Shown one piece after another: positions 1 through 41,908 of a stretch of 41,908 nucleotides of DNA (positions are counted from its first letter, which is position 1; each line of letters starts with the position of its first letter). The translations under genes were made by a program, and so were the position numbers. Source of the stretch: a virus. The notes beneath the pieces were generated by a model. That model was given only the letters and a program-made list of their open reading frames with translations, did no database searches and had not been told where the DNA came from. Location: IMG/VR virus record IMGVR_UViG_3300020122_000282, positions 1-41,908 of that record. One strand, 5' to 3'.

Positions 1-127
1 ACACTTCCCAGCCCGTGGTCTGTTGCGAGGGACTATAATTCACGTCCAGCAGTTGCCGGTCTCGCGTCCGATAGGACGAGGCCAATTGCGCATGGACCGC
101 ACTTTGCTGTTGGATGGGCAGTGTGAG
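1..127. repeat. Terminal direct repeat, left copy (circular contig overlap)
   Basis: Bases 1-127 are identical to bases 41,782-41,908. A coding frame runs through the repeat without a break at either end, so the molecule is circular or circularly permuted with a true length of 41,781 bp. A length of exactly 127 matches a common maximum assembler k-mer, so I read it as an assembly overlap and not a packaged terminal repeat. Confidence 0.95.
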
Positions 128-979
128 GGGGGCTTGAAAGATCCCCGCATCGGGGTTCCACGTGCTGAACGGCCCCATCAGCCGATTCACGTCCGGGGTG
201 CGGTAACTCGCCGCTATGGCACTCTGGGTAAAGGCGCCCTGCAGGAGCGCAGGATCAAAGGGAATCCCAAAGCGGCGGATTTCCAATTCCTGCCAACGCG
301 GGTCCAGGAGGGGCGCCGCTTTGGTCATAAACGAGGCCGCTTGCGAGACAATAGGAGGCCCGTATTGCGAGGGGCTGGCCCCCACATTCGCATCGAGGAA
401 ATTTTGGATGAAGGCGACCGATTGCTCGAATGGGGTCAGCCTAACATCAAGGCCTGGACGGTCGGCCGTCCGGAATGATTGCGTTTCACTCTGAAAGATG
501 CCGGCCCAGGAGGGAATGCTGGCGATGGCCAATGGGGTGATCCAAGACGTTTGCTCATAGCCGATCCGTGGATAGACCCTGGAATAGACGGTCATCGACT
601 GGCCGCCCGTCCACGTCTTATAGGTCAGGGGATCGACGAGCAAGAGGGACGCATCGAGCCAGGCCACGGATTCCGGTTGGGCCGTCTTGAACGTCGCCTG
701 ATCGGGCGTGCGGAAGGAGCTCGCCAACTGGCTCAAGGCGGGACTCCAGGAGGCCCAGGTCGGCGTGAGGAGTCCCGGGAGATTACTCTCGCCCACGCCT
801 GCATCACAATCGAGGAGCTGCGGATTCAATTTTCTCGCATCGGGCGTGCGATAGGACGAGGCCCATTGGGAGGCCCAGACGCCGGCGCGCTGGGTCGCCA
901 ACGTCGCCAGGACCTGCGGAATCCAGCCGACCGGCTCGTACTGACTGCGCGGGACAGATTTCTTGACAATCGACAGCAT
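1..979 (-). CDS. Tandem-repeat protein, N-terminal part (continues at 41,576)
   Basis: This open frame starts at ATG 979, overlapping the upstream stop as TGATG, and runs off the window edge. Joined over the 127-base overlap it ends at 41,576 and encodes 394 residues. The protein is built of roughly 43-residue units, each centred on a motif like S-[YF]-R-T-x-D followed by a leucine, an acidic residue and a proline/tryptophan-rich stretch. Clear copies lie near residues 42, 88, 168, 258, 302 and 346, with degenerate ones near 131 and 216. It has no signal peptide or membrane segment. It sits in the late operon after the Fn3 and beta-helix genes and before a zinc-ribbon gene, which suggests a virion accessory or tail protein. 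I do not recognise the family. Confidence 0.85.
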   Translation of the reverse strand, partial: MLSIVKKSVPRSQYEPVGWIPQVLATLATQRAGVWASQWASSYRTPDARKLNPQLLDCDAGVGESNLPGLLTPTWASWSPALSQLASSFRTPDQATFKTAQPESVAWLDASLLLVDPLTYKTWTGGQSMTVYSRVYPRIGYEQTSWITPLAIASIPSWAGIFQSETQSFRTADRPGLDVRLTPFEQSVAFIQNFLDANVGASPSQYGPPIVSQAASFMTKAAPLLDPRWQELEIRRFGIPFDPALLQGAFTQSAIAASYRTPDVNRLMGPFSTWNPDAGIFQAPLTLPIQQQSAVHAQLASSYRTRDRQLLDVNYSPSQQTTGWEV

Positions 980-1380
980 CAGGGCACCAGGAGCGGATAG
1001 GGGTCCACAGCAAAGAGCACATGCGACCCCACCGCCGATTCATTGCCGACGGCATCGGTACAGGTGACACTAAAATCCAAGGGCAATGCTTGGGAGGGCA
1101 CGGGCCCCCAGGTCAAGGTCACGACGGGCAACTGCTGCGCGCCTCCCGTCGGCCCGGAGGCCGCAATGTTTGACGATTCCACTACAGCTTGACTATCGGC
1201 GAGCATATACACGTTACAATGATCCAAATCTGTTAAGGGCGTACTATCGGCATTCAACGACGGCTCCGTATAGGCCACCACGAAATCGCCCCCCGTGGGG
1301 CGAATCGTGAAGGCCGACAGCACCAACCAGAGAACAAGTATGCCATACACCATACAAATGTATTTCAGGGCTCCCACCAC
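979..1380 (-). CDS. Exported or membrane-anchored Fn3-like protein
   Basis: A protein of 133 residues, starting with GTG at 1380 and overlapping the upstream gene by 16 bases; ATG 1353 (residue 10) is an alternative start. Residues about 10-27 are hydrophobic and look like a signal peptide or anchor. The rest resembles a degraded fibronectin type III domain: an early strand followed by a T-P-L-T-D-L turn, then a later V-T-C-T-D-A-V-G-N-E-S strand as in Fn3 domains. Its stop is coupled to the repeat-protein gene (TGATG). Its place in the late cluster suggests a surface or adhesion role, but export of a late phage protein is unusual. Fn3 similarity is by eye. Confidence 0.7.
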   Translation of the reverse strand: MVGALKYICMVYGILVLWLVLSAFTIRPTGGDFVVAYTEPSLNADSTPLTDLDHCNVYMLADSQAVVESSNIAASGPTGGAQQLPVVTLTWGPVPSQALPLDFSVTCTDAVGNESAVGSHVLFAVDPYPLLVP

Positions 1381-1832
1381 ATTGTCTGTCCATCGACGCT
1401 CCCCGCCGTGCTCGAGATAATCAGCGTCCCAAACGATAATCCGGTCTGTCCCCCGTCAGTTTTGAATCCTTCGCCTTGTGGTACGGACCAGCGCATGCCG
1501 CCGCGTTGATTGAACGAAAACAGGGTAAAGGTATTGGTATTGTAGGTCGTGGGTTCGGCGGAAAAGGCCACGCCCGCTGTAAATTGCGAGGCGTTTTGGG
1601 CCTGATCCATCTTTTCCGGCGTGGGCGAGGAGCCCGCCGTCCCGGCTCCGGCATTGCTGAGAAAGGCCGCTTTCGCTTGATGCTGCACATCCGCTGGCGA
1701 CACAGTACCTGCGCCAGAGGCCACATGCTCCACCGCTTCAAAGCGTTTCCCACTGGCCCCAATGATCTTACTCGACGTTTTGTTGGCGGTAGTGGTCCCA
1801 AAGGCACTGAATCCGATAAAGTATTTTCCCAT
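1365..1832 (-). CDS. Putative virion protein, unknown
   Basis: A protein of 155 residues with a strong ribosome-binding site (GGAGGGAG) just before ATG 1832. It is rich in Ser, Thr, Gly and Ala, with no charged clusters, membrane segments or signal, as is common for small phage structural or decoration proteins. It ends in a tryptophan pair followed by Glu-Pro. It lies between the zinc-ribbon/63-residue pair and the exported Fn3 gene in the late operon. I do not recognise the family, so the structural role is inferred from composition and position. Confidence 0.7.
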   Translation of the reverse strand: MGKYFIGFSAFGTTTANKTSSKIIGASGKRFEAVEHVASGAGTVSPADVQHQAKAAFLSNAGAGTAGSSPTPEKMDQAQNASQFTAGVAFSAEPTTYNTNTFTLFSFNQRGGMRWSVPQGEGFKTDGGQTGLSFGTLIISSTAGSVDGQTMWWEP

Positions 1833-1885
1833 GGCTCTCCCTCCCTGGAGAAAGAGCCTCGATGTATACGGTCGGCTCGGACAGA

Positions 1886-2077
1886 TTAAAGGACACTCGC
1901 GACGACTTCCTCACTTTCCAAATGCTCGACGACAGTATAGATGGGTTGCGGGATTTCGCCGTCATGCTGCAAGGAGAGACGCGTCCGGTGCATGGCCGCC
2001 ACATCCTCGCGATCGTAGGGCCCGCAAATAATCACGGTGAAGGCCCCTTCGCGCGCCCGTTGCACGTCATACCTCAC
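1886..2077 (-). CDS. Small hypothetical protein (63 aa), GTG start
   Basis: The frame begins with GTG at 2077, whose G is the last base of the upstream TAG stop (TAGTG), so translation is probably coupled. The protein is soluble and has a mixed alpha/beta look: a hydrophobic strand (FTVIICG), a basic middle, and an acidic valine-rich C-terminus. No known motif is visible. A 53-base gap with a strong ribosome-binding site separates it from the next gene. Confidence 0.6.
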   Translation of the reverse strand: MRYDVQRAREGAFTVIICGPYDREDVAAMHRTRLSLQHDGEIPQPIYTVVEHLESEEVVASVL

Positions 2078-2379
2078 TACGTCCGATCCTCCCCACGTTC
2101 CCGCACCCAGTCATAGGCCAACTGGACCGCAGGCAATGGCGCGGGGGCCATGAGGGCCACCTGATTATAGACGCCCCAATTGACGAAGCGTCCGCATCGT
2201 CCGCACCGCCGACGAAACACATAGGTCTCCGCCTTCCAATGCGCTTCGGTATCCGTATCGACTTCCATTTTGCAAAAGATGCAGTAATCGAGGCCTGTCG
2301 AATCGAATGGATTCCGTCCCGAGCGCGGATGGCCCATCATATACCACGGACGCTTGCCCGGCGCTACTAAATTAGACAT
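2077..2379 (-). CDS. Zinc-ribbon protein (100 aa)
   Basis: The start is taken at ATG 2379, overlapping the upstream gene by eight bases; a longer frame to 2550 would run through that gene and is unlikely. Two C-x2-C pairs (CIFC near residue 28 and CGRC near residue 57), with arginines around the second, form a probable four-cysteine zinc ribbon. The C-terminal third is alanine- and proline-rich and ends in charged residues. It is one of about a dozen small zinc-binding proteins in this genome. Function is unknown; a nucleic-acid or protein contact is likely. Confidence 0.7.
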   Translation of the reverse strand: MSNLVAPGKRPWYMMGHPRSGRNPFDSTGLDYCIFCKMEVDTDTEAHWKAETYVFRRRCGRCGRFVNWGVYNQVALMAPAPLPAVQLAYDWVRERGEDRT

Positions 2380-3019
2380 ATTGAACACCCCAGGAGCCGG
2401 CTTGCTGCGTAAAGGCTGGGACCAGCTGCGCCACGGTGGCGATCGAGAAATTGCCGCCCTCCCAATTGTCCACGTTCGGCGACGTAAAGGTCGACGAAAA
2501 GCCGATCCCTGGCTTCCCTGATGCAGGACCACCACCTCCAGTATCGTCAAACGTATAGACTTGGTTCACGTTTTTATCGAAGACATAGAGCACCAGCCCG
2601 GCAACGGCAAAATAAAACGTATCCCCATTGGTAAAGGCTTGTGTCCACGACGATCCTCGTTGGGTATATGTTCCGGTGACGACTCGAAACACGGCCGCAT
2701 TGTTAGTGGCCGCATGGTCAATGAAAAAGACAAAGTTGGTATTCGTGGCTGCCGCAGTTCTCCGAAGGATTAACCCACTGCCGGCCCCGTTCCCTGCCCC
2801 GTTCGTGGTCGTCAAATCCCCTTTGGAATATTGATCATTGTTAAAGGAGAGCCCACTATAAAACGCATAGGCATCGCTTGCACTCGTGGGGACGGCCACC
2901 CCACCGAGCTTTTTGACTGCGCCCGTGGGTTGCGTGGCGACGGTCCAGACGCCGCCTTCCGAGATCGGGTTCTCGTCGGTCGTAAAGGTGCTGGAGGCGA
3001 CAGCCGTAAAGTTGGGCAT
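2372..3019 (-). CDS. Putative virion or tail beta-sandwich protein
   Basis: A protein of 215 residues whose ATG overlaps the upstream stop as TAATG. The sequence is rich in Thr, Ser, Asn and Gly, with regular aromatic beta strands (for example NFVFFIDH and TFYFAVAGLVLYVFD) and a Gly-Gly-Gly-Gly loop near residue 158, typical of a concanavalin-like jelly roll. It follows the beta-helix/LamG gene and may form part of the same fibre or surface appendage. No catalytic motif is visible. The role is inferred from fold appearance and context. Confidence 0.7.
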   Translation of the reverse strand: MPNFTAVASSTFTTDENPISEGGVWTVATQPTGAVKKLGGVAVPTSASDAYAFYSGLSFNNDQYSKGDLTTTNGAGNGAGSGLILRRTAAATNTNFVFFIDHAATNNAAVFRVVTGTYTQRGSSWTQAFTNGDTFYFAVAGLVLYVFDKNVNQVYTFDDTGGGGPASGKPGIGFSSTFTSPNVDNWEGGNFSIATVAQLVPAFTQQAGSWGVQYV

Positions 3020-4956
3020 TATTGCACCTTAACTCCCGTGGGCGCGGCCGGTGGCGTCACGTCCGTCCCGAGATTATTCCACGCCGTAAAGAGCGCGAGC
3101 AGATCCGCATCGGTCAGCGCTTGCGTATAGAGCGCAAAGTCATCGATCTTCCCTCCAGGCGCCACGCTTGTCCCGAATCCAGGGGCCGAGCCAATCTGCA
3201 GATTCCCCGTGAGGGCATAGGCCGTATATGTTTTCGCCGATTGCGCACTCGTCCCTTTCACGCCATTGACAAAAAGCGTCGCGGTACCCGCATTGAGACG
3301 CAGGCAGAGATAGGTCCACCCGGCTTGCACGGGAAATTCGCTATTCGCCGCAGCGGTGCTGCCTTGAATGCCCATGCTCCATGTCCCGCTAATATCGGAC
3401 AGGAAGAGGGATTGCGCGGTGCCTAAGGGCGCCCCGAAATAGGTGCGGGTGGCGGATTCAGCGCCAGGATCTGGAAAGATTGCCTGACAGATCGTGAGCG
3501 GTTGCGTGAGGACATTGATCCCGGACCCAAAAGGCACCGCGACAAAATCATTGACCTGATCGAGGAAATGCACGGCGGTGCCGGTATGGCCGGACACCCA
3601 GGTTGGGCCATTCACCAAGGTCCCATTCAAACTATTGGCCGTGCTATCCAGCGCGGTTGTTCCGCTGCCATCATTGAAGGCATATGCCACATGCAGTTCT
3701 TGGGGAAGTGAAGTCGAGGAGGCGAATTCATAGGCCCCCGCTTCCCAGGCGCCTATCGCCGGACGTTGCACGCCATCAAAATCCAAGGTGGGAGCCACGC
3801 TGGTGAGATTCAGCCCGAAATTGATTGCCCCGCTGCCACTCGTCAGATGGAGATCCGGGGACGCCGGCACCGCCGTCGGCCCATTGACGAAATTGGGGTT
3901 CGAGAGATTGCAGGAATTCCCCGCGGCGATGAACTGGGAGGAGAAGCAGAGGGTATCGCCCACCGTATCCCAGAAATAATTGTTCGTGACCTGATTGTTC
4001 GTCCCATTGACGTTCAACCAATAGATCCCTTGGGCAATGCCAAAGCTCGGCGCGACATTCTGAAAGAGCAGATTATTCTCGAAAACATTATTATTCCCAG
4101 GGCCTTGGCCCGTCGGCGCCGGACCGCCCCCATAGAGGACGATTCCCGATCGGATCAATCCCCAGGCGATCGTGTTGTTCGCAATGAGGGAGGTACTGAA
4201 GCCGGCATAGGAGGCGGAGACAAACTTCGCGGCGTTAAAGGCATAGGCCGCCAATTGCATCCCATAGTAGCCAAAGTCGTAGACCAGATTATTCGTCACG
4301 GTATAATTCGTGCCCGTCAAGTACATCCCATGCCCATCGCAATGCGCGGGATTCACCGTATCGGATGGGCCGCCATTACAATAGCCAATGCGATGGATCA
4401 GATTGCGGTCGATCGTAATAAACTGCCCCTTCGCGAGAATCCCATCGCTCGCTAACCCATCCACAGCGGTGACGGCTTCTGCCGAGCTGGCATGGATGTG
4501 ATTCCGTCGAATCGTGACATGATCGCCATTGTCAATTTTAATCGCGCCGCTCCAGAAATGCGTAATTTCAAACCCTTCGATCGTGAAATACCCGACGGGG
4601 GTCGTGGCCGTCGTACCCCCAATGAAAAAGCGAGAATTCGCGGTACTCGTATCCGCGAAACTGATGACCGGAAAATGCCCAGGGAAATCTTTAATGATAA
4701 TCGGGAGCGCGCCCGTGCCTCCGGGGCCGGAATAGGACAGATTTTCAGGATAGGTGCCATTCTTGACGAGGCACGTATCGCCGGCCACCACTTTATCCAG
4801 GCATCGCTGAATCGTGAAGAAGGGGGTCGCGGGCGAGGTCCCATTATTCAGATTGTTGCCTGGGAGCAGGCGGTCCACATAATAGGTCGTGGGCACAGCC
4901 CAGGCGGAGAGCGGCCAGAGAAGCAATGCGAGGGTCAGCCAGATCTTCAGAGCCAT
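3019..4956 (-). CDS. Secreted beta-helix and LamG protein, possible depolymerase or adhesin
   Basis: The chosen start is ATG 4956, 22 bases after the upstream stop, with GGAG before it; the longer frame to 5028 lacks this. The 645-residue product opens with a Sec-type signal peptide (charged start, LALLLWPL core, cleavage after A-W-A). Residues about 25-410 hold repeated N-[NH]-x-[IV]-x-x-[NG] ladders typical of a right-handed parallel beta-helix like pectate lyases and tailspikes. Residues about 420-625 look like a LamG/concanavalin jelly roll (D-S-T-x-N-x-L-N-G-T at its start, K-I-D-D-F-A-L-Y near its end). The last residues, PPAAPTGVKVQ, look like the first strand of an Fn3 domain with no domain after it. 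A glycan-binding or -cleaving role is inferred. A signal peptide is odd for a tailspike. Confidence 0.8.
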   Translation of the reverse strand: MALKIWLTLALLLWPLSAWAVPTTYYVDRLLPGNNLNNGTSPATPFFTIQRCLDKVVAGDTCLVKNGTYPENLSYSGPGGTGALPIIIKDFPGHFPVISFADTSTANSRFFIGGTTATTPVGYFTIEGFEITHFWSGAIKIDNGDHVTIRRNHIHASSAEAVTAVDGLASDGILAKGQFITIDRNLIHRIGYCNGGPSDTVNPAHCDGHGMYLTGTNYTVTNNLVYDFGYYGMQLAAYAFNAAKFVSASYAGFSTSLIANNTIAWGLIRSGIVLYGGGPAPTGQGPGNNNVFENNLLFQNVAPSFGIAQGIYWLNVNGTNNQVTNNYFWDTVGDTLCFSSQFIAAGNSCNLSNPNFVNGPTAVPASPDLHLTSGSGAINFGLNLTSVAPTLDFDGVQRPAIGAWEAGAYEFASSTSLPQELHVAYAFNDGSGTTALDSTANSLNGTLVNGPTWVSGHTGTAVHFLDQVNDFVAVPFGSGINVLTQPLTICQAIFPDPGAESATRTYFGAPLGTAQSLFLSDISGTWSMGIQGSTAAANSEFPVQAGWTYLCLRLNAGTATLFVNGVKGTSAQSAKTYTAYALTGNLQIGSAPGFGTSVAPGGKIDDFALYTQALTDADLLALFTAWNNLGTDVTPPAAPTGVKVQ

Positions 4957-4978
4957 AGAAAATATCTCCAGCGCCCCG

Positions 4979-5290
4979 TTACTGGATCGTAAGCACAAGG
5001 CCCGTCGGGGCTGCCGGAGGGACCACATTGATCACCTTATCCGCACTCGCTGAAAAGGCCGATTCGTTCCCGGCCGTATCCACCGCCGACACGGCATACC
5101 AATAATCCCCATCGACGGCGGCGCCCGTGAGCACATCCTGATAGGTCGGCGTCGAAATCGCCACCATGCCGGTATTGAGTTTCGGCGTCGTGCCTTTCAC
5201 GGGCGCGCTCCCGACCGCGCGATAGACGTTATAGCCCGCCAAATCAGGCTCCGTGTTCTTATTCCAGGTCAAGATGACAGTCGTAGCCAT
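4979..5290 (-). CDS. Fibronectin type III protein with C-terminal A-strand
   Basis: A protein of 103 residues with a strong ribosome-binding site (AGGAGGA). It begins directly in the B strand of an Fn3 domain (VILTWNKN, then DLAGYNVYRA) and continues through the Y-W-Y-A-V-S-A-V-D-T-A-G-N-E-S strands. It ends with PPAAPTGLVLTIQ, the sequence that normally opens an Fn3 domain. The A strand is therefore at the wrong end, or serves a partner. It lacks a signal peptide, unlike its neighbour. Fn3 modules are common on phage surfaces, where they bind cell-surface sugars. The fold assignment is firm by motif; strand donation is my inference. Confidence 0.85.
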   Translation of the reverse strand: MATTVILTWNKNTEPDLAGYNVYRAVGSAPVKGTTPKLNTGMVAISTPTYQDVLTGAAVDGDYWYAVSAVDTAGNESAFSASADKVINVVPPAAPTGLVLTIQ

Positions 5291-5298
5291 GCGTCCTC

Positions 5299-5475
5299 CT
5301 ATTGCCGATGCTCCAAATCGAATTGTTTGGGCTCCCGATGCGGAATCTTATGCCGCAAGATGTCCTGTCCATCCGAAAATTGCTGTTCCACGAGCGCTTT
5401 TACCTCCGCTTTCACTTCCGATTCGACCGACTGCATGAGCCAGCGCGCGAGTTTAGTTTTCACGGAGGTAAACAT
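5299..5475 (-). CDS. Small hypothetical protein (58 aa)
   Basis: A short frame from ATG 5475 to TAG 5299 that overlaps the end of the upstream gene by 23 bases and stops eight bases before the Fn3 start. The product is amphipathic and helical (residues about 5-32 alternate Val/Leu with Lys/Glu), then basic and histidine-rich. It fills the only gap in a tightly packed operon, which supports its reality. The upstream ribosome-binding site is weak, so a later start is possible. No recognised family. Confidence 0.55.
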   Translation of the reverse strand: MFTSVKTKLARWLMQSVESEVKAEVKALVEQQFSDGQDILRHKIPHREPKQFDLEHRQ

Positions 5476-5737
5476 ACACGTCGCCGCTGGAAATCTGATT
5501 CAGCTTAAACCCGTAGGGCGCATGGACGCCTTCATAGCCTAAATTGGCTCCGAGATAGGTTTGGACATCATTGGCGCGTCCGCGCCAGAGGCGAATCCCG
5601 GTCTGGGGGCAGGTCACCTCCGCCGTATCGCCTGCGGTGCTGCTCGCTTCCCAAATAAATTCGAGAATCCGGCAGGGCTGAATGAAGGTATCGCCCGCCA
5701 CGGAGAGCCGAATGGGGCCGATGTTGGGTTTCGGCAT
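5453..5737 (-). CDS. Small late-operon protein (94 aa), probably structural
   Basis: It starts at ATG 5737, immediately after the upstream stop. The sequence is an all-beta-looking soluble protein with no membrane segment or known motif; it ends in alternating strand residues (GDVYVYLREN). Two cysteines are not arranged as a zinc site. Position two genes after the portal suggests a head-completion or virion accessory role, but nothing in the sequence proves it. Confidence 0.65.
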   Translation of the reverse strand: MPKPNIGPIRLSVAGDTFIQPCRILEFIWEASSTAGDTAEVTCPQTGIRLWRGRANDVQTYLGANLGYEGVHAPYGFKLNQISSGDVYVYLREN

Positions 5738-5935
5738 TTAGGTCACCACTGACGGCGCATAGATAATCTGCGCGATCGGACGTCTCGACCATGTGCCCAC
5801 CACGGTCAGCCTCAGAAGCTCCGTATCGATGTCTATGGCGAGTCCTTCGCAGTCATTGACCAGTTCCTCTGCCTGCCCTATCGCGTCCATGAATCCTTCG
5901 AGCGTGGTCATGGTTTCGGTCATAATCATGGACAT
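5738..5935 (-). CDS. Small late-operon protein (65 aa)
   Basis: It starts two bases after the portal stop and ends directly against the next start, so it is translated from the same message. The N-terminal half is helical and acidic with many methionines. The C-terminal half looks like two beta strands (LLRLTVVGTW and IAQIIYAPSV). No family recognised. A head-tail accessory role is possible from position only. Confidence 0.6.
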   Translation of the reverse strand: MSMIMTETMTTLEGFMDAIGQAEELVNDCEGLAIDIDTELLRLTVVGTWSRRPIAQIIYAPSVVT

Positions 5936-5937
5936 GA

Positions 5938-7953
5938 TTACATGCCTCCGGTGACGCCCCAGAGCGCCGCGCCGGTTTCGGGCAAGGCGCTAGGATCGCC
6001 CCCACCATTCGCGCTCCCACCTTGATTCCGCCCCGCTTGATTCGCATTCACTTGCACCATCTTTTGCGAAAGGGCGACCAATTCATCGACCAAGCGCGTA
6101 TTGGAGATCTCGAACATCTCCGCAATCTGCGTCATGAGCTGCTTGCTCATCGCCAATTGCGGCGCTTGGCCCAGGAGTTGGAGGAACGACATGAAGGCCC
6201 GGCGTTCGACATCCAAATTTTTGGGGCGCGAGGAGCCAGGGACCACCGTCACTTCGGCCTCGAAGTCCAATTGTTCGCGCGTCACGGGTTTCCACGCCTC
6301 CTGCCCGAAGTGCGCCATCAGCAATTCCTTCGCGCCGGGGATTTGCTGGAGGACCAGCGGATCAACGCCATGCTCTTCCTGTACATACTTATCAAACTCC
6401 TCGTCCGAGAACCCGCGCAGCTTGACCCAGAGTTTCAACGTGAGCGTGGCGCGCACGAGCTGATACATCTTATGCCCGGCAATCGTGAGCCAATCGTTCA
6501 CCGCATCCTGGAGATCCGCATCGCGTAAATTCGCCGCCCGTTCGACGAAGGTCGCTTCCGTCGCCGTGTCCGCATCGGGGCCCGCGAGCCGCGCGCCCGT
6601 CTGCCCGGTGATAATGCGCCAATCGTTCAGGATAAGCGGGATGTCTTTATAAATGGCCGCATTGATGTCGGGAGCGGTGAGCATGACAGGGGGCCGCATG
6701 ACGTCATTGATTTTCGCCCCGACCATATCCTGCGGGTTCTGCAGGAGCTTGGCGGCTTCCTCAGAATTGGGAAAGGTATCGTCGTCATAGACAAACTTGC
6801 GCGCGGAGCGTTTCGCGCCTTCCATGATCTGCTGGCGGCGGATATTGTATTCCCGTTGCGGCCCGAGCCAGTCTTTGACATAGGGATAGGGCCAGGGCAA
6901 GGGATCGGGCCCGAGAATCGGATTGAAGCCCGGCAAGATCGCATAGGGATGCTCATCAATGCCTTTGGGCAGCGGGCGATTAACTAAGTATTCTTGGAAC
7001 TCCTGCCCATCGGCCCACATGAGCTGCGCCTTCTTCTTAAAATCATAGATTTCATAATAGCGAAAGAGCGGATCAGGTTCCTCGAGCGGCTTGGTACGCG
7101 ATTGCCGCGAATAGGTGGTGCTCGCTTCAATGATGTTCGCATTAAATTGGTCCCGCAGATCTTTCGGAAACCGCTCATCTTCCTTCGCCTCTTTTAAGGG
7201 CACCACGATTTCCTCACCCAGCCAGGTCCATTTCGTGGGGTCCGGGCCCTCATCCGGCAAGAGCATGAATCGCGCATCGACCCACTCCCACCGATAGACA
7301 TCCTCGCGCAGAATCTTGGCGGGTTCGACAAGTGGTGTCCCCTTCAGCGGGTCTTTCATCTGGATGGGTTGGCCATAATCATCATTGAGGGCATTCCCCG
7401 CTTGATCCGTCGCCATAATCGGCTCGCCCGCGCCGGGATTGGGCACCAGTTCTGGGTCGTAGCAGACTTTCAAGACGGCGATGCGGGAGAAGTTTTGGAG
7501 GATCGCGAGCCGCGCGGCTTTTTTGAGATTCTGAGCACGTGTCGCAATCGTGGAGAGGACGCCTTCTGCGACCCGCGCATCATCCTCATGCGCCGGGGCC
7601 GCCTGTCCTGGCTTTGGTCGAATAAAGAATTTTGGAGCTTGATAGACAAGGTTTGGCAATATGGTTTTAATTGTGGCCAGGACATGGTTGAGAATAACCT
7701 GATCGCCTCTTGTAAGTGCCGGCCCTCGACCTTTCCCAAATCCGTACTGCCGTCCAATGATGTAGTTTTCGCATTCCTCGACTTCATAATCGCGCTCCCA
7801 GTTTTCGCGGACCTTCTTGCTGCGCTCGATGCGCTTCTTCCAGGTGGTGAAGTCCTCATCCTCGCGCGCCGCACTGCCCAATTGCCCCGGCGACGGCGTG
7901 CCGTCATTCGTGGGTTTCTTGGCTGGCTTCTCATCTGATTTCTTCTTCGCCAT
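5938..7953 (-). CDS. Portal protein
   Basis: The dodecameric ring at the capsid vertex through which DNA is packaged and ejected. I take ATG 7953, four bases past the terminase stop; a TTG at 7962 is an alternative. The 671-residue product starts with a basic, proline-rich tail. It then has the portal-type core: a charged helix with D-Y-E-V-E-E, an I-L-N-H-V-x-x-T-I-K-T-I-L-P-N-L-V-Y segment, and F-I-R-P-K-P. Later come the long tryptophan- and proline-rich wing and the R-R-Q-Q-I-M-E-G-A-K-R-S-A helix. The C-terminus is Gln/Asn- and Gly-rich. Length and position next to the terminase fit podovirus-like portals of roughly 600-750 residues. Confidence 0.9.
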   Translation of the reverse strand: MAKKKSDEKPAKKPTNDGTPSPGQLGSAAREDEDFTTWKKRIERSKKVRENWERDYEVEECENYIIGRQYGFGKGRGPALTRGDQVILNHVLATIKTILPNLVYQAPKFFIRPKPGQAAPAHEDDARVAEGVLSTIATRAQNLKKAARLAILQNFSRIAVLKVCYDPELVPNPGAGEPIMATDQAGNALNDDYGQPIQMKDPLKGTPLVEPAKILREDVYRWEWVDARFMLLPDEGPDPTKWTWLGEEIVVPLKEAKEDERFPKDLRDQFNANIIEASTTYSRQSRTKPLEEPDPLFRYYEIYDFKKKAQLMWADGQEFQEYLVNRPLPKGIDEHPYAILPGFNPILGPDPLPWPYPYVKDWLGPQREYNIRRQQIMEGAKRSARKFVYDDDTFPNSEEAAKLLQNPQDMVGAKINDVMRPPVMLTAPDINAAIYKDIPLILNDWRIITGQTGARLAGPDADTATEATFVERAANLRDADLQDAVNDWLTIAGHKMYQLVRATLTLKLWVKLRGFSDEEFDKYVQEEHGVDPLVLQQIPGAKELLMAHFGQEAWKPVTREQLDFEAEVTVVPGSSRPKNLDVERRAFMSFLQLLGQAPQLAMSKQLMTQIAEMFEISNTRLVDELVALSQKMVQVNANQAGRNQGGSANGGGDPSALPETGAALWGVTGGM

Positions 7954-7954
7954 C

Positions 7955-8926
7955 CTAGCCAATCATTTCACGTTGCATACAAAAGGAGGGCGCTTCCGCC
8001 GCCGGATTCTCTTTCGTCGAATCCGCCACCTTGCGCCACCAGGCAAAGGAATTCGGTTTCTGCGGCGCCCACTGCTCGCGCGGCTTCGGCGGAAACCGCA
8101 GGAAGAAATACTTCATCGCATCCCAGGCGTCGTTGTCCTTATCGACGAGTTCTTCCGGTTGCGCGGCATCGCGGCTGGCCTGCGGGCTGCGATCCTTATG
8201 GCGTTGCAACCCGATTTCACGGATCAAGTTCGGACAGGCCAACGTAATGCGATACTGCGGCTGCAGCGGGTCCTTCCAATAATGCCCATAGAGCCATTCG
8301 GCGACCATCGTATCGCCGCCGCGCTCGCCCTTCGTGAAATAGACGCCCTCCTGCATAAAGAGTTTCGCAATACATTTCATCGTATTGTCGCTCATGATTT
8401 GATCTTCCGCCCAGATCGAGGGGTCGGCAATCTTGAAGGTTTCCATCCCAGCGTAAGGGTTGCCAGGAAATCGGCGACCGTCCGATAGCGTGACCGATTC
8501 GCCTCGAATAATCTGCGCAAGTTTGGCAACTGGGATATTTGAGCCGTAACATTCCCAGAGGGTGACCATGCTGCCATCGCCATTAAGGCCATGGACAAGA
8601 TAGCAGAGCGGATGTCGCCACCCATGATCATAGGAAGCATAGAGTCGATAGCCAATTGGGTTGAAGACGGGGATGACGATTTTGCCGTTCGTGCTCCATT
8701 GCTCCCACGACGGAAAGAGCCGCGTCCCGCCGAGCGCCCCATAATCGACCTCCATCTCCTTGCGCCAGCGCGGACTGGCCGTCCCGCCGGGATAGCCCTG
8801 GGTCGCATCGACCAACCAGGCCTCGCCCTCAGGGGTCCCCGGACGCTTCGCGGGATCGGCGCTGTAGTGCAGCCGCAGCACCGGAATGCCGCTGGTGGTG
8901 AGCCGTTCAGTCATCCCTGGCTGCAT
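7955..8926 (-). CDS. Large terminase, separate nuclease half
   Basis: This 323-residue gene encodes the RNase H-like nuclease domain that cuts DNA during packaging. Visible features are R-W-R-K-E-M-E-V-D-Y-G-A-L-G-G near residue 53 (the usual linker after the ATPase), the first catalytic Asp near residue 100 in L-Y-A-S-Y-D-H-G, an Asp near 168 in I-A-D-P-S-I-W, and the final acidic motif D-K-D-N-D-A-W-D-A-M-K-Y near 262-272. The ATPase domain is absent and lies in a separate gene at 9,305-10,042, two small genes upstream. The ATG overlaps the preceding stop as TGATG, so it is a real, coupled start and not a frameshift artefact. Confidence 0.88.
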   Translation of the reverse strand: MQPGMTERLTTSGIPVLRLHYSADPAKRPGTPEGEAWLVDATQGYPGGTASPRWRKEMEVDYGALGGTRLFPSWEQWSTNGKIVIPVFNPIGYRLYASYDHGWRHPLCYLVHGLNGDGSMVTLWECYGSNIPVAKLAQIIRGESVTLSDGRRFPGNPYAGMETFKIADPSIWAEDQIMSDNTMKCIAKLFMQEGVYFTKGERGGDTMVAEWLYGHYWKDPLQPQYRITLACPNLIREIGLQRHKDRSPQASRDAAQPEELVDKDNDAWDAMKYFFLRFPPKPREQWAPQKPNSFAWWRKVADSTKENPAAEAPSFCMQREMIG

Positions 8927-9126
8927 CAGCCGACTTTGCCTTCATCGAGGTCCCGCTGGATCACGCGCACGCCGTCCTTGGTGAGTTTCAGTTCATAATC
9001 GAACCGCTTGTCGATCGGCATGAGCAGCACCGCATGGCCCAGGAGGCCAATGGTCCAGCGATCGAGTTGCTGGAGGTCCTTCGTGACATCCTTCGTCTCC
9101 GTCTGCTGCATCGTCTGGTTCTTCAT
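8926..9126 (-). CDS. Small gene inside the split terminase (66 aa)
   Basis: ATG 9126 overlaps the upstream stop as ATGA, and the stop overlaps the nuclease start as TGATG. The product opens with a polar helix (many Gln, Thr, Lys, Asp). A short hydrophobic stretch, WTIGLLGHAVLLMPI, could be a buried helix or strand, and the acidic C-terminus has D-G-V-R-V-I-Q-R-D-L. It has no resemblance to an intein or homing endonuclease. Lying between the two terminase halves, it may help join or regulate them. That role is inference from position. Confidence 0.65.
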   Translation of the reverse strand: MKNQTMQQTETKDVTKDLQQLDRWTIGLLGHAVLLMPIDKRFDYELKLTKDGVRVIQRDLDEGKVG

Positions 9127-9308
9127 AGTGCCATCTGGCCGCAGCGTGCGCAGACCTTGCCTCGTCGCATGGTGGGCGGGGGGATCGGCGCCGGCGTCCG
9201 CTCCACTCGCATCGTCAGTGGCGTCGGCAAGTCGTGAAAGATCCAGTGATGGCCACACCGAAATCCTGGCGTATCCTGCGGGTCGCAATTGCGCTCCCAG
9301 GCCGTCAT
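9123..9308 (-). CDS. Small zinc-site gene inside the split terminase (61 aa)
   Basis: ATG 9308 overlaps the ATPase stop as ATGA. The 61-residue product has Cys/His pairs at C-D-P-Q, C-G-H-H and C-A-R-C, enough for a zinc site, plus a proline-rich centre. It ends in G-Q-M-A-L. It is the first of two small genes that separate the ATPase and nuclease genes of the terminase. A zinc-mediated contact within the packaging motor is a plausible but unproven idea. Confidence 0.65.
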   Translation of the reverse strand: MTAWERNCDPQDTPGFRCGHHWIFHDLPTPLTMRVERTPAPIPPPTMRRGKVCARCGQMAL

Positions 9309-10042
9309 GCCGCCGCCTCCACAAGCTGGGCGAACGGGCCCGGCTCCGCCGAACTCACGCCGATGAAACTCCCACCGCCTTTGATCGCCGGGAGCGCGGC
9401 CGTAAACGCCCCGCCGAACTCCGGTTGAAAGGCCGATTCATCGCTGAAGATCACGGAGGGCGTATTGCTCCGGATAATGTCCTGGCCTTCGGGAATCCCC
9501 CAGATATGCGAGCCGTTCGGAAGATAGAGATGCGCGAAGGTCCCGCATTTGGGAAACGTCATCGTGCGCAGATGGACGGGGAGATGCGTTTCAAGAAAGC
9601 TGATCCGCGCGACGAACGGATCTTTGACAAAGACCAGATTCGCCGCATCGTCTTCGCGCTTGCTCTGCACCAAAATGAGCTGGAGGGGGAGATATTTCGC
9701 CCGCCAGAGGAGATAGGCGCAGCAGAGCCACGTCACCATGATTTGGCGGGATTTTTCGACGAGGCAGATGCCGGAACTGGCGCAACCTTGCAGCCACAGG
9801 GGAGAATGTCCGGCTCGGCGGGCATACTCGGCAGAATCAGGACGTAGCAGCCGACCGGCAACGCAGAGTGTATCCAGCAAGGCTCGGAGATATAGCGCAT
9901 CAGGGAAGGGTTTGATGGGATTGGCGGTGTCATGTTCGTCCTTCGTCATCAAGCCCGACTCAAACACGAAATACTGCGCGTCCCGCCGGCAGCGCTCCGC
10001 CTCCAACTGCTGCGCCGCCGTGGCTTTGAGGCGCGGCGTCAT
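9305..10042 (-). CDS. Large terminase, separate ATPase half
   Basis: The packaging motor ATPase domain alone, 245 residues. I chose ATG 10042, which overlaps the upstream stop as ATGA; the longer frame begins with TTG inside another gene. A Walker-A-like loop E-K-S-R-Q-I-M-V-T-W lies at residues 96-105 and lacks the classical GKT/GKS, as in other terminases with a deviant loop. Walker B and the catalytic Glu are at 197-202 (V-I-F-S-D-E), and a coupling motif G-V-S-S-A-E-P at 228-234. The protein stops about 15 residues later, exactly where the nuclease domain would follow. That domain is encoded at 7,955-8,926. Confidence 0.88.
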   Translation of the reverse strand: MTPRLKATAAQQLEAERCRRDAQYFVFESGLMTKDEHDTANPIKPFPDALYLRALLDTLCVAGRLLRPDSAEYARRAGHSPLWLQGCASSGICLVEKSRQIMVTWLCCAYLLWRAKYLPLQLILVQSKREDDAANLVFVKDPFVARISFLETHLPVHLRTMTFPKCGTFAHLYLPNGSHIWGIPEGQDIIRSNTPSVIFSDESAFQPEFGGAFTAALPAIKGGGSFIGVSSAEPGPFAQLVEAAA

Positions 10043-10161
10043 TTCTCCAACAGCCGATGCTTGGTGTTTTCCGTTAAGAGTTTCACGTTCATCCAGACGG
10101 TCAGCAAATTGAACAACGTCAAAAAACAAATCAGCAGCACGACGCCCCAGTCATCGCTCAT
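10039..10161 (-). CDS. Small membrane protein (40 aa)
   Basis: A frame from ATG 10161 to TGA 10039 that overlaps the genes on both sides (11 bases and ATGA). The product is a single predicted membrane helix (GVVLLICFLTLFNLLTVW) with an acidic N-terminus and a basic C-terminal tail. The tight overlaps and clear membrane pattern support it. Its job is unknown; small membrane proteins next to terminase genes are not part of any standard packaging scheme. Confidence 0.6.
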   Translation of the reverse strand: MSDDWGVVLLICFLTLFNLLTVWMNVKLLTENTKHRLLEK

Positions 10162-10315
10162 CCGTCGCATCCGCAAAGGTAAAATCCGTCACGGGATAGT
10201 GCCGCTGCAACTGACTCGCACACGGCCGGCAAAACCACCCGTGCTGCGTCTCCCGGCTCATCGCCCAGCGCACATGAATGGGGGCCTCACTGGCCCCGCA
10301 GTTCACACAGATCAT
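10151..10315 (-). CDS. Zinc-ribbon protein (54 aa)
   Basis: ATG 10315 overlaps the upstream stop as ATGA. The product has C-V-N-C at residues 3-6 and C-R-P-C at 29-32, spaced like a treble-clef or zinc-ribbon fold, with a tryptophan before the second pair. It is likely a small zinc-binding protein of unknown role, translated with the small-terminase candidate just before it. Confidence 0.65.
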   Translation of the reverse strand: MICVNCGASEAPIHVRWAMSRETQHGWFCRPCASQLQRHYPVTDFTFADATDER

Positions 10316-10755
10316 GCTGGCTCCCGCTCCGTCATCCAGCCCTGCACGATCGCCAGCTGCTCCGCCGTCAAGGCCCGAATCCAGTCCGCCCCCAGGATCT
10401 CGGGCCGTGAATCTGGCTTCCCGTTCGTGTACTGAATCAGCCGCGCCGTCTCATCCACCACCTTCGCCGTATTCGCCATCGTTTTCGAGAGCGCCGTCAC
10501 ATCGGCCACATGAATCTTGAACGTCTTCTTACAGTGCGGGCATTTGGTTTTGCGATCCGTCATGCCGGAATATTCCGTGTCCCGCAATGCCTTCGCCTGC
10601 TTCGCCAATGCCGCGACCGCGTCCTGCACCGTCTCGCTCGCCTGATCCAGATTAATCCCGCCGTTCGCCACCGCAATGGCCGCATCGAACTGGTCGGTAA
10701 AGGTGCTCGCGCGGTCGTTCTGCCTCAATGCCGGATTCTTTTTTGTCTCATTCAT
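10312..10755 (-). CDS. Putative small terminase subunit
   Basis: A protein of 147 residues. It is almost entirely helical, with a central C-P-H-C pair. Its C-terminal region has the pattern A-K-V-V-D-E-T-A-R-L then G-K-P-D-S-R, ending in a W-I-R-A-L-T-A-E-Q-L-A-I-V-Q segment. I associate this pattern with small proteins upstream of large terminases, which recognise the packaging site. Position shortly upstream of the ATPase gene supports the call. Only two cysteines are visible, so a zinc site would need a partner or histidines. The start at ATG 10755 overlaps the upstream gene by eight bases. Confidence 0.5.
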   Translation of the reverse strand: MNETKKNPALRQNDRASTFTDQFDAAIAVANGGINLDQASETVQDAVAALAKQAKALRDTEYSGMTDRKTKCPHCKKTFKIHVADVTALSKTMANTAKVVDETARLIQYTNGKPDSRPEILGADWIRALTAEQLAIVQGWMTEREPA

Positions 10756-11116
10756 GATCGGTTTCTAAGGCTGCAAGACAAATTGCTAACATCGCACTAT
10801 CGGCTTCTCCTGTTGCGTGCTTCACCTTTCCCCATTTGATGAATCGAGCCGTCCATCGACCGTTATGCCTCGTCAGCGAAAAATCCCAGTCACTCAAATG
10901 CGTCACTACGTTCCCTATGGCCACAATATCCGTGGAATATGCAGGAACAGCTTCAGGAAGAAATAGACTGATCGCGCCAATCTGTTGCGGCGAACTTGGA
11001 GGACATCCCCAATTCTGACGATGCACACTCCACCCCATCAGGCGAGTCGCTATTGCTTGATCTAACTCTCGCAAATCAATCGTCGTCTCAGCCGACATGG
11101 TGGCGCAATCATTCAT
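10748..11116 (-). CDS. Phage ABA-sandwich domain protein
   Basis: ATG 11116 overlaps the upstream stop as ATGA, giving 122 residues. The sequence follows the small alpha-beta-alpha sandwich family widespread in phages: a helix with L-D-x-x-I-A-x-x-x-M-G-W, then the characteristic P-A-Y-S-T-D-I-x-A segment, a strand W-x-A-x-F, and a final helix L-A-I-C-L-A-A-L-E. Its biochemical function is not known. The assignment is by recalled pattern. Confidence 0.7.
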   Translation of the reverse strand: MNDCATMSAETTIDLRELDQAIATRLMGWSVHRQNWGCPPSSPQQIGAISLFLPEAVPAYSTDIVAIGNVVTHLSDWDFSLTRHNGRWTARFIKWGKVKHATGEADSAMLAICLAALETDHE

Positions 11117-11343
11117 CTGAGCCCCGGCTCCTGATTGAGCAAGCGCCGATACCACTCGGGCGCCGGCATCGCCCCCGTCGGATCATGCCGCCAGGCCCAA
11201 TGCGCTTCAAACTCCGGCTCTCCGCACACGCAGGCATAGCGGTGACAGCGCGGACAGGCCCGTGGTTCACGCCCCATCAGTTTGAGTAATTGCTGGCGCT
11301 GGACCTGCAACGCCTGCCACGTCCGTCTTATCGCGTCAGCCAT
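11113..11343 (-). CDS. Small Cys-rich protein (76 aa)
   Basis: I take ATG 11343; upstream ATG 11382 and TTG 11394 are possible but have no better ribosome-binding site. The N-terminal half is a basic helix. The centre carries C-P-R-C-H and C-V-C, likely a zinc knuckle, followed by a tryptophan-rich segment. Its stop overlaps the next start as ATGA. It is another member of this genome's zinc-protein set. No function is recognised. Confidence 0.6.
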   Translation of the reverse strand: MADAIRRTWQALQVQRQQLLKLMGREPRACPRCHRYACVCGEPEFEAHWAWRHDPTGAMPAPEWYRRLLNQEPGLR

Positions 11344-11397
11344 AGCAGCCCCGCACTCACCACGAACAAATACAGCATGCATAATGCAAACCAATTA

Positions 11398-11583
11398 CTA
11401 CCTAGGAACTTCTTCATCACGAATCCCGCCGTTAATCTTCAACGCCCACATCTCGGCTTCTGCTAAGCGCGCCAAGGCTTGCTGAAGAATAATCGAATTC
11501 CAATGGCCATCCGCGTCAATCAAGACTTGATTGAGTTCGGCAAACAATTTCGGAATGGCCCGCTTCGCATCCGTGACAAACAT
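11398..11583 (-). CDS. Small helical protein, possible Acb2/Tad1-type nucleotide sponge
   Basis: A protein of 61 residues, all helical. Its C-terminal half, Q-Q-A-L-A-R-L-A-E-A-E-M-W-A-L-K-I, resembles the helical pattern I recall for anti-CBASS Acb2 proteins, where a leucine-rich helix ends in L-x-E-A-x-x-W-A before a short tail. Acb2 hexamers trap cyclic nucleotides to block CBASS defence. The length is about right, but the N-terminal half matches poorly. The gene lies early in the leftward operon, where such genes are often found. Treat as a candidate only. Confidence 0.4.
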   Translation of the reverse strand: MFVTDAKRAIPKLFAELNQVLIDADGHWNSIILQQALARLAEAEMWALKINGGIRDEEVPR

Positions 11584-11818
11584 GGCTCATGTAGCCCTAG
11601 CAGAAATTTTCTCGACGACTCATGGGCTGAAGCGGTGGCGCAGTCGAGGTCGCCCCCTCCCCCCCATGGCTCGGACGGATAAACTGCGAGTTGACATAAT
11701 GATCGTTATCTGAAGTAGACGCATAACATCTTGATTTCATGAACATTCTCACGACAGTTTCCTATAATTCATCCAAGCATTCATCTGCTTTGGGTGCCGA
11801 ATCAATACATGCTTGCAT
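11584..11818. other. Spacer without a convincing gene
   Basis: This 235-base stretch lies between two leftward genes. It holds a near-homopolymer run of C on the plus strand (about 11,660-11,677), an AT-rich part and a TATAAT at 11,763-11,768 on the plus strand with only a poor -35 match. A 48-residue minus-strand frame from 11,746 is low-complexity and not convincing. A promoter for the terminase operon may lie here, but I cannot place it. Confidence 0.4.
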
Positions 11819-12106
11819 TCAAGCGGCATGGGAACGTGGCTTCCTCTCTCGCTCCAATGCACGATAGCGGCGGTCCTTATTCTGCTCGATCGCACTCTTC
11901 ATTTCTTCATGGAATTGTTTCGCCTTCATCAATTCCCAGCTAATCATCATGGCTTCACTGGCATAGAGCATAGGCCGTCGATGGATATGTTTGCGCGGGA
12001 AGCAGGGGATCTGATGACGGAGCTTAATGGCAGGGAAATGACGATATTGATTCGGACTAAAGCCCGCACGAGCCAGAATGGCCTTGGCCCCGAAATAGAC
12101 CTGCAT
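11819..12106 (-). CDS. Possible small winged-HTH regulator
   Basis: I take ATG 12106 (95 residues). The longer frame to 12226 would run through the promoter-like palindrome and has basic, low-quality sequence. The pattern is a short strand and helix (Y-F-G-A-K-A-I-L-A-R-A-G-F-S), a helix with a Tyr, then P-C-F-P-R-K-H, then a strand and helix ending in I-S-W-E-L. This resembles the excisionase/AlpA-like winged helix, in which P-x-x-R sits in the wing. The C-terminus is a basic helix. It is divergent from the early operon, a common place for a phage regulator. The family call is weak. Confidence 0.45.
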   Translation of the reverse strand: MQVYFGAKAILARAGFSPNQYRHFPAIKLRHQIPCFPRKHIHRRPMLYASEAMMISWELMKAKQFHEEMKSAIEQNKDRRYRALERERKPRSHAA

Positions 12107-12151
12107 GGCCTTCTTGTGGCACAGGGGGCGGGGGAAGTCAAGAAAATAGGG

Positions 12152-12183
12152 CTTGACAAGTCTATATGTATAGCGTATCAAGT
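12152..12183 (+). promoter_or_regulatory. Candidate early promoter inside an imperfect palindrome
   Basis: TTGACA at 12,153-12,158 is followed after 17 bases by TATCAA at 12,176-12,181, a perfect -35 with a four-of-six -10. The whole element is an imperfect inverted repeat (CTTGA at one end, TCAAG at the other, TATA-rich centre). On the minus strand it reads TTGATA and could serve leftward transcription. A dimeric repressor site over a two-way promoter is the simplest reading. Confidence 0.5.
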
Positions 12184-12368
12184 GTCTCATGAGTGAGACC
12201 AATGGATTTTTTCTTCCCACCTTCACCTGTCTCCGCTGTTTGCATCACTGGGTACCAAGGAAATCAGATCGACCGATCACCTGTCCAGGCTGTCGGTCTC
12301 CGTATTGGGATCGACTCAAGATCATTCCAGCGCGCGAGGAAACGAGTGCATAATCTCTTCTCTTTCTT

Positions 12369-12392
12369 TCCCTTTAACTCTCCCTTTAACTC
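12369..12392 (+). repeat. Two tandem 12-base repeats
   Basis: TCCCTTTAACTC occurs twice in direct succession, followed by a partial match. It lies about 75 bases upstream of the replication-initiator-like gene, where iterons or origin elements often sit. Two copies are too few to call an origin on their own. Confidence 0.8.
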
Positions 12393-12411
12393 TGACTCTA
12401 AGATGGTAGAG

Positions 12412-12457
12412 GGTGGCTTTAGCCACCTTATAGGCAACCTATAGCCAGGCTATAAGG
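12412..12457 (+). promoter_or_regulatory. Double hairpin covering the ribosome-binding site of the replication gene
   Basis: Hairpin one pairs GGTGGC (12,412-12,417) with GCCACC (12,422-12,427). Hairpin two pairs CCTTATAG (12,426-12,433) with CTATAAGG (12,450-12,457). The AAGG in the second stem is the only good ribosome-binding site for the TTG start at 12,466. The stems share two bases, so they compete slightly. Control of translation is inferred. Confidence 0.55.
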
Positions 12458-12465
12458 TTAAGACG

Positions 12466-13125
12466 TTGATTTCACTCCCGTTTTTCAAGTTCTATGTGAA
12501 CGACTGGTTAAACTCTGAAAAGATTGCATTCCTGACTCTTGAACAGGTTGGCGCCTATATTATGCTGCTCGCGAAAGAATGGACGCAGCCGACGTGCACC
12601 TTACCAGGCGATCCTCGATTGCTGACAGCACTCATTAAATGGACTGGGAGTGAAGAATCGTTTCTGCCGGTCCTCGCCTGTTTTGTGCCGACGAAGAAGC
12701 CCGCGGGTCGTTTGTATAATCCGCGCTTGCTGAAAGAATGGGAAGCCGCGCAGCTCAAGAGTCAACTCTGGCGGGAGAGTGGGCGACTAGGCGCGGAGAA
12801 GCGCTGGGCAGAGAAACCCGCGCCAGCGCCGCGTTCGAACGAGAACGGACGCGACTATCAGGCCGAATCCAAAGCGGTCTTAGCCTTTTTGAATGAGAAG
12901 GCCAGCAAGCATTTTCGTGAAACCCCTGTGAATCTGAATTTCATTGCCGGCCGATTGAAAGGCGATCCCAAGACACCCGCCGTCGATGTGCAAACATGTA
13001 AGAGCCTCATTGCGCGCAAAGTCCGGGATTGGAAGGGCGATGAGAAGATGGATCACTGCTTGCGCCCCGAAACCCTCTTCAATAAGACCAAGTTCGAAAC
13101 CTATCTTGCGGAGGTGACGCCATGA
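12466..13125 (+). CDS. Replication initiation protein (DUF1376 plus Phg_2220_C-like)
   Basis: The first gene of the rightward operon has 219 residues and starts with TTG at 12,466. Residues 1-100 match the DUF1376 pattern (F-Y-V-N-D-W-L, then L-T-L-E-Q-V-G-A-Y-I-M-L-L and R-L-L-K-E-W). Residues about 135-215 match the conserved phage C-terminal domain found on replication proteins (V-L-A-F-L-N-E-K near 137, R-L-K-G-D, then L-R-P-E-T-L-F and F-E-T-Y-L). The linker is rich in Ala, Pro and Arg. Such proteins usually act at the phage origin and recruit host replication enzymes. No helicase or polymerase gene accompanies it. Confidence 0.8.
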   Translation: MISLPFFKFYVNDWLNSEKIAFLTLEQVGAYIMLLAKEWTQPTCTLPGDPRLLTALIKWTGSEESFLPVLACFVPTKKPAGRLYNPRLLKEWEAAQLKSQLWRESGRLGAEKRWAEKPAPAPRSNENGRDYQAESKAVLAFLNEKASKHFRETPVNLNFIAGRLKGDPKTPAVDVQTCKSLIARKVRDWKGDEKMDHCLRPETLFNKTKFETYLAEVTP

Positions 13126-13499
13126 CCTGTCCCGAATGCGACAAAGATATTTTAGCGTTCCCCTGTTCCTGTGGGTATCGGCCTGATCCCCTCTCCCTGA
13201 TGGAATCCTATCGGCCCATCCTCCCGCTGCACAGTTATGAACCACTGCATGGGGGCCCATATCTCTCCGCTGAAGAATTTGGCGTCACGCTCTATGAGAC
13301 GATTAAAACCATCAGCGGCATGCGCGCGATTCAGGAACACATTGGAATCGCCGTGAACAAACAGCAGGGCTATAAAGTGCAAGGCTTGCGGAAACGGAAA
13401 CACGAGCTGCGGGAACGATTGGCCACCTTGCTTCCACAACTCACAGCCGATGAGACCGCACAAATTGTCTTGCGCTATCCCGATGTGGCCACGTTATAG
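13122..13499 (+). CDS. Zinc-motif protein of the early operon (125 aa)
   Basis: Its ATG overlaps the upstream stop as ATGA. C-P-E-C at residues 3-6 and C-S-C-G at 15-18 form an N-terminal zinc ribbon. The remainder is helical, with a basic stretch (L-R-K-R-K-H-E-L-R-E-R-L) and an acidic, leucine-rich end. Coupling to the initiator gene suggests a replication helper, but no family is recognised. Confidence 0.65.
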   Translation: MTCPECDKDILAFPCSCGYRPDPLSLMESYRPILPLHSYEPLHGGPYLSAEEFGVTLYETIKTISGMRAIQEHIGIAVNKQQGYKVQGLRKRKHELRERLATLLPQLTADETAQIVLRYPDVATL

Positions 13500-13537
13500 C
13501 CGCTGCGATCAATCCTGTGCGTTGTAGGGGTATTCTG

Positions 13538-13966
13538 ATGCGCGTCTGTGTCTATCAAGCCCGCGATCAGGAGAACCGGCTACTATATGTCGGACTCTCC
13601 CAGCATTGGCCCCGCCGATGGGCAGCGCATGCCGAGGATAAACCCTGGTGGCAGGAGGTCGCTCAGCTTCAGGTCTGCTGGCTCAGAACCCAGGCAGAAG
13701 CGGCATGGCTCGAGGAGTATTATATTCAGACGCTCAAGCCCCGCTATAATCGCCACATCCCTCCCAATCGACGAGCGCCCGACTCGCTCAGCACGATCTG
13801 TTCTCTTTGCCGCACCGGCTATTCCGTGTCCTGGCGACCTCCAGGAAGCCGTTGTGAGGATCTATCGCTGAAGCCTTGGACGGAGAAGATGACCAATATA
13901 GAATTAGAGGCCTTAGCCTGCCAGGGCATCTGCCAACTCGAAGGGAAATGGGAATGTCTCGCCTAG
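13538..13966 (+). CDS. GIY-YIG endonuclease domain protein
   Basis: I start at ATG 13538 (142 residues), with AGGGGT upstream; ATG 13517 is an alternative. The domain pattern is V-Y-Q-A-R-D as a weak GIY strand, L-Y-V-G-L-S (residues 16-21) as YIG, Arg 26 and His 31, a Glu near 60 in the A-W-L-E-E-Y-Y-I helix, and Asn 71 in Y-N-R-H. All expected catalytic positions are present. A C-x2-C and a further Cys follow. It may be a free-standing homing or DNA-degrading nuclease. No intron or intein is seen nearby. Confidence 0.75.
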   Translation: MRVCVYQARDQENRLLYVGLSQHWPRRWAAHAEDKPWWQEVAQLQVCWLRTQAEAAWLEEYYIQTLKPRYNRHIPPNRRAPDSLSTICSLCRTGYSVSWRPPGSRCEDLSLKPWTEKMTNIELEALACQGICQLEGKWECLA

Positions 13967-14011
13967 GTATGGAACTTGCCGCCTCGCCTAAAAATAAAGT
14001 TGAGAAAGTGC

Positions 14012-14046
14012 TTGACAGCGTGTACCCCAATGTGAGACAGTGTGCA
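14012..14046 (+). promoter_or_regulatory. Promoter-like TTGACA with two direct repeats
   Basis: TTGACA at 14,012-14,017 lies just before the ribbon-helix-helix gene; no good -10 is seen. The 11-base repeat GACAGYGTGYA occurs at 14,014-14,024 and 14,036-14,046, 22 bases apart, about two helical turns. This is what an autoregulatory operator for a ribbon-helix-helix protein could look like. Confidence 0.45.
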
Positions 14047-14048
14047 TC

Positions 14049-14201
14049 ATGAACACGAAAGCGGCACGGATCAATGTGCGGATCGACACGCAGCATATGG
14101 CGAAACTCACGCTGGACGCCCATCGTGGCGCCGTGAGTGTGTCCCAGGTGGTGCGCCGCATTCTGATGGCCTATTATGCTGATGCCCGAAGGAAACTATG
14201 A
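14049..14201 (+). CDS. Ribbon-helix-helix DNA-binding protein
   Basis: A protein of 50 residues that fits the Arc/CopG fold along its whole length: strand R-I-N-V-R-I-D (7-13), helix A (14-27), a G-x-x-S turn, and helix B S-V-S-Q-V-V-R-R-I-L-M-A-Y-Y (31-44). Such proteins bind DNA as dimers through the strand and usually repress nearby promoters. Two direct repeats lie directly upstream. Its stop was coupled (ATGA) to a gene now broken by the insertion element. Confidence 0.8.
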   Translation: MNTKAARINVRIDTQHMAKLTLDAHRGAVSVSQVVRRILMAYYADARRKL

Positions 14202-14229
14202 CCCGCGCCCTGACCGAGCTGCTCACGAA

Positions 14230-14253
14230 GGCGATTATCCCGCACTTGACAGG
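14230..14253. repeat. Terminal inverted repeat, left end of the IS
   Basis: It starts GGCGATTATCCC and includes CTTGACAGG. It matches the reverse complement of 16,203-16,226 at 22 of 24 positions. A looser match (ATGGC) continues inward. Confidence 0.85.
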
Positions 14254-14271
14254 CTAGCAAAATGGCCGCTA

Positions 14272-15231
14272 TTATTGGTCGCACTCTTCATCTGCACAAT
14301 TGTTTTGGGGATGGATGGGATACATAAAGTCTACGCCTTTGAGTTCTGGCCCAGGGTCAATCGGGTTTCCGTTAACGATTATTTGGAAACAATACCTAGT
14401 TATGTGCAGAGGAGTGTTTTCAAAAACGTCATGATATTTAAGCCATCCCCACACATAGGCGAATTTGGTAGAGGTATGCACAGCCTGCAAATCTTCAGGC
14501 TTAATTCCATCAGAAGGGAAAACTGGTCCGAGTACGGAGGATTTTGGTGCAATGACAGCACGACCAAATTCAGTAGTTTCATATCGAAAATCAAAATCTT
14601 CCGGCAATTGCGTGTCTCTAAGACTGAAACGAACATGACTAGTCAGTTGCTTGGTAGGAGTATCCCCACAGTTGTCCCAGAAAAGCTGAAAGTAATATCG
14701 CTTTTCTCCATTGGCAATAGGCCTATACCAAAACTGAAATTTCCCTGGGAAGACAAAAGCACGTTCCCCGGCGATCATGGCATCATGAGCAATATCAGCG
14801 GCATCCCTGGAAGCCTTAGAGGATTCTTTGGCAAGCCGAAGAGTCTCCTGCATTTCACCAGCTTGCCTATCAGCGGTTCGTTTGGCGTCTTTGGCCATGG
14901 TATTCGTGGACTCCCACAATTTGTAAGTAACGAAGGCCAAGACTCCAGTGACAAGTACGAGCACAAAGGTAATACCGGCAGTCCACCCGGAATATTTGGC
15001 AAGCGATCTCTCGATTTCTATTTTTTCTTCCTCTTGTTTTCTATCGCTTTCGGATTTTTCGGCAGTCTTGGTGGTTATATCGCCTTGAATAACCAGAGGC
15101 GATTCTTGGGTGCCACGCTTGTCCTGAGTAGCTGGTTTATTCTCGGCTTTGGATTGTGGATCTGGGTAACCGTTTGATGATGAGATCACTACTATCAATG
15201 AACAAGATGCAAGAGCGAGGAAGATTCGCAT
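14272..15231 (-). CDS. Passenger membrane protein of the insertion element
   Basis: A protein of 319 residues starting two bases after the transposase stop. An N-terminal hydrophobic segment may be a signal or anchor. A lysine- and glutamate-rich linker leads to a strong membrane helix (A-G-I-T-F-V-L-V-L-V-T-G-V-L-A-F-V), then a coiled-coil stretch, then a soluble beta-rich domain (E-R-A-F-V-F-P-G-K-F onwards) with scattered cysteines. I recall similar proteins in Gram-negative chromosomes, without known function. Because it lies inside the inverted repeats it is cargo of the element. The long opposite-strand frame here is a shadow. Confidence 0.75.
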   Translation of the reverse strand: MRIFLALASCSLIVVISSSNGYPDPQSKAENKPATQDKRGTQESPLVIQGDITTKTAEKSESDRKQEEEKIEIERSLAKYSGWTAGITFVLVLVTGVLAFVTYKLWESTNTMAKDAKRTADRQAGEMQETLRLAKESSKASRDAADIAHDAMIAGERAFVFPGKFQFWYRPIANGEKRYYFQLFWDNCGDTPTKQLTSHVRFSLRDTQLPEDFDFRYETTEFGRAVIAPKSSVLGPVFPSDGIKPEDLQAVHTSTKFAYVWGWLKYHDVFENTPLHITRYCFQIIVNGNPIDPGPELKGVDFMYPIHPQNNCADEECDQ

Positions 15232-15233
15232 GG

Positions 15234-16154
15234 TCAGCACGCCTTGATTGCTGCGCCAAAGATGTCCGCATTCAGGCGCTGGTTATATCTGAACTCAAAC
15301 TCGTTAACATAAAGATGCAGATACTTCTTACTGACCTTATGGAACGTGCCCACGATGCCGCGTTTCACGATGGACCAGAAGCCTTCGATGGTGTTGGTAT
15401 GAATGGCTCCGCAGACATATTCGCCATGCGCATGATGCACCAAGCCATGGGGGAGTGTCTTGTCAAGCCAGCGATAACCCTTGTGATCGTCCGTCGAAAG
15501 CAGGCTGACTTTGTGCGAGACGGTTTCATCAACAAATCGGTTCAGGGTTGCCGCATCCGTGCGTTCAATCACGCGAGCTACTACATTCCCCTTGCGCTGT
15601 ACGGCTCCGACCACAATGAACTTTCCGGTTCCGCCTGTTCCGCCGAAATCCCCGCGTCCGCCCTTCCCCTTGTGCTTGTTCTTGGCTTTGCCGCCGACAT
15701 AGGTTTCATCCACTTCGACATAGCCGACCAGTTTCTTAAATTCGACATTGCCCAGCGCCACACGGATTTTGTTGCACATGAGCCATGCAGTTTTGTAGGA
15801 ACCGAATCCCATATAGCGGCAAACTTGAAGGGAGCTAATGCCCTTCTTGCTCGTGAGCATCAGATGAATGACGCGGAACCATTCACGCAGCGGCTTGTTG
15901 GTGTTCTCGAAGATCGTCCCGACCAGGACAGAAAAGCGGTAGCCTACGCTCCCAGGCGAGCACCTGTAGCATTGCCAGTGATAATTCTTCGGGTGTGGAT
16001 GCACATTCTCATTGGCGCAGCGCGGACAGCGCACGCCGTCCGGCCAGCGATTCTTCATCAGATATTCGGCACACGCCGCGTCATCTGGGAAGAGTCGCTC
16101 AAACTCGCCAATCGACATTTGATGAATGTGCAGGGTGTTTTTGGACTTCCGCAT
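15234..16154 (-). CDS. IS1595-family transposase
   Basis: A protein of 306 residues from ATG 16154, with AAAGGAG upstream. An N-terminal zinc ribbon (C43-x2-C46, C62-x2-C65) precedes the DDE core: Asp 149 in V-E-V-D-E-T-Y-V-G-G-K, Asp 222/223 in S-T-D-D-H-K-G-Y, and H-T-N-T-I-E-G-F-W-S with Glu 257. These are the hallmark motifs of the IS1595/ISXO2-like group. The protein appears intact, so the element may still be active. The longer frame to 16334 lies outside the element and is not used. Confidence 0.92.
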   Translation of the reverse strand: MRKSKNTLHIHQMSIGEFERLFPDDAACAEYLMKNRWPDGVRCPRCANENVHPHPKNYHWQCYRCSPGSVGYRFSVLVGTIFENTNKPLREWFRVIHLMLTSKKGISSLQVCRYMGFGSYKTAWLMCNKIRVALGNVEFKKLVGYVEVDETYVGGKAKNKHKGKGGRGDFGGTGGTGKFIVVGAVQRKGNVVARVIERTDAATLNRFVDETVSHKVSLLSTDDHKGYRWLDKTLPHGLVHHAHGEYVCGAIHTNTIEGFWSIVKRGIVGTFHKVSKKYLHLYVNEFEFRYNQRLNADIFGAAIKAC

Positions 16155-16202
16155 GATCTGGTCTCCTTTCAATCTGGAGCCAGTATGCCATGTTAGAAGA
16201 TA

Positions 16203-16226
16203 CCTGTCAAGAGGGGGATAATCGCC
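16203..16226. repeat. Terminal inverted repeat, right end of the IS
   Basis: Reverse complement partner of 14,230-14,253, 22 of 24 positions identical. It lies 48 bases upstream of the transposase start and may carry its promoter. Confidence 0.85.
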
Positions 16227-16290
16227 CAGATAAATGTACCTATCATGTGCAGAACGGCCAGATCGATATTTGCAGGAAGGAATTGAAGCC

Positions 16291-16974
16291 ATGAGACTCC
16301 TCGACCTCTTCTGCGGGGCTGGCGGGGCAGCCATGGGCTATCATCGTGCGGGATTCGAGGTGGTGGGCGTCGATAACCGTCCCCAAAAGCATTATCCATT
16401 TGAATCCCATTGCGCCGACGCCTTCGCGTTTTTAGAGAAGCATGGCCCGGAGTTCGACGTGATTCATGCGAGCCCGCCATGCCAGGCCTATAGTGAGGCT
16501 ACGCCAATGGCGCATCGTCAAAGCAGCCCTGCTCTAATTGCAGAAATCAGAACGGCACTCAAAAAAGTGAATCGGTTTTTTATTATTGAAAATGTCGAGA
16601 ATGCACGAAAGCACTTGAAGAATCCTCTTATGCTCTGCGGCACTCATTTCAACTTACCCATTTGGCGGCATCGATATTTTGAATGCAATCCAGATTTATT
16701 CGCGCTTTTGCCTCACTGCAAACATGAGCGATATCCGATCACGATTCATAGTGGGAGTCATACGAGGAAGACGTTCACGCCAATTCTCTGCACAGGTGGT
16801 GGTGACGGCATTCGGAGCAGCCGCAAAACGCATCGACCGCGTGAGGCAGTCATGGCGATACGGTATGCGATGGAAATTCCTTGGATGCTTCAAAAAGAAC
16901 TAACTGAAGCCATTCCCCCCGCCTATACCGAGTGGATCGGGCGGCGATTGCTGGAGGCATTATGCCATCAGTGA
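16291..16974 (+). CDS. DNA cytosine-5 methyltransferase
   Basis: A protein of 227 residues from ATG 16291, with AGGAAGG upstream. Motifs of the C5 family appear in order: SAM-binding L-D-L-F-C-G-A-G-G-A (4-13), catalytic S-P-P-C-Q (61-65), I-I-E-N-V (98-102), R-H-R near 126-128, and A-I-P-P-A-Y near the C-terminus. It is short for the family, and the target-recognition part is reduced, as in other phage versions. It probably methylates phage DNA against host restriction. No restriction enzyme lies beside it. Confidence 0.85.
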   Translation: MRLLDLFCGAGGAAMGYHRAGFEVVGVDNRPQKHYPFESHCADAFAFLEKHGPEFDVIHASPPCQAYSEATPMAHRQSSPALIAEIRTALKKVNRFFIIENVENARKHLKNPLMLCGTHFNLPIWRHRYFECNPDLFALLPHCKHERYPITIHSGSHTRKTFTPILCTGGGDGIRSSRKTHRPREAVMAIRYAMEIPWMLQKELTEAIPPAYTEWIGRRLLEALCHQ

Positions 16975-17024
16975 TTTTATTCAGCGGCGTGTGGTGGCTC
17001 GTCGAGAAGGCGATCAGACCATGA
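16962..17024 (+). CDS. Tiny coupled open frame (20 aa)
   Basis: An ATG inside the end of the methyltransferase gene leads to a 20-residue peptide with a hydrophobic middle. It ends in ATGA with the next gene. It may be only a translational bridge between neighbours. Kept because it follows the operon's overlap rule. Confidence 0.3.
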   Translation: MPSVILFSGVWWLVEKAIRP

Positions 17025-17152
17025 AGAATAAACGCTCATATCCGAAGGATGTGCAATTAGCTCTCACGCGAGGCAAGCTCGTCGTCACAGAGCGCCTGCT
17101 TCAGCAGGCGGCCAAACTCATCCGCCTCGCGTATCAGGAACTTACACCATGA
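17021..17152 (+). CDS. Small basic helical protein (43 aa)
   Basis: ATGA overlaps on both sides. The peptide is strongly basic at its start and then a single amphipathic helix (Val/Leu/Ala with Lys, Arg and Gln). No family recognised. A DNA- or protein-binding role would be a guess. Confidence 0.5.
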   Translation: MKNKRSYPKDVQLALTRGKLVVTERLLQQAAKLIRLAYQELTP

Positions 17153-17304
17153 GAAAAGCCGTCTATACCATATCTCTCTATCCCCGCGCGAATGGGCCGG
17201 TGAAGCCAAGGAGTGTCGCTCAGGACGTGCTGGCCATTGTCCAGGGGGCGCTGCTGCTATTTCTCTTATACTGGATTGCACTCTTACTGATGGGAGGTTT
17301 TTAA
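17149..17304 (+). CDS. Small single-pass membrane protein (51 aa)
   Basis: ATG overlaps the upstream stop as ATGA. A basic, proline-containing N-terminal half (about 25 residues) leads to a strong C-terminal membrane helix (G-A-L-L-L-F-L-L-Y-W-I-A-L-L-L-M). A cytoplasmic N-terminus is likely from the charges. Function unknown; an early membrane protein could act in superinfection exclusion or host takeover, but nothing shows this. Confidence 0.55.
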   Translation: MRKAVYTISLYPRANGPVKPRSVAQDVLAIVQGALLLFLLYWIALLLMGGF

Positions 17305-17305
17305 G

Positions 17306-17506
17306 ATGTACGACAATCAGAAGGAATTATCGACTGCCGCAGGCTGTGTTGAGGTGAGGCGTCCTACTTTGACTGAACGCTTGAAAGAAGAACGAGCCTC
17401 TTATGCGAGTCGTCTGGCCGAACTCGATGCGGCCATTTCCGCGCTAGAAGCCAACCCGCAAGTGCAGGTGGTATTGGATCTCGTGCAGAAAGTCTCACGG
17501 TTATGA
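17306..17506 (+). CDS. Small coiled-coil protein (66 aa)
   Basis: It begins one base after the upstream TAA, with GGAGG in the preceding gene's end as its ribosome-binding site. Residues 20-50 form a clear heptad pattern (L-T-E-R-L-K-E-E-R-A-S-Y-A-S-R-L-A-E-L), so it is probably an oligomeric coiled coil. Stop and next start overlap (ATGA). No family recognised. Confidence 0.6.
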   Translation: MYDNQKELSTAAGCVEVRRPTLTERLKEERASYASRLAELDAAISALEANPQVQVVLDLVQKVSRL

Positions 17507-17634
17507 GCATCGCCGACGGTGAGGAGACCGAACCCAGTGAGCCGGAATGGGCGATCCTGCATGAATCTGTCTGGGATTGTCCCTGTTGCTGGACCGAGGC
17601 CTTAGAGCGCGTGAAGGAGCCTAACGATGAATAA
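17503..17634 (+). CDS. Small acidic Cys protein (43 aa)
   Basis: It overlaps the upstream stop (ATGA) and the next gene by eight bases. The N-terminal third is very acidic. A W-D-C-P-C-C-W segment could bind metal. Too short to assign; tight packing supports that it is expressed. Confidence 0.5.
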   Translation: MSIADGEETEPSEPEWAILHESVWDCPCCWTEALERVKEPNDE

Positions 17635-17803
17635 ACACATTATGCGAGCCATGGGGCTGGGGCAAGAAGTCAATCTGGTGGAACAGGGTCTCTGTCCATT
17701 TTGTCGAAAGCCTCCTGGAGAATTTCGCGATGCGCTCTCACAAAAAGAATTTGGCATCAGCGGGCTCTGCCAATCCTGTCAAGATGACTTCTTTGGGAAG
17801 TAG
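17627..17803 (+). CDS. Zinc-ribbon protein (58 aa)
   Basis: ATG 17627 lies in the end of the previous gene. C-P-F-C at residues 23-26 and C-Q-S-C at 48-51 make a four-cysteine ribbon. The spacing and the phrase between them (E-F-G-I-S-G-L-C) suit a small phage zinc-ribbon family. It directly precedes the exonuclease gene. Function unknown. Confidence 0.65.
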   Translation: MNKHIMRAMGLGQEVNLVEQGLCPFCRKPPGEFRDALSQKEFGISGLCQSCQDDFFGK

Positions 17804-17806
17804 GCC

Positions 17807-18727
17807 ATGCTCATAGAGAAAATCATTGAGCAGAAGCAAAAGAAAATCCGACTGCGGCCATGTCATACGAACCGAGCCTCGTCGCTGGGCCATATTTGCG
17901 AGCGGAAATTGGTCTTTGACCGCACACGTTGGGAGGAAGCGACGCTGTATGATGTGGGACTACAATTCATTTTCGATGAAGGGAATTTACAAGAGGCGCA
18001 AGTGCTTAAAGACTTAGCGGAAGCCGGCTGGCAGATCTTAGAGCAACAGCGCGATTATGAATGGAAGCAGTATCAGATCACGGCCCATCTCGACGGCAAG
18101 GTGCTGATCCCCGAGCAGATCATGCTCCCGCCACTCGAAATCAAATCCATGAATCCGTTTACCTTTAAGACGATTAATTCCGCCCAGGATATTCTGCAAT
18201 CCAAAAAGCATTATATCCGCGCGTATGCCTCGCAGATGCAACTCTATCTCTTGCTCTCCAACAGCGAGCGCGGTGTCTTTATTTTTAAGGATAAAAGCAG
18301 TGGGCAGCTCAAGGAAATCTGGATGGAATTAGACTATCAGGCGGCCGAAGACCTGTTGAAGAAAGCCGAGCGGATCAATGCTTTCGTGGCGAACAAGGAA
18401 ACGCCGCCGCCGATTCCCTGGGATGAGGACATTTGCGGACGCTGCGCCTATGCCCATATCTGCTTGCCGGAAGCCAAACGGGAAGCAATTGACTTAACCA
18501 ATGATCCTGAGTTGGAAGTGAAGTTGCAGCGCCGCGCGGCACTCGATCCGCTGCGCAAGGAATATGCTGAACTCGACGAGGAGATTAAGGATCTCGTTAA
18601 AGAAAAGCCGCGCGTGCTCTGCGGCGATTTTCTCCTGACCGGGAAATGGCAGGAGCGCAGCGGCAAGAAGTTTTGGGTGACGAAGATCGATCAATTGACC
18701 GTAACGAAAGGATTGCCTGATGCCTGA
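17807..18727 (+). CDS. Cas4/RecB-like exonuclease with probable iron-sulphur cluster
   Basis: A protein of 306 residues. The PD-(D/E)XK core is visible as Asp 96 in T-A-H-L-D-G, then L-E-I-K-S (Glu 111, Lys 113), then the QxxxY-like S-Q-M-Q-L-Y helix near 142-147. Cys 31 in G-H-I-C-E-R-K pairs at a distance with Cys 210, 213 and 219 in I-C-G-R-C-A-Y-A-H-I-C, the layout of the 4Fe-4S cluster in Cas4 and AddB. A charged coiled-coil tail follows. With the next gene it probably forms a recombination pair that resects DNA ends for annealing. Confidence 0.82.
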   Translation: MLIEKIIEQKQKKIRLRPCHTNRASSLGHICERKLVFDRTRWEEATLYDVGLQFIFDEGNLQEAQVLKDLAEAGWQILEQQRDYEWKQYQITAHLDGKVLIPEQIMLPPLEIKSMNPFTFKTINSAQDILQSKKHYIRAYASQMQLYLLLSNSERGVFIFKDKSSGQLKEIWMELDYQAAEDLLKKAERINAFVANKETPPPIPWDEDICGRCAYAHICLPEAKREAIDLTNDPELEVKLQRRAALDPLRKEYAELDEEIKDLVKEKPRVLCGDFLLTGKWQERSGKKFWVTKIDQLTVTKGLPDA

Positions 18728-19742
18728 AGACAATGGACAAGCGGTGGCGATTGGCACGACCGGCCTGGTGGACGATCAACTCTTGGCCGTTGCCGCTGCT
18801 GCTGAACGCCGCGTAGAAGCGATCAATCGCATTAAGATCCTCTCGCTGAAGGTGACGAACGCCCATGACTGGAACGACCAGGGAGGCAAACCCTATATGG
18901 CGGTCTCAGGAGCTGAGAAGGTGGCGCGCCTGTTCGGCATTTCGTGGCGGCTCGATCCGCCGGTCCGAGAAGATCATGATGACGGTCATTTTGATTATTC
19001 CTTCAAAGGCTATTTTTCAATGGGCACGGCTGAAATTGAAGTGGTCGGCACGCGGGGAAGTCAAGATCCCTGGTTTAGTATGAGCGGGAACAAAGAGATT
19101 CCCCCATCAGAGATTGACCGTAATGATGTGAAGAAGGGCGCGATGACCAACTGTATCGGCAATGGAATTAGCCGGTTGCTTGGGATTCGTAACTTGACCT
19201 GGGAAGAACTCGCCCAGGCTGGAATCAAGCATACAGATGTCGGGAAGGTAATGTACCGAGATAGCGATCCGAACGCCGCCATGAAATTGCCGAATTATGG
19301 GCGGCATAAGGGTCAACAGATGGATGATCCAGCGGTCCCGATTGAGGAATTGCGCTATTATTTAGCAGGAGCAGAGAAATCGATCGCCGATCCTGAGAAG
19401 GCGAAATATAAGGCGAATAATGAAAAGATGCAGGATGCACTCAAGGCTGAAATTGCCAAACGAGAAAAGCCATCAGATGAACCCAAGCCGGCGGACGGCG
19501 CTGGTTCAGTTTCTCCACAGGCTGACCTACCCCAGCAAGCCAGCGATGCGCCAGCACAGGCAGAGGAGGCGCAGGCTTCCTCTGCCGATCCCGCCGAGCC
19601 GTATCGCGTGAAGCTGCGCGTTTGCGAACGGTCTCCGGAAGTCCTTACGCGCACCTATAATGCCATTCCGCCTGAGATTCGCCAAGACTGCCATGCAGAG
19701 TTTCAGGCCCAGTTGAATACGGTCATGAAGAAAAAGAAATGA
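18720..19742 (+). CDS. Putative recombination or annealing protein
   Basis: A protein of 340 residues overlapping the exonuclease by eight bases. The core (residues 20-180) has H-D-W-N-D-Q-G-G-K-P-Y followed by G-A-E-K-V-A-R-L-F-G-I, beta-rich stretches, and V-K-K-G-A-M-T-N-C-I-G-N-G. This pattern is seen in phage proteins paired with exonucleases. Residues about 185-245 carry Y-G-R-H-K-G-Q-Q then a helix, like a small C-terminal module on some nucleases. A Pro/Ala/Gln-rich linker and a basic tail end it. An annealing role is inferred mainly from the gene pair; I cannot assign RecT, Erf or Rad52. Confidence 0.55.
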   Translation: MPEDNGQAVAIGTTGLVDDQLLAVAAAAERRVEAINRIKILSLKVTNAHDWNDQGGKPYMAVSGAEKVARLFGISWRLDPPVREDHDDGHFDYSFKGYFSMGTAEIEVVGTRGSQDPWFSMSGNKEIPPSEIDRNDVKKGAMTNCIGNGISRLLGIRNLTWEELAQAGIKHTDVGKVMYRDSDPNAAMKLPNYGRHKGQQMDDPAVPIEELRYYLAGAEKSIADPEKAKYKANNEKMQDALKAEIAKREKPSDEPKPADGAGSVSPQADLPQQASDAPAQAEEAQASSADPAEPYRVKLRVCERSPEVLTRTYNAIPPEIRQDCHAEFQAQLNTVMKKKK

Positions 19743-20185
19743 GCATCCAGCACGTCAGCGAAGAGCAATTTGCGGCGATGGAGAAACGGGTGAAAGGAAA
19801 TGCCAGAGGAGGCCAGCAGGGACACGGTATACGAGTCACCAATCACTCCGTGGGTGATCTGCCGCGTGCCTCCTCACCCTATCGCTCCAAATGGGAAGCG
19901 GCGTTTGCGAATAAATTGGAACTAGAGAAGCGGGCGGGGATTATTTCCCAATACTGGTATGAACCATTTTCTATTTGGTTGCCAGGGAAGATTCGGTTTA
20001 AGCCGGACTTCATGGTAAAAACATTTGAAGATCCGGTGATGGAAATCATCGAGGTAAAAGGTTGGAGTCGCAACCGCCGCGATGGGATCACGCGCCTGAA
20101 GATGGCGGCGGCACTGTTCCCATGCTTCGTATGGCGCATGGTCTGGATGAAGAAAGGCGGCGGGTTTGACGGAGAATATGTATGA
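19739..20185 (+). CDS. DUF1064-like PD-(D/E)XK nuclease
   Basis: A protein of 148 residues, ATGA-coupled to the annealing gene. A basic, glycine-rich N-terminus precedes Y-R-S-K-W-E-A-A-F-A-N, then a Y-W-Y-E-P-F strand, then the catalytic core F-K-P-D-F (Asp near 90) and I-I-E-V-K-G-W (Glu and Lys near 103-105), with a helix ending in a proline before the last strand. This layout is typical of small phage nucleases related to junction resolvases. It probably trims branched DNA during recombination or replication. Confidence 0.7.
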   Translation: MSIQHVSEEQFAAMEKRVKGNARGGQQGHGIRVTNHSVGDLPRASSPYRSKWEAAFANKLELEKRAGIISQYWYEPFSIWLPGKIRFKPDFMVKTFEDPVMEIIEVKGWSRNRRDGITRLKMAAALFPCFVWRMVWMKKGGGFDGEYV

Positions 20186-20400
20186 CGCCGCTGACTACCT
20201 ATATCGTCCCCGCGAAACTTGTGGGGCTGTTTACGATCGAGGAGACCATAGAGGTGTATAAAGTCGCCGACGTGGAGGCAGCACTGACAGATTGCAGGGA
20301 GATTCTTGACGATATTGCGTCGGGAGATTTTGAGTATACGCAGGGCTTTCGAGCGCGAGCGAATATACTGCTCGACCGGCTGAAAGGAACGCCCGCATGA
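20182..20400 (+). CDS. Small hypothetical protein (72 aa)
   Basis: ATGA overlaps both neighbours. An N-terminal beta-rich part (T-Y-I-V-P-A-K-L-V-G-L-F-T-I) leads to helical segments with an acidic surface. No motif recognised. It may assist the recombination genes just upstream, judged only by linkage. Confidence 0.55.
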   Translation: MTPLTTYIVPAKLVGLFTIEETIEVYKVADVEAALTDCREILDDIASGDFEYTQGFRARANILLDRLKGTPA

Positions 20401-20579
20401 CGATCCAGGTAAAAGTGGGAGATTGGATATGTTGGAAACAAATGGGCTTGCCCAGCTATGCGCGAGTCGAATATATCGTGGACCATGAAGGCCTAAAACG
20501 GACAGAATTTGTTACGACGACCGGTACCTGTTTGTATGACGACATTCTCGAAGTCCGCTCCCCGCAGGAGGGTGCATGA
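20397..20579 (+). CDS. Small beta-rich protein (60 aa)
   Basis: ATGA-coupled on both sides. The sequence looks like a small beta barrel (I-Q-V-K-V-G-D-W-I at the start, then Y-A-R-V-E-Y-I-V-D and T-E-F-V-T-T-T-G), an SH3- or OB-like pattern. Function unknown. Confidence 0.55.
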   Translation: MTIQVKVGDWICWKQMGLPSYARVEYIVDHEGLKRTEFVTTTGTCLYDDILEVRSPQEGA

Positions 20580-20668
20580 TATTGTGTTACATACAAGGGC
20601 TTATAAGTGGAATCGCCTTAGCGACGGTCTTCTGGGTTGGATTCATTATGTTCAGGATCAAGCCATGA
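20576..20668 (+). CDS. Tiny membrane protein (30 aa)
   Basis: ATG overlaps the upstream TGA, and its own stop overlaps the next ATG. Almost the whole 30-residue peptide is one membrane helix (I-S-G-I-A-L-A-T-V-F-W-V-G-F-I-M-F) with a basic C-terminus (R-I-K-P). Its overlaps and pattern match several other mini-membrane genes here. Confidence 0.45.
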   Translation: MILCYIQGLISGIALATVFWVGFIMFRIKP

Positions 20669-20901
20669 CCGACGACGCGCTGCGGCGAGAGGCGGAAGCC
20701 TGCTATCAACGACTGAATACGCCGAATTATTATCTCAATTATCTCAATAATATCGATATTGAAATGCTGGTCACCTTCGCCCAGGCCCAGCGAGCGGCGG
20801 AAGTGCGGGCGTTCCAGCAATTCTTATCAGTGCAATCGTTTCCGGTTTCAAAGGTACTGACGAACTGGCTCGACCAGCGGGCGAAGGAGTGGGAGGCATG
20901 A
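20665..20901 (+). CDS. Small helical protein (78 aa)
   Basis: I take ATG 20665, coupled as ATGA; the longer frame from 20509 runs through other genes. The product is helical and Asn/Tyr-rich in its first half (N-Y-Y-L-N-Y-L-N-N), with a tryptophan near each end of the last helix. No family recognised. Confidence 0.55.
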   Translation: MTDDALRREAEACYQRLNTPNYYLNYLNNIDIEMLVTFAQAQRAAEVRAFQQFLSVQSFPVSKVLTNWLDQRAKEWEA

Positions 20902-21080
20902 GTTGGATTTTGATTGTCTATTTTATTACAACACGGGGCAATGGGTACGGAGAAATGGCCTTTCCCCAGTTCCCTTTTCCTACTGAAGCTGCCTGTCAAA
21001 CTATAGGCGAGATGGTGGTAAAGGCAACGCCTGACATGATTTATCTCCATCCTCCTTTTCGGTGCGTGGTGGAAGGATGA
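20898..21080 (+). CDS. Small hydrophobic-start protein (60 aa)
   Basis: ATG 20898 is coupled (ATGA). The start W-I-L-I-V-Y-F-I could be a short anchor or a buried strand. A Phe/Pro-rich middle (F-P-Q-F-P-F-P) and two cysteines follow. No family recognised. Confidence 0.5.
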   Translation: MSWILIVYFITTRGNGYGEMAFPQFPFPTEAACQTIGEMVVKATPDMIYLHPPFRCVVEG

Positions 21081-21388
21081 CCGAGCCGTTGAGCCGAGCG
21101 CAGCGAGTCCGCCAACTCTTCGAGGCGCACAATTATGTGCTGGCCTCGGTAAGCAATGTGCTGGAGGTCATGCGCGTGGTGGAATCGGAAGAGATCGCGA
21201 GCCTGCAACGACAGCTCGCGCAAGTCACAGTGGAGCGGAATGATTGGAAGGCGAACTATACGGCATTGCAAAAAGAGCGACTATCAATCTTGGAGCATTG
21301 TGAAAATCATAAGCAGCAGCTCGCCACGTGTCAGGAAGACCTCCGCGCGACCAAGGCCACCCCGGAGGAACGGAGGAAGCATGAATGA
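21077..21388 (+). CDS. Coiled-coil protein (103 aa)
   Basis: ATG 21077 overlaps the upstream stop. From residue 35 to the end it is one long heptad-type coiled coil rich in Glu, Gln, Leu and Lys, with two cysteines and two histidines. It probably dimerises. Function unknown; early-operon position only. Confidence 0.6.
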   Translation: MTEPLSRAQRVRQLFEAHNYVLASVSNVLEVMRVVESEEIASLQRQLAQVTVERNDWKANYTALQKERLSILEHCENHKQQLATCQEDLRATKATPEERRKHE

Positions 21389-21575
21389 AATTCTTCATAT
21401 TTGCAGGTCGTGTAAAGAGGGCATTATAGGAGATTATACCGTATCGGTTGGACCTAGAAAACAGGATGGTTCTTTCTACCCTGACAAAGTATACCATCCT
21501 GCCTGCTATGGAGCATTATTGGCTAGAGCGAGCACGTTATTTAATCCTATGAAGGAGGTGAAGGAGGCCCCATGA
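21381..21575 (+). CDS. Small zinc-motif protein (64 aa)
   Basis: ATG 21381 lies eight bases inside the upstream gene. C-R-S-C near residue 8 and H-P-A-C near 39 suggest a metal site. The end of this gene carries two strong ribosome-binding sites (GGAGGTG and GGAGG) that serve the PEP-CTERM gene. Confidence 0.55.
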   Translation: MNEILHICRSCKEGIIGDYTVSVGPRKQDGSFYPDKVYHPACYGALLARASTLFNPMKEVKEAP

Positions 21576-22183
21576 CACCCCTGCTCATCCTCGCATTCCT
21601 GTTCTTCACCAGCCCCGCCTGGGCCGTGCCCTTGGACTTCATGACGACCGACGTAAATCCCCAGGCGCAAACCGTTTCTTTCACCATGCACTTTCAAGGC
21701 GTGCCAGATTTCCAGGATACGGATCAATTCGGCCGGCAAGCCGATTCCTTTCAGCTCTATATTTATCAAATACCGACGCCAGAATTTTCCCAGGGTGGCG
21801 TGGATCTCAGTATCGTTCGAGGCGAAGAATTACATTGGGATCAAGGCCTTCCGATTCGCAATGTCACACTCGGATCTGATTTCCTCAATGATCCCCATGG
21901 CGGCGGATGGGGCAGCGTGCGGGAATCAGATCCGGTGATACTTACCGGCAATACCTTGACTTGGACGGGCACTCTCGCAGGACTCGGGTTGTCGAATGCC
22001 GATCCCTTCGGCTATGGGCATATTACCGCCTCATTCGGCAATGATTTTAATTCGTTCTTTGGGGGATGTACCAGCGCGGCGCCCTGTGCCATGCCAGAGC
22101 CAGATGGATTCTGGCCGCTGTTCCTGGGCCTCCTGGGGCTTGCTGCAATCGCCCTACGCTACAGGTGGGGGCTTGATACCTGA
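21572..22183 (+). CDS. PEP-CTERM sorted exported protein
   Basis: A protein of 203 residues with two strong ribosome-binding sites. A Sec signal peptide (LLILAFLFFTSP, cleavage after A-W-A near 18) leads to a beta-rich secreted domain with many Asp, Gly and aromatic residues. The last 30 residues are a textbook PEP-CTERM signal: P-E-P at 175-177, a membrane helix at 180-195 with two Gly-Leu steps, then R-Y-R. Exosortase would recognise this tail and hand the protein to the envelope or exopolysaccharide matrix. It is the second-last gene of the early operon. I know of no standard phage function for such a protein; envelope change or superinfection exclusion are guesses. Confidence 0.85.
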   Translation: MTPLLILAFLFFTSPAWAVPLDFMTTDVNPQAQTVSFTMHFQGVPDFQDTDQFGRQADSFQLYIYQIPTPEFSQGGVDLSIVRGEELHWDQGLPIRNVTLGSDFLNDPHGGGWGSVRESDPVILTGNTLTWTGTLAGLGLSNADPFGYGHITASFGNDFNSFFGGCTSAAPCAMPEPDGFWPLFLGLLGLAAIALRYRWGLDT

Positions 22184-22230
22184 ATAATGAGGGTTATCTG
22201 CAAGTAGTCCATTTCACAAAGGGGTCTTCT

Positions 22231-22443
22231 ATGAAAGCAATCTTATGGGTTCTCTTAGGCGCGGTCTTGGCCATTGCGGGGCAAACCTATGCCCAATCAT
22301 GGAACGGCAGCACCTACCAGGGGCAGGTCGAGACGAATACCTTAAACAATTTCAACAATTCTATCTATCGACAGCAGGGGAATCAGGACCAGCAGCAGAA
22401 TAGCGTCTATACGAATCCTTATGCCCATAAGTCGCCCTGCTAG
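22231..22443 (+). CDS. Small secreted Gln/Asn-rich protein
   Basis: A protein of 70 residues with AAAGGGG before its ATG. A clear signal peptide ends at T-Y-A near residue 21. The mature 49-residue part is very rich in Gln and Asn with repeated N-x-x-N and Y-R-Q-Q-G patterns, and ends in a single Cys. It is the last rightward gene. Its TAG overlaps the TAG of the opposing gene in CTAG. A periplasmic or surface role is likely; function unknown. Confidence 0.7.
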   Translation: MKAILWVLLGAVLAIAGQTYAQSWNGSTYQGQVETNTLNNFNNSIYRQQGNQDQQQNSVYTNPYAHKSPC

Positions 22444-22943
22444 GGCAGTGGTTTGGGCTGGACAATGGACGCGACGGTGGACATGGGCACAGAATTGCTC
22501 AACATTTGGTCTTTGTCAAAGGATCCTTTCGTCGTGCCGAACCAATAGCCGAGCACCATGGGCACGGCGGCAGCGAGGACGCCGATCAGCGTCAAGAGGA
22601 CTTCTCCTCCAGGGTCTTTGGTCGAAGGAATGCCATGAATGATCATGACGGCCAGCAGCCCGAAATAGCCGCCGATGATGACGAGCGTGAGCGTCCCAGG
22701 CCAAATGCTTCTCGTCGCCATTTGCATCTGCCGCGCCGATTGCACATCGCTGATCTGAGCCTGATAGGCCTCCAATTGCATCTCGGCTAATCGGAGCTTC
22801 ATCTGTTGCGCTTGCTCCGGCGAAAGATGGAATTCCTCGATGAGCCCTTTGACGCCATCGAAGATCCCCGCGACAAGCTTCTGCCCGGTCTCAGAGGCAA
22901 TGCCAGCGGGCGTGCTGCCTGAAAAGAGATCCCAGAACCCCAC
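22440..22943 (-). CDS. Holin-like membrane protein
   Basis: The true start is GTG 22943, overlapping the upstream TAG (TAGTG); the longer frame lies in another gene. The 167-residue product has an N-terminal helical part, a Gln/Glu-rich coiled region with D-V-Q-S-A-R, then two strong membrane helices (T-L-T-L-V-I-I-G-G-Y-F-G-L-L and L-L-T-L-I-G-V-L-A-A-A-V-P-M-V-L-G-Y). This resembles phage holins of the two/three-helix type with a cytoplasmic lead. It is near the endolysin gene and is the last late gene. Confidence 0.6.
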   Translation of the reverse strand: MGFWDLFSGSTPAGIASETGQKLVAGIFDGVKGLIEEFHLSPEQAQQMKLRLAEMQLEAYQAQISDVQSARQMQMATRSIWPGTLTLVIIGGYFGLLAVMIIHGIPSTKDPGGEVLLTLIGVLAAAVPMVLGYWFGTTKGSFDKDQMLSNSVPMSTVASIVQPKPLP

Positions 22944-23077
22944 TAGAGCACCTTCTTGACCGTCGAAATCTCGGTCATGATTTTGGCCTGGACGGATTTG
23001 CCATAGAAGTAAAAGATGAAGCCTCCAATGATGACGCCGCACGCGGCACTAATAATGACTGCGAGGAACAGTTCCAT
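22943..23077 (-). CDS. Small single-pass membrane protein (44 aa)
   Basis: ATG 23077 has AGGAGG eight bases upstream. One glycine-containing membrane helix (residues 3-25) is followed by a basic/polar tail (K-S-V-Q-A-K onwards). It sits in the lysis cluster between a coiled-coil membrane protein and the holin-like gene, so it may be a holin or antiholin part. The stop is shared with the next GTG. Confidence 0.6.
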   Translation of the reverse strand: MELFLAVIISAACGVIIGGFIFYFYGKSVQAKIMTEISTVKKVL

Positions 23078-23086
23078 ATGGCCTCC

Positions 23087-23377
23087 TCATTGATGAGATT
23101 GGCGTTGCTCGATCCAGCCCTGCTTGGTCGCGGCGCCGACGAGGCGTTGCACGCTCCGGTCCATTTCCTTAATATCATTCCGAGCATCTTTAATCTCAAA
23201 CCGCGCATCTTTCACCGCTTGCTCCATGACATCGATGCGATATTCATTCACATAAAACGCGCGAATGCCGGTAAAGAGTGAGATGCCCAACCCAATGACC
23301 GCCGCAATCGCAATCACGACTTCGGATGCGGACCGTCCCCAGGGTTTTTTGCGCCGCTCAATGAAATTCTCGCTCAT
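23087..23377 (-). CDS. Membrane-anchored coiled-coil protein, possible spanin
   Basis: A protein of 96 residues overlapping the upstream stop (ATGA). A basic N-terminus, one membrane helix (V-V-I-A-I-A-A-V-I-G-L-G-I-S-L-F) and then a long coiled coil with an internal duplication (K-D-A-R-x-E-I then K-D-A-R-N-D-I-K). This N-in topology with a periplasmic coiled coil is what an inner-membrane spanin looks like. No lipoprotein partner was found, so the role is tentative. Confidence 0.55.
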   Translation of the reverse strand: MSENFIERRKKPWGRSASEVVIAIAAVIGLGISLFTGIRAFYVNEYRIDVMEQAVKDARFEIKDARNDIKEMDRSVQRLVGAATKQGWIEQRQSHQ

Positions 23378-23556
23378 AGCGCATGGAGGACCATAGGAAG
23401 AGTGCCACCAAATCGATGCAGGAGAAAGAAGAGCACAGCGATGGCCGTGATGACATAGATGATGGTTTTGAAGAGTTGTGGCATGGGAATCTGTGTAATG
23501 ATCCAGACCAAGAATCCCACCAGTGCAATGTTCAACAGCAGCAGGATGAGATCCAT
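23374..23556 (-). CDS. Small two-helix membrane protein, holin candidate
   Basis: A protein of 60 residues with two membrane helices (L-L-L-N-I-A-L-V-G-F-L-V-W-I-I and I-I-Y-V-I-T-A-I-A-V-L-F-F-L-L) joined by a short Pro-containing loop. It directly follows the endolysin gene. Very similar-looking small two-helix proteins are common in Gram-negative phages and bacteria. Holin function is inferred from location and topology. Confidence 0.6.
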   Translation of the reverse strand: MDLILLLLNIALVGFLVWIITQIPMPQLFKTIIYVITAIAVLFFLLHRFGGTLPMVLHAL

Positions 23557-23898
23557 TTAGACTTCTCCCGTCAACCAGGAATCCAATGGCGATTCAATCC
23601 CTGGCCCTTTATGCACGACGCGCCAGACCCGCGGCATCCAATCCAGATGGAGATGCGAGTTCGTCACATCCGCTTCAATCCCAGGGAACCCAATCTCATA
23701 GGCGCGGCGCGCGGCCAGGATAAAGTCCTGCCTATTGTCGAACACCAGGTCCACCGCTTTCCCAGCGAGGTGCCCGCTATTGGGCGCGCCACCGACTGAG
23801 GCATTATGCAAGGGCGTCGAGATGAAGCGCGTGATGCTCGCCGGATGATCGATCAGCAAGTCATTCAGATGCGCGACAAAGTCCAAATCGAGAATCAT
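23557..23898 (-). CDS. Endolysin, M15-type peptidase
   Basis: A protein of 113 residues coupled to the tail fibre gene (TAATG). It shows the zinc peptidase pattern of the M15 family: S-G-H-L-A-G-K-A-V-D-L (His 43 and Asp 50) and S-H-L-H-L-D-W (His 84 and Asp 86). Such enzymes cut peptide links in peptidoglycan, and this is the compact single-domain form common in Gram-negative phages. It has no signal peptide, so it needs a holin; candidates follow directly. Confidence 0.85.
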   Translation of the reverse strand: MILDLDFVAHLNDLLIDHPASITRFISTPLHNASVGGAPNSGHLAGKAVDLVFDNRQDFILAARRAYEIGFPGIEADVTNSHLHLDWMPRVWRVVHKGPGIESPLDSWLTGEV

Positions 23899-25016
23899 TA
23901 GACCCTCCAGCCCGCTGCATCGGCTTCAATCAAAAAGAGATAGCCCATCTCCGCATTATTCAGCGCACAGGAGGTGCTGCCAAGACCGCCCACAATATTG
24001 GCATTGCGAAAGACCTGGAAGTTCGAGGTATCCCACATGAGAAAGGTACAGTCAGACACGCTCGTGGAATCAATTGTTGCAAACCCGACGCCCCCAATCA
24101 TACTCGGCAAGGTTTCGGAATGGGTCGCCGCCGTATCGAAATTCGTCGCCACGGGGGTAATGACCGTCGTATCAAAGGTAATGCCGGTCGGGAGTGCAAA
24201 CAAATACGCACCAGTGCCCGTAGTGCCGCCAGTGGCGGAGGAAATCTGAAGACTGTAGCGGACCTGGACGCGCTTACCCAATCGCCGCCAATAGACAGCA
24301 TCAATATCCGGCGTGGAGGGTTTCGAGGGGTTCGCTGAGGAACCCGTGATCGTCATCGTGCCCGCACTCACCCAATCCGTCATGGCAATATGTTCCACGA
24401 CCGACCAATTGGCGCCATCGCTCACAATGGTCAGCCGTTCGCCCTTGGTATAGAGCAGATAGGTTGTGGTGGGTCCCGTGCCATCTTCAATCGTCTCCGA
24501 TCCTGCCGGATCAATGGTATAGACCTGCGTGAGCGAGGTGCCCTGGTGAATAAAGGTAATTTGCTGACCCGTATTCCCCACTGCAGAATTGAGTGTCAAG
24601 GTGAAGGAGGCTCCGCTCAAGAGTGCCGTGCGCGTCGTTTGCGCAATGGTGGTGCTGGAGGTATGCGAGACCAGATTCTTCAAGGCATCGACATACTGTT
24701 TGCTCGCAATCCCAAGGGCCGCGGTGGGGTCCGCGCCGACCGTCGAGGTGTTCAATACGCCGCTCGTAATCGTCGGGGTCGTGAGCGTCGCATTGACGAA
24801 GGCGGGCGCCGTAAAAGTGGCTGTTCCGGTGAATGTCGTGTTGACCAATGTCAAGCCGGTGATCGATTGCGTCGAGAGCAGGGCATTGCCCAGCAAGGCC
24901 CCCACATCGATCTGCGAGAGCAGCACCACGCGGCCATCGGCGAGCGTCACTTCAAAGGTGCCCGTGCCGAAGTTACAGTCTTCTTTGCCGATGGGGGAGT
25001 AACGAATGGTTTCCAT
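23898..25016 (-). CDS. Tail fibre protein
   Basis: A protein of 372 residues starting in the upstream stop (TAATG). The first 40 residues differ in composition and may attach to the tail. A Thr/Ala/Val beta repeat (T-L-V-N-T-T-F-T-G-T-A-T-F style) leads to A-L-G-I-A-S-K-Q-Y-V-D-A-L-K-N, a motif typical of phage fibres before the shaft. The C-terminal part is a beta-rich receptor-binding region with three Cys and little charge. Position before the lysis genes is also typical. It probably binds the host surface. Confidence 0.8.
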   Translation of the reverse strand: METIRYSPIGKEDCNFGTGTFEVTLADGRVVLLSQIDVGALLGNALLSTQSITGLTLVNTTFTGTATFTAPAFVNATLTTPTITSGVLNTSTVGADPTAALGIASKQYVDALKNLVSHTSSTTIAQTTRTALLSGASFTLTLNSAVGNTGQQITFIHQGTSLTQVYTIDPAGSETIEDGTGPTTTYLLYTKGERLTIVSDGANWSVVEHIAMTDWVSAGTMTITGSSANPSKPSTPDIDAVYWRRLGKRVQVRYSLQISSATGGTTGTGAYLFALPTGITFDTTVITPVATNFDTAATHSETLPSMIGGVGFATIDSTSVSDCTFLMWDTSNFQVFRNANIVGGLGSTSCALNNAEMGYLFLIEADAAGWRV

Positions 25017-26362
25017 TAGCGTGTCATCTCCGTGCCGGATTGAGCTTGCGTCGCGGTCATGAAGGAGGACAAAATCGAGAGCGCCTTCGGCGTCAAAGTC
25101 CCTTGATTACTCTTGAGCAAGGCGCGCATGAGGGCTCGCCCTGGCGTTGTCGTCATCGCATAGCTAATGACTTGCGGCGCGCCCGCGGCAATCCCCCCGG
25201 CAATCGAGGAGGCCGTGGGATCACCTGTCGCATACAAAGCGCCAGCCCCCACCAATCCCGCACGCCCGACTGCACGTCCCGCGCCATACTGCCCAGGCGG
25301 CGGGAGATTGGGAATCTTGAGGAGCATCTGGGCCGTGGCCTTGAGATCATCCTGCTGATCCATCGGCAGCCCGCGAATCCGCTTGTCCGTTTTCAAATGC
25401 TGCATCAGTCCTTTGGCGTTCACATATTCCAGGCCCGTATTCTGCTGTGGCTGAATAATTTTCTTCGCAATATGGTCCGCCAATTCATCGCGCGTCTTTT
25501 CCAACTTCGTCGCTTGCGAGGCGGCTTGGAGCAGATCAGCCGCCGGGGTGCCTCCAGCCTTCGCCGCCGCATCGAGGTCCTGCTCGAGCGCCGCAAAGAG
25601 CTGTTTATTCGCCGCCTGAATGGATTTGGGCTTGGTCGTATCGAAGGACATATCACGGCCAAACCGGGATTTGAGCGCTTGAAAGGCGCCAATATCGATG
25701 CCCTCTGGACTCGTCTCGGCCAGATGCTTGGCCTCTTCCGCTAACTTCATCACCGACGCATCCCGAGACGATTCAATGGGCACGCGCATTTCTCGTTCAA
25801 GAATCTCTTTGGATGTCTTGAGCAGGTTATGACTTGGAATCACAATCGGCCCCAGGTGCCCTTGCTGCGCTCCCTGATCGCTCATCTGCTTCAGCATGGT
25901 AAACAGTTCATCGGATGTGCCGGATGGCGTAATGGTTTTGCCAGCCATTTCCTTCGCCATCTTGGTACCGAGCGCTTGCAGCTCCACGGCCGCCCCTGGC
26001 AATCTGGAGAGCCCAGCCTTCAATCCCGTGAAGGCTCCGCGCACTGCTGGAGGCGCCGCGGCGGCGATCCCGACTTGTGTCAGACTGGGATCAGTAATCC
26101 CTAAGGCTTGATTGCCCATCTCTCCCAAGGCCCCTCCAGCAGACTCTCCCGCCATCATGCCAGGGCCTCCGCCGAATCGACCGCCGAGCATCCCGCCCGC
26201 GATATTGCCCGCAGTCGGCAGAATCGTCGGAGCCAGCATCTTGGCCCCCGTGCCCAGCGCCGATAGCCAATCGGAGGATTCAGGCTGCTGGCGCTGTTCT
26301 GCCATGACCTCTTCAAAGGCCTGCTGATCGAGCTTCGCTTTCTCGCCGGTACTAAGGGGCAT
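25016..26362 (-). CDS. Probable internal/ejection protein with glycine-zipper segments
   Basis: A protein of 448 residues. An N-terminal Gln/Glu helix is followed by Gly/Ala/Met-rich hydrophobic segments (G-N-I-A-G-G-M-L-G-G-R-F-G-G-G), a long soluble helical centre (K-x-L-E-x-E, coiled parts), and a second Gly/Ala-rich hydrophobic region near residue 370-400 that could insert in a membrane. Such proteins are packed in podovirus heads and ejected to form a channel for DNA. It lies with two other probable ejection proteins before the tail fibre. Confidence 0.6.
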   Translation of the reverse strand: MPLSTGEKAKLDQQAFEEVMAEQRQQPESSDWLSALGTGAKMLAPTILPTAGNIAGGMLGGRFGGGPGMMAGESAGGALGEMGNQALGITDPSLTQVGIAAAAPPAVRGAFTGLKAGLSRLPGAAVELQALGTKMAKEMAGKTITPSGTSDELFTMLKQMSDQGAQQGHLGPIVIPSHNLLKTSKEILEREMRVPIESSRDASVMKLAEEAKHLAETSPEGIDIGAFQALKSRFGRDMSFDTTKPKSIQAANKQLFAALEQDLDAAAKAGGTPAADLLQAASQATKLEKTRDELADHIAKKIIQPQQNTGLEYVNAKGLMQHLKTDKRIRGLPMDQQDDLKATAQMLLKIPNLPPPGQYGAGRAVGRAGLVGAGALYATGDPTASSIAGGIAAGAPQVISYAMTTTPGRALMRALLKSNQGTLTPKALSILSSFMTATQAQSGTEMTR

Positions 26363-28097
26363 GGGTCCCTTGCATTTTTTGCCTGAGTTTCGCTTTCTGC
26401 TCTTCTAAGTACTGTGCTGCTTCATTCGTGGGCTTCGGCGGTTCGCCTGACAATTTCTCATACGCCTGCTTGGCGTGGGGTGCCAGGAGATCCAGGCCTT
26501 CTTTGGTCGTACCCATACCTTTGTTATAGGTATCGCCCAACGCTTCGATCTTCGAGCCGAGCAATTGCACGCCTTCCTGCAGCGAGGCCCGCATGGCTTC
26601 TGGGGAATCCGCCGCGCTAAAGGATTGCTTCCATGCTTGAATATCGGCCCCGCTCCCGCCGCTCCCTCGATAGGCCCGCTCAAACTCCGAGGCTACCGCC
26701 TGCTTATCAATATTGAATTTGTTCAATCGTCCCTTGAGTTCAGGTGAGAAGGGCGACATAGTGACATTCTTTAGCCAATTCAAGGCCATATTGTCAGTAT
26801 TATGGAGCGATTCCATCGTCTTGCTAAAGTTCTCCAAATGCCCCATGACGGTATTGAGGGCATTGAGCGAACGCGCCGCTGGCCCAGAGGTGAAATCCTT
26901 CCGCGTGCTGGCCCGCGCCTGATAATTCACGGCATCGAAGGTGGGGTCGTACTGACTCACGAGACTGATCATGTTCTGCCAATAGGGGGATTTGAGGGCA
27001 AAGCCCGCTGGGAACTGCATCCGCCCTTCCGCCAAGGCTTTGACTTGATCGGCGGTCGCTTTAGGGAGGCCGTCCAGCAAGGCTTGTCCCGTCGTGGTGG
27101 GGGTAATCCCGCTGCTCCGATGCAAGGAAGACGGGATGGCTTCCATGCGCCCGCTTTCCTTATTCATGCCAATGAACGAATTGGGGTCCAGTGGATCGGG
27201 CTGAATATTCGTATACTTCGATTCGATCTTTTCCGGCTTCTCCAGGCTGTCCATGACCTTGGAGATCTGTTCCGGCTTCGCAAAGCTATAGAGTTCATGT
27301 GCCGAAGGCGTATGGCCCAGTTCATGGCTGATGAATTTCATTTCGTCGGGATATTCTTTCCCGAACGTCCCCACAAGCGAGAGCGCTTCTTTCGTCAGTT
27401 CCGGTTTGTCGCCTTTACTGCTGCCCGCCTTGAACAGTTCCGGGGCCTGTCCAGGCGTTTCCTTATAAATATCCTGCTTGGGATCGAAGCCTTTATAGGT
27501 CGGCGTCTGGGGCGTGAGAAATCGCGCCATAATGGCGGAGGTCGTATTGGGATCGCCGCTTTGCAAGGCCGCGCTAATGAAGGAGCGGACTTCCGGCGAA
27601 TAGCCGGCTAAGGCGGTATCGAGCTGAGATGGGCCAGGAGGACCCATGCCCACCCGGACGGGCGCCCCAGGCCCAGGCAATTCCGTCGTCTGCGCCGCAG
27701 TCATGGGGCGCGGGCCCTCCTGGGTAAAGGCGGGCGAGCCCTGTTGCTGCAGCGCATTCAACTGATCCCCCATGGAGGCATACATGGCCGTGGGTTGTGC
27801 CAATTGCTCTGGGGTAAACCCTTGTCCAGGCGTGACGCCAGTCGAGATCGGCGCCCCAGGACCAGGGAGTTCCTGTGCGGGCTGTTCTACTGTCGGTCGT
27901 GGACCTTCAGCGACGACCGGCTTACCTTCAGTCGGCATGGTCATGGTTTTCAGCAGGTTATGGAACTCCTTGACCTGCTTGGCCTGGGCGTTCATATGCT
28001 CGGTCTGGGCCGTCAGATGTTCCATCTGCGCCTTATGCAGGCGATTCTCATTCGCTTGCTGAATGCCACCGGCTAGCCCTTGAAGGAAGGACCCCAT
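26352..28097 (-). CDS. Probable internal/ejection protein (581 aa)
   Basis: Its start overlaps the upstream stop (TAATG). The N-terminus is a Gln/His-rich coiled coil (T-A-Q-T-E-H-M-N-A-Q-A-K-Q). A Pro/Gly region follows with a duplicated block, E-L-P-G-P-G-A-P-[IV], near residues 76 and 138, each preceded by E-G-P-R-P. The rest is helical, including S-E-F-E-R-A-Y-R-G-S-G-G-S-G and E-G-V-Q-L-L-G-S-K-I-E-A-L-G, which I associate with large phage internal virion proteins. No lytic motif is obvious. Confidence 0.6.
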   Translation of the reverse strand: MGSFLQGLAGGIQQANENRLHKAQMEHLTAQTEHMNAQAKQVKEFHNLLKTMTMPTEGKPVVAEGPRPTVEQPAQELPGPGAPISTGVTPGQGFTPEQLAQPTAMYASMGDQLNALQQQGSPAFTQEGPRPMTAAQTTELPGPGAPVRVGMGPPGPSQLDTALAGYSPEVRSFISAALQSGDPNTTSAIMARFLTPQTPTYKGFDPKQDIYKETPGQAPELFKAGSSKGDKPELTKEALSLVGTFGKEYPDEMKFISHELGHTPSAHELYSFAKPEQISKVMDSLEKPEKIESKYTNIQPDPLDPNSFIGMNKESGRMEAIPSSLHRSSGITPTTTGQALLDGLPKATADQVKALAEGRMQFPAGFALKSPYWQNMISLVSQYDPTFDAVNYQARASTRKDFTSGPAARSLNALNTVMGHLENFSKTMESLHNTDNMALNWLKNVTMSPFSPELKGRLNKFNIDKQAVASEFERAYRGSGGSGADIQAWKQSFSAADSPEAMRASLQEGVQLLGSKIEALGDTYNKGMGTTKEGLDLLAPHAKQAYEKLSGEPPKPTNEAAQYLEEQKAKLRQKMQGTHAP

Positions 28098-28366
28098 TAC
28101 CGCCCTCCACCAAACATGCCACCCAGGGCATCGATCATCCCCTGATAGGGGTGTTGGCGTTGCTGGGCGAGCATCAGGTTCTGGAGGGAGATGCCTCCTG
28201 CTGGCGCTTGCGGACCTTGTGTTCCCGGTCCGAGTGGGGCGCCTCCGCTACCTGGCAATGGAATGGCTCCCATCAGCTTCTTCAGGAAGTCGTTATGGGC
28301 GGACTGCTGCTGGATCTGATTCACTGAATTGACGCCGCTGGCGATGCCCGAGCCGAAGTCACCCAT
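28097..28366 (-). CDS. Small Gly/Pro-rich virion protein (89 aa)
   Basis: AGGAG lies before ATG 28366. The N-terminus G-S-G-I-A-S-G-V-N-S and Q-I-Q-Q-Q-S helix resemble those of its neighbours, followed by Gly/Pro linkers and G-G-M-F-G-G-G-R at the end. Likely a small internal or tail virion protein by position. Confidence 0.6.
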   Translation of the reverse strand: MGDFGSGIASGVNSVNQIQQQSAHNDFLKKLMGAIPLPGSGGAPLGPGTQGPQAPAGGISLQNLMLAQQRQHPYQGMIDALGGMFGGGR

Positions 28367-28375
28367 GATCTTCTC

Positions 28376-28864
28376 CTAGATAAAGGCCGCTTTGCCTGCG
28401 GCGCCCGCCAACTGCCCCAAGCCTCCCTGGAAGGACGCATTCTGTCCCATGCGCTGCTGCCCGAGTTGCGAGAGCAAGCCGCCCGCATTGCCGAGTCCCG
28501 ACATGCCGAGGGAAGTCCCCCCTAACGCTTGTTCAAAGAGCGAGTTGCGCAGATTGCTCTGCAAGCCCTGGCGGGCGATTTGGCCTTGGAGGATATTGTT
28601 CATGAGGCCGCTTTGGAGCTGCCCGCCTCGAGCCCCGGTATCGAGAATGCCTTGATTGGCGGTCGCTTGCTGATGCGCCAGATCTTGCAGCGGACCCGTG
28701 AGACTCAGGACTTTCGGAATCCGGCCATTTGCCAGAAAGCCGCCGAGCTGCCCATAGGCGGTCATGCCGGTCTGCGCCGGCGTCTGCGCATATTGGCCCA
28801 GCAGATTCCCCAAGCCGCTCGCCTGCCCGGTTTGCTCAGACCCCTTACGAAATGTCGAGCCCAT
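28376..28864 (-). CDS. Gly/Gln-rich virion protein (162 aa)
   Basis: A soluble, low-charge protein very rich in Gly, Gln, Leu and Ala with repeated G-x-L/G-Q patterns and helical segments. Similar small Gly/Gln/Leu proteins precede the ejection proteins in other podoviruses. It overlaps the GNAT gene by 20 bases. No enzymatic motif. Confidence 0.6.
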   Translation of the reverse strand: MGSTFRKGSEQTGQASGLGNLLGQYAQTPAQTGMTAYGQLGGFLANGRIPKVLSLTGPLQDLAHQQATANQGILDTGARGGQLQSGLMNNILQGQIARQGLQSNLRNSLFEQALGGTSLGMSGLGNAGGLLSQLGQQRMGQNASFQGGLGQLAGAAGKAAFI

Positions 28865-29384
28865 AGAACTGCTCCTTCCTTAACCGAAACACACGCACAT
28901 CATGATCAATCCCATCGACTTGCGCAAAGTCCGGCAGGACGGCCATGCGGTCAAAGCCCACCTCCGTAATGAGTCGCGCCGCCTGTGGCCAGGGGGTCAC
29001 GCCCCAAATGGCCTGGAGTTTCAATTCCTCAAAGCCGTAATCACAGAAGAGCCGCACCGCTTCGATCCCCGCTTTGCCACGATAGCCTAAGGCCATGAAG
29101 ACGCTTCCAATGGCGCGTGTATTCGGAATGACATCATCGAACCAGAGAAATCCGGCGATCTCGTCCATGTTCGTATTCTGAACAATGAAGAGGAGCCGCC
29201 CGCTGTCCTCACTGAAATAGCGGCAGAAATGTTCCAGGTCGCCATGCTTTTCCTCGACCGTATGGAGGCCCCAGAAGAGCTGATGAAAGGCTTTCGCTTC
29301 TTCCACCAAGCGCCAGAGCCGATACAGCGTATCCTTCGGATAGGCTCCGCGCAGATAGGGCCAGAGCCGCACGAGACGCCCCAT
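28845..29384 (-). CDS. GNAT-family N-acetyltransferase (RimJ/RimL-like)
   Basis: I choose ATG 29384 (179 residues), just past the upstream stop; the frame extends to 29468. The GNAT pattern is clear: strands with I-A-G-F-L-W-F-D, then A-L-G-Y-R-G-K-A-G-I-E-A-V for the acetyl-CoA loop, a helix, then L-x-L-x-A-I-W-G and the final A-A-R-L-I-T-E-V-G-F. It probably acetylates an amino group on a protein or small molecule. It is an enzyme inside the virion gene cluster, like the transferases at 34-38 kb. The substrate is unknown. Confidence 0.75.
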   Translation of the reverse strand: MGRLVRLWPYLRGAYPKDTLYRLWRLVEEAKAFHQLFWGLHTVEEKHGDLEHFCRYFSEDSGRLLFIVQNTNMDEIAGFLWFDDVIPNTRAIGSVFMALGYRGKAGIEAVRLFCDYGFEELKLQAIWGVTPWPQAARLITEVGFDRMAVLPDFAQVDGIDHDVRVFRLRKEQFYGLDIS

Positions 29385-29400
29385 ATAGCGGTCCAGCGGA

Positions 29401-29595
29401 TTAGAGACCGCTGTCGCCCCAGCTATGGAGGAGCTGATTGTTGGTGTCGAAATAGCGGACGCTATCATAGAGTTTCACCGGCCCTTTCAACCCTTTCAAA
29501 TCGTCCAATTCATCGCGGATCTGATGGAAGCGGTCATTGAGCACCGGAATCTCGTTACTGCTCACCGATAAGGGGCCGCTCGTGACGTTCGGCAT
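29401..29595 (-). CDS. Small helical protein (64 aa)
   Basis: It starts directly after the tail-hub stop. The centre is an acidic helix (F-H-Q-I-R-D-E-L-D-D-L-K-G) and the C-terminus has Y-F-D-T-N-N-Q-L-L-H-S-W. It may be a small virion component. No family recognised. Confidence 0.55.
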   Translation of the reverse strand: MPNVTSGPLSVSSNEIPVLNDRFHQIRDELDDLKGLKGPVKLYDSVRYFDTNNQLLHSWGDSGL

Positions 29596-31350
29596 TTAGG
29601 CAAAGACCATGGGAATATAGACCGCCGCAGGCGAATAAATGCGAATGCGTTGCGTCCCGGTATAAGTAAACTTCACGCGCCAATGATAGCCCATGCTCTG
29701 CTGGCCCACGGAGAGGAGCTTCTGTTGCCGCCCGCTGCTCGTAAACGTCTGCGTCATTTGCAAGACATCATCCACATAGAGCTGCACGGTAATCGGATCG
29801 CCCTTCGTGTCGGCATCGACGCGCACATAATGGAAGAGCTGCCGAATGTCTTTTGAGGGCCCAAAGAAATCCTTGGTTTCGCAATCCAGACTGATTGAGG
29901 CACCGCCATCTGAGCTGCCATTCTCCAGCACATAGGCATAGCCGTCCTGGCCTCCGCCCACCAATTGATTATTGATTTCCTCATAATACAGATCGCTCAT
30001 CGGATGGTCATAGAAATACCATTCCTTGCTATCCACGCTATACACCATCACCTTATCCGGGACCGTATTCGTCCCTGACGGATAGGCCAAATAATAGCGG
30101 TTCTTAAAGAAGGAGGCCCGCATGGTATTGGCCGCCGTCCAATTGATGGGGTCCAAGCCATTGACGGTCTCGCCCACGAAGAGCGGGAAAATCTTCTGGC
30201 TCATCGCCACATCGGGAGAGGAGAAATCCGTGCGCCAGATCCCATCGCGGGCCACAAAGACCACGCCGTGCTCCGTGGCGATTGCCGCTTGCCAGGCCGG
30301 TGTCCCTCTGCGGGACATGGCCTCTTCCGCCGCATAGCCGGAAATGGCATTCCCCAGAATCCGATATTTCGTTTTCCGTGAAAAGACGCCGAGCAAGCCA
30401 CCGAACGGCATGACTAGTTGGAGCGGATCGCTGGCATCGCCGATCGAGAGGAAATTGGCCGGGGGGACGCTTTCCGGATTGAATCGCTTGCTATACCAGA
30501 GATAGGTAGGATTCGCCGCGTCGCGCGTGAACCACATCGTCTCATTCCAGATGGCAATCGAGGAGGCAAAGGGCACCACGGAATTATCCGTCAAGGAGAA
30601 TTCGGCCCCGAGACTCGTATCGGCCTGGACGCTGGTGGCCGTCGTGGTGCCCATCGCCACATCCTGATCGAAGAGATAATCCGACCCGCCTGCGAGCGTG
30701 CGATAGAGCCGCGCATGCGTGACCTGGCTATCGGTCGAGGCCGTGAGACCGGTGACCGAGAGTTGATTATTCGTGAGCGTCACGCTGTTACTGGCGGGGC
30801 TGGGATTCGATTCTGCCGCCAACGCGCCGCCGCTGGTTTTCCGGACATAGGTAAAGCGTGCAGAATAGGACCCCGTGAGGACGCCGCTGCTGCCAATCGC
30901 CACAACCGGCGCCGCGGTCGGGGCTGCAATCGTCCAGGGCACGGTGCTCGTGCCGTTGTCCTTCACCATGAGCGCATCATCGGCGATGAAGGTCCAGAGC
31001 GTCGTATCGGCTTGCGGCATATAGGCGGCGAAGCTCGTATTAAAATTGGGCGAGAAGAGCACGTTTGATTGCCGGACAAAGTTCCGATAGAGATAGCGCC
31101 CCGCCACTTGATAGCGGACCCCATTGACCAATGTCTGTCGCCGAATCTGGAGGTCCGTCAAGGGACTGCCATTGATCGCCGTGCGACCCAGACGCAGCAC
31201 AATCGTGCCTGGCGTCAAGTTGAGATCGGCGTTGATCGATTTGGCGAGATCCGTTTGGCCGATGAGCACGCGCTCTTCGCGGAGATTGACCCCAAGCATG
31301 GGGCCCGCCGATTCTTGAATGGGGCTCGCTTCGCCAGTCGAGGTCGGCAT
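29596..31350 (-). CDS. Probable tail hub/nozzle or DNA-stabilisation protein
   Basis: I take ATG 31350 (584 residues), five bases past the upstream stop; the longer frame runs through the preceding gene. The protein is beta-rich with repeated W-x-x-x-x and Y/F-rich blades: an Fn3-like part at about 140-240 (F-T-Y-V-R-K-T-S-G), then I-A-I-W-N-E-T-M-W-F-T-R, L-W-Y-S-K-R-F-N-P-E and V-F-V-A-R-D-G-I-W-R. This resembles the beta-propeller-like tail nozzle/hub proteins of podoviruses (P22 gp10 or T7 gp12 type). The assignment is by pattern and gene order. Confidence 0.6.
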   Translation of the reverse strand: MPTSTGEASPIQESAGPMLGVNLREERVLIGQTDLAKSINADLNLTPGTIVLRLGRTAINGSPLTDLQIRRQTLVNGVRYQVAGRYLYRNFVRQSNVLFSPNFNTSFAAYMPQADTTLWTFIADDALMVKDNGTSTVPWTIAAPTAAPVVAIGSSGVLTGSYSARFTYVRKTSGGALAAESNPSPASNSVTLTNNQLSVTGLTASTDSQVTHARLYRTLAGGSDYLFDQDVAMGTTTATSVQADTSLGAEFSLTDNSVVPFASSIAIWNETMWFTRDAANPTYLWYSKRFNPESVPPANFLSIGDASDPLQLVMPFGGLLGVFSRKTKYRILGNAISGYAAEEAMSRRGTPAWQAAIATEHGVVFVARDGIWRTDFSSPDVAMSQKIFPLFVGETVNGLDPINWTAANTMRASFFKNRYYLAYPSGTNTVPDKVMVYSVDSKEWYFYDHPMSDLYYEEINNQLVGGGQDGYAYVLENGSSDGGASISLDCETKDFFGPSKDIRQLFHYVRVDADTKGDPITVQLYVDDVLQMTQTFTSSGRQQKLLSVGQQSMGYHWRVKFTYTGTQRIRIYSPAAVYIPMVFA

Positions 31351-31354
31351 TAGG

Positions 31355-32767
31355 TCACCAGATGCGCTCAAATTGTGGAGGCAATTGGACCAAAGGCACT
31401 CGGCGCATTTCCGTGACCCCCACTTCCTCGCGTACATAGATGCGATCCGCATAGGCCACATCCGCCAACTTCCTGAAGAACTTATGTCCGCGCACATAGC
31501 GCTCATGCCAATGGTAGGAAAGGTCCTGGCGATAGCCTTCCCCCTGGCGGCCATAGGCCTGCGAGAGCGTGTAATAGCGCAGATATTTCGAGAGTTGGGC
31601 TGGGAGCAAATCCGGCGCATCATTCACGCCCAAATCCGATTGATTGATCGCCGTGAAAGTCACGAAGAAATTGCCGTCGGAACTGCCCCAATCGCGGATG
31701 GTGCCAGTGACGAGATAGACCCCTGAGCCGCGCATGACGGGGAGATATTGCCGATCGGGGCTGCTGATCTGGCGTGGCATCCCCACGGCGAACGCCAGGC
31801 CATCGGCTCCAAGCGTCGTATTGCTCCCCACTGCCACCGTGAGTTGTGATTCCCATTGATAGCAGCCGATAGTTCCGCCGACGCGCATGACCGTGATCAG
31901 ATTGAGTGTGTCGGCCTCCCAATCCTGGAGGCAAAAGCTCATAGCCGCATCCGTCGCTTGGTAGAAGGTAATGCGGGCACCCATGCCAATGCTCGCTTCC
32001 GCCTTGGGGCGCACGGTGTTCAACACTTGCGCATCGGCAGACGTGGTATAGCCGATCGTATTGACCGCGCTCACCAGCGAGAGGTCCTGGGTATAGGTGC
32101 GCACGCCGGACCAATTCCGAGGCATCCCACGCTGCTCATAATACTGCGGATAGATCAATTGATAGGCCTGGGTATAGTCCGTCTGAATGCGGTAGATTTC
32201 GATGGTCTGGACGCGCCCGAAGCCCGCCGTCCACCAATAGGGCTGGCCCACGAACGACGGCCAATGGATATGCACTTGATCGAGTTCGAGCGTGCTGATC
32301 GGGAGCATGATGGTATTATTGAAGCGCACGCGCGAGGGATTATTTTGATTCGCGGGAAAGACCAGATCATAATTCCGGTCCACATCGCCGCCGGCGATAA
32401 AGCGTTCCCACTGCTGCGTAATGCCCATGCTCTGCCCACTCGTCGTGATGGCATCAGTAAGCAATTCGCCCACATGCTCCGCCTGCTGCGCCTCCCAGCG
32501 CGTGGTACAGCGCCAGCGGCCGGTCCTGGCCCCGAGCATGCACATCCAGCCGCCGTCCTGCACATGGGTAAACTCCCATTCATAACAATAGGTATAGGTA
32601 TTGCGCGGGGGCACGTCGAAGCAGGCATGATCCTTGATCGCCCCGCTCGTCTGCAGAAAGCGCCGATAGCCGTCATTGTAGAGGCGTAAGAGTTCTGCCT
32701 GCGGCCAGATGGCCCCGTTATCGTGCAGTCGGTCCTGAATCTTCGTCAAATCGTCTTGGACGGTCAT
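31355..32767 (-). CDS. Large tail/connector structural protein (470 aa)
   Basis: ATGA-coupled to the small gene before it. A short helical N-terminus with L-L-R-L-Y-N-D-G-Y-R-R-F is followed by a long beta-rich region with many Trp and Tyr. The C-terminus is helical and basic (Y-H-W-H-E-R-Y-V-R-G-H-K-F-F). Its place between the adaptor-like and hub-like genes points to a tail or collar component. I do not recognise a named family. Confidence 0.6.
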   Translation of the reverse strand: MTVQDDLTKIQDRLHDNGAIWPQAELLRLYNDGYRRFLQTSGAIKDHACFDVPPRNTYTYCYEWEFTHVQDGGWMCMLGARTGRWRCTTRWEAQQAEHVGELLTDAITTSGQSMGITQQWERFIAGGDVDRNYDLVFPANQNNPSRVRFNNTIMLPISTLELDQVHIHWPSFVGQPYWWTAGFGRVQTIEIYRIQTDYTQAYQLIYPQYYEQRGMPRNWSGVRTYTQDLSLVSAVNTIGYTTSADAQVLNTVRPKAEASIGMGARITFYQATDAAMSFCLQDWEADTLNLITVMRVGGTIGCYQWESQLTVAVGSNTTLGADGLAFAVGMPRQISSPDRQYLPVMRGSGVYLVTGTIRDWGSSDGNFFVTFTAINQSDLGVNDAPDLLPAQLSKYLRYYTLSQAYGRQGEGYRQDLSYHWHERYVRGHKFFRKLADVAYADRIYVREEVGVTEMRRVPLVQLPPQFERIW

Positions 32768-32913
32768 GACAATTTCCCCTGCACTTCACGAAAGTCATGG
32801 AGCAGAAACTTCACCACCTCAGGCAGAAAGAAGACGGCGGGCGAGCCCGACTGTTGTTCCATGGCCTGACAAATCTCCCAGGCATAGGGCAACAAATGTT
32901 TGTCTGTGCTCAT
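32764..32913 (-). CDS. Small helical protein (49 aa)
   Basis: ATGA overlaps on both sides. The peptide has a helix Y-A-W-E-I-C-Q-A-M-E and a second hydrophobic helix P-E-V-V-K-F-L-L-H-D-F. It fills the only gap between two structural genes, which supports expression. Confidence 0.55.
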   Translation of the reverse strand: MSTDKHLLPYAWEICQAMEQQSGSPAVFFLPEVVKFLLHDFREVQGKLS

Positions 32914-33587
32914 CGGTAGCTAATATCCAATCCAGAGAGAAAGGGGACCCCAGGCTCACCCACGGCTTGCCAGGTGCGGCCATCTTCGGCATCCATCCCG
33001 GTGGTTGCGCGGCTCTTGCCGACCCGTTCCAGAAACTTGCTAAAGAGCACGGTCGCGCGGCTCACGTCCCAGCGCTTCATCAGGCCGTCATAGACACCGT
33101 AGAGGACCAAGGCGTCATGATCGGAAACGGTATATTCCGGCGAATCATTGTCGTCCATCAAGGCTTGTGGCCAGGCCAAATAATCCACGCGCAAGATCCC
33201 GCCCCCTTGAATACTATGGGGGAACAAGGCGAAGGTCTGCCAATCGATGGGCACCCACCAGCTGGGTGTCCCGGTGACCGTCTCCCAGAGCAAATGATAG
33301 GCATCGAGCTGCACGGGGGACACGGCCCGCAGGCGGATGCGTGCATCGGGCAAGGAGAGGCGGTAAGGCGTCATGCAATCGGCGGCGATCCCGCGCAGAT
33401 GATAATAGCTCGTCCCGGGCCGCACCGTGACTGTGACGGAGCGCTTAATGATGCGCGATTCTTCTGCCAGGACTTCCTGGGCCTCCTGAATCACATCGTC
33501 GATCTGCGTCGTACTCCAGAACTGCGGCGCCGTCGTCGAGTCATTCAGTTTTTCCAGGATGCGCGTTTGCATATCCAAGCGGGTCAT
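32910..33587 (-). CDS. Head-tail adaptor-like protein
   Basis: A protein of 225 residues overlapping DUF192 by 47 bases. The N-terminal helices (I-L-E-K-L-N-D-S then W-S-T-T-Q-I-D-D-V-I-Q-E-A-Q-E-V-L-A-E-E) match the usual start of podovirus adaptor proteins that sit under the portal. They are followed by a beta domain with Y-Y-H-L and W-W-V-P and C-terminal helices. Gene order (capsid, adaptor, tail) supports it. Confidence 0.6.
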   Translation of the reverse strand: MTRLDMQTRILEKLNDSTTAPQFWSTTQIDDVIQEAQEVLAEESRIIKRSVTVTVRPGTSYYHLRGIAADCMTPYRLSLPDARIRLRAVSPVQLDAYHLLWETVTGTPSWWVPIDWQTFALFPHSIQGGGILRVDYLAWPQALMDDNDSPEYTVSDHDALVLYGVYDGLMKRWDVSRATVLFSKFLERVGKSRATTGMDAEDGRTWQAVGEPGVPFLSGLDISYR

Positions 33588-33936
33588 CTTGCGGCTCCAG
33601 ATTGATGATCTCTCCGACTTTCCATGGCATCGGACGGATCGTCTCCAGTAAATAGCGGGCAGGTGCGAGCGGGGTATAGAGGACCAAACTGCCTGCAGGC
33701 AGATAGGTCATCGCAACAACTTTACCCTGCTCGTCGAGCCAATAGGCATCCAGCGCCGCATGCGTCTGATCTGCCGTCACGGCCCAGCATTGCGTTTCAT
33801 CGAAGATGAAGAGCATCCCATCGAAGACATTGAAATATTCCGATCGTTCCGGAATACCTGCGAGCCCTTTCTGCCATTCAGCCTCGGTGGTCGCCACGTC
33901 CACCAGTAACCCGCATTGGAGTTTGCGCCGTTCCAT
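33541..33936 (-). CDS. DUF192-family protein
   Basis: A protein of 131 residues. The family pattern is plain: G-L-A-G-I-P-E-R, then F-D-G-M-L-F-I-F-D-E, W-A-V-T with T-H-A-A-L-D-A-Y-W-L-D, and a late Y-L-L-E-T-I followed by a K-V-G-E-I motif. The usual cellular DUF192 proteins are exported, but this one has no signal peptide. Function of the family is unknown. It sits between a small structural-looking gene and the adaptor gene. Confidence 0.75.
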   Translation of the reverse strand: MERRKLQCGLLVDVATTEAEWQKGLAGIPERSEYFNVFDGMLFIFDETQCWAVTADQTHAALDAYWLDEQGKVVAMTYLPAGSLVLYTPLAPARYLLETIRPMPWKVGEIINLEPQDDPLGYANAHPGKTE

Positions 33937-34232
33937 CAGAGCGGCCCAATAAAATGCAACGCCCGTTGATCCACATCGGTGGCTTGCGGGGCCGGAATCG
34001 GCCCGCTCACCATTTCAATGCGGAAGCGCGGGAGATTGTCGAACGGATCGCCCAGCGGATGATCAAATGGCATCGGGAGCACAAAGGTTCCGGTGCTGTC
34101 CGTGTTATCGCTTAAACGCACCGTGCAAAAGGAGGCGTAGACATAGAGCGGTTCGCCCATCAAATCCTTCCCCGCCGGCGTGAGATAGAGCGTAAATTCC
34201 GCATTGCTGCTGGAATAATCGGTATAGTTCAT
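33936..34232 (-). CDS. Small beta-rich late protein (98 aa)
   Basis: ATGA-coupled to the glycosyltransferase upstream. The sequence is acidic with strands (F-T-L-Y-L-T-P and L-Y-V-Y-A-S-F) and several prolines near the end; no cysteine pair or membrane segment apart from one Cys. Probably a small structural or accessory protein. Its start shares bases with the GT9-like gene's stop. Confidence 0.55.
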   Translation of the reverse strand: MNYTDYSSSNAEFTLYLTPAGKDLMGEPLYVYASFCTVRLSDNTDSTGTFVLPMPFDHPLGDPFDNLPRFRIEMVSGPIPAPQATDVDQRALHFIGPL

Positions 34233-35101
34233 GAGGGTTCTCCTTCTTGCACGGGTTGGGGATGCGTCACATGTTTCACCGCCTCCTGCCAGGCCTCCGG
34301 TTCGAGCCAGCAGGCGGGCGTATCGATCACCTTGCAGCGGTAGAGGCCGTCCTGCCAGGTCTGGAGGCAGACCGCAGGCGTTTCGCTATGCCGCGCCAAA
34401 TGCCAGGGGAGCGAATGCGCCCCGATAAAGCCGGTGGATTCGGCAATCAGACGCGCCAATGTCGGGACCGTCGTACAGCCGCGCAGATCGATCAAATGAT
34501 CGGGATAATGCCCCTGCCAGACGGCGACTGGATTGAGGAAATCCGTGGCAGTACTGCGGCCAACCAGTATGACCGTGCCATATTCCAAGAGCCCATCGAT
34601 GACCTTGACCCAGGTTTTCACGTCCGCCGAGGCCAGCGTTTCCACTTCCGGTGCCACGACAAAGACTTTCGGCATGAGTTGGGGCACGCCATTGATCGCC
34701 ACTTTAATTGTATAGTGCCAGCGCCGATGATTCACGAGACTGGGTAAGGCAAGGGCATCTTCGGTGCGCAATTCGGTGATCCCGCAGAGCCGCATATAGA
34801 TATGCGTCCAGGAGGGCTCCGGCATCGTCTTCATGCAGGGTTGGAGACTCAAGTTATAGCCCTCGCCAGGCCGGTAATAGTCCCAACCCGTCATAATCCC
34901 ATTGACCGTCTCATAGGCGCGAGTATCATCGAGTTCCACGCCGCCGATATAGGGTTGCTCCCAGAGGAGGGGGACCATCTGCCAACAGAGCCCGCTCGTC
35001 GTGAGATGGATGCGATCGCCTTTGAGACGTGCCAGCGCGCGCATGACTGGGAGCGCGTAGAGGAGATCGCCCATTTTGCCGCCATGGTGACATTTAATCA
35101 T
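34229..35101 (-). CDS. GT9-like glycosyltransferase
   Basis: A protein of 290 residues. The N-terminus H-H-G-G-K-M-G-D-L-L-Y-A-L-P-V-M-R-A-L matches the heptosyltransferase (GT9) opening, where a Gly-Asp pair binds substrate. The second half has a V-I-L-V-G strand and, later, F-I-G-A-H-S-L-P-W-H-L-A and T-P-A-V-C-L, the typical donor-binding end of the GT-B fold. It could transfer a sugar from a nucleotide donor to phage or host surface material. Three related modifying enzymes lie just upstream. Confidence 0.7.
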   Translation of the reverse strand: MIKCHHGGKMGDLLYALPVMRALARLKGDRIHLTTSGLCWQMVPLLWEQPYIGGVELDDTRAYETVNGIMTGWDYYRPGEGYNLSLQPCMKTMPEPSWTHIYMRLCGITELRTEDALALPSLVNHRRWHYTIKVAINGVPQLMPKVFVVAPEVETLASADVKTWVKVIDGLLEYGTVILVGRSTATDFLNPVAVWQGHYPDHLIDLRGCTTVPTLARLIAESTGFIGAHSLPWHLARHSETPAVCLQTWQDGLYRCKVIDTPACWLEPEAWQEAVKHVTHPQPVQEGEPS

Positions 35102-35351
35102 TGTAATAGACGATCAGCCTCCCGCTGGATAACGTCACCGAATAGCCTTGTAAGGCATCAATGCCCCAATGCGGCGTAAACGAGAGATAATAGCTGGCCG
35201 TGGGCGCCGTCGCGGCCCAGATGATATTGGAGGTGTTCGCGTCGAGGATGAGCACGGTATCGCCAATCGACCCCGTCCCCGTCCAGACCATGGCCGCAAT
35301 CGTGGTTCGATCCGTCGGCATCGCATTCGCCGTATAATCGACCGCTTTCAT
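35094..35351 (-). CDS. Small late protein (85 aa)
   Basis: GAGAGGAG lies before ATG 35351. The sequence is beta-rich and Thr/Ala/Ser-rich (S-N-I-I-W-A-A-T-A-P-T) and overlaps the GT9-like gene by eight bases. It looks like a small virion protein that could be a substrate of the modifying enzymes around it. That link is only positional. Confidence 0.55.
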   Translation of the reverse strand: MKAVDYTANAMPTDRTTIAAMVWTGTGSIGDTVLILDANTSNIIWAATAPTASYYLSFTPHWGIDALQGYSVTLSSGRLIVYYND

Positions 35352-35364
35352 CGGGTCGCTCCTC

Positions 35365-36105
35365 TCATCGCAGATCCGCCAGGACCATGGTGGTCACGCC
35401 GCCCGGTTCATTGGCCCCATGGGGCTGGCCGTCGAAATCATGTTGGTACATGACATACCGGGAGGGGACGCTCGCGGCGTTATTGCGTGCCCGATAGGCC
35501 CGCGCCGTCTCTGCATCTTTAATGGCAAAGAGAAAGGCGTGCAATTCGTTCAAGGCATCATTCAAATGATTGATCCAGGGCAAGAGCCATTTGCGCCCAA
35601 GCCGCCAGCGGAGAATTGGCGCGAACTTCCCATCGACGCGCTGATCCACCGTCTCAATGCCAAAGAGCACCGTCCGTTCCGCATGCTGCGGGTTGCGAAT
35701 CGTCTCCGCATATCCTGGTTGCAAATAGGCAAAGGATTCCGGGAACCACGGGCGGATATGCTCCACATCCCACCAGGCCGCACGATGATGCCCATGCGGG
35801 AGCCGCAGCATGAGCGAGGCATTGGGATGGAGCACCCGCCAGGCTTCGTCAAAGAAGGTTTGGAAATCGTGCAAATGCTCCAGCATGTGCGAGGCATAGA
35901 TTTCATGCACGCTATTGTCCGGGAACGGCCAGGGCTTCTGCTCGACGTTGAACACGCATTCCGCAAATTCCGTATCGATGTAGTCGCAGTTGAGCCAGCC
36001 CTCATGATGGGTCAACCCGCAGCCCAAATGCAGCCGCAGGGGTACGCCGTCAGCGGGCAACGACGGGGTCGTTTTGCTGACCAATGATAAAGCCGGTTTT
36101 CCCAA
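35365..36105 (-). CDS. Class I SAM methyltransferase (Methyltransf_11-like)
   Basis: A protein of 246 residues; the leftmost start is TTG 36105, which overlaps the upstream gene by 56 bases, and TTG 36060 or another is possible. Motif I is L-H-L-G-C-G at 25-30, then W-L-N-C-D-Y-I-D, the D-N-S-V-H-E-I-Y-A-S-H-M-L-E-H-L stretch near 63-78, and W-R-V-L-H-P-N. This is the pattern of small-molecule or sugar methyltransferases. The C-terminal extension is basic and aromatic. It is probably part of the sugar-modification cassette. Confidence 0.78.
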   Translation of the reverse strand: MGKPALSLVSKTTPSLPADGVPLRLHLGCGLTHHEGWLNCDYIDTEFAECVFNVEQKPWPFPDNSVHEIYASHMLEHLHDFQTFFDEAWRVLHPNASLMLRLPHGHHRAAWWDVEHIRPWFPESFAYLQPGYAETIRNPQHAERTVLFGIETVDQRVDGKFAPILRWRLGRKWLLPWINHLNDALNELHAFLFAIKDAETARAYRARNNAASVPSRYVMYQHDFDGQPHGANEPGGVTTMVLADLR

Positions 36106-36763
36106 AGGAGGGGTCCTCCGTCATGCGCTTTTTATAATCTTCCGGTCCCACGACCGTATAATCGATCTGCCAGCACATCGTCTTGGGGTCCGCCCAGACT
36201 TCAATCCCAGCCTGCTTCACGTTCGTATAGAAATACATATCGCTGCCATAGGTGTATTCCTTGAGATCGAAGTACGGCTGCTTGATCTTGCCAAAGACTT
36301 CGCGTTTGATCAGCACACACCCCAGGCCCGCGCAATCGATCGGAAAGGGCTTATCCAAGGGGAAGAGACTGACCGGCGTATGCGGATAGGGATTATCTGC
36401 GGGGCAAATCGTCTTTTTATACAGACAGGCTTGCCCATTGCCGTTCCGCAGGAAATACACCCCGGAGACCACGGGTTTATCCACGGCCAGGAGATTGAGA
36501 ATCGCCTCTTTCGGGAGGATCATATCCATCTCCGTCAAAAAGAGATGCGTGGCGTCCTCGATACCGATGAAATCCTTGACCAAGGTATTCTCGGCCGAAT
36601 GCGTATAAAGTCTATCCGTGACGCCTGCCCCGGCGATTTGCCCAATGACCTGCGTCTCCATCTGGCGCGAGGTCCAGGCCACCATGGCGAGCCAACTGGA
36701 GACCGCTGGCGCCCAGATCGGCCCATAGGCCGTACAGCCAAAGGCGACTTTCGCAGGCGGCAT
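36050..36763 (-). CDS. Glycosyltransferase, GT-A-like
   Basis: A protein of 237 residues coupled by TGATG. An N-terminal strand and helix (V-A-F-G-C-T-A-Y-G) leads to T-H-L-F-L-T-E-M-D-M-I-L-P, a DxD-like nucleotide-sugar motif near residue 80, then P-V-V-S-G-V-Y-F-L-R and G-S-D-M-Y-F-Y near 190, all typical of the GT-A fold of glycosyltransferases. It may decorate virion proteins, phage DNA or host glycans. Confidence 0.7.
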   Translation of the reverse strand: MPPAKVAFGCTAYGPIWAPAVSSWLAMVAWTSRQMETQVIGQIAGAGVTDRLYTHSAENTLVKDFIGIEDATHLFLTEMDMILPKEAILNLLAVDKPVVSGVYFLRNGNGQACLYKKTICPADNPYPHTPVSLFPLDKPFPIDCAGLGCVLIKREVFGKIKQPYFDLKEYTYGSDMYFYTNVKQAGIEVWADPKTMCWQIDYTVVGPEDYKKRMTEDPSFGKTGFIIGQQNDPVVAR

Positions 36764-36939
36764 CAGTAGCGTCCTTTCGCGCCGGTATCCTTCCAGACCA
36801 TCATGGATTTGAGCTTTTTGCCGGTTCCAAACTTCCCGCCTCCCGCAGCAAGTTTGCCCTTTACGATGGTTTTCACTTTTCCCTGTCCATGCTCTCCAGT
36901 ATTGACCGACGCATATTCACTCGGCGGAATCTTCGCCAT
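36763..36939 (-). CDS. Small basic protein (58 aa)
   Basis: ATG 36939 has AGGAGG upstream; the longer frame to 36981 is not needed. The product is Lys/Gly-rich (K-V-K-T-I-V-K-G-K-L-A-A-G-G-G-K). It could bind DNA or sit in the capsid. Its stop overlaps the glycosyltransferase start. Confidence 0.55.
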   Translation of the reverse strand: MAKIPPSEYASVNTGEHGQGKVKTIVKGKLAAGGGKFGTGKKLKSMMVWKDTGAKGRY

Positions 36940-36949
36940 CTCTCTCCTC

Positions 36950-37600
36950 CTATAACTTCGTGAGCCACCACATCGGACCAATCACCTGTGCCGCCTCGCC
37001 AAATCGCTCGTGCACTGCCTGCCCCACGCCGGGAAACTGCTCGCCATAATCATCGCCCAGCAAGATCCCGCCCAGTCGCACCTTGGGCCACCAGGCGTCA
37101 ATGTCATCGCGCACCGAGTTCAGATCGTGCGAGGCGTCGAGAATCACAAAGTCCTGGGAGCGGTCCTGCACCCAGAGCGCGCCATGCAGCGAGGAGGTGC
37201 GGAAGATCTTGACCTTGTTCGGATGCAGCGCGGCCCAGGTACGCACGAGGAGAAAGGATTGCTCCATCTCCTCCTGGCTATAGCCAGGCCCAAAGGTCTC
37301 GAAGGCCTCACCGGTGCAAAAGCGCCGAATCACCCATTCGTCCACCAACGTCAAGTGCTTGACGCCGCAGAGTTCAATCAGGGCCCGTGACAGCGAGGCT
37401 TGCCAGACGCCCACTTCCACGCCAGTCTGATGCGGGATGAGCCGAATCAACGCGGGCGCGAGGTCGTGCCAGCCCACACATTGCCCCTCAAACTGCTGCA
37501 GGAGCTGCGCTCTTAGCGATAACTCCACGGGATGAGCAGGAGGCCCATCTTGTCCCGAAAGCGCAGCGGCGCCGGGCTGACCTTCTTCGAGAGTCCGCAT
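36950..37600 (-). CDS. Class I SAM methyltransferase (Methyltransf_24-like)
   Basis: A protein of 216 residues from ATG 37600, with AAGGAGG upstream. It overlaps the preceding gene by 88 bases in another frame. Motif I is G-V-E-V-G-V-W-Q-A-S-L-S near 60-71, an acidic L-V-D-E-W follows near 85-89, then D-F-V-I-L-D-A-S-H-D and G-G-I-L-L-G-D-D-Y, the pattern of the family that methylates sugars or small molecules. It is the first enzyme of the modification cassette. Confidence 0.75.
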   Translation of the reverse strand: MRTLEEGQPGAAALSGQDGPPAHPVELSLRAQLLQQFEGQCVGWHDLAPALIRLIPHQTGVEVGVWQASLSRALIELCGVKHLTLVDEWVIRRFCTGEAFETFGPGYSQEEMEQSFLLVRTWAALHPNKVKIFRTSSLHGALWVQDRSQDFVILDASHDLNSVRDDIDAWWPKVRLGGILLGDDYGEQFPGVGQAVHERFGEAAQVIGPMWWLTKL

Positions 37601-37791
37601 AGGCACCCTCCTTTATCAATGGCCTTCTGGGTCACAATCCCATGACAGCCGTGACAGCGGTAGTAGCGATACTGATGCGGTTCACCTTGGCCATGCCAAT
37701 GCGTGAGCCAGCGCTGAATCTGGTTCTCAAACCAATTGGTGGGGCGCGTCTCGACGTTCGTCCCCCCTGCGGTTCCGCGTGCTGCCAGCAT
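37513..37791 (-). CDS. Zinc-ribbon protein (92 aa)
   Basis: GGAGG lies before ATG 37791. It is basic at the N-terminus; residues about 45-70 hold Y-R-C-H-G-C-H and C-L-C-G, enough for a zinc site. The C-terminus is hydrophobic. It shares 88 bases with the methyltransferase in a different frame, one of the longest overlaps in this genome. Function unknown. Confidence 0.6.
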   Translation of the reverse strand: MLAARGTAGGTNVETRPTNWFENQIQRWLTHWHGQGEPHQYRYYRCHGCHGIVTQKAIDKGGCLCGLSKKVSPAPLRFRDKMGLLLIPWSYR

Positions 37792-37807
37792 AGAGCCTCC
37801 AATAGGG

Positions 37808-37831
37808 GCCGGGTGATGAGGCTCACCCGGC
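37808..37831 (-). promoter_or_regulatory. Perfect 9-bp hairpin between capsid-accessory and zinc-ribbon genes
   Basis: GCCGGGTGA (37,808-37,816) pairs with TCACCCGGC (37,823-37,831) over a six-base loop. No U-run follows on the minus transcript, so it is unlikely to be a rho-independent terminator. It could be a processing or stability element after the capsid genes. Confidence 0.6.
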
Positions 37832-37839
37832 GAAAGCCG

Positions 37840-38286
37840 TTACAAGGCGCGAATAAAGATCTTATTCGACACCGTGCCGGATGCGGCGCTTGACACAATC
37901 GACTGTGCCAAGATCGCATAGATCGGCTGTAATGTAATCGAAGTATTGCTCGCCAGGGTCGTGAGCACCGAGCTGAAATAGCTCTGGCCCGCCACGGGCA
38001 CCAGGGGGTTCCCCGTATCCTGCGAGGTGTTGGTTTGAAACACGATCGAGGTGCTGCGATAACCATAGACCTGTACGAGCCCAAAGGCTCCCGAGGCGAT
38101 GGCCTTATCGCAGACGCCCACGAAGGAGAACTCATTGCCGGTCGCCACCGAGCGCACCTTTACGCCATCGATTGAGGCGCTCGCCAGTTCCCACTGGACG
38201 CACTGATCGACGATGAGCGTCCCGTTGCTTTGGACTACGAGAAATACTTTCTCCGGATCGGACCGATTAACACGCTGGAATATCAT
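37840..38286 (-). CDS. Putative capsid decoration/accessory protein
   Basis: A protein of 148 residues with AAGGAG before ATG 38286. It is a beta-rich, Ser/Thr/Val-rich protein with two cysteines. It starts 59 bases after the capsid stop. Size, composition and place right after the major capsid gene match small decoration or head-fibre proteins. No enzyme motif. It has its own leader with two small palindromes. Confidence 0.6.
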   Translation of the reverse strand: MIFQRVNRSDPEKVFLVVQSNGTLIVDQCVQWELASASIDGVKVRSVATGNEFSFVGVCDKAIASGAFGLVQVYGYRSTSIVFQTNTSQDTGNPLVPVAGQSYFSSVLTTLASNTSITLQPIYAILAQSIVSSAASGTVSNKIFIRAL

Positions 38287-38299
38287 GGCTACTCCTTTT

Positions 38300-38326
38300 T
38301 GTCACTGACACGTTCCATATGGAACG
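38300..38326 (-). promoter_or_regulatory. Palindromes in the capsid-decoration intergenic space
   Basis: TGTCACTGACA (38,300-38,310) and the hairpin CGTTCC-ATAT-GGAACG (38,311-38,326) lie back to back after the capsid stop. They have no strong U-run, so they may stabilise the capsid message or be a protein site, not a terminator. Confidence 0.5.
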
Positions 38327-38345
38327 CCGTTGTGTTAGGCCGCCA

Positions 38346-39509
38346 TTACGACGTAATGGACTGGCTGATGTTGTACTGCACCCCCAGCTTGCGCCGGTTA
38401 TTGATGCCCATGGCCCCCATCCACAAGATCTGCGCCACCTTGGCATCCTGGTCTTGAGGACGCACAAACGGTGTCGTAATGAAATCCGTTTGGCTATCGG
38501 TCACGAACTCCATGGCGTCCGAATTGATGAAGTAATTCGTATCCACGGTGAACGTGCCGATGGCATCGGGAACACTCGCGGTCGTTTGCGCATCCGGCAC
38601 GACTTCGTCCCAGAAGTAGACCGCGCCACGGAACTTGAGCATGTCGGTCGGGAAGATGCCCGTGCCGCCCAGGATGTCGATGGTCTTTTTATCATCCACG
38701 ACATACCGCTCTTGATTCCGCAATCCATTCCAATAGGTCTCCCAGGCTTTTTGCGAGCCCACGATGAGATCGGGATAGCCCCCGACCCCTTTGGAACAGA
38801 GGTTATAAACATTCGACATTTCACGAAAGTAGCCCGCCCAGGTCGTGGCAGAGGAGGACACCGACTGATTCTGCCACCAGGTATAGGTACTGCCATTGAT
38901 GTTCCCCACGCTCACGGACCGTGAAGCGGTCGCATCGATCAGCACGGGGAATGGCAGCGGCCCGACGGCGCCGCTATCCATGGAGCCCACTTTCGCAAAG
39001 AACTGCCCGGTTGTGGAGGACGACGTAATGCGTCCCGCCACGATGCAGTTATTCAGCAACTCCCGCAAACTCACTTCGGCTTGCATCGTCTTTGCTTCGA
39101 GGAGATTCAGAATCCGAGCCTTCCCGCTATTCTGCCGCTCTTCCTTCCGGCTGATCGCAATGCTCGTGGAGATCTGCGACCAGGAAAAGAAGGCGGAGGT
39201 GATGCCGTCCTGCGGCGTGGTGTTCAACAGCCCGTAGGAGCTGTAAATATCCGCCGTGGTGTTCTGGAGATACATGAGCGGGACTTGGACCCGCTCGCCG
39301 CCGTCCTGCTTGCGCATGCGGCCTTTACTATCCAACCAGGCAAGGACCCGATTGCTGCGCGTAATGTTATCGCGCAACTTGGGTTCCACCGCCCGGAGTG
39401 TGGTCGTGAGTAGGGCGTCAAAGTTATCGGTCAATGTGGAGGGGATTTGCCCCGCCTCATTGCCCCAGAGCCATACGCCCCATGCCCACATGGTTTTGAA
39501 GCAGTCCAT
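38346..39509 (-). CDS. Major capsid protein
   Basis: A protein of 387 residues with AAGGAG before ATG 39509. It follows the scaffold gene. It is rich in Ser, Thr and Asn, and carries a helical, charged region (S-R-K-E-E-R-Q-N-S-G-K-A then L-L-E-A-K-T-M-Q-A-E) that looks like an HK97-type spine helix, and later G-T-G-I-F-P-T-D-M-L-K-F and R-K-L-G-V-Q-Y-N. This fits the capsid group of many podovirus-like phages. No cleavage motif is evident. The fold is inferred from pattern and position. Confidence 0.78.
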   Translation of the reverse strand: MDCFKTMWAWGVWLWGNEAGQIPSTLTDNFDALLTTTLRAVEPKLRDNITRSNRVLAWLDSKGRMRKQDGGERVQVPLMYLQNTTADIYSSYGLLNTTPQDGITSAFFSWSQISTSIAISRKEERQNSGKARILNLLEAKTMQAEVSLRELLNNCIVAGRITSSSTTGQFFAKVGSMDSGAVGPLPFPVLIDATASRSVSVGNINGSTYTWWQNQSVSSSATTWAGYFREMSNVYNLCSKGVGGYPDLIVGSQKAWETYWNGLRNQERYVVDDKKTIDILGGTGIFPTDMLKFRGAVYFWDEVVPDAQTTASVPDAIGTFTVDTNYFINSDAMEFVTDSQTDFITTPFVRPQDQDAKVAQILWMGAMGINNRRKLGVQYNISQSITS

Positions 39510-39520
39510 GGGGTCTCCTT

Positions 39521-40396
39521 TTAGTCGTACCGTGCGCCTTTGGCTTCGAGCTGCTCAATCGCCGCACGGCCCGCAATCTGCACCGCGTCCCGGATGGAGC
39601 GCGATTTCATAATGCGGTCGGTCACATTGTTTTCCACTCGTTGTCCGGCTCCGCCGCGCCCGTTCACCCGGTTCTGGGCCGCGGCGCCCATCCGCTCGAT
39701 CGCCTGACTGGTGGCGGCGGCTTCACCCGTCGCTAAGCGATAGAGTAATTGGAGCTTGCTGCCAAAGACCGGATGCCGAAGGGCTGGCGATTCCAGAAAC
39801 GTCAAGACATCAGCCATTTCGTCTTCATGCTCTTCCCATCCTGGCGGCAATTGCTCAGCTAAGGAGTCCCATTCGCTCGCGCGCGTGGAGACTTGCTGCT
39901 CTTGCAATTGCTGGAGATAGGGCTGCATGGCGAGCTGTTGCGCCTGCCAAAAACTCTTGGCCTGCCCTTCGGCCATCCATTGCAGCTCCGGAGCCAGATT
40001 CGCTTTGAACGCCTGCACGAACTCCGGCGGCGGCGTCGAACTGTTTGCAGGCATTGCTTGCGGCTGGGCCGTAGCCGATTGCTGTGACAGCTCGTTCGCA
40101 TACTGCTGGAGAATCTGTCGGCGCACCGCGGGGTCGGTATTGAAGCGGTCCACCAAGTCGGCCTTTTCACGCCAGCCGGAGGCTTGTTGCATCCGTTTCG
40201 TATACGCGCCCTGCATCTTCTTCCACTGGACTTGGAGTTCCGGTGAAAGGGTTTTGGGATCAAAGAAGGTCTCCTGCTGTGGCGCAGGTTCCGCACCTTC
40301 GGCGGGGGCAGTCGAGCCAGCGTCAGCGGGTGCGGTCTCCGTTGCCGGATCAGCCACCTGTTCTAATGCCGTCGTACTGTTCGGTTCATCAGGCAT
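39521..40396 (-). CDS. Scaffold protein
   Basis: I take ATG 40396 (291 residues), whose GGAGG ribosome-binding site lies between the terminator and the start; the TTG at 40408 would put the site inside the gene. The N-terminal 60 residues are acidic and Ala/Pro/Glu-rich. The middle is helical, Gln- and Trp-rich (W-K-K-M-Q-G-A-Y-T-K-R-M), and the C-terminus is a basic helix (V-T-D-R-I-M-K-S-R-S-I-R-D-A), the end that usually binds capsid. It precedes the capsid gene, as expected. Confidence 0.8.
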   Translation of the reverse strand: MPDEPNSTTALEQVADPATETAPADAGSTAPAEGAEPAPQQETFFDPKTLSPELQVQWKKMQGAYTKRMQQASGWREKADLVDRFNTDPAVRRQILQQYANELSQQSATAQPQAMPANSSTPPPEFVQAFKANLAPELQWMAEGQAKSFWQAQQLAMQPYLQQLQEQQVSTRASEWDSLAEQLPPGWEEHEDEMADVLTFLESPALRHPVFGSKLQLLYRLATGEAAATSQAIERMGAAAQNRVNGRGGAGQRVENNVTDRIMKSRSIRDAVQIAGRAAIEQLEAKGARYD

Positions 40397-40410
40397 ACAT
40401 GCCTCCAAAT

Positions 40411-40448
40411 AAAAAAGCCCTGCCCTCTCCAGAAGGAGAGCACAGGGC
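40411..40448 (-). terminator. Rho-independent terminator before the scaffold gene
   Basis: GCCCTG/CAGGGC and CCTCTCC/GGAGAG stems (14 bases each with a two-base mismatch) around the AGAA loop are followed on the minus strand by six U residues and a U-rich tail. This is a strong intrinsic terminator for leftward transcription. It ends two bases before the TTTGGAGG leader of the scaffold gene, leaving no space for a promoter between. Confidence 0.88.
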
Positions 40449-40472
40449 CTCGTGATAAACGGTCGGCCTAAC

Positions 40473-40637
40473 TTAGTTCATCGATTTGAGAATGCGGCTA
40501 TGCTCCATTGCTTCATAACTCTCAATGCGTCCACTATTGAAATTCAGCTTGATTTGTCCCGTCAAGCCTTGTGACTGATATTTCCAGATCCGATCAATCA
40601 CATTCTTCGGCAAATCGAGCACCAAGACATCATTCAT
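40473..40637 (-). CDS. Small protein before the terminator (54 aa)
   Basis: Three ATGs occur in a row; the third (40637) has AAGG at the best distance. The product is a helical/beta mix: a hydrophobic first strand (V-L-V-L-D-L-P), R-I-W-K-Y, then I-K-L-N-F-N-S-G and a C-terminal helix. It is the last gene before the terminator. No family recognised. Confidence 0.55.
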   Translation of the reverse strand: MNDVLVLDLPKNVIDRIWKYQSQGLTGQIKLNFNSGRIESYEAMEHSRILKSMN

Positions 40638-40797
40638 CATCATCCTTGCCCATTTCTTCTTCTGATATTGGAGTAATGCCCCACCACTGACAACTCTTGG
40701 CATAGTCCTCATAGGATGGGAATGAAATCCAATCAGGTTCTTCAGTGCCGGAGGTGCATGCTTGATAGGCTTGCATCATCTTCTGAAGATCATTCAT
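40630..40797 (-). CDS. Small acidic protein (55 aa)
   Basis: ATG overlaps the upstream stop as ATGA. It has a short N-terminal helix, aromatic residues in the middle (D-W-I-S-F, Q-W-W-G), and a strongly acidic end (E-E-E-M-G-K-D-D-D-E). Its end overlaps the next gene. Function unknown. Confidence 0.55.
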   Translation of the reverse strand: MNDLQKMMQAYQACTSGTEEPDWISFPSYEDYAKSCQWWGITPISEEEMGKDDDE

Positions 40798-40985
40798 TTC
40801 TTCTCCGTCATCCGCTGCTTCAGGCTCTTATGGCGATCCGCCGCAAACTCCGCCGGCGTATGCGTGGCACCGCTCTTCAGATTCTTCGCCTCATTCACCT
40901 TACCGCCCGGCGTGAAATGGAGACGGATCTTTTTGCCCGAGGGTTCGGTTTTCACTCGATATCGTCCGCCGCCCGGAATCGGCAT
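40794..40985 (-). CDS. Small basic protein (63 aa)
   Basis: ATG 40985 lies inside the end of the upstream gene (86-base overlap). The product is Lys/Gly/Thr-rich with a beta start (R-Y-R-V-K-T-E-P and I-R-L-H-F-T) and a helical, basic end (R-H-K-S-L-K-Q-R-M). ATGA-coupled to the next gene. No family recognised. Confidence 0.55.
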   Translation of the reverse strand: MPIPGGGRYRVKTEPSGKKIRLHFTPGGKVNEAKNLKSGATHTPAEFAADRHKSLKQRMTEKK

Positions 40986-41211
40986 GGCCGACCTCCTCCT
41001 CCAATTGGGCCAACTCCTGCTTTTTCTGGCGCAAGGTGAGCTGCGCAATCAACTTCGCGGAATCGACCTCCTCGTTGCACTGCGCACAACGATAGAGCGC
41101 CGGCGTCGCCACCGTCCCACTCCCATTCGTCCAGCGCAGGGCAATCATTTGCACAAACTTTTCGCTCCCGCAGGCACAGGCCAGATTGCTCCAGGTATTC
41201 ATTTGATTCAT
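40900..41211 (-). CDS. Zinc-ribbon protein with helical tail (103 aa)
   Basis: ATGA-coupled to the FmdB-like gene upstream. C-A-C-G near residue 12-15 and C-A-Q-C near 42-45 form a zinc ribbon; a charged helix follows (L-R-Q-K-K-Q-E-L-A-Q-L-E-E-E). The last 30 residues run through the start of the next gene in another frame and may be real or a late stop. Function unknown. Confidence 0.6.
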   Translation of the reverse strand: MNQMNTWSNLACACGSEKFVQMIALRWTNGSGTVATPALYRCAQCNEEVDSAKLIAQLTLRQKKQELAQLEEEVGHADSGRRTISSENRTLGQKDPSPFHAGR

Positions 41212-41576
41212 AGCGACTCCACCGCCTTGCGGAAGGCGTCTTTCAAATCGTGAGGGGATTCTCTTCTCGCATCCAAGGCTCGGCGCGTCTTGTTATACAG
41301 CAAATCGTCGGTCGTGGCATTCACCACGCCATACTGCTTTTCCAGTTTCTTCAATTGGGCCTTGCTGGTGACATATTGCGGCGTATCCGTCAGATTCTCA
41401 ATCCAGCGCCCGCGCCCTTCCTCGAACCAGAGTGCCGGAGCGCTGGGGGCAATGATTTTCGGCATTCGTCGTCCACAGTATTGACATTTCCAACAGACTG
41501 GAGAACTCTGAAATGTCGGAGAATAATGATCCTCCTGATTGAGACAATTTTCACAGCGATAGACAAAAATAGGCAT
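41208..41576 (-). CDS. FmdB-like zinc-ribbon protein
   Basis: A protein of 122 residues coupled by TAATG to the repeat protein. The N-terminus M-P-I-F-V-Y-R-C-E-N-C begins exactly like FmdB-family zinc ribbons, with a second pair at C-Q-Y-C (after a W-K), then a basic Lys-Leu-rich helical tail. FmdB-like proteins are small putative regulators, and phages carry them widely. A role in transcription control is possible. The tail is longer than usual. Confidence 0.72.
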   Translation of the reverse strand: MPIFVYRCENCLNQEDHYSPTFQSSPVCWKCQYCGRRMPKIIAPSAPALWFEEGRGRWIENLTDTPQYVTSKAQLKKLEKQYGVVNATTDDLLYNKTRRALDARRESPHDLKDAFRKAVESL

Positions 41577-41908
41577 TAGTGCCCCACTCCCATCGTCAAG
41601 AGACGGTGGTCGGTGCGCTTTGGCTTCGGCGGATCAATCAAGCCCAAGGACGAATCGAGCCAGCCGAATTCGTCATAGGGAATCAGGCGGGTATCTAATT
41701 GGGTGCGATCCGCCGTCCGATAACTGCCGGCCAATTGCGCAAAGGCCGGTTGCCAGATTTGCAAGAGTGGATCGAGCCGAAACACTTCCCAGCCCGTGGT
41801 CTGTTGCGAGGGACTATAATTCACGTCCAGCAGTTGCCGGTCTCGCGTCCGATAGGACGAGGCCAATTGCGCATGGACCGCACTTTGCTGTTGGATGGGC
41901 AGTGTGAG
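41576..41908 (-). CDS. Tandem-repeat protein, C-terminal part (continues from 1-979)
   Basis: The frame enters from the right edge and stops with TAA overlapping the FmdB-like start (TAATG). It is the 3' end of the protein that begins at 979. It carries the last two repeat motifs (S-Y-R-T-R-D and S-Y-R-T-A-D) and a basic end with P-K-P-K-R-T. An internal ATG at 41,866 is not the true start. Confidence 0.85.
   Translation of the reverse strand, partial: LTLPIQQQSAVHAQLASSYRTRDRQLLDVNYSPSQQTTGWEVFRLDPLLQIWQPAFAQLAGSYRTADRTQLDTRLIPYDEFGWLDSSLGLIDPPKPKRTDHRLLTMGVGH
41782..41908. repeat. Terminal direct repeat, right copy
   Basis: Identical to bases 1-127. It lies inside the tandem-repeat protein gene, whose reading frame continues unbroken across it, so the join is real. 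Confidence 0.95.

Follow-up and report, generated by a model that had tools for sequence, protein, structure and literature searches.

The closest described system is that of the PEP-CTERM/exosortase (EpsH) proteins of bacteria (PF07589, TIGR02595; Haft et al. 2006, PMC1569441). PEP-CTERM proteins have been linked in bacteria to matrix adhesion, motility and biofilm (PMC12188702) and, in two further reports, to floc formation (PMC9850573, PMC9012009). Viral contigs from Yellowstone carry genes of the TIGR03118 family with a C-terminal exosortase-interaction domain, which were attributed to transfer from cells (PMC11003980). ZepA is a small, secreted, zinc-handling PEP-CTERM exoprotein found sporadically in cyanobacteria and planctomycetes (PMC10957091).

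The window, i.e. the whole 41,908-nucleotide stretch of viral DNA analysed here, contains a gene (Table 1) whose product resembles the PEP-CTERM/EpsH proteins in its signal-peptide-like start, its putatively exported body, its PEP motif, its helix and its basic end, and its body is homologous to that of bearers of such tails. It differs from the bacterial PEP-CTERM proteins in being encoded by a phage and in having a tail that scores under the curated cut-offs. With the Yellowstone genes it shares a virus-borne tail of the exosortase-interaction type, but it had no TIGR03118 match and apparently belongs to another family; unlike those contigs, it is located in a near-complete genome with a sister available for comparison. 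ZepA is similarly small and of the secreted PEP-CTERM type, but the phage protein lacks its zinc motif, H-X2-9-H-F/Y-H, and was rejected as a ZepA zinc exoprotein. A further known arrangement, the unimolecular spanin of the phage T1 type, has an exported beta-rich body, a C-terminal membrane helix and a lipobox cysteine. The first two are similar in the phage protein, whereas the lipobox cysteine is lacking and the gene is on the early strand, outside the conserved lysis genes.

Table 1 Features of the locus and its immediate neighbours (positions in the window)
Feature	Position	Strand	Basis
PEP-CTERM-type secreted protein gene	21572..22183	+	ATG start, 203 aa, open frame, body homology to bacterial secreted proteins
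Signal-peptide-like N-terminus, residues 1-18 (MTPLLILAFLFFTSPAWA)	21572..21625	+	Sequence, hydropathy
Conserved body, about residues 28-157	21653..22042	+	tblastn matches, alignments A2 and A3
PEP-CTERM-like tail, residues 175-203 (PEP, hydrophobic helix, RYR)	22094..22180	+	PF07589 below cut-off, modelled helix
Two upstream early genes (21062-21388 and about 21381-21575)	21062..21575	+	ORF table and sequence
Following gene, small protein with signal-peptide-like start	22231..22443	+	Kept in sister phage

The ORF is preceded by a strong Shine-Dalgarno sequence (AAGGAGGTGAAGGAGGCCCC-ATG) and its start overlaps the stop of the preceding gene in the sequence ATGA. This preceding gene begins, in our reading of the sequence, at an internal ATG at position 21381, and as the ends of the two upstream genes overlap, the PEP gene is coupled to both of them. 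Its GC and GC3 contents (0.554 and 0.598) are similar to those of the adjoining early genes. The product of the following gene has 44 % identity with its counterpart in the sister phage (L029:15482-15676) and a weak holin match (phrog_9233, E 0.009). It is rich in Q and N and ends in NPYA.K.PC, with the cysteine at the C-terminus; the gene adjoins a convergent holin-like gene.

The sequence-only reading had described a signal peptide, a P-E-P motif, a membrane helix and an R-Y-R end in that order, and all of these were recovered, the first as a signal-peptide-like start with no K or R in its n-region. The N-terminus, MTPLLILAFLFFTSPAWA followed by VP, is the hydrophobicity peak of the whole protein (Kyte-Doolittle 1.81, 19 residues) and closes with an AxA site (AWA/VP). 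The tail reads M-PEP-DGFWPLFLGLLGLAAIALRYRWGLDT, with PEP at residues 175-177, and its hydrophobic run extends to about residue 195, where RYRWGLDT follows. A low-confidence structure model (pLDDT 59) has a beta-rich body and a C-terminal helix, predicted at residues 180-198. A fold search with this model gave weak, mixed beta-sandwich matches, none with E ≤ 0.001, and was not used as evidence. The ORF was also the sole match in a rule scan of all ORFs of at least 60 amino acids from the window and from the viral loci fetched for comparison, which called for PEP, a hydrophobic stretch and at least two K/R within the last 40 residues; shuffled products of the window ORFs gave 0.01 matches per window.

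The curated profiles did not recognise this tail. The full-length protein had no Pfam or NCBIfam match, and the only Pfam match of the isolated tail was PF07589 at 14.0-14.8 bits, short of the cut-off of 20.7; a score below threshold had been named beforehand as one half of a refutation test. The only NCBIfam match of the tail was MYXO-CTERM (13.6 bits, cut-off 20), restricted to the hydrophobic part, and TIGR02595 was not listed among the NCBIfam matches, so that the phage protein passed neither PEP-CTERM profile. A bacterial relative from Nostoc (L033) also has a tail under the Pfam cut-off (16.5 bits in isolation), and a low score therefore does not exclude membership.

Relatives of the body were found in bacteria. 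Single-sequence 8-mer searches of viral contigs, genome contigs, phages and plasmids gave no relatives. The successful genome scan used an alignment (A1) that included two made-up guide rows based on bacterial PEP-CTERM motifs; these served only the choice of patterns, and no match was accepted without confirmation by the true window protein. Relatives were obtained from two species of Nostoc, Dulcicalothrix, Calothrix and Candidatus Kuenenia, with 31-42 % identity over much of the body. In tblastn the true window protein matched them with 55-81 bits (top score 80.9), the matches beginning at residue 28 (Nostoc, Dulcicalothrix, Calothrix) or residue 4 (Kuenenia), and the homology to the Nostoc and Kuenenia relatives was significant over the full body (tblastn, alignment A2). 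Motifs of the body include PDF, FGRQADSFQ, IVRGEELH, IRN and GGWGSVR. The window protein and the five real relatives were combined in a profile (A2), and an unsteered search of 246 planctomycete genomes with it gave two relatives in addition to Kuenenia. In one of these (L039, E 7e-30) the protein has a canonical PEP-CTERM tail that is over the cut-off of both PF07589 (28.6 bits) and TIGR02595 (23.9 bits). Both Nostoc relatives have VPEP tails, and in others the PEP motif has drifted or been lost: VHEPA in Calothrix, IPVPS in Kuenenia (L036) and VPTPT in the second planctomycete relative (L040), while in Dulcicalothrix the frame ends ahead of the tail. With such tails among the relatives, a weak tail is normal for this body family. 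The Nostoc L033 gene has glycosyltransferases and a polysaccharide pyruvyl transferase as neighbours, and the tested neighbours of the Kuenenia and Dulcicalothrix genes are chromosomal (ligA, ribD, T2SS/T4P ATPase, pheS); nothing near any of these relatives was recognised as a phage gene. A tree of seven rows (the phage protein and six relatives) did not resolve the donor.

An exosortase (PF09721) was found in all seven genomes that carry a relative, comprising the first five (5/5 above cut-off) and both further planctomycetes. The base rates were 99 of 246 planctomycetes (40 %), 35 of 117 cyanobacteria (30 %) and one of 14 controls. As close kin, the four cyanobacterial carriers have little weight as independent cases, which makes the link suggestive rather than strong; for the three planctomycetes alone the value was 0.065. 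The claim that this is a phage-encoded PEP-CTERM protein thus gained from the body homology and from the exosortase in every carrier genome, and fell short at the tail scores. The homologues sought for it occurred in exosortase-bearing bacteria, and none was found in the phage records and viral contigs searched. No exosortase was detectable in the phage itself, so that use of a host exosortase may reasonably be inferred. The kinship of the body to exosortase-sorted surface proteins of bacteria likewise suggests that the phage probably borrows the sorting enzyme of its host. Remote relatives of the capsid protein occurred in five planctomycetes without a detected exosortase; these are distant phages and count slightly against sorting.

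The window belongs to a tailed phage. The minus strand bears its late operon, which encodes an internal virion protein, pieces of the terminase, a capsid protein (phrog_9953) and a portal protein (phrog_156; a P22-like match in Pfam is just under the cut-off). What is presumably the early operon lies on the plus strand, where a Cas4-like exonuclease and a cytosine methyltransferase are encoded. The PEP gene adjoins a putative lysis cluster on the minus strand, with a holin-like gene (22440-23042) and a peptidase M15-like gene (23557-23898). The capsid relatives are remote and include Myxococcus phages Mx8 and Mx9. No tRNA genes and no terminal repeat were found in the window. The closest sister phage (IMGVR_UViG_3300010401_000021, 41,768 bp) has a capsid protein with 92 % identity and is collinear with the window all round the circle, also across both window ends, and the window is therefore probably an essentially complete, permuted phage genome. 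The sister has no PEP gene but keeps the next two genes (22231-22443 and 22440-23042), which makes the PEP gene an accessory, variable component of the early operon. Neither the window protein nor its relatives detected the gene or a relative in other viral contigs, and a canonical PEP-CTERM tail, a short query and hence a weak test, had no match in phage records.

Some other features of the two phages were also observed. Their plus-strand early regions (12193-22443 in the window, L029:4900-15480 in the sister) are almost wholly different, whereas the late regions are collinear and mostly 50-92 % identical. The terminase large subunit is seemingly split (7955-10129, minus strand) into an ATPase-like ORF (9305-10129, with terminase PHROG matches), a small ORF and a nuclease-like ORF (7955-8926), an arrangement also kept in the sister. 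The nuclease part was called by eye; it has no family match, and this presumed terminase ORF had no match in phage records. A signal peptide within a late phage module is unusual, and both phages have a gene with a signal-peptide-like start at corresponding positions of their late operons: 3019-5028 (minus strand) in the window, with MALKIWLTLALLLWPLSAWAVP at an internal start, and L030:17732-19306 in the sister, with MIMRILLGCLIGLFWVTVAQAV. The product of 3019-5028 has beta-helix and LamG domains, and tblastn gave no match between the two products.

We read the gene as a putative accessory PEP-CTERM protein gene acquired from bacteria, and on balance its product is probably sorted by the exosortase of the host. 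The source of the gene would have been a bacterium with an exosortase. On sequence grounds, the product is predicted to be exported by Sec and retained in the inner membrane through the C-terminal helix. Judging from the relatives, the host exosortase would cut or transfer it at the PEP site, provided that the host has the enzyme and that the enzyme recognises the degenerate tail, and in the course of infection the protein would reach the cell surface or the extracellular matrix. The least certain step, and a rather unlikely one, is that the surface protein aids the phage by blocking the adsorption of further phages or by altering how the infected cell adheres or what its matrix is like; by analogy, our guess is that exclusion or matrix change would be its likeliest purpose. 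The reading as a whole, in which the phage uses the host exosortase to place its own protein on the surface or in the matrix for superinfection exclusion or matrix takeover, is less likely than not.

The main rival to exosortase sorting is a plain inner-membrane protein, anchored by its helix and unprocessed, that acts in superinfection exclusion or spanin-like lysis, with the PEP a relic or a matter of chance. The low tail scores and the adjoining lysis cluster are as expected from this, but it appears unlikely: the body and the order of the tail agree with PEP-CTERM proteins, the gene (plus, early strand) and the lysis genes (minus strand) are oppositely oriented, and the sister phage retains the lysis genes without having this one. 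The protein has cysteines only at residues 166 and 172 and therefore no N-terminal lipobox, which rejects it as a unimolecular spanin. Less probable again is a newly captured passenger gene of no use to the phage. It would account for the absence of the gene from the sister and from every further viral contig searched, but hardly for an intact frame with a strong RBS, ATGA coupling and a base composition like that of its neighbours, nor for far divergence from the known bacterial relatives without decay. That the tail is a sorting tag of the MYXO-CTERM kind, from a phage with a myxobacterial host, is very improbable in spite of the NCBIfam match, the Mx8 and Mx9 capsid relatives and Cys172 immediately ahead of PEP, as the match is below cut-off and covers model positions 16-31, with the invariant-cysteine motif outside it, and the body relatives found are from exosortase-bearing cyanobacteria and planctomycetes; MYXO-CTERM membership was rejected.

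Viral genes with exosortase-interaction tails are already known (PMC11003980), and the present gene is a further case. It is anchored by a near-complete phage genome and by a sister that lacks it, and it is mainly a testable lead. The curated tail profiles overlook real members of such families, a bacterial one included. Processing of the tail, if it occurs, would show that phages exploit exosortase sorting, and the tail would then be a simple means of telling from a genome that a phage infects exosortase-bearing bacteria (floc and biofilm formers). The protein would then also be a small natural substrate with which to gauge how much drift a working PEP-CTERM tail tolerates.
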